Shown here one piece after another: positions 1 to 23,546 of a DNA stretch of 23,546 nucleotides. The DNA is from a virus. Position numbers and translations under genes: made by a program. Position 1 is the stretch's first letter. Every line of letters begins with the position of its first letter. The notes beneath the pieces are model-generated. The model saw nothing but the letters and a program-made list of their open reading frames with translations, was not told the origin of the DNA and did no database searches. Location: positions 1-23,546 of the IMG/VR virus record IMGVR_UViG_3300031825_000392; one strand, given 5' to 3'.

Positions 1-357
1 ATGTCACAAGAACGCCGTATCGCCGCGACCACGCGCCGCACCCTGGCGGACACCGTCGCTTCCGCCTTCATCCCCACCGAGGAATCGGCCGAGGCCACTG
101 CCGCGCACGGGGCCAAGTGCATCAGCGTGATGATCGAGCAGCGCCGCACCGCGATGCTCCCGCCCGAGGCCGGCGCCGAGGCGCTGGTGCTGATCGCCAA
201 GGGCACGCACGAGGCGCTGCAGTCGCATCTCAGCTTCGCCACCGCGCACAAGCTGCTCGCGGATATCCCCGGCCAATATGGCCTGCCGATGGGGTTCGGG
301 CCGGATTGCGCGCCGAACACGCCGCTGTTCGCAGGGGGGCTCGCCGCCGTCGCGTGA
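1..357 (+). CDS. Hypothetical protein, 118 aa
   Basis: I do not recognise this protein. It is a soluble, alanine-rich, mostly helical 118-residue product with no membrane segment and no catalytic motif that I can name. The central part (about residues 25-95) looks like a compact helical domain, and the C-terminus is Gly/Pro-rich. The ATG is the first base of the window, so an upstream start or ribosome binding site cannot be judged. The stop is TGA at 355-357. The next gene on the same strand starts 4 or 43 bases later, depending on its start, so co-transcription is likely. Codon usage matches the high-GC surroundings. Confidence 0.6.
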   Translation: MSQERRIAATTRRTLADTVASAFIPTEESAEATAAHGAKCISVMIEQRRTAMLPPEAGAEALVLIAKGTHEALQSHLSFATAHKLLADIPGQYGLPMGFGPDCAPNTPLFAGGLAAVA

Positions 358-400
358 GCCGATGGTTGACCGGGCCGCGCCGTCGTGGTCCGGTCGATCC

Positions 401-889
401 ATGTGGTTCTATGTCATGACCTTCTATCTCGCGCTGCCGCTCCTGGTGCTCGCTGCGAGCCGATGGGGCGGATGGCCGGAAAAGAGCGTCGCGATCCTGT
501 TCGTCGCGGCTGCCCTCGCCACCATGCTGGTGCGGTCGGGCGCCGCGACGAAATATCACAGCGTCGAACTCGGCGTCTTCGCGGTCGATCTCGCCCTGCT
601 GGCAGGGCTCGCCGCCGTCGCCGTCCGCGCGAACCGTTGGTGGACGATATGGGCAGCCGCCTTCCAGGCGATCACCGTGACCGGGCATCTGGCCAAGATG
701 GCGACCCCGGGGCTCTCGCGGATGGCGTACGCGTTGATGCTGGGGGTTTCGGCCTATCCGGCGCTGATCGCGCTGGCGCTGGGCATCTGGAACCACCGCC
801 GCGCCACGATCCGCGCGGCCGGCGCCATCTCGAGCGGATCATCGCCGGCGGCGCCTCGCCCGCGCCCGGGGCCGCCGCCGCCGCGCTGA
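401..889 (+). CDS. Small integral membrane protein, unknown function
   Basis: This is a 162-residue protein with four predicted membrane segments: YVMTFYLALPLLVLAA, an AILFVAAALATMLV segment, a VDLALLAGLAAVAV segment, and a last one around ALMLGVSAYPALIALALGIW. They are joined by short loops, one with the sequence RSGAATKYHSVE. I know of no characterised family and assign no function. ATG 401 is preferred because the hydrophobic segment follows at once; ATG 362 in the same frame would add 13 poorly structured residues. The last ~35 residues are Pro/Arg-rich and read across the start of the downstream JAB-domain gene in another frame. The functional protein may therefore end near residue 130, and the two genes overlap. 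Confidence 0.6.
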   Translation: MWFYVMTFYLALPLLVLAASRWGGWPEKSVAILFVAAALATMLVRSGAATKYHSVELGVFAVDLALLAGLAAVAVRANRWWTIWAAAFQAITVTGHLAKMATPGLSRMAYALMLGVSAYPALIALALGIWNHRRATIRAAGAISSGSSPAAPRPRPGPPPPR

Positions 890-1413
890 TCGCCACCTTC
901 GGCACGCTGGGCGCCGCGCTCGCCGCCCCCCGCCGGCTGCAACTGCGCGCGACGGGCAATGATCGCGCCGCAGTGCGCGAGGTCGCTGCGTTCCGCGCGG
1001 CGATGCTGCACGCGCTGCGCAGCCAGCTCTGCGATCGGCCGGTGCTGGCCAGCGCGCCGGCACTGCTCGACTATCTCCAGGCGGACATGGTGCATTCGAT
1101 CAACGAACGCGCGCGCGTGCTCCACCTCAACGCCGGCAACATCCTGATCCGCGACGAGATCATGGCGGAGGGCTCGATTGACGAGGTCGCGCTCTATGCG
1201 CGCGAGATCATCGGCCGCGCGCTGGAGATCGGATCGGCGGCGATCATCCTGGTCCACAACCATCCAAGCGGCGATCCGACCCCGAGCCGGAGCGACATCG
1301 ACCTGACGAAGCGCATCGCCCGCGCCGGCCAGCCGCTCGGCATCGCCGTTCACGATCACCTGATCATCGCCAGCGGCGGGCACCGGAGCATGCGGACGCT
1401 GGGGTTGCTGTAG
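649..1413 (+). CDS. RadC-like JAB/MPN-domain protein
   Basis: The C-terminal half carries the RadC/UPF0758 signature: EIMAEGSIDE, then AIILVHNHPSGDPTPS with the JAMM metal-binding HxHPSGD, then DHLIIASGG near the end. Before it, a short FGTLGAALAAP-type segment resembles the helix-hairpin-helix region of RadC proteins. Family members are JAB metalloprotease-fold proteins, common in mobile DNA, and their function is not settled. The start is a problem. Conserved-looking sequence begins near 787 (LERIIAGG, about 838), but no ATG, GTG or TTG lies in frame between 649 and that point. ATG 649 is the nearest upstream start, GTG 973 and ATG 1003 the nearest downstream ones. Either start 649 is used with a 240-base overlap of the membrane gene, or a rare start codon is used. 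The stop at 1413 is secure. Confidence 0.72.
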   Translation: MGSRLPGDHRDRASGQDGDPGALADGVRVDAGGFGLSGADRAGAGHLEPPPRHDPRGRRHLERIIAGGASPAPGAAAAALIATFGTLGAALAAPRRLQLRATGNDRAAVREVAAFRAAMLHALRSQLCDRPVLASAPALLDYLQADMVHSINERARVLHLNAGNILIRDEIMAEGSIDEVALYAREIIGRALEIGSAAIILVHNHPSGDPTPSRSDIDLTKRIARAGQPLGIAVHDHLIIASGGHRSMRTLGLL

Positions 1414-1436
1414 TCATTCGGTGGTCGTCGTGCCGG

Positions 1437-2645
1437 TCAGGCGGCGGATTCGCCGGCCGGCATCCCGGGCGCGCCCTGGCGGGGCCCGCTGCGCGCGCGG
1501 ATCGTGTAGCGTTCGACCAGGTGGAAGAACAGCAGGGAGAAGCCGATCGCGATCACGGTGCAGGCGAATGCCCAGAGCACTGTATCCGATCGGTACTGGC
1601 CGGTCATGGCCTTGATCGCGTGGAACACGGGCACATGCGTCGCGTAGAGCGAATAGCTTGCCACGCCGATGAGATAGAAGGCCCGGACGCCGATGCTATT
1701 GCGTCGGCACAGCCGGGTGATCGCCGGAATCGCCACGCTCACCAACCCGAACGCGCCGATCGCCAGGAAGATCGGGCTCCACGCATAGGATGATCGTGCC
1801 GCCAGGATCACCCCCGCGATCAGGGCCGCGATCCACAGCAGGTGCCACAGCAACCCGCGCGGGGCCGCGGCGCGGCCGACCTTTATCTCCGCGAGATAGG
1901 CGCCGGCGGTCCAGAGGAACAGGTGGCTGGTGAACAACGGGCTGCCGCCCCGGGCGTGCACGAACAGGTGCTGGAGGTCGAACGCCCAATAGGCGAACCC
2001 CGTCAGCACGCTGACCGCGGCGGAAAAGGCCAGTGCCAGCCCTGGGCCGTACCGTCGGAACAGGAGGAAGAGAACGGGATAGAAGAGATACAGGTGGAAT
2101 TCGATCGAGAGGGTCCAGAACACGCCGTTCGATCCGAAGCAGCTGACGAACAGCTCCTGCATCATCAGCAGGTTGAGGACGAAGCTCGCCAGGTTCGCGC
2201 CGACCCAGCCCGGCAGGTCGGGAACGGGATGGGCGAAATAGTCCACCACGGCCGTCAGCAGCAGGGCCGCGACATAGACCGGATAGATCCGCAGGAAGCG
2301 GCGCTTGTAGAAGCTCGGGACGTTCAGCGCGGTGGCCGTCGACCGGCGCAGCTTCGTCGCATAGCCGAGATGGATGCAATAGCCGCTCAGAACGAAGAAG
2401 ACCGGCACGCCCATCCAGCCGAACGAAAACACGATCGAGGCATAGGACAGCCAGATATCGGGGCGCACGCTGTGGAGCCCGTGGACGGACAGCGTCTCCT
2501 GCATGCCCACCCAGAATTCCTTCCGGGCGTGATAGATGACGACCGCAAGTGCGGCGAGGGCGCGCAGGATGTCGATCGCATGCGATCGATCGTCGCCTGC
2601 CTCCGCCAGGGTGGGCGGTTCGGGCGTCACATGGGCGATAGGCAT
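1437..2645 (-). CDS. Acyltransferase family 3 (OafA/YrhL-like) membrane O-acyltransferase
   Basis: This 402-residue polytopic protein belongs to the acyltransferase 3 family, which typically moves acetyl or other acyl groups onto O-antigen, exopolysaccharide or other surface glycans. The family hallmarks are the N-terminal DILRALAALAVVIYHAR (Arg and His of the active-site region), GVPVFFVLSGYCIHLGYA, FYKRRFLRIYPVYVAAL and FWTLSIEFHLYLFYPVLF. About ten hydrophobic segments follow and the C-terminus is basic. The start is ATG 2645, with a GAGGGAG ribosome binding site somewhat far upstream. It diverges from the methyltransferase gene across 221 bp and converges on the JAB gene. Its GC content is closer to the phage backbone than that of the second acyltransferase, which suggests separate acquisition. 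The exact substrate cannot be read from sequence. Confidence 0.88.
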   Translation of the reverse strand: MPIAHVTPEPPTLAEAGDDRSHAIDILRALAALAVVIYHARKEFWVGMQETLSVHGLHSVRPDIWLSYASIVFSFGWMGVPVFFVLSGYCIHLGYATKLRRSTATALNVPSFYKRRFLRIYPVYVAALLLTAVVDYFAHPVPDLPGWVGANLASFVLNLLMMQELFVSCFGSNGVFWTLSIEFHLYLFYPVLFLLFRRYGPGLALAFSAAVSVLTGFAYWAFDLQHLFVHARGGSPLFTSHLFLWTAGAYLAEIKVGRAAAPRGLLWHLLWIAALIAGVILAARSSYAWSPIFLAIGAFGLVSVAIPAITRLCRRNSIGVRAFYLIGVASYSLYATHVPVFHAIKAMTGQYRSDTVLWAFACTVIAIGFSLLFFHLVERYTIRARSGPRQGAPGMPAGESAA

Positions 2646-2866
2646 TTCTTACGCTCGCTCCCTCGCACCGCCCCATCCACATGCGGTGCTGGTCGGTCAA
2701 GCGGGGAGGGCACTTGCGTGCAGACCCAACGCGCTTCGATCGAAAGGGGCGACAGACGGGGCGGCGTTAAAAAGTCGGCGGGCGTATCGCTGCGTCGCAG
2801 CAATTTCTACCATCCCGGCTGTTGGCTCGCCTTGCCATATAGTGGGGAGCGGGCTAATCCTTCCGC

Positions 2867-3544
2867 ATGTATTTAGGAATAGATCCGTTCGCGATGAAGC
2901 GCCAAGCGCGTGCCCACCCGCTGCGGGTGAGCTTCACCGCCTATGCTCGGGGCGTCGAGAAATTTGCTCGACTCACGCATCAGCGGAACGAACTTCCAAT
3001 CGTTCGAGAGGCATGGGGCGAGGCGCCGGATTACGAGCGCGCTGACACGGCGGTTACGCCCGACCAGATGGGTGCGCTACTTCACTTTGCGAAGAAGGCG
3101 GAAGCTATTCCCGGGGCGCTGGTTGAAATCGGCAGCTATCGCGGCGTCACCACTGCCCTCCTCGCTGGGCAGACGGGCAGGCAATTTTACGCCGTCGATC
3201 CCTTTCGGATGTATGGCGGGGCCGAATCCGACTTCGCGATTTTCAAGCGGAGAACAGGGGGCACCCCCAACGTCACGCACATCCGAGAAACCTCCGGTGT
3301 GGCGGCGAGGAATTGGTCCGCTGGCCCAATCAATTTCGTCTTTGTCGATGCCGTGCATGACTATGTGAACACCATTTTTGACGCAAAGACTTGGCTGAAT
3401 AAGATCTCATCCGGCGGATACCTTGCGATGCACGATGTCGATAACGCCGAATATGCCGGAACCAGGCTGGCTGCGGCGCAGATGGCAAAGGGGCTGAAAC
3501 TCGTCTGTCATATTCCCGATTTGGTGATCTTCCAGAAGGTGTGA
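2867..3544 (+). CDS. Class I SAM-dependent methyltransferase (Methyltransf_24-like)
   Basis: This 225-residue protein has a Rossmann methyltransferase core. Motif I is ALVEIGSYRGVTTALLA (about residues 84-100), which binds S-adenosylmethionine. The post-I acidic strand is FYAVDPF. Motif IV-like sequence INFVFVDAVHDYVN is followed by GGYLAMHDVDN. The VDxxHDY...MHDV pattern is typical of the Methyltransf_24 group, often found in glycan or cell-surface gene clusters. Start ATG 2867 is chosen as the longest; ATG 2894, preceded by AGGAAT, is also possible. GC is visibly lower than the flanking genes, and the gene lies between two O-acyltransferases. A surface-polysaccharide methylation role is therefore a reasonable inference, but the substrate is unknown. 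Confidence 0.82.
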   Translation: MYLGIDPFAMKRQARAHPLRVSFTAYARGVEKFARLTHQRNELPIVREAWGEAPDYERADTAVTPDQMGALLHFAKKAEAIPGALVEIGSYRGVTTALLAGQTGRQFYAVDPFRMYGGAESDFAIFKRRTGGTPNVTHIRETSGVAARNWSAGPINFVFVDAVHDYVNTIFDAKTWLNKISSGGYLAMHDVDNAEYAGTRLAAAQMAKGLKLVCHIPDLVIFQKV

Positions 3545-3558
3545 ATTGCCAAAAGGCT

Positions 3559-3594
3559 AGGCGCACTCGTTCGGACGCCCTACCGGTTGCGCCT
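3559..3594 (+). terminator. Possible terminator hairpin after the methyltransferase
   Basis: The 7-base arms AGGCGCA (3559-3565) and TGCGCCT (3588-3594) can pair. They are followed by a short T-rich stretch (TCTTCATCTCT) and lie 15 bases after the stop codon. The loop is long and the U-tract weak, so this is only a candidate. Confidence 0.35.
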
Positions 3595-3600
3595 TCTTCA

Positions 3601-3620
3601 TCTCTCATCCGGATGAGAGA
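3601..3620. repeat. Perfect 20-bp palindrome
   Basis: TCTCTCATCCGGATGAGAGA equals its own reverse complement. It lies in the 266-bp gap between the methyltransferase and the second acyltransferase. It could be an operator for a dimeric regulator or the stem (8 bp, CCGG loop) of an RNA hairpin. No T-run follows it, which argues against a simple terminator. Confidence 0.6.
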
Positions 3621-3810
3621 GGCTTCCCTTGATTTCTGACCTTGTGAGAAGGCCATGGCTGCGGCTGCGCACTTGGTCCTCACTAATCGTGTGGCAGATC
3701 ACAAAGGTGCGCTGCGGTAGCGATAGCGAAGGGCATCTCACGCCGCGGCTGCGAAGATCGGCGCTGAATGCATCTATACAAAAGGTGGGCCGCGTGTAGA
3801 ACAGGCGGCG

Positions 3811-4941
3811 ATGAACCTGCTTCGCCAGCCGCAACCGTCGCCTATCGGGCACCTATATGTTATAGATCTAGCCCGAGGCCTTGCGGCATTCTCGGTCCTT
3901 TTTTGGCATTATCAGCAGTTTTTTTACCTTACTCCGGGGGTCCACCCACTTTCGCCCGAAGTGGCTGCCTCTCAGCCTGGTCATGCTGCACTTTGGCTGC
4001 TCTATGATTATGGATATTTCGCGGTGCAGTTTTTTTGGCTGCTCTCCGGCTTTGTATTTGCTGCAGTATACGTGTCACGAAAGACAGCGACTCGTGAATT
4101 TGTTGTAAATAGGCTTGCTCGGTTGTATCCACTACATTTCTTAACATTGTGTGTTATCGCTGTTCTTCAGTGGTACAGTATGAAGATATCGGGTCAGTTT
4201 CAGATAATTCCATTCAATGACGTATATCACTTCGTACTCAACATATTCTTCGCGTCGTTTTGGGGGATTCAGAAGGGATACTCATTTAACGGACCGATCT
4301 GGTCAGTTTCAGTCGAAGTGCTCGTATACGGACTCTTCTGGGCTACCCTGCCGTTTCTTTTTCGACGCGGGATCGTCGGCCCCTTGCTCCTCGCTGCTGT
4401 CGCATGGGTGGCGGCGTATCGGTTCGCCGGCCATCTCCATCTGCTGCGTGAATGCGTGTTCTATTTTTTCGCGGGAACGGCGATCTATCTGGTGTTCGCA
4501 AGCGCTCGCAATCGCCCGGCGATACTGTTCGGTATAGCAGGAATTCTGGCTATCGTCGGGCTCGCGACACTTTGGAGTTCGCCTTCTGAGCCTGCGCCGA
4601 TTGCTGTTCCGAGCCTGTTAACGGCCGTGCTGTTCGCCTGTTGCGGCCTGGAAGCAATTTCTTTCGGCGAGCATGCGAAACGCGCGCGCTGGATCGGCGA
4701 CTCGACTTACGGGATATACCTCTGGCACGTCCCACTGCAGGTGGCTGTCGTTACTTATTTCGGGCAGCACCCCGCTGCTCGGTCGGCTCTTACCCAACCG
4801 TGGTTCTTGGTGGCGTTCCTTGTTACAGTCGTTGCGCTAGCACGGCTGTCATTCGTATTCTTCGAGGATCCAGCGCGAAAATGGCTCAAGCAGTTCGCGA
4901 AGCCTAAAAAATCCCCAGGACCTTCGGTCGCGCCTTCCTGA
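3811..4941 (+). CDS. Acyltransferase family 3 membrane protein (second copy, low GC)
   Basis: This 376-residue polytopic membrane protein is from the acyltransferase 3 family. Features seen are DLARGLAAFSVLFWHYQQFF (Arg/His region), YFAVQFFWLLSGFVFAAVY, FVVNRLARLYPLHFLTL and GPIWSVSVEVLVYGLFW, then further hydrophobic segments and a basic C-terminus. It is a different subtype from the acyltransferase at 1437-2645, with only motif-level similarity. The base composition is clearly more AT-rich than the backbone, with runs of T in the first half, which points to recent transfer. It abuts the prophage lysis cassette and overlaps the convergent Rz1-like gene by 38 bp. Acyltransferases in this position in other prophages modify the O-antigen and block superinfection (lysogenic conversion); that role here is inference. 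The start is ATG 3811, preceded by AGGCGGCG. Confidence 0.88.
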   Translation: MNLLRQPQPSPIGHLYVIDLARGLAAFSVLFWHYQQFFYLTPGVHPLSPEVAASQPGHAALWLLYDYGYFAVQFFWLLSGFVFAAVYVSRKTATREFVVNRLARLYPLHFLTLCVIAVLQWYSMKISGQFQIIPFNDVYHFVLNIFFASFWGIQKGYSFNGPIWSVSVEVLVYGLFWATLPFLFRRGIVGPLLLAAVAWVAAYRFAGHLHLLRECVFYFFAGTAIYLVFASARNRPAILFGIAGILAIVGLATLWSSPSEPAPIAVPSLLTAVLFACCGLEAISFGEHAKRARWIGDSTYGIYLWHVPLQVAVVTYFGQHPAARSALTQPWFLVAFLVTVVALARLSFVFFEDPARKWLKQFAKPKKSPGPSVAPS

Positions 4942-5248
4942 CCGCGGCGGCATCGCGCGCCTCGCACCGGCTGACGATGCCGATGGCATCGGCATAGCGC
5001 CCGTTGGCAACCTCGAGCTGGCCCGTCTGCTCGATGAATCCGGACTGCCACGGCCGGGCGTCGTCGTGGCCATCCGGCAGCCTGGCGCTCTCGGGCAGCG
5101 CAGCCGGCGCCACCCCGGCCAGCCAGCTATTCGGCAACAGGGCCGAGCAGGGCGATGCATTTGCCTGAACGACGGTAGCTGCGCAGCCGGCAAGCGGCAC
5201 GGTCAGCAGCATCGTTGCTGTTGCCGCCAGGCGCCTGGTTGATCGCAT
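4904..5248 (-). CDS. Rz1-like outer-membrane spanin lipoprotein
   Basis: This 114-residue product starts with MRSTRRLAATATMLLTVPLAGC, a lipoprotein signal with the lipobox LAGC. That predicts an outer-membrane lipoprotein. The start codon lies inside the upstream Rz-like gene in a different frame and the gene runs on past its end, which is the classic Rz/Rz1 spanin arrangement. o-spanins join the i-spanin through the periplasm and fuse the two membranes in the last step of lysis. The mature part is less proline-rich than lambda Rz1 and longer than usual, so the assignment rests on the lipobox, the overlap and the lysis-cassette context. It overlaps the 3' end of the convergent acyltransferase by 38 bp. 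Confidence 0.68.
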   Translation of the reverse strand: MRSTRRLAATATMLLTVPLAGCAATVVQANASPCSALLPNSWLAGVAPAALPESARLPDGHDDARPWQSGFIEQTGQLEVANGRYADAIGIVSRCEARDAAAVRKARPKVLGIF

Positions 5249-5489
5249 CGATTCCCTCCTGCACGGTTTGATGGATGGCTTCCTCGCGCGCCTGGGCATT
5301 GCCGATGGTGCCCACTGCGTCGCTGCCGCTCGCGATGGCCGCGCCATGCTGTTGCGTCGCCACGCGCGATGCCGTCGCGGCAGTGCGTGCCGAATGGCAC
5401 GATCGCAACGCGACCAGGCCGGTGACGAGCGCGAGGAGAATGGCACCGAGCGCGATCCGGCGCAGCGTCTCCGCGGACAGGGCAGGCAT
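5127..5489 (-). CDS. Rz-like inner-membrane spanin (i-spanin)
   Basis: This 120-residue protein has one N-terminal membrane segment (IALGAILLALVTGLVAL, about residues 12-28). A periplasmic helical region follows (SARTAATASRVATQQHG... to NQAPGG), consistent with an i-spanin. Its ATG overlaps the stop of the holin gene (TGATG), which indicates translational coupling. The o-spanin gene is embedded out of frame in its 3' half. I infer function from topology and position after the endolysin and holin, because spanins diverge too fast for motif-based recognition. Confidence 0.7.
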   Translation of the reverse strand: MPALSAETLRRIALGAILLALVTGLVALRSCHSARTAATASRVATQQHGAAIASGSDAVGTIGNAQAREEAIHQTVQEGIDAINQAPGGNSNDAADRAACRLRSYRRSGKCIALLGPVAE

Positions 5490-5788
5490 CACGCCACCCC
5501 CTTGATCTTTTCGGCGAACTTGAAGCCGTAGACGGTACCCGCCCAGGCCAGCGACATCCCCGCGGCGGTAATGTCGAACCGACCGAACAGCAGCGGCTGG
5601 AGGATCATGGTCCAGGTGACGGTCGCATTGGTGATCCAGTCGAGCGTCGGGCGGGCCAGCCGCACAAAGGCCTGGTACCAGGCCTGCTCCCGAATCCAGT
5701 GGTCCGGCATGTTGATGGCGCTCCCGGCCGCGGGCGTCGCCGCTGCGCCTGTCATCCGGTCGGGATCGCCGGGCATGGTCTCGCTCAT
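5489..5788 (-). CDS. Putative phage holin
   Basis: This 99-residue protein has an N-terminal polar segment ending in PDHWIREQAWYQAFVRLARP. Hydrophobic stretches around WITNATVTWTMILQPLLFG and AAGMSLAWAGTVYGF follow, then a charged tail (KFAEKIKGVA). Size, two membrane segments and location between endolysin and spanins fit a holin that permeabilises the inner membrane for endolysin release. The ATG overlaps the endolysin stop (ATGA), so the two are translationally coupled. I do not see enough to place it in a specific holin family. Confidence 0.7.
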   Translation of the reverse strand: MSETMPGDPDRMTGAAATPAAGSAINMPDHWIREQAWYQAFVRLARPTLDWITNATVTWTMILQPLLFGRFDITAAGMSLAWAGTVYGFKFAEKIKGVA

Positions 5789-6327
5789 GCCACCCTCGCG
5801 AGCCAGCCGTACAGAAAGGCTTCATTGGCGGCGCGGCCCTCCGCCAGCGAGACATAGCGTTCCCCCTGCAGCGCGTTGAGCAGCGCCAGCAAGCGCCGCT
5901 CGCCTTCCGCCCCGCGCCTGCCCAGAAAGGCCTTCAGCGCCGCGGCCGTGGTCGCGCCGGCTAGGCCGTCCACCAGCAGGTCGGGATAGTCGCGCGCGCC
6001 GTTGTTGAGCGCGTTGAGCGATCGCTGCAGGAAGGTTGCGGCGATCTTCGGCCCCATATTGACGCCGGTATCGACCAGTTCGGCCGCGACGGGCAGCGAG
6101 ATCGCGGCGATCCGGTCGAAGCCTGGCGCCACGACATATTGGCGCCGATAGACCTCGAAGGCGAAGCTGCGCGGCATGTCGCGCATTGCGCCGGCATAGC
6201 CCTGTGCCCGGGCGGTTGCGATCGTGATCCCGAAATTGGTCTCGCCGCCCGCGTCCCACGCATCGTTCGCATAGCTGCCTTCATTGGCGAGCACCCGCTC
6301 GATGATCGTGTCGATCGCCGTCATCAC
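5785..6327 (-). CDS. Endolysin, glycoside hydrolase family 108 (N-acetylmuramidase-like)
   Basis: This 180-residue protein matches the GH108 layout. The catalytic Glu region is VLANEGSYANDAWDAGGETNFGIT (Glu16 is the likely acid/base), followed by a RDMPRSFAFEVYRRQYVVAPGFDRI helical region and a VDTGVNMGP segment. A C-terminal peptidoglycan-binding-like domain spans about residues 95-180. There is no signal peptide, so export would depend on the holin. The product would cleave the glycan backbone of peptidoglycan at lysis. The gene starts ATGATG at 6327; the first ATG overlaps the stop of the preceding small gene and the TGA overlaps the holin ATG. Length is normal for the family. Confidence 0.9.
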   Translation of the reverse strand: MMTAIDTIIERVLANEGSYANDAWDAGGETNFGITIATARAQGYAGAMRDMPRSFAFEVYRRQYVVAPGFDRIAAISLPVAAELVDTGVNMGPKIAATFLQRSLNALNNGARDYPDLLVDGLAGATTAAALKAFLGRRGAEGERRLLALLNALQGERYVSLAEGRAANEAFLYGWLARVA

Positions 6328-6632
6328 GCCTTTCCTTTCAGCAAAGCCCAGATCGCGACGCCGGCAGTCGCCAGCCAGGCGATCGCCGGAGACCGCAACA
6401 GCCAGCTTCCGAAGCCCATCGCGCCGTCGCGCTTGTTCTTGTCGGCCTCCAATGCAGCGATGCGCTCCTCCAGTTCCCTGACCTTGCCGGGCAGGCCGCT
6501 GGCGCCGATCACGCGTTCGGTGAGGCTGTCGATCTTGGCCGACATGGTGTTGAGGTTATGGATCAGCTCGCGGAGCTGGCCCTTCATTTCGCCCAACAGC
6601 AGGCCGGCGGAGTCTATTTGGGGTTCGGTCAC
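6324..6632 (-). CDS. Small coiled-coil protein with C-terminal membrane anchor, lysis module
   Basis: This is a 102-residue product. Residues about 10-66 form a strongly predicted amphipathic coiled coil (for example LNTMSAKIDSLTERV and VRELEERIAALEADKNKRD). One C-terminal transmembrane helix (SPAIAWLATAGVAIWALL) is followed by KGKA. It lies between the tail fibre and endolysin genes and is coupled to the endolysin. Small tail-anchored proteins of this type are common in lysis cassettes of short-tailed phages, and some act as holin-like or antiholin proteins. The exact role is unknown. Confidence 0.65.
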   Translation of the reverse strand: MTEPQIDSAGLLLGEMKGQLRELIHNLNTMSAKIDSLTERVIGASGLPGKVRELEERIAALEADKNKRDGAMGFGSWLLRSPAIAWLATAGVAIWALLKGKA

Positions 6633-6648
6633 GAGGCGCTGCCCTGTG

Positions 6649-9333
6649 TCACAGCATTACGCTCGCGACAGCCGCCCGCATATATGGGGCGACGATAGCG
6701 TGAATTGCGGTGGTCCAATGCAATCCGTCCGAGGTATTAGCGACGCCGCCAGGAGCATCGGTGGCGAAGGTCTGGCTGGAGATCACCGGACTTTGGTAAA
6801 TATCGGAGTACGCGTCAAAATTGCCGAGTGCCAATTCTCCCAGGAGCATTGCGCGAAAAGTGTCGGCCTGGCCGTTCGTGTACGATCCAGCTGTTCGATA
6901 GGTTGGAGGCTGAACCACGATCTTATAACCGGCCGCACGCACGGCCGCCCAATAAGTGCGAAGATCCGCCTGCGCCGGAAGCCCGTTTGCGCCGATCATC
7001 ATCGTCAGGATGGGGCGATAACCCATGGCCACAGCCGCGCGGCCGATCTTGGTTACTAGCGGCAGCCGTGATGTCATCGTCGCCAGCGTCGACCCGGACA
7101 CAGCCATCAAGCGCCACCACGGCCTAAGGCTCAATGCAGCTTGCACCAAATGGGCATAGCCGTATTCGCCACCCAGCCCGCCCGCGACGGTTATGCTATC
7201 GCCTTCTGGGACAACGACATTTCGGACCGGGAATACATCTCCCATCAGAAGATGACGATCGCGGATATTCTTGACGGCGAGCGCCATGGCATCGTCGGAA
7301 AGAGCTGTCGGATAGATCGCAGGGACACCAACCCTGCCGTTGAGGGGCTGACTATCCAGATAGCCGCCACCGCCATAGTTAAGATAGGGCACGGTGAATG
7401 AAGTAGCGGCCGTCGAATCTTCAGCGAGTTGGATGCCATCAAGATGGAGACTGCGGCCGTTCGACCCAAAGCGGACCGCACCTATCACCCATCCTTTGCC
7501 CGCGACCGAGCCGAGAACGCCGGGATTTAGGCCACGCGCCCTCAGGTCAAGCATACCCCCCTGCGTTCCGATCACCACGGCATTTGTATTGTACCCGGTC
7601 ACTCCCCCTAGAAGCGGCGTAAACAACACTCCCGATGCGGCCGCGTTCGCAACGTCTTCTCGGAAGGCCACCATGAAGGTTCCTTCGGAAAACGTCACCC
7701 CGTTGTCGTCACGGGTAGAAAGGAGGATGCGACCGGCGAACGGAGCAACTATCGAATTGCCCGAACCGCGCGTTATCGTGTCGGCACGTGTGATGCTCGT
7801 TCGGCGGACCGCGCAGCCTATTCGGGACGGCTCGGCAGCCGGAATGTTCTCGCCATCAAGGCTAATCTGCACATCCTCACGAAAGATGACATCGAGAGGG
7901 AAAGCGTCGGCGCTATTCCAGATATTCACCTGATTATAGGCTGCCGTCATGCGCGAGAAGGTTACGGTCGTCCAAGCGCTTTCCGTGATTGTATAGGCGT
8001 CCATAAAGGTGGGATAGAGTCCGGCAGTGACGTTCTGATTTCCAGCGCCGGGCGCGCTCTTGATAAGGAACTTTCCCTTGATCAGGCCTGGTACAAGAGA
8101 TGTCGATAACGAGAATAATTGATTGTGCGCCGACATCTGGATCCGGTGAACTCCAAGGCCGCTATCAGTCGTATAGTTCTTCGTGAGAATCGCACCGTTT
8201 GAACTTACGTACATCTCCGTGCCGCCCGGATGTGCGTTGTGGGTCACCGTGGCGCTCATGCTGGCTGGGACGTATCGATCATCCGTGATAAAGGCCATCA
8301 CGGGATCGAGCGAAACAAGCGCACCAGCAGGCAGCGGCGTTACGGCGCCGGGCGCAGAGAGCAGCGCAATCTTCTGCCCCAGCGCTATCCCTGCCTGCGT
8401 GAGCGCCGGCTGTTGGAGCGTGAGCGCCCCGTTGGTCCGTAGATAGGTGTCGATCGCCAACCCATTGGCGAGGGGCACGGTCGAATATTGCCCGTCCGTC
8501 GTTCCGGCCAGCGCCAGGGCTGCGCTTGCATAACGGTGCGTCAGATCGCCGGTCGCTGCGATCTGCGCCACCGCCACCGGAATTTGGTCGATGACGGCAA
8601 GATCGGCGGCAACGGCATCGATGTTCGCCAGATGGCCCGCGACTGCCGCGATATTGGCGCTGCTCCCAGCCACGGCACTGACGCTGGCAGAGATGCCGGC
8701 CACCGTCGTGATGCTCCCCGCGATGCCGGAGACCGATGGAACAACCGACGAGATTCCTGCGACAGCAGATATGTTGGCTGAGATCGGTGCAAGGGTAGTG
8801 ACTGCCGCCGAAACATGCGCGACTGTGGAGACGTCCGTTATAGCTCCAGCAACGCTCGCAATATTGGCAATGCCCCCCGCGACTGTCGCGATATCGCTCC
8901 CCTCGAGCAGGCTGTTCCCAACGGCCACGATCGAGGGCACGTCCGCCAGGGCGATCTCCGGCCCCTCCTCGCCCAGCGGCACCTTCAGCGCGCGGCGTGC
9001 CTTGTGCTCCGTCGCGAGCGCGCGCAGCGTCGCGCGGCGGTTGATGGTGTTGATCGTCGAGAGGTTGTAGGCGCCCTGGTCGGCGAATTCGCTGGTCTGC
9101 AGATAATCCGGCCTGAGCAGGATCACGATCCGCTCGCCCGCCGCGCGCGGCGCATCGAAGGTCACGGTGCCGCCCGTCTCGGCGAGCGACACGCTGTAGC
9201 CCGCCGTCACCGGCGTGCCGTCGATCTCGACGGCAACGTCCGTCGCCGACACGACCGAAAAGGTGAAGGGGAACGCGCTCCTGCTCTCATGGATTTCATA
9301 CGCGTCGAAGACATTGGGACTGATCGTGGCCAC
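6649..9333 (-). CDS. Tail fibre with T7-type N-terminus, decapeptide repeats and C-terminal SGNH esterase-like domain
   Basis: This 894-residue receptor-binding protein starts at GTG 9333, with AAAGGAGG 8 bases upstream. Residues 1-130 resemble the T7 gp17 adaptor domain (RPDYLQTSEFADQGAYNLSTIN...). Residues 148-258 are about eleven copies of a 10-residue repeat, VAGxxAxIxx. Residues ~290-700 appear beta-rich, with a LamG-like segment near 590-690. Residues 705-894 look like an SGNH hydrolase: GDS (Ser713), Gly747 in VSGS, GAN (Asn783) and DGLH (Asp869/His872). Such domains de-acylate surface glycans, so the fibre may trim O-acyl groups from its receptor. GC drops after the repeats, indicating exchange of the host-range part. 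An upstream bipartite promoter-like motif lies at 9361-9389. Confidence 0.88.
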   Translation of the reverse strand: MATISPNVFDAYEIHESRSAFPFTFSVVSATDVAVEIDGTPVTAGYSVSLAETGGTVTFDAPRAAGERIVILLRPDYLQTSEFADQGAYNLSTINTINRRATLRALATEHKARRALKVPLGEEGPEIALADVPSIVAVGNSLLEGSDIATVAGGIANIASVAGAITDVSTVAHVSAAVTTLAPISANISAVAGISSVVPSVSGIAGSITTVAGISASVSAVAGSSANIAAVAGHLANIDAVAADLAVIDQIPVAVAQIAATGDLTHRYASAALALAGTTDGQYSTVPLANGLAIDTYLRTNGALTLQQPALTQAGIALGQKIALLSAPGAVTPLPAGALVSLDPVMAFITDDRYVPASMSATVTHNAHPGGTEMYVSSNGAILTKNYTTDSGLGVHRIQMSAHNQLFSLSTSLVPGLIKGKFLIKSAPGAGNQNVTAGLYPTFMDAYTITESAWTTVTFSRMTAAYNQVNIWNSADAFPLDVIFREDVQISLDGENIPAAEPSRIGCAVRRTSITRADTITRGSGNSIVAPFAGRILLSTRDDNGVTFSEGTFMVAFREDVANAAASGVLFTPLLGGVTGYNTNAVVIGTQGGMLDLRARGLNPGVLGSVAGKGWVIGAVRFGSNGRSLHLDGIQLAEDSTAATSFTVPYLNYGGGGYLDSQPLNGRVGVPAIYPTALSDDAMALAVKNIRDRHLLMGDVFPVRNVVVPEGDSITVAGGLGGEYGYAHLVQAALSLRPWWRLMAVSGSTLATMTSRLPLVTKIGRAAVAMGYRPILTMMIGANGLPAQADLRTYWAAVRAAGYKIVVQPPTYRTAGSYTNGQADTFRAMLLGELALGNFDAYSDIYQSPVISSQTFATDAPGGVANTSDGLHWTTAIHAIVAPYMRAAVASVML
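8560..8892 (-). repeat. Tandem 30-bp/10-residue repeats in tail fibre
   Basis: About eleven in-frame units are visible, for example VAGGIANIAS, VAGAITDVST, VAGISASVSA, VAGSSANIAA and VAGHLANIDA, with an exact 10-residue period. The DNA copies have diverged at third positions, so selection has kept the protein period. A fibrous trimeric shaft is the likely structure. Confidence 0.85.
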
Positions 9334-9360
9334 GCGGCGCCTCCTTTGATGAGGACGGCC

Positions 9361-9389
9361 TAGGGCTGCGCGGCATCATGTTGAATCGA
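9361..9389 (-). promoter_or_regulatory. Bipartite promoter-like element upstream of tail fibre
   Basis: On the minus strand TCGATTCAA (9389-9381), a 15-base spacer and CCCTA (9365-9361) lie 28 bases before the GTG start and upstream of the AAAGGAGG site. The same element with the same spacing occurs at two other phage gene starts. It contains GATTC, a GANTC site. Confidence 0.55.
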
Positions 9390-9719
9390 TGCGGCGCCGA
9401 ATCGTGCGGGGCGGGCCCGCGGGGAGGACCGGTGACCGTGGCGGCCGGGCCGGTCGCGGTTCGGCGCTATGCGATGGTGCCGATCGGCATTCGATGGCCA
9501 TACGGGCGGAATGGCGGCGTTCCCCGATGATCTCGGAAACAGCGTCGGCCGATATGCCGACATGCGGCGCATCCCGCCACGCCATGGCCGGCAGGCCGGC
9601 TGCTTCATCGTCGCCAGTCGCCGGGTTGGGACGGCCGTGGGAAACACGATATCGCCGCTGCCCCGGTGCCGAACGAGCGCCAACGCCGTCCGGAACCTCG
9701 CGTGGGTTCGCTCGGGTGC
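9390..9719. other. Gap without a convincing gene between tail fibre and ejection protein
   Basis: No reading frame here has a credible start, ribosome binding site or recognisable product. It contains a 10-bp GC palindrome (GCGGGCCCGC, 9411-9420) and a small GC hairpin near 9583-9600. It may be the remains of a gene lost when the C-terminus of the ejection protein was replaced. In a tightly packed late operon a gap this long is unusual. Confidence 0.4.
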
Positions 9720-11780
9720 CTATCGACGTCGCGTGGGCAGCGCGACCCGGTCACCGACGGGCGCGGGCGTCTTTCTCCAGAACCACGTCCATTTCCCGGT
9801 ATCGGGATCATAGCGTATCGCCAGGAGCGAGGATGGCGTTTCGCGGCCATTTTCAAATCGCGCATAGCCCGAGACGTCTCCGCGTCCGAACCGGTCGGTG
9901 TTTACCGAGAGCTCATATTTGCCATTGGCATCCGAAGGTTCCGTCACATATGCCTTGGCGGCGTAGACCACCCCCTTGGTCAGCCTTGATAACTCCCGCG
10001 CCTGGGTGCCGTTGGCCGCAAAGCAACTGGAAACGATGACGGGCGTCCCGTCCCTGTATTGGAGGCGCTTGAGATCCCAGTAGATCGCTTTGGGTCTCAA
10101 ATACTGCCCGTCTGCTCCGTGCGCTTTGTCGGTGACGGTGCCGTCCGGCACGGACCCATGCGAATAGATAATCATTGCGCCATGCGGACTCTGCATCTTG
10201 TTCAGGGCGACGATGGCATCCGCATCCTGGGCCTCATTGAGGTAGTTCAGCCATGTCGCCGTCCGAGGCCGGCTGGCGCGGCGGCGGGGTGGAGACTGCC
10301 CCGCCCCCCGAACTGCGCTGTTGTCGTCCGATGCGAAGTGACTGCTATCCTGCTGCGTGGCGATCGGCTGGACGGCTTCGCGGTCGGCCCGGTTATAGGA
10401 GATCGGCTCGGGCCTCGGCCCGGCGGCCCCGACCACGTCTCCGATCCGCTGCTGCGTCACCGTCTCGGCCCCCGGCGGATAGCCGGCGATGCCCCGCTGC
10501 CGCCGGACGAGCGCGTCATATTCCGCCGGCGCCACCAGGTCCTTCGCCAGCCGCAAATCCTGCCGGGCAAATTCGGCCGGTTGATAGGTCGCCATCAGGT
10601 TCAGCTTCAGCGCGGCCGCGCCGTGCGGGGGAACCGGCCGTGGATCGAGGTTGTTCGCCGCGCGCCGCATCAACGCGTCGGTCGTCGCCGCGTCGAGGTC
10701 CCGGCGCGTCGCGGCGGGGAGCTGGGTGATCGAGGTGAAGTCGGGCCCGAGCCGGTCGGTCTCGGCCAGCGCGGTCTCCTTCGCGGCCGTCTCGGCCTGT
10801 GCGCGCCGGCGGTCCTCGGCGAGGAAGCGCTCGGCCAGGTCGTTGCGCGCATAGGCCTTGCGCGTCTCGTTCCACGGCCCCGCCTCGATCGCTTCTCGCC
10901 AGGCGGCCCGCTCTTCCGGGCTGGTCGGCGCGGGGCTGCCGTCCGTCGGGCGGGGCGGGGCAAGGCCGTCGACATCCGCCGCCGCCTGGGCGCGGGCGAG
11001 CGGTTCGAACAGGCCCCGCTCGATCATGGCCTGGTCGGGCGCGGTCATCTCGTCCCGGTGCGCCAGCAGATAATGCGCCGCGGCGACCGGGTCCCGCATC
11101 ACCAGCCCGTCGGCCACGCGCCGGTGGATGCCCGAGCGATAGGCGCCGATCGCGGCCTGCGTCACCGCCGGATCCTCGCCGCGCAGCGCTGCCTGGCTCG
11201 CGAGCGCCTCGGCCCCGGTCGCGACATATTTGTCGAACAGGTCCGGATCGTCGGCATGGGCCACCGCATCGTCGGCCGAATTGGCCTGCACCCCCGCGCT
11301 CTGGCGATCCTGCTCGATGGCGTTCTGCCGGTCCGCCTGAAGCTGCAGCCGGCCCATGTCGATCGCGAGGCGCGAACCGACCGACTGGTCGTAGATCTCG
11401 CGCTGGCGATCGGTCGTCAGCGCGGCGCGGCCCTGTTCATAGGCATCGGTCAGCGCCTTCCGCGTCGGCTCGAGCGCCGCGAGCGCCGCGAACCCCTCCA
11501 GTTGCCCGAAGTGCGTGGTTGCCTCGCGCGCCACGCCGGCATAGCGATTCCACACCAGCTTGGCGGCAGCGTCGTCATGCAGCGTCTGCGCCTGTTGCTG
11601 CTCCCGGGCCTGCGCCCGCTGCTCGACCATGCCGGCGATCTTGCCGCCGGCTTCAGCGACCGCCTGCAGCCCGTGGTCCAGTGCCTGCAGGCCGGTGCCG
11701 GAAAGATCCGGGGTTACCAGCTTCGCGTCGGTGGCGCTGGCGAGGGGGGCGCTGTTGCGCTCGGTCGGGACGATCGGCAT
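9720..11780 (-). CDS. Internal virion (ejection) protein with C-terminal caspase-like domain
   Basis: This 686-residue protein takes the position of T7 gp15/gp16. Residues ~20-480 are long charged helices rich in Ala, Gln, Glu and Arg (for example MVEQRAQAREQQQAQTLHDD), as in ejection proteins that pass through the cell envelope with the DNA. A low-complexity basic linker (SPPRRRASRPR, about 495-505) leads to a different C-terminal domain (510-686) with lower GC. It has MIIYSHGS (His541-Gly542) and VIVSSCFAANGT (Cys586), spaced like the His-Gly/Cys dyad of clan CD (caspase/CHAT) peptidases, then GVVYAAKAYVTEP. No lytic transglycosylase domain is seen. The ATG follows a 20-codon reading frame (TGA-G-ATG). 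The ejection role is inferred from position; the peptidase role rests on motifs only. Confidence 0.72.
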   Translation of the reverse strand: MPIVPTERNSAPLASATDAKLVTPDLSGTGLQALDHGLQAVAEAGGKIAGMVEQRAQAREQQQAQTLHDDAAAKLVWNRYAGVAREATTHFGQLEGFAALAALEPTRKALTDAYEQGRAALTTDRQREIYDQSVGSRLAIDMGRLQLQADRQNAIEQDRQSAGVQANSADDAVAHADDPDLFDKYVATGAEALASQAALRGEDPAVTQAAIGAYRSGIHRRVADGLVMRDPVAAAHYLLAHRDEMTAPDQAMIERGLFEPLARAQAAADVDGLAPPRPTDGSPAPTSPEERAAWREAIEAGPWNETRKAYARNDLAERFLAEDRRRAQAETAAKETALAETDRLGPDFTSITQLPAATRRDLDAATTDALMRRAANNLDPRPVPPHGAAALKLNLMATYQPAEFARQDLRLAKDLVAPAEYDALVRRQRGIAGYPPGAETVTQQRIGDVVGAAGPRPEPISYNRADREAVQPIATQQDSSHFASDDNSAVRGAGQSPPRRRASRPRTATWLNYLNEAQDADAIVALNKMQSPHGAMIIYSHGSVPDGTVTDKAHGADGQYLRPKAIYWDLKRLQYRDGTPVIVSSCFAANGTQARELSRLTKGVVYAAKAYVTEPSDANGKYELSVNTDRFGRGDVSGYARFENGRETPSSLLAIRYDPDTGKWTWFWRKTPAPVGDRVALPTRRR

Positions 11781-11781
11781 C

Positions 11782-11844
11782 TCAGCGCGCCCGCCGCGCG
11801 GTGGCGATGGTGGCGGGAACGGTCATGGGAAACGGGGCGGACAT
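11782..11844 (-). CDS. 20-codon leader reading frame before the ejection protein
   Basis: ATG 11844 is preceded by a near-perfect Shine-Dalgarno (AAGGAGGTG, 6 bases upstream). The frame encodes MSAPFPMTVPATIATARRAR and its TGA is one base from the ATG of the 686-residue gene. The large gene has no comparable ribosome binding site of its own, so translation of the short frame and re-initiation probably drive it. The peptide itself may have no function. Confidence 0.55.
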   Translation of the reverse strand: MSAPFPMTVPATIATARRAR

Positions 11845-11872
11845 GCGGCACCTCCTTGTCGGGAGGGCGGGT

Positions 11873-11901
11873 TAGGGCGCGCGGCGACTCTCTTGAATCG
11901 A
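11873..11901 (-). promoter_or_regulatory. Bipartite promoter-like element upstream of ejection protein
   Basis: On the minus strand TCGATTCAA (11901-11893) and CCCTA (11877-11873) are separated by exactly 15 bases. The element lies 28 bases upstream of the 20-codon frame and restarts phage transcription after the cargo block on the other strand. It is identical in both half-elements and spacing to the copy before the tail fibre. Confidence 0.6.
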
Positions 11902-12074
11902 CCCGCGCGGCGGGCGAGTTATCACCGAATCGGATATAATTATCGCTTTGGCTGTTGCCCGGGCGATCTTCTGACATAGTTGCGGCAGCGAATCGAAGTG
12001 GCGCGGGCAGGGGAGTGCCGGCCGCGCCGCCGATCGCAAGCGCGGGCCGGGCCCGCCGGAAGGGGAGCGGCCGG

Positions 12075-13700
12075 ATGCGACAAACGACCCTGTCTGTGGC
12101 GCTTGAGGTCAAGCCGGAAAGCCAGGAGCTGCTCGCCGCCCTGATCGACCGGCTGCATGACAATGGCGCCGCGCCCGCGCAGGGCGCGCGCGATTTCGGC
12201 TGGTTCATGCAGGGCGTGCCGTCAGTGCATTTCCTGTCGATGAACGTCTTCCCCGGCGCGGACTATGATCCGCTGTTCGTGCTGGAGGCCAATTTCGATG
12301 GCGCGCCGGGCGTGTTCTGGGGCCAGCTCGAGGCAGCGATCGGCGGCGATCTGCGCGCCATGCTGCGCTGCTGCAAGCGGCCGCTGAACCAGGATGGCCC
12401 GCTGTTCGATGCCGTCACCGCAGCCGGCGCGCGCGCGCCGGTCGCCCCGTATCTGGAGCGGCGGGCGCTGCGCCCGAGCGTGTTCCACCATGGCAATCGC
12501 GGCATGACGCGTGATCGCATCCTCGCCGAGCGCGACCTGTTCGGCGCGATCCGCACCGAAATCGCCACGGCCAACGGCCCGGGCCCCAGCCCCTATCGGG
12601 CAGCGGCCGATGCGCGCCAAATCCACGATCGGCTGCGCGCGGCGCTGCTCCCGGCCTTTCCCTGGCTCGCCCTGAAGCCGCCGTCGCGCATCCCGTTCCT
12701 GCAGCGCATGGGCGATATCGCGCGCCTGCTCGCCTTCGTCTTCGCGGTCGTGGTCGCGCTGTCGCTCCCCGGCCTGATCCTGGCGCCGATCATGCCGACG
12801 GGCCGTTATTTCATCCTGATGGCGATCCTGCTGCTGCTGGTCGGCGTGCCGCTCTACCGCATCCGCGAGCCGCTTCCCGGCACCGGCGTCGCCGGCCAGA
12901 CCAATTTGTTCAGCGTGCTGCTGAAGAACCTCCTGCCGGTCGCGCTGTTCGTCGGCCTCTATTTCGCCGTGGTCGCGCCGCTCGCCACCGTCGTCACGAC
13001 GGCACTCACCGGCGCCTCGGTCCCGGTCGCCTGGGCCGCCGCGGCGCGCACGATCCTGCTCGGCCTGGCCAGCATTCCGTTCACGGTCACCGGCATCCTC
13101 GCCTGGCTGCGCTGGCTCGAACGCCGCGATTCGTCGCAGGATGCGCCGCCGGTGGACGAGGAAGTGATGCGCCAGATGGCGCAGCGCGAGGACTGGATCC
13201 CGCAGAACCATATGGGCTCGGTCGTGCTGATCAAGCCGGGGGTGCTGCGCACCATCATCATCCGTGCCGGCCATCTCGGGCTCGGCCTGTTCCTGCGGGT
13301 CAAGGCGACGGACGGGTATCTCGGCAGCATGCGCACCGTGCATTTCGCGCACTGGGCCTTCGTCAACAATGGCAGCCGCCTGATGTTCTTCAGCAATTTC
13401 GATCAGAGCTGGGAAAGCTATCTCGATGATTTCATCGAAAAGGCGCATGCCGGGCTCACGCTCGCCTGGGGCTGCGGCGTCGGCTTTCCGGCGACCCGCT
13501 TCCTGATCCAGGACGGCGCCAGCCATGGCCGCAAGTTCAAGGCCTGGGCGCGCCACTCCATGGCGATCAGCCGCTTCTGGTACAGCGCCTATGCCAACCT
13601 CACCGTCGACCAGGTCGAGCGCAACAACCGCATCGCCAACGGGCTGCGCCGGAAATCGCTCACGCAGAAGGAGGCCGCCGCGTGGATCAACGACCTGTGA
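12075..13700 (+). CDS. Membrane protein of a DyP peroxidase/P450 operon
   Basis: This is a 541-residue protein. Residues 1-~215 are soluble, with SMNVFPGADYDPLFVLEANFDG-type sequence that suggests a ferredoxin-like alpha/beta domain. Residues ~215-345 hold about four to five hydrophobic segments (for example LLAFVFAVVVALSLPGLIL and YFILMAILLLLVGVPL). The C-terminal ~200 residues are soluble, with HFAHWAFVNNGSRLMFFSNFDQSWESYLDDFI. I have the impression that this protein type recurs next to heme peroxidase genes, but I know no assigned function. ATG 12075 has AAGGGGAG 7 bases upstream, which decides the start. It overlaps the peroxidase gene by 19 bases. A role as membrane partner of the downstream heme enzymes is inferred. 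Confidence 0.75.
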   Translation: MRQTTLSVALEVKPESQELLAALIDRLHDNGAAPAQGARDFGWFMQGVPSVHFLSMNVFPGADYDPLFVLEANFDGAPGVFWGQLEAAIGGDLRAMLRCCKRPLNQDGPLFDAVTAAGARAPVAPYLERRALRPSVFHHGNRGMTRDRILAERDLFGAIRTEIATANGPGPSPYRAAADARQIHDRLRAALLPAFPWLALKPPSRIPFLQRMGDIARLLAFVFAVVVALSLPGLILAPIMPTGRYFILMAILLLLVGVPLYRIREPLPGTGVAGQTNLFSVLLKNLLPVALFVGLYFAVVAPLATVVTTALTGASVPVAWAAAARTILLGLASIPFTVTGILAWLRWLERRDSSQDAPPVDEEVMRQMAQREDWIPQNHMGSVVLIKPGVLRTIIIRAGHLGLGLFLRVKATDGYLGSMRTVHFAHWAFVNNGSRLMFFSNFDQSWESYLDDFIEKAHAGLTLAWGCGVGFPATRFLIQDGASHGRKFKAWARHSMAISRFWYSAYANLTVDQVERNNRIANGLRRKSLTQKEAAAWINDL

Positions 13701-15286
13701 GCGGGGCACCGCAGGGTAGCCCGCCGAGCTGGCGGCTGAAGGCGCCGCACGACGCGATGACGCAGGGGCTTGCGGTCAGCGGCTTCGGCGCGCTCCCGAC
13801 CGGCCGCGCGCTGTTCCTCGAATTCGCGTGGAAGGGGAAGGGCGGCGGCGCCTGGCTCCAGGCACTGCACGCGATCGCGCCCGTCACCGATGCCGATGGG
13901 CGCGATGCGCGGGCGACGGCGCTGTCTTTCGCCTTTGCCGGTCTCGAGAAAATGGGCCTGCCCAAGGCAGCGCTCGATTCCTTCGCTGCGCCGTACCGCG
14001 AGGGCATGTTCCAGGAAGACCGGCTCCGCCGCCTCGGTGATCGCCGCAACGGGCAGTGGCTCGGCACCGTCGTCGAGGGCGGCCCGAAATGGAGCGCCAA
14101 CACCAGGCAGCGCGGCGCGCTGGAAAGCGTCGAGGAAGGCCAGTCCCGCGCCCGGACGTCGACCGGCCACCGCGAGGAGCAGATCGTCACGCCGGTCACC
14201 GTCCACGCGCTGCTCCTGCTCTATGACAAGGACGAGGCGAGCGCCGAAGCCTGGGCGGAGCAGGTTGAGGCGGCACTCGCGCCCCATGCGGTGCAGGTCG
14301 TCCATCGCCTGCCGCTCGATCTCCGGCCGGATGAGAAGGGTGTCGCCCGCGAGCATTTCGGCTTCGCCGACGGCATTTCGCAACCCATGCCCTATGACGA
14401 CGAAGCCGTCGTCCTCAGCGACGGCGCCCCGGCGGCCAGGGATCCGTGGAACGGCATCCCGCTCGGCGAGATCCTGTTCGGCCATCTCAACGGGCATCAT
14501 GAAAGCGCCCCGGGGCCGATCGTGCCCGATGACGACAAGGCGCAGGCCGCCGGCCTCCCGCCGCATCCGCTCGCCGAGGGTTTTCGCGATTTCGGTCTCG
14601 ATGGCAGCTATATGGTCGTGCGCGAGCTGAAACAGGATGTCGTCGCCTTCTGGCAATCGATGCGTGACAATGCCGCGCGGATCCGTGCGCGCGATCCCGA
14701 TCACTCGGCCCATGTCACCACCACCTGGCTCGCCGAGCGCGTGGTCGGGCGCAGTACCAAGGGGCACCTGCTCTGTCCGTCGGGCTATCTCCCGCCCAAT
14801 GCCTATGGCCAGCCGGAGAATGATTTCGGTTTCTACGATCGCGATCTCCACGGCATCGGCTGCCCGGTCGGCTCGCATGTCCGCCGCGCCAACCCGCGCG
14901 ATGGCCTCGCGCCCACGCCGGACCAGAAGCAGACGCTGCTCGACGCGGCGAACAACCATCGCATCCTGCGCCGCGGCCGCAAATATGGCGCGACGATCAG
15001 CGTGCCGCCCAAGGAGGACGGGGTCGATCGCGGCCTGCTCTTCATCTGCCTCAACACCGATATCGCGCGTCAGTTCGAATTCGTGCAGCAGACCTGGCTG
15101 CTCAACCCGAACTTCGCGACGCTGTTCGACGAGACCGATCCGCTGGTCGGGCCGCAGGGCACGATGACGATCCACGAACAGCCGCTCCGCCGGATCGTCG
15201 ATGTGGAAACCTTCGTCCGCATGGCCGGCGGCGACTATTTCTTCCTGCCGAGCATGCCGGCGCTCAGCTATCTGGCATCGCTATGA
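13682..15286 (+). CDS. DyP-type heme peroxidase
   Basis: This 534-residue dye-decolourising-type peroxidase contains the family motif GFADGISQP (227-235, GxxDG with catalytic Asp230). It also has GCPVGSHVRRANPRD (393-407) with the likely proximal heme ligand His399, and NNHRILRRGRKYG and FICLNTDIARQFEFVQQTWLLNP near the end. There is no Tat or Sec signal, so it is probably cytoplasmic. DyP peroxidases oxidise substrates with hydrogen peroxide; the substrate here is unknown. It starts at GTG 13682, with AAGGAGG inside the upstream gene, and ends with a 4-base ATGA overlap with the P450 gene. The three genes therefore form a coupled unit. Confidence 0.9.
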   Translation: MDQRPVSGAPQGSPPSWRLKAPHDAMTQGLAVSGFGALPTGRALFLEFAWKGKGGGAWLQALHAIAPVTDADGRDARATALSFAFAGLEKMGLPKAALDSFAAPYREGMFQEDRLRRLGDRRNGQWLGTVVEGGPKWSANTRQRGALESVEEGQSRARTSTGHREEQIVTPVTVHALLLLYDKDEASAEAWAEQVEAALAPHAVQVVHRLPLDLRPDEKGVAREHFGFADGISQPMPYDDEAVVLSDGAPAARDPWNGIPLGEILFGHLNGHHESAPGPIVPDDDKAQAAGLPPHPLAEGFRDFGLDGSYMVVRELKQDVVAFWQSMRDNAARIRARDPDHSAHVTTTWLAERVVGRSTKGHLLCPSGYLPPNAYGQPENDFGFYDRDLHGIGCPVGSHVRRANPRDGLAPTPDQKQTLLDAANNHRILRRGRKYGATISVPPKEDGVDRGLLFICLNTDIARQFEFVQQTWLLNPNFATLFDETDPLVGPQGTMTIHEQPLRRIVDVETFVRMAGGDYFFLPSMPALSYLASL

Positions 15287-16515
15287 GCGTCCTCTCCTCC
15301 ACCGAGGTGCTCCGCCCCGGGCCGAAGGGCTTCAAGCGGCTGGTGATGCAGGCAGTGATGGGCGCGATGCCCTTCGGCTTCCGGCTGCTGCGCGGGCTGA
15401 AGCCGATCCCGCGCTTCGGCAAGACCTATGTCGTCACCCGCTACGACGATGTGCGCGAGGTGTTCGCGACTGATCCGGCCTTCGGCGTGCCCTACAAGGA
15501 CAAGCTCGACGTCATCATGGGCGGCGAGCCCTTCTTCCTCGGCATGGGTGACACGGCGCAATATCGCGCCGACACCGGGGCGATGCGCAAGGTCGTCCGG
15601 CCCGACGACCTGCCGGCGCTCGCGGCGAAAGTCGAGGCGCAGGCCGAGGCGATCGTCGCCGGCGCGGGCGGGCGGATCGAGGTGGTCGATGCGCTGGTGC
15701 GCCGCGTCACCTTCGATTTCCTCGCCGAATATTTCGGCGTTCCCGCGCCACCGGGCGGCGACCTGCGCGTGTGGGGCACGCGCCTCTTCGAATATCAGTT
15801 CGTCGCGAGCGACGCGCCGCTGCTGGGCGAGGTCGCCCAGATCGCCCCGGCGCTGCGCGATCATATCCAGCACGAGATCGAGCGACGCCGTGCGAAGCCC
15901 GGCAAGGCGGATGATGTGCTCGCGCGCTGTCTCGCGCTCCAGAAGGCGGGCGAGCCGGGTTTCAGCGATGCGCAGATCCGCACCGCGCTGATGGGCTTCA
16001 TCGTCGGCGGGCCGCCCCAGCCGCCGATGGTCGTGCCGCAGGCGATGGAGCAATTGCTCCGGCGGCCCGATGCCCTGCGCGGCGCCCAGGCCGCGGCCCG
16101 CGCAGGCGACGACGCGCTGCTCGCCGGCTATGTCCGCGAGGCGATGCGCTTCGATCCGCTTGCTCCCGGCCTGCCGCGCATCGTGCTGAAGGACTGGACG
16201 GTGGCGCAGGGCGCGAAGCGCCAGCGCACTATCCCCGCCGGCGCGACCGTGCTCGCTGCCTTCGCCTCGGCGATGCGCGATGGTCGCCGCGTACCGGATC
16301 CCGAGACCTTCGATCCGCGCCGCCTGCCGCACGAATATATCCATTTCGGCCATGGCCTGCACCAATGCTTCGGCATCCACATCAACAACGCCACGCTGCA
16401 TCTGATGCTGAAGCCGCTGCTCAGGCGCGACAATCTGCGCCGCGCGCCCGGCACTGCCGGACGGCTGCGCAAGAATGGCGCCTTCGCTGAATCGCTGACG
16501 GTCGAATTCGACTGA
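15283..16515 (+). CDS. Cytochrome P450 lacking the usual I-helix acid-alcohol pair
   Basis: This 410-residue soluble P450 has the heme-binding loop HFGHGLHQCFGIH with the thiolate ligand Cys362, the K-helix ExxR (Glu286/Arg289 in YVREAMRF), and a normal-looking C-terminus. The I-helix region reads MGFIVGGPPQPPMVVPQ (237-253) in place of the usual AGxDT/S motif, so the acid-alcohol pair used for O2 activation is missing. P450s without it often use peroxides or act as isomerases or dehydratases on hydroperoxides. Adjacent to a peroxidase gene, a peroxide-dependent reaction is a plausible inference. It is translationally coupled to the DyP gene. No ferredoxin or reductase gene is nearby, consistent with a non-classical electron source. 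Confidence 0.9.
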   Translation: MSVLSSTEVLRPGPKGFKRLVMQAVMGAMPFGFRLLRGLKPIPRFGKTYVVTRYDDVREVFATDPAFGVPYKDKLDVIMGGEPFFLGMGDTAQYRADTGAMRKVVRPDDLPALAAKVEAQAEAIVAGAGGRIEVVDALVRRVTFDFLAEYFGVPAPPGGDLRVWGTRLFEYQFVASDAPLLGEVAQIAPALRDHIQHEIERRRAKPGKADDVLARCLALQKAGEPGFSDAQIRTALMGFIVGGPPQPPMVVPQAMEQLLRRPDALRGAQAAARAGDDALLAGYVREAMRFDPLAPGLPRIVLKDWTVAQGAKRQRTIPAGATVLAAFASAMRDGRRVPDPETFDPRRLPHEYIHFGHGLHQCFGIHINNATLHLMLKPLLRRDNLRRAPGTAGRLRKNGAFAESLTVEFD

Positions 16516-16562
16516 CGTGCATGCCGGGGTGATCGGGCGTGCCCGCTGGGCTATCAACGCGC

Positions 16563-17492
16563 ATGGCTTCCCTTGAATCGATTGTTGCCGAGATCGCGGC
16601 CGAGATGGCCGAGGCGCCCCGTCGCGGCGCGGTGGCGGATTATATCCCGGTGCTCGGCGAGATCTCGCCCGACAAGTTCGGCATGGCGGTGATCGAGGCG
16701 GACGGCAGCTGCCATCTCGCCGGCGATGCGGACGAACCCTTTTCGATCCAGAGCATCTCCAAGGTGTTCAGCCTCACCCTGGCGCTGGGTGCGATCGGCG
16801 ACAAGCTCTGGGAGCGTGTGGGGCGCGAACCCTCGGGCAGTGCGTTCAATTCGATCGTCCAGCTCGAAACCGAATCCGGCATTCCGCGCAATCCCTTCAT
16901 CAATGCCGGGGCGATCGTGGTGGCGGACGTGCTGCTCGGCGGACACGAACCGATCGAGGCGATCGGCGAGATCCTGCGCTTCGTCCGTGCGCTGGCCGAT
17001 GACGACAGCATCTTCATCGACGAACGCGTCGCCCAGGCCGAGCAGCAGACCGGCTTCCGCAACGTCGCGCTGGCGAATTACATGCGCGCCTTCGGCAATA
17101 TCCATCACCCGGCCGAGCGTACCCTGGGCGTCTATTTCCACCAATGCGCGCTCGCGCTCAGTTGCCGTCAGCTCGCGCTTGCCGGCCGCTATCTGATGAC
17201 CGGCGGGATCAATCCGGCGACCGGCCATTCGATCGTCTCCACCCGCCGGGCGCGCCGGATCAACGCGCTGATGATGATGTGCGGCCATTATGATGGCTCC
17301 GGCGAATTCGCCTTCCGGGTCGGGCTCCCCGGCAAGTCGGGCGTCGGCGGCGGCATCCTGGCGATCGCGCCCGGCCGCGCCTCGATCGCGGTCTGGTCGC
17401 CGGGGCTCAATGCACGCGGCACCTCGCAGCTCGGCGCCCTGGCGCTGGAGCGGCTCGTTCACCGCACTGGTTGGTCGGTGTTCGAGGCATGA
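16563..17492 (+). CDS. glsA: Glutaminase (GlsA family)
   Basis: This 309-residue protein hydrolyses glutamine to glutamate and ammonia. It belongs to the serine beta-lactamase-fold glutaminases and has the usual length of the bacterial GlsA family (~308). The catalytic S-x-x-K motif is SISK (Ser64/Lys67) in [10 protein letters not shown]. Other family blocks are DYIPVLGEI near the N-terminus, [29 protein letters not shown] and the C-terminal [14 protein letters not shown] 16563 fits the family length better than GTG 16539. It follows the P450 gene by 47 bases on the same strand, so it may be the last gene of the operon. It is an ordinary metabolic gene and its presence inside a phage late region is odd. 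Confidence 0.93.
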
Positions 17493-17498
17493 TCTCGC

Positions 17499-17514
17499 CC
17501 CGCACAGGCGGGGG
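17499..17514. terminator. Hairpin between convergent glsA and gp14-like gene
   Basis: CCCCGC (17499-17504) and GCGGGG (17509-17514) flank an ACAG loop in the 43-bp space between two converging genes. Symmetry suggests use in both directions, but there is no T-run on either side. Confidence 0.45.
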
Positions 17515-17535
17515 CTCGTCACCGATACGCCGCGG

Positions 17536-18108
17536 TTACGCCCAATTTGCGGTTGGCCCTTCATAGCGAAACGGCGCTTGCAGTTTGGTTTTTGGGGTCT
17601 TTTCCAGTCCGCTCCCCTTCATCCCCATCGCCTGCGACGCACCGCCCAGCGCAGTCGAAAGCCCGCCGAAAATGCCCTGCGCCAGCGCGGCGCTGCCCTT
17701 GGCGCGGTTCGCCGCCGCTTCGGAGCGATAGTTGAACGCGTTGATCTCGAATCCCTTGGTCCGCTCGTTGCCGGCCTTGTAGATCTGGCCGATATCCTCC
17801 GCACCGATCATCGCGGTGTCCTTCTGGATCGCGGCCGGCGATCCGAAATTCAGGTCCACGCCGTTCGCGGCCATCGCCGCGGTCTGCGCGCCCTTGGTTT
17901 GGGCGAGATCGCGATAGCGGCGCTGCGCCTCCAGGTTGGTGTTGTCGATGCTGTCGCGCGCCTGTTCATTGGCGAGCCGCGCATTCTGGTCGGCGATGCC
18001 GGCCTGGTAATTTGCCTGCTGCTGCGCGCCGATTCCGCCCAGGACCGCGCCGGTCGCGGAAATGGCGGTCGAGGCGGCGGCAAGGACGACGGCGACGGGT
18101 GCGCACAT
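17536..18108 (-). CDS. Internal virion protein, T7 gp14-like
   Basis: This is a 190-residue protein. An N-terminal hydrophobic segment (VAVVLAAASTAISATGAVLGGIGA) is followed by long helices rich in Gln, Ala, Asn and Arg (QQQANYQAGIADQNARLANEQARDSIDNTN...). A NGVDLNFGSPAAIQKDTAMIGAEDI segment and Gly/Ala-rich C-terminal sequence follow. This matches the T7 gp14 virion core type, which is ejected and helps form the DNA channel across the envelope. ATG 18108 overlaps the stop of the gp13-like gene (TGATG) and fixes the start. It is the last backbone gene before the plus-strand cargo block. Confidence 0.83.
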   Translation of the reverse strand: MCAPVAVVLAAASTAISATGAVLGGIGAQQQANYQAGIADQNARLANEQARDSIDNTNLEAQRRYRDLAQTKGAQTAAMAANGVDLNFGSPAAIQKDTAMIGAEDIGQIYKAGNERTKGFEINAFNYRSEAAANRAKGSAALAQGIFGGLSTALGGASQAMGMKGSGLEKTPKTKLQAPFRYEGPTANWA

Positions 18109-18560
18109 CAGCCGCGCTCCAGCATGAAGGAATGAAACGGGGTTCCGGCGATCATGCGTACCTCCTGGTCGATGGTGAAGCCGAGCCACCGCAGGAAGCG
18201 GATCGCGCGGTCATTGTCCGCAGACACTAGATTCTCCAGCCGCGCAGTTGAATCGAGCATCGCGGCAAGCAGCGGCGGCCCGCCGCGCAGCAGCGCGCGC
18301 GGATGCCGGTAGATCGCGTCGGTCCCCAGCATCCAGGGCGATCCCTCGCCGCACAGCGCGTTGGTCACTACCAGTCCGATCATCGCCTCGGCGCGCCCGT
18401 CGACCATGGCCGTCAGGCAGATCGAGGAGCCGCGCAGCCCTGCGCGCAGCGCCTGTCTCGGCGCATGGCCCATCGCCGCGCATTCGGTCATATCGGCCGC
18501 GCGCATCCGTGCCGCGATCGGCCCGACATGCACGGCGCGCGCCGGGACCAGCGCGATCAC
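18108..18560 (-). CDS. T7 gp13-like virion-assembly protein (GNAT-like fold)
   Basis: This 150-residue product resembles the gp13/DUF2833 family of T7-like phages: AMVDGRAEAMIGLVV, GSPWMLGTDAIYRHPRALLRG and LENLVSADNDRAIRFLRWLGFTID. The pattern is that of an acetyltransferase fold with the AxNxxAIRFLxxLGF C-terminal element. In T7, gp13 is needed for correct assembly of the internal core. GTG 18560, directly after the stop of the upstream gene, is preferred because the conserved sequence begins at once. GTG 18599 would add 13 residues and overlap the upstream gene by 35 bases. Confidence 0.78.
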   Translation of the reverse strand: MIALVPARAVHVGPIAARMRAADMTECAAMGHAPRQALRAGLRGSSICLTAMVDGRAEAMIGLVVTNALCGEGSPWMLGTDAIYRHPRALLRGGPPLLAAMLDSTARLENLVSADNDRAIRFLRWLGFTIDQEVRMIAGTPFHSFMLERG

Positions 18561-18564
18561 CGGC

Positions 18565-20352
18565 CTATTCGGAGATGGACGGGTCGAGATGGATCGCACT
18601 CACCGTCATCGGCAGCGGATCGTCCGATCGCACCACCATGCGCGCGCCGCCATTGATGTCCGGGCGCAGATAGGTCTCGTACAGCCCGGTCATCAGCGCC
18701 GGCGGCTGGCCCGGCAGCTCGCTGCTGCGCGATCGCAGCGGCTCCAGCGTCGCGTCGGTCGGGCCGGCCTTCACGCCGCGGCTGTCGATCAGCCGGATCA
18801 CTGCCTTGGCCTGGGTCTGGGGCTTCGCGATCGTCCAGCCCGCCTGGCCCTGGAAGGCGAGCGGCAGCGTCTCGATCGTCGCGCTGTAGGGGAGGCCAAC
18901 CGTCACCTTGTGCGCGGGCTCGGGCAGCGTGACCATGCCGTTCGCCACCACCAGCCCGGCAACCACCCCGCCATCCGCCAGCGCCGAAACGGCCCGCCCC
19001 TCGAGATGCTGGAGATTGCGCAATACCGCCTGCGGCGTCTCGAACTGGAAGGTCACTGCGCTGTCGAGGAAGCAGCTGTCGGCCACATCGTCCCACCGCG
19101 CCGCAGCCATCCGCTCGATCAGCAATTTGCCGCCGCGCCGCACGGTCAGGTACACCCGGTCCTCCGCTCCTTCCGAGATGACGCACAGGCTCTCGACCAG
19201 GCCGTCGGTCTCGCACAGCGTCCAGCCCCATACCTGCTGTTCCTGTTCCCAGGTGAAGCACAGCAATTTGCCGTCGTTGCGCACCGCCCAGATCACCGAG
19301 CGCGGCTCCTGCGCATAGGCCCAGGCCTTGATGTCGAAGCCGCGGAACAGGTGCGGCGAAAAGATCGTCACGTCGTTCGAGTTGATCGAATCGCTCTGGA
19401 ATTCATAGCCGAGCGTGCGCACGCCATTGCCGACGCTGGTCTGGTAGAAGCACACGCTGTCGATCACGAGCGGGGAGAGGCGGGAGGAGCCCCGCCCGTT
19501 CTGCCGTCGCACCACGAAGTCGGTCGCGCTGATATAGCCGGCCTGCCCGCCCTCGATCTTGAAGATCGCGTCGGAAGTGAGCGCCAGCAGGTCGTTCATC
19601 GACACGAGCTGGTTCACTGCGTTCACCCGCCCGGCGACCAGTGCGAAGCTCAGCGCGTCGGAGGCCTTGAGCGGCCGCGAGATATCCATGTTCTCGAAAC
19701 TGCCCGACCGCGAGCCATAGATCGCGTTGGGTCGCCTGGCCGTCCGACCCCAGAGCAGTCGCTGCTCGAAAAAGGTCACCGTCGAGGGGTGATCGTCCGC
19801 GCCGCTGAACGGATCCTCGCCGATCGGCGGCCCGTCCGAATAGTCCGGACCGATATTGTCGTCGACGAACGACAGGCTCTCGGTCGCGCCGATATAGCCA
19901 TATTCCTGCGTGTTGTCGGCCTTGTACACGCGGTAGCGCGTCGCGCCTGCCGCGGCCGACCAGTTCAGCTGGTTGCTGTTGCGCTTCAGTGTCAGGTCGT
20001 TGGGGTCGCCGGCATTGTCCACCGGGGCCGAGGCGCGGCTCTCCGCGCCCGACACGTCGTTCACCGCCGTCACCACATATTTCTGCGTCTGCGGGAAATA
20101 GGCGTTGCCGCTGTTCGCCGAATCGGTGTTCGGGTTGTTCGAGAGCAGGCTGAGCCCGGTCGGCGCGGCGATCGTCGGCGCGAAGGCGATGGTCGAGAAG
20201 GTCCAGTCGCTATGCCCCGCCCGCACCAGCTTTGCCGGCGCGTGGTTGAGATGCGCGAAATACATGGTGTCGGCCGATTGCTCATAGTCGAGCTCGGCCA
20301 GCTCGGCGCCATTGAACGGCGATCCGACGCGATAGAGGCGGGCGACGCTCAT
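18565..20352 (-). CDS. Tail tubular protein B (T7 gp12-like), C-terminal part
   Basis: This 595-residue protein begins MSVARLYRVGSPFNGAELAELDYEQSADTMYFAH, sequence that in intact gp12-like tail tube proteins lies after about residue 170. The rest (FEQRLLWGRTARRPNAIYGSRSGSFENMD, NDLLALTSDAIFKIEGG, YQTSVGNGVRTLGYEF, WEQEQQVWGWT and so on) is typical of the phage nozzle protein. The N-terminal part is encoded separately at 21275-22276, with mntP between. ATG 20352 is preferred over ATG 20418, because the upstream start overlaps a promoter-like element and adds 22 residues unlike the family. The TAG stop is followed directly by the gp13-like gene. A split nozzle gene is unusual and the virion may be defective unless both parts assemble. 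Confidence 0.8.
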   Translation of the reverse strand: MSVARLYRVGSPFNGAELAELDYEQSADTMYFAHLNHAPAKLVRAGHSDWTFSTIAFAPTIAAPTGLSLLSNNPNTDSANSGNAYFPQTQKYVVTAVNDVSGAESRASAPVDNAGDPNDLTLKRNSNQLNWSAAAGATRYRVYKADNTQEYGYIGATESLSFVDDNIGPDYSDGPPIGEDPFSGADDHPSTVTFFEQRLLWGRTARRPNAIYGSRSGSFENMDISRPLKASDALSFALVAGRVNAVNQLVSMNDLLALTSDAIFKIEGGQAGYISATDFVVRRQNGRGSSRLSPLVIDSVCFYQTSVGNGVRTLGYEFQSDSINSNDVTIFSPHLFRGFDIKAWAYAQEPRSVIWAVRNDGKLLCFTWEQEQQVWGWTLCETDGLVESLCVISEGAEDRVYLTVRRGGKLLIERMAAARWDDVADSCFLDSAVTFQFETPQAVLRNLQHLEGRAVSALADGGVVAGLVVANGMVTLPEPAHKVTVGLPYSATIETLPLAFQGQAGWTIAKPQTQAKAVIRLIDSRGVKAGPTDATLEPLRSRSSELPGQPPALMTGLYETYLRPDINGGARMVVRSDDPLPMTVSAIHLDPSISE

Positions 20353-20412
20353 GCGATGGCCCCGGTGGCTGGCGCCGTCGGGCGCGGATGGAATGCGGTC
20401 ATTCGCGGACAA

Positions 20413-20441
20413 TGGCATCGGCCGGGTCGCGATTGAATCGA
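20413..20441 (-). promoter_or_regulatory. Partial bipartite promoter-like element before tail tube B C-terminal part
   Basis: On the minus strand TCGATTCAA (20441-20433) is identical to the other copies. The second half, 15 bases on, reads TGCCA and only partly matches CCCTA. It would restart phage transcription after the mntP insertion. Confidence 0.4.
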
Positions 20442-20458
20442 TCTGGCCGGCGGCGCGG

Positions 20459-20487
20459 TTGACGCACCGCGACCGCGTCCGTAGAGC
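20459..20487 (+). promoter_or_regulatory. Candidate promoter of mntP
   Basis: TTGACG (20459-20464), a 17-base spacer and TAGAGC (20482-20487) resemble a host sigma-70 type promoter. A transcript starting about 7 bases later would begin just before the riboswitch core at 20498, which supports the call. Confidence 0.5.
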
Positions 20488-20489
20488 GC

Positions 20490-20652
20490 AGGCCTCTTTG
20501 GGGAGTAGTCACCCGCTTCCAGCGGGGCCATCGTCAACATGATCGAAACCGGCCGCTGGCCGTTTCGTGGCGATGGCAGCCGCACCAGGTGCCGGCCCGG
20601 CCAGACCAACGATGCGACACCTCGCTTTGGGCCGGAGGTGGATCGCATCGTT
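20490..20652 (+). promoter_or_regulatory. yybP-ykoY (Mn2+) riboswitch upstream of mntP
   Basis: The leader carries the aptamer hallmarks: TTGGGGAGTAG (20498-20508), GTCAACAT (20533-20540) and CAGACCAA (20602-20609), in which UUGG and CCAA can close P1. This class senses Mn2+ and commonly controls MntP exporters. A possible expression platform is visible: AACGATGCGA (20608-20617) can pair perfectly with TCGCATCGTT (20643-20652), extended by CACCTC/GAGGTG. This stem uses the 3' strand of P1, so the two folds exclude each other. No U-run follows, which points to translational control. The SD GGGGA (20666-20670) lies 9 bases before ATG 20680. Confidence 0.8.
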
Positions 20653-20679
20653 CGTCGATGGCCCCGGGGATAGCGACGC

Positions 20680-21252
20680 ATGACTGGTATCATCACGCTG
20701 GGTGGCCTCGGCCTCAGCCTGTCCGTGGACGCCTTTGCGGCTGCGATCGGCAAGGGCGCGAACGGCAATTCCCCGCGCTTCCGCGATGCGCTGCGCGTCG
20801 GCGCCGTCTTCGGCTTCTTCGAGGCGATCACGCCCGCGATCGGCTGGGCCGTCGGCCTCGCCCTGGCCAGCTGGATCGCGCAGATCGATCACTGGGTGGC
20901 GTTCGTCCTGCTCGGCGGCGTCGGGGTGAACATGCTCTGGCAGGCTTATCGGGCGCCCGGGGAGGGCGCGGCCGAGGCGCCGGCAAAGGCGGGCATCGCC
21001 CGGCTCGTGCTGACCGCGCTCGCGACCAGCATCGATGCCACGGCGGTCGGCGTCAGCCTTGCCTTCATGCACGTCAACATCATCGTCGCCTGCCTGATCA
21101 TCGGCGGCGTCACCACGGTCGTCGCCACGGCCGGGGTCCTGATCGGCAGGCACGCGGGCCCCTATCTCGGCCGCCATGCCGAGGTGCTGGGCGGCGTCGC
21201 GCTGATCGCGATCGGCGGCGCGATCCTCTACCAGCACCTCAGCGCCGGCTGA
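20680..21252 (+). CDS. mntP: Manganese efflux pump MntP
   Basis: This 190-residue inner-membrane protein has six hydrophobic segments. The two-fold MntP repeat is visible: LGLSLSVDAFAAAIGKG near residue 10-27 and ALATSIDATAVGVSLAF near residue 113-129. The conserved Asp residues in SVDAF and SIDA are the expected metal-path residues. MntP exports Mn2+ and protects against manganese overload. A Mn2+ riboswitch upstream supports the substrate. It is opposite in orientation to the phage genes, between the two halves of tail tube B, and converges with the N-terminal half (22-bp gap). It therefore looks like a self-contained moron with its own control region. Confidence 0.93.
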   Translation: MTGIITLGGLGLSLSVDAFAAAIGKGANGNSPRFRDALRVGAVFGFFEAITPAIGWAVGLALASWIAQIDHWVAFVLLGGVGVNMLWQAYRAPGEGAAEAPAKAGIARLVLTALATSIDATAVGVSLAFMHVNIIVACLIIGGVTTVVATAGVLIGRHAGPYLGRHAEVLGGVALIAIGGAILYQHLSAG

Positions 21253-21274
21253 ACCGGTCGCGGCCACTGCGTCC

Positions 21275-22276
21275 TCACGCCAGCGACCCGTCCACATCCG
21301 GGTCGTAGGCCCGCTTGTTGTGGCTGAGCACGCCTGCCGAGACATAGCTGTGCGCCTCCGCCACGGCGATCTTCGCGACCCAGGCCGATCCGTCCGGCGT
21401 CCCGATCGCGTCCATCCGCACCCAGGTGCCGTCGATCCGGAACCGGTGCTCCGCCGTCGCGCGGATCGTCGTGCCCTCGATCGTCGCGCGCAGCACCGGC
21501 ATCCAGGCAAGCTCGATCGCCTCGACCGGATAGTCTCCCCATTCGAGGCTGTCCTCATGCTGCGTCCGCACCAGCGTGCCGACCCTGAGCAGCCGCGCCG
21601 CGATCTCGCTGCCGTCGGCCAGCAGGATCGGCGTGTCGTCGGCGACGCAGAAGCCTCCGCCGCCGCCACCGCCGCCGATAGTGGGCGGTGGTGGCGGGGG
21701 CGGGGGCGGTGGCACCGGCGGCGGGGGTGGCGGGGGCGGCGGCGGGCCGGCGCGGGTGGCCCCGTCATGATCGGCGGTGAAGGCGCCGAACCCGGTCGAA
21801 TCCACGTCAACCGTGAAATGATGGTCGTCCGGCACCGCGATCACCCGCGCGATCCGGCCGTTCAGCTCGATCGTCCCGTCGATTCCGGAGAAATAGACCT
21901 GATCGCCCACCGCATAGCCATGATAGGCCGCCGCGATCCCCGTCGTCGCGCCGCGGGTGATCGCGTCGATCGTCAGCTTGTCCTCGATCACCATCCCGCC
22001 TAGCGCGGCGGGGCGCATATAGCCCTGGCCCATTTCGAGCGCATAGGTCTGGCTCAGCGAGAACTGGAAGGGCATCAGCCGCACCGGCGCGCTGTCGTCC
22101 TGCACCTCGGCGACGAGCCGCGTGCCGGGCCGCTTGGTCACCCCGCCATATTTGAGGATGATCACGTTGCGCGCCCGCTTCAGGCCGGTGGCATAGGCGG
22201 CGACATCGACTCGGCTGATCAGGTCCTCGGCCAGCTCGCCCTTGGAGAAATTGGGCTGTCCCGTGCGCAACGCCAT
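21275..22276 (-). CDS. Tail tubular protein B N-terminal part fused to a Hint (intein-like) domain
   Basis: This is a 333-residue protein. Residues 1-167 match the start of T7 gp12-like tail tube proteins (MALRTGQPNFSKGELAEDLI, RNVIILKYGGVTKRPGTR, FQFSLSQTYALEMGQGYMR, VDSTGFGAFT). The family sequence then stops. A linker of two Pro10 runs and Gly8 (178-208) leads to a Hint domain (210-320). Block A is CVADDTPILLADG with Cys210, block B is TAEHRFRI with His277, and the C-terminus is VLSHN with His319-Asn320, followed by Lys321 and 12 more residues. The domain is 111 residues with no endonuclease insert. Lys after Asn means canonical splicing is not expected; cleavage or ligation through Cys210 is possible. 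ATG 22276 overlaps the tail tube A stop (TGATG). Confidence 0.85.
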   Translation of the reverse strand: MALRTGQPNFSKGELAEDLISRVDVAAYATGLKRARNVIILKYGGVTKRPGTRLVAEVQDDSAPVRLMPFQFSLSQTYALEMGQGYMRPAALGGMVIEDKLTIDAITRGATTGIAAAYHGYAVGDQVYFSGIDGTIELNGRIARVIAVPDDHHFTVDVDSTGFGAFTADHDGATRAGPPPPPPPPPPVPPPPPPPPPPTIGGGGGGGGFCVADDTPILLADGSEIAARLLRVGTLVRTQHEDSLEWGDYPVEAIELAWMPVLRATIEGTTIRATAEHRFRIDGTWVRMDAIGTPDGSAWVAKIAVAEAHSYVSAGVLSHNKRAYDPDVDGSLA

Positions 22277-22932
22277 CAGCCGGCGCCCCCCATGCATGCC
22301 GTGCCCGCGCCGCGCGCGACCGCCACCTCGTCCGGCGCGCTCGTCGCGCGGTTGGGCTGGCGGTTGATATCGTCGGCGATCGCGCGCTGCGCCGCCACTT
22401 CGGCCTGCTGGAGCAACTGCCCCTTGGCCTCGCGGCTGTCGCGCAGCGGCACCGCCAGCCGCGCGGCGAGCGCATAGGCCAGCGCGTCGATGAACAGCCC
22501 CGGCATCGCTGCCTCCGCCACGTCGCGCGCGCTATATTCCAGGATGGCGTTCGCGACCTGGCTGAACAGCACGCCGTTCTCGATGATGAAGGGCTGGCCG
22601 CTGATCGGCGTCGCCGGGCCGGAGGCGGGGCTGCAGACGGGGGCGCCGGCCCAGCCGCCGGCGGGCGGCACCAGCCGCGCCGCGGTCGCCAGGTCGGCGG
22701 GTAGGGCATAGGCATGCGCCCATTCGCTGGCGCGCGGGTTGGCGGCGAGCTCGGCGAGCGGGGCGATCCGCGCGGCGAAGCTCCAGTCGAACCGCTCGAG
22801 CAGCAGTTTCAGGCAATGCGGATAATAGCGCCGGCACTCGGCGGCTTCGGTCGTCGCCTCGTCGATATCGACGATGGCGGGTGCCCGAAGCTCGCCCAGG
22901 GCAAGGTTGCAGACGGTGATGCTGATAGCCAT
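22276..22932 (-). CDS. Tail tubular protein A (T7 gp11-like)
   Basis: This 218-residue protein has the gp11 gatekeeper/adaptor pattern: MAISITVCNLALGELRAPAIVDIDEATTEA at the N-terminus, then CRRYYPHCLKLLLERFDWSFAARIAPLAEL and WAHAYALPADLATAARLVPP. The C-terminal third (LFIDALAYALAARLAVPLRDSREAKGQLLQQAEVAAQRAIADD) is helical. gp11 forms a ring under the portal that joins the tail nozzle. It starts at ATG 22932 with no clear Shine-Dalgarno, only 10 bases from the promoter-like element. It is coupled to the tail tube B N-terminal gene. Confidence 0.87.
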   Translation of the reverse strand: MAISITVCNLALGELRAPAIVDIDEATTEAAECRRYYPHCLKLLLERFDWSFAARIAPLAELAANPRASEWAHAYALPADLATAARLVPPAGGWAGAPVCSPASGPATPISGQPFIIENGVLFSQVANAILEYSARDVAEAAMPGLFIDALAYALAARLAVPLRDSREAKGQLLQQAEVAAQRAIADDINRQPNRATSAPDEVAVARGAGTACMGGAG

Positions 22933-22942
22933 GCGCCGGGAT

Positions 22943-22971
22943 TAGGCGCATTGCGGCCTGGTTTGAATCAA
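22943..22971 (-). promoter_or_regulatory. Bipartite promoter-like element upstream of tail tube A
   Basis: On the minus strand TTGATTCAA (22971-22963), a 15-base spacer and GCCTA (22947-22943) are followed 10 bases later by the ATG of the gp11-like gene. If transcription starts just after CCTA, the message would be nearly leaderless, which fits the absence of a ribosome binding site. Confidence 0.55.
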
Positions 22972-23546
22972 GCCCGGGGCTCGCACATCGCCGCGCCGCC
23001 CTCGCCCTCGGCCAGCACGCGCAACGGCCGCAGCGGCTGTCCGCTCGGGTCGATGCAGCCCCAGCGCCCGCCCGTATAATAATGATGCTCGCCATAGCGC
23101 CGTGGCCGGCAGCCGATGCACACCACGGCCCGGCCATGCTCGAACGGAAAGGCGCCGTCGAACTGTGCCGGGATCGCCAGTTCGAGGTCAGTGCCGATAT
23201 AGCCGATCCGCCCGCCGATCCGCGATCGCGCCAGCCCGTCCGAAAAGGCCTCGGCGCCATTGTCATAGGCCATCACCGGCGCGGTCCGCCCGTCGCGCCG
23301 CACATAATGCCACCCGCCTAGCCACACCGGGGCCAGGCCGGCCGGATCATAGTCGATCCGGTCCAGGATGCGCGGGTCGAGATGCGCGCGGCCGCGCCGG
23401 TCGATCCAGCCGCAGGCGCGGGCGCGCGTCATGTCCCCGCCCGGCACCGGGTAGCGGCACGCGACGGCTTTGCCCGTACGCGGCGGCGCGGCGGCGGGCA
23501 GCGCCATCGCCATGCCGGCAAGGATCAGTTGGGCAATCACCGGCAT
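22968..23546 (-). CDS. Secreted WG-repeat-like protein
   Basis: This is a 192-residue product. A hydrophobic N-terminus (MPVIAQLILAGMAMALPAAAPP) could be a signal peptide, which would place the mature protein in the periplasm or outside. The body has WG-repeat-like segments such as RIGYIGTDLELAIPAQFDGAFPFEHGRAVVCIG and WGCIDPSGQPLRPL, and several Cys residues (CGW, CIGC, GCID). WG-repeat proteins are beta-rich and mostly uncharacterised. It is on the phage strand but has no counterpart in the T7 late operon at this position (between capsid and gp11), so it is probably cargo. The ATG lies at the window edge; the gene appears complete. Confidence 0.65.
   Translation of the reverse strand: MPVIAQLILAGMAMALPAAAPPRTGKAVACRYPVPGGDMTRARACGWIDRRGRAHLDPRILDRIDYDPAGLAPVWLGGWHYVRRDGRTAPVMAYDNGAEAFSDGLARSRIGGRIGYIGTDLELAIPAQFDGAFPFEHGRAVVCIGCRPRRYGEHHYYTGGRWGCIDPSGQPLRPLRVLAEGEGGAAMCEPRA

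Follow-up and report, generated by a model that had tools for sequence, protein, structure and literature searches.

A predicted caspase-like domain on a podovirus-type ejection protein, a probable exchangeable effector of a polymorphic effector-immunity system

The DNA analysed here, a 23,546-base IMG/VR record that we call the window, encodes on its minus strand an ejection-type virion protein of 686 amino acids (9720..11780) that ends in a predicted caspase-like domain. We regard it as moderately probable that this putative cysteine protease is the swappable C-terminal effector of a polymorphic effector-immunity system carried on a podovirus-type ejection protein. Comparison of related loci revealed that the body of the protein belongs by homology to a virion protein family, that its C-terminal end is exchanged among relatives and that modules matching those of other toxin systems occupy the same slot. 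Small proteins predicted to be exported or membrane-bound, and specific to the module, usually follow the modules, and there are also putative orphan immunity genes and one orphan cassette. In gene content, such an ejection-protein locus with modules, partners and orphans is built like a polymorphic toxin locus; the window is the exception, as it is without a recognisable partner. Because the C-terminal end is swapped for cell-damaging domains, usually together with an antidote-like gene, the particle probably delivers weapons, either in addition to making way for DNA or in place of it. We found no report of polymorphic toxins on podoviral ejection proteins in the open-licence literature searched. 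Exchangeable toxins are already documented for MuF capsid proteins, and it is the podoviral ejection protein as carrier that would be new. If this is true, ejection proteins would add to the ways in which polymorphic toxins reach their target, in this case the periplasm, with the caspase-like protease as one warhead, and the toxin pool would be tied to phage genes that appear domesticated.

The ejection-type protein

Residues 37-271 of the protein match PHROG 10475 (E 1.1e-15), a 700-aa virion-associated family that is labelled endolysin because of the central wall enzyme in its members. Alignments revealed that the body, residues 1-460 (10401..11780, minus strand), is common to relatives with other C-terminal modules. 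The gene adjoins a gp14-like gene and its relatives carry a wall-lytic domain, as is characteristic of podoviral ejection (internal virion) proteins. In relatives, either SLT (PF01464, in L029 and L030) or M23 (PF01551, in L031 and L032) lies in a slot that corresponds to about residues 271-281 of the window's protein (10938..10970, minus strand). The slot is empty in the window, and a Pfam search found neither SLT nor M23 in its ejection protein, in agreement with the initial annotation, which had noted that the usual lytic transglycosylase is not seen there. A MuF domain is likewise absent from this protein, which matched no Pfam family; the carrier is PHROG 10475.

A basic linker, PPRRRASRPRTA (10254..10295, minus strand), had also been pointed out and is present in the translation. 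GC content is 0.613 in the linker and C-terminal domain versus 0.73 in the body, and GC3 is 0.72 versus 0.89. This lower GC had been read as the mark of a recent fusion. The difference itself stands, but a recent fusion is unsupported, because at least four diverged contigs carry this fusion and, in all relatives examined, modules and neighbour genes are low in GC.

The C-terminal domain and its predicted fold

The C-terminal domain covers residues ~506-686 (9723..10265, minus strand). Translation confirmed that IIYSHGS and VIVSSCFAANGT are 45 residues apart and that a hydrophobic strand precedes each. The first contains His541 (codon 10158..10160, minus strand), predicted to be catalytic, and the second Cys586 (codon 10023..10025, minus strand), the predicted nucleophile. 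Homologous domains exist on other ejection proteins; they were found on three other contigs, L083 (50% identity), L065 (42%) and L075 (46%), the last being the C-terminal domain of the second ejection-like gene on its contig. His and Cys are invariant in the alignment of the four members, and S-H-G, S-C-F-x-A-N and the domain end are all kept. These contigs were fetched by a shared tail gene, and their ejection genes were then read; since the His/Cys motif is invariant in domains found without a motif search, it is more than chance. We also compared the window with G001, a near-identical locus in an uncultured bacterium assembly (CAISGR010000024.1). In the domain, 6 of 561 nucleotides differ, all at the same codon position and synonymous, and 187 of 187 amino acids are identical. 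By this comparison, the domain is under purifying selection.

An AlphaFold model of the domain built from the four sequences reached a pLDDT of 71.5 and a pTM of 0.74, whereas a single sequence gave a pLDDT of 34.8. In the four-sequence model, strands 37-40 and 82-84 precede H42 and C87, so that a core strand is followed by the His and the next by the Cys. A Foldseek search of the PDB with the model placed clan CD peptidases first, namely 3ho6 (C80 protease domain; probability 0.75, best E 0.04), 8tl0 (SAVED-CHAT; 0.66) and 9cip (clostripain, C11; 0.25), none below E 0.001. Both the model topology and these best matches favour the earlier proposal of a caspase-like (clan CD) domain on a phage ejection protein. 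Because the Foldseek E-values are modest, we call a caspase-like (clan CD-type) fold likely, not proven. Among viral models, the best match was a siphovirus minor capsid protein (probability 1.00, E 1.1e-3), and clostripain- and C14-type proteins were among the best 11 matches. A region of the match A0A8S5P2H5 (minor capsid protein of siphovirus ctKUC4) is modelled like the domain, which hints that the same module may occur on another virion protein.

Sequence searches placed the domain in no described family. With the domain alone, neither tblastn nor pattern search found relatives in phages, plasmids, viral_contigs or the 401 family and 385 class genomes. L005, a PQQ dehydrogenase-like protein, and L038-L053 were rejected as relatives, being weak matches without the motif, as were Kelch and MdbA sequence matches in the PDB, which cover the C-terminal strands and not the catalytic part. 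A profile link to Peptidase_C14 (PF00656), raised at the outset, did not hold up: Pfam gave no match in the window's protein, and the profile-profile comparison (in which the wrong strand was used for 2 of 14 C14 rows) gave E 0.38, no better than controls. The one Pfam signal for the domain was DUF4347 (PF14252) in a single member, at E=0.0097 and below the gathering score; the window's member had none, and DUF4347 members were sought among relatives and not found.

Exchangeable modules on ejection proteins

Relatives of the body in other genomes have two places for enzymes, one central and one C-terminal. The central slot holds SLT or M23 in some relatives; the window, L026 and L027 have nothing in it. 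The C-terminal slot holds the caspase-like domain, Amidase_2 (L075a, 4.5e-17), Phage_lysozyme2 (L028, 2.6e-22), a lysozyme-like domain (PHROG 90, L054), an eCIS_core metallopeptidase (L027, 4.1e-9) or domains without assignment, and the ejection protein of L026, at 482 aa, has no C-terminal module. A second carrier gene in the same elements ends in T6SS_VgrG3-like_C (2.7e-36 in L075; 3.6e-49 in G445) or M23; that of L061 has a DUF4329 match of 0.0016, below the cut-off. Thus, as in polymorphic toxins, a conserved N-terminal carrier bears unrelated C-terminal domains, and some of these (eCIS_core, T6SS_VgrG3-like_C) are common to other toxin systems. The GC content of modules and partners, 0.45-0.65, is lower than that of the bodies, 0.65-0.74, in every locus measured.

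The L075 contig has a full ejection gene with the amidase, its partner, a truncated second body with the caspase module, and the partner of that module, in this order. The truncated copy (9453-11213 of L075) matches the body before it over 794 nt, with 93% identity, its N-terminal half is missing and the caspase module is at its end. By analogy, it resembles an orphan cassette of polymorphic toxins.

Further genes of this kind were observed. T6SS VgrG3-like ends are present on second carrier genes at 3535-4869 of L075 and 10022-11671 of L126, and an exported 259-aa protein (4914-5693) follows the former. In L061, an ejection protein with a C-terminal domain of no assigned family (8692-10998) is followed by a lipoprotein gene (11132-11647).

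Immunity-like partner genes

Directly downstream of most module-bearing proteins is a small protein with a signal peptide, a lipobox or an N-terminal membrane segment. When such immunity-like genes within 700 nt were counted by one automatic rule, they were present in 9 of 11 loci with a module versus 2 of 18 without (Fisher p=2.5e-4, a guide only, because the loci are related). BLASTP groups the partners of the caspase modules in L083, L065 and L075b into one family (4e-10 and 2.5e-5) with an invariant Cys and an N-terminal hydrophobic segment. The L083 member is encoded at 12150-12599 of its contig. L083, L065 and L075 supply named putative toxin-partner pairs. Amidase-type partners recur in L025 and muramidase-type partners in L067 and L068. 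Some partners are orphans: L025 has partners of both the amidase and the caspase type but neither module, in L096 there is an additional caspase-type partner, and L095 has an orphan of L025's first gene. Orphan immunity genes together with orphan cassettes are typical of polymorphic toxin loci, and the link to polymorphic toxins, suggested in the initial annotation, is much strengthened by the exchangeable modules, the partner genes and the orphans. Since the partners of the caspase module are envelope-anchored, action in the periplasm is implied.

Comparison with relatives places the exported or membrane-anchored gene at 9334..9719 (minus strand) of the window, where there is none. No recognisable gene of the caspase-type partner family was found in the window or in the whole G001 assembly. 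A 192-aa protein with a signal-like N-terminus is encoded at 22968-23546 (minus strand), adjoining the tail tubular gene, and is a possible candidate partner of the window's module.

Window neighbourhood and the scattered element in relatives

The virion and lysis genes of the window lie on the minus strand. They encode an endolysin with GH108 and peptidoglycan-binding domains (5785..6327; PF05838, PF09374), a tail fibre-type protein (6649..9333; PHROG 28871) which, from the L002 sequence, is variable past its N-terminus between the window and G001, a gp14-like internal virion protein (17536..18189; PHROG 418, E 1e-33), a small protein (18108..18599) that tblastn finds conserved between the tail and gp14-like genes in nearly all relatives, the main part of the tail protein (18565..20418; PHROG 376, E 1.8e-143), its N-terminal part with a Hint-like domain recognised by motif (21275..22297; PHROG 376 positions 2-101) and a tail tubular A-like protein (22276..22932; PHROG 394, E 6e-38). 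The tail protein is split over two ORFs that join at profile position ~102, and the first ends in a proline/glycine-rich stretch and then the Hint-like domain ending SHN-K; the motif is also present in L069, L071, L075, L076, L078, L080 and L031. Between these ORFs, on the opposite strand, is an MntP-type manganese efflux pump gene (20680-21252, plus strand; PF02659, E 1.5e-47). Two acyltransferase-type genes, at 1437-2645 (minus strand) and 3811-4941 (plus strand; PF01757, 2.4e-27), lie beside the lysis cassette; such genes can change surface sugars and hence phage receptors. Between the gp14-like and ejection genes, Pfam identified four host-type genes on the plus strand (11955..17492), encoding an unknown 581-aa protein, a Dyp-type peroxidase, a P450 and a glutaminase, and this block has the same position in L065, L074 and L083.

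In the 5.06-Mb contig G432 and the 5.20-Mb contig G445, terL and the clusters for tail-ejection and portal-scaffold-capsid genes follow phage order on a single strand (L116-L119, L124-L128). They are 20-60 kb apart amid ordinary genes, many of which are common to both contigs and mostly in the same order. Between G432 and G445, the head, tail and ejection genes have dN/dS values of 0.09-0.33, with capsid and portal at the lower end and the ejection body at the upper end. Phage structural genes dispersed over the chromosome and, judging from synteny and dN/dS, passed on vertically are the layout of a gene transfer agent, and we regard the scattered set as a candidate domesticated, GTA-like element. 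Between the window and L065, dS is 0.70-0.76 for tail genes and 0.61-0.71 for the adjoining glutaminase, P450 and Dyp genes; the values are alike, and therefore these genes aged together. In the same comparison the ejection body is 47% identical and the tail protein 82%. Contiguous phages of the same family have a giant (2,000-2,250 aa) gene after the ejection gene, which was not seen in window-type loci. A capsid-less, tailocin-like particle, considered because no head genes lie beside the tail cluster, was rejected when portal and capsid were found 30-45 kb away, and a terminase-less, DNA-free particle when terL was found in G432, G445, G001 and G482.

A wider proposal, which we put forward tentatively and hold to be on the unlikely side, is that a GTA-like particle derived from a podovirus has been domesticated and is inherited vertically, with the window as its tail-and-ejection cluster. 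The ejection proteins of this particle would carry a pool of periplasm-acting polymorphic toxins, so that material would be transferred to kin holding the partner and non-kin would be killed.

Proposed function and alternative explanations

In the effector-immunity system that we favour, the ejection protein would be held in the particle and ejected into the envelope of the attacked cell. There the protease would cut envelope proteins and harm cells without the partner. The partner, with an anchor in the inner membrane and a domain in the periplasm, would bind and block the protease in the producer and in kin cells. The window's copy may have lost, or never had, a recognisable partner, so that protection would come from elsewhere or not be needed in this strain. 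That neither the window nor the whole G001 assembly has a recognisable partner gene speaks against an effector-immunity system. Furthermore, DNA entry could be the sole task of the several modules that are wall hydrolases, the Foldseek matches in the PDB are weak and the predicted structure derives from four sequences.

The main alternative, which we consider somewhat unlikely, is that the modules are infection enzymes that aid envelope passage, and that partners made by resident cells block the same module of incoming relatives, by analogy with P22 SieA. It would give the same anatomy, envelope-directed partners included, and wall hydrolases make up half of the modules, in place of the SLT or M23 that was lost. 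SieA is itself an inner-membrane protein, and mutations that escape it map to the C-terminal parts of ejection proteins (PMC10883804). However, protease modules would be poor enzymes for wall penetration, T6SS and eCIS systems have domains in common with the modules, polymorphic toxins typically show orphan cassettes and orphan partners in strings, and the elements in relatives look vertically inherited rather than infecting.

The initial annotation had suggested maturation of the channel or cutting of a defence or envelope protein; channel maturation and the cutting of a defence protein are not supported as the favoured role. Maturation of the virion, in which the protease would cut the body of its own protein or further ejection proteins once the particle is assembled or during ejection, is improbable. 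Large toxins are often processed by caspase-like domains, according to the available text of PMC3482391, and the giant second ejection gene of full phages is missing from the window locus; the domain is, however, the last one of its protein rather than upstream of a cargo, unrelated enzymes take the place of this one in relatives and module-specific neighbour genes follow it. Cleavage of a host defence protein by a protease injected into the cytoplasm, also suggested in the initial annotation, is very improbable. Ejection proteins do travel with the DNA, but the anchoring of the caspase module's partners points to the periplasm and no link to defence genes was seen. The least probable explanation is a decaying prophage without present function, for which non-adjacent head genes, the missing partner and host genes between tail and ejection genes could be cited, but six synonymous and zero amino-acid changes in the domain between strains, the dN/dS of 0.09-0.33 between G432 and G445 for head, tail and ejection genes, and intact reading frames argue against it.

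Comparison with known systems

The proposed effector-immunity system shares features with several known systems. As in eCIS cargo with DUF4157/eCIS_core (PMC8213781), eCIS_core is present in L027, but there is no contractile system, and the domain is C-terminal on an ejection protein. FpGTA, in the available text of PMC12946183, is a podovirus-like gene transfer agent; podovirus-type structural operons scattered in a bacterial chromosome and a lysis cassette are common to both. It differs in its bacteria and genes, and that text mentions no toxin modules for it.

Closer to the module itself are the Tox-Caspase domains, described in the available text of Zhang and others (PMC3482391) as caspase-like domains that end polymorphic toxins at the C-terminus and as likely toxins. 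The domain studied here is likewise C-terminal in a polymorphic protein and combines a predicted caspase-like fold with the His and Cys residues. Unlike Tox-Caspase, it has no significant sequence match to a described family, and an ejection carrier is not among the delivery routes listed in that text. P22 SieA exclusion also involves a membrane protein directed at ejection proteins, with sensitivity set by their C-terminal ends (PMC10883804), whereas the partners here adjoin the ejection gene, are module-specific and also occur in orphan strings.

MuF virion proteins of temperate phages are polymorphic toxins with immunity (Jamet and others, Alexei and others; PMC5576092; Bxa, PMC11699363). 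As in MuF toxins, a phage virion protein bears an exchangeable C-terminal toxin domain and is followed by a small immunity-like gene. Unlike in MuF toxins, the carrier is a podoviral ejection-type protein, the partners are envelope-directed, one module is caspase-like by prediction, and the elements are scattered in the host genome.
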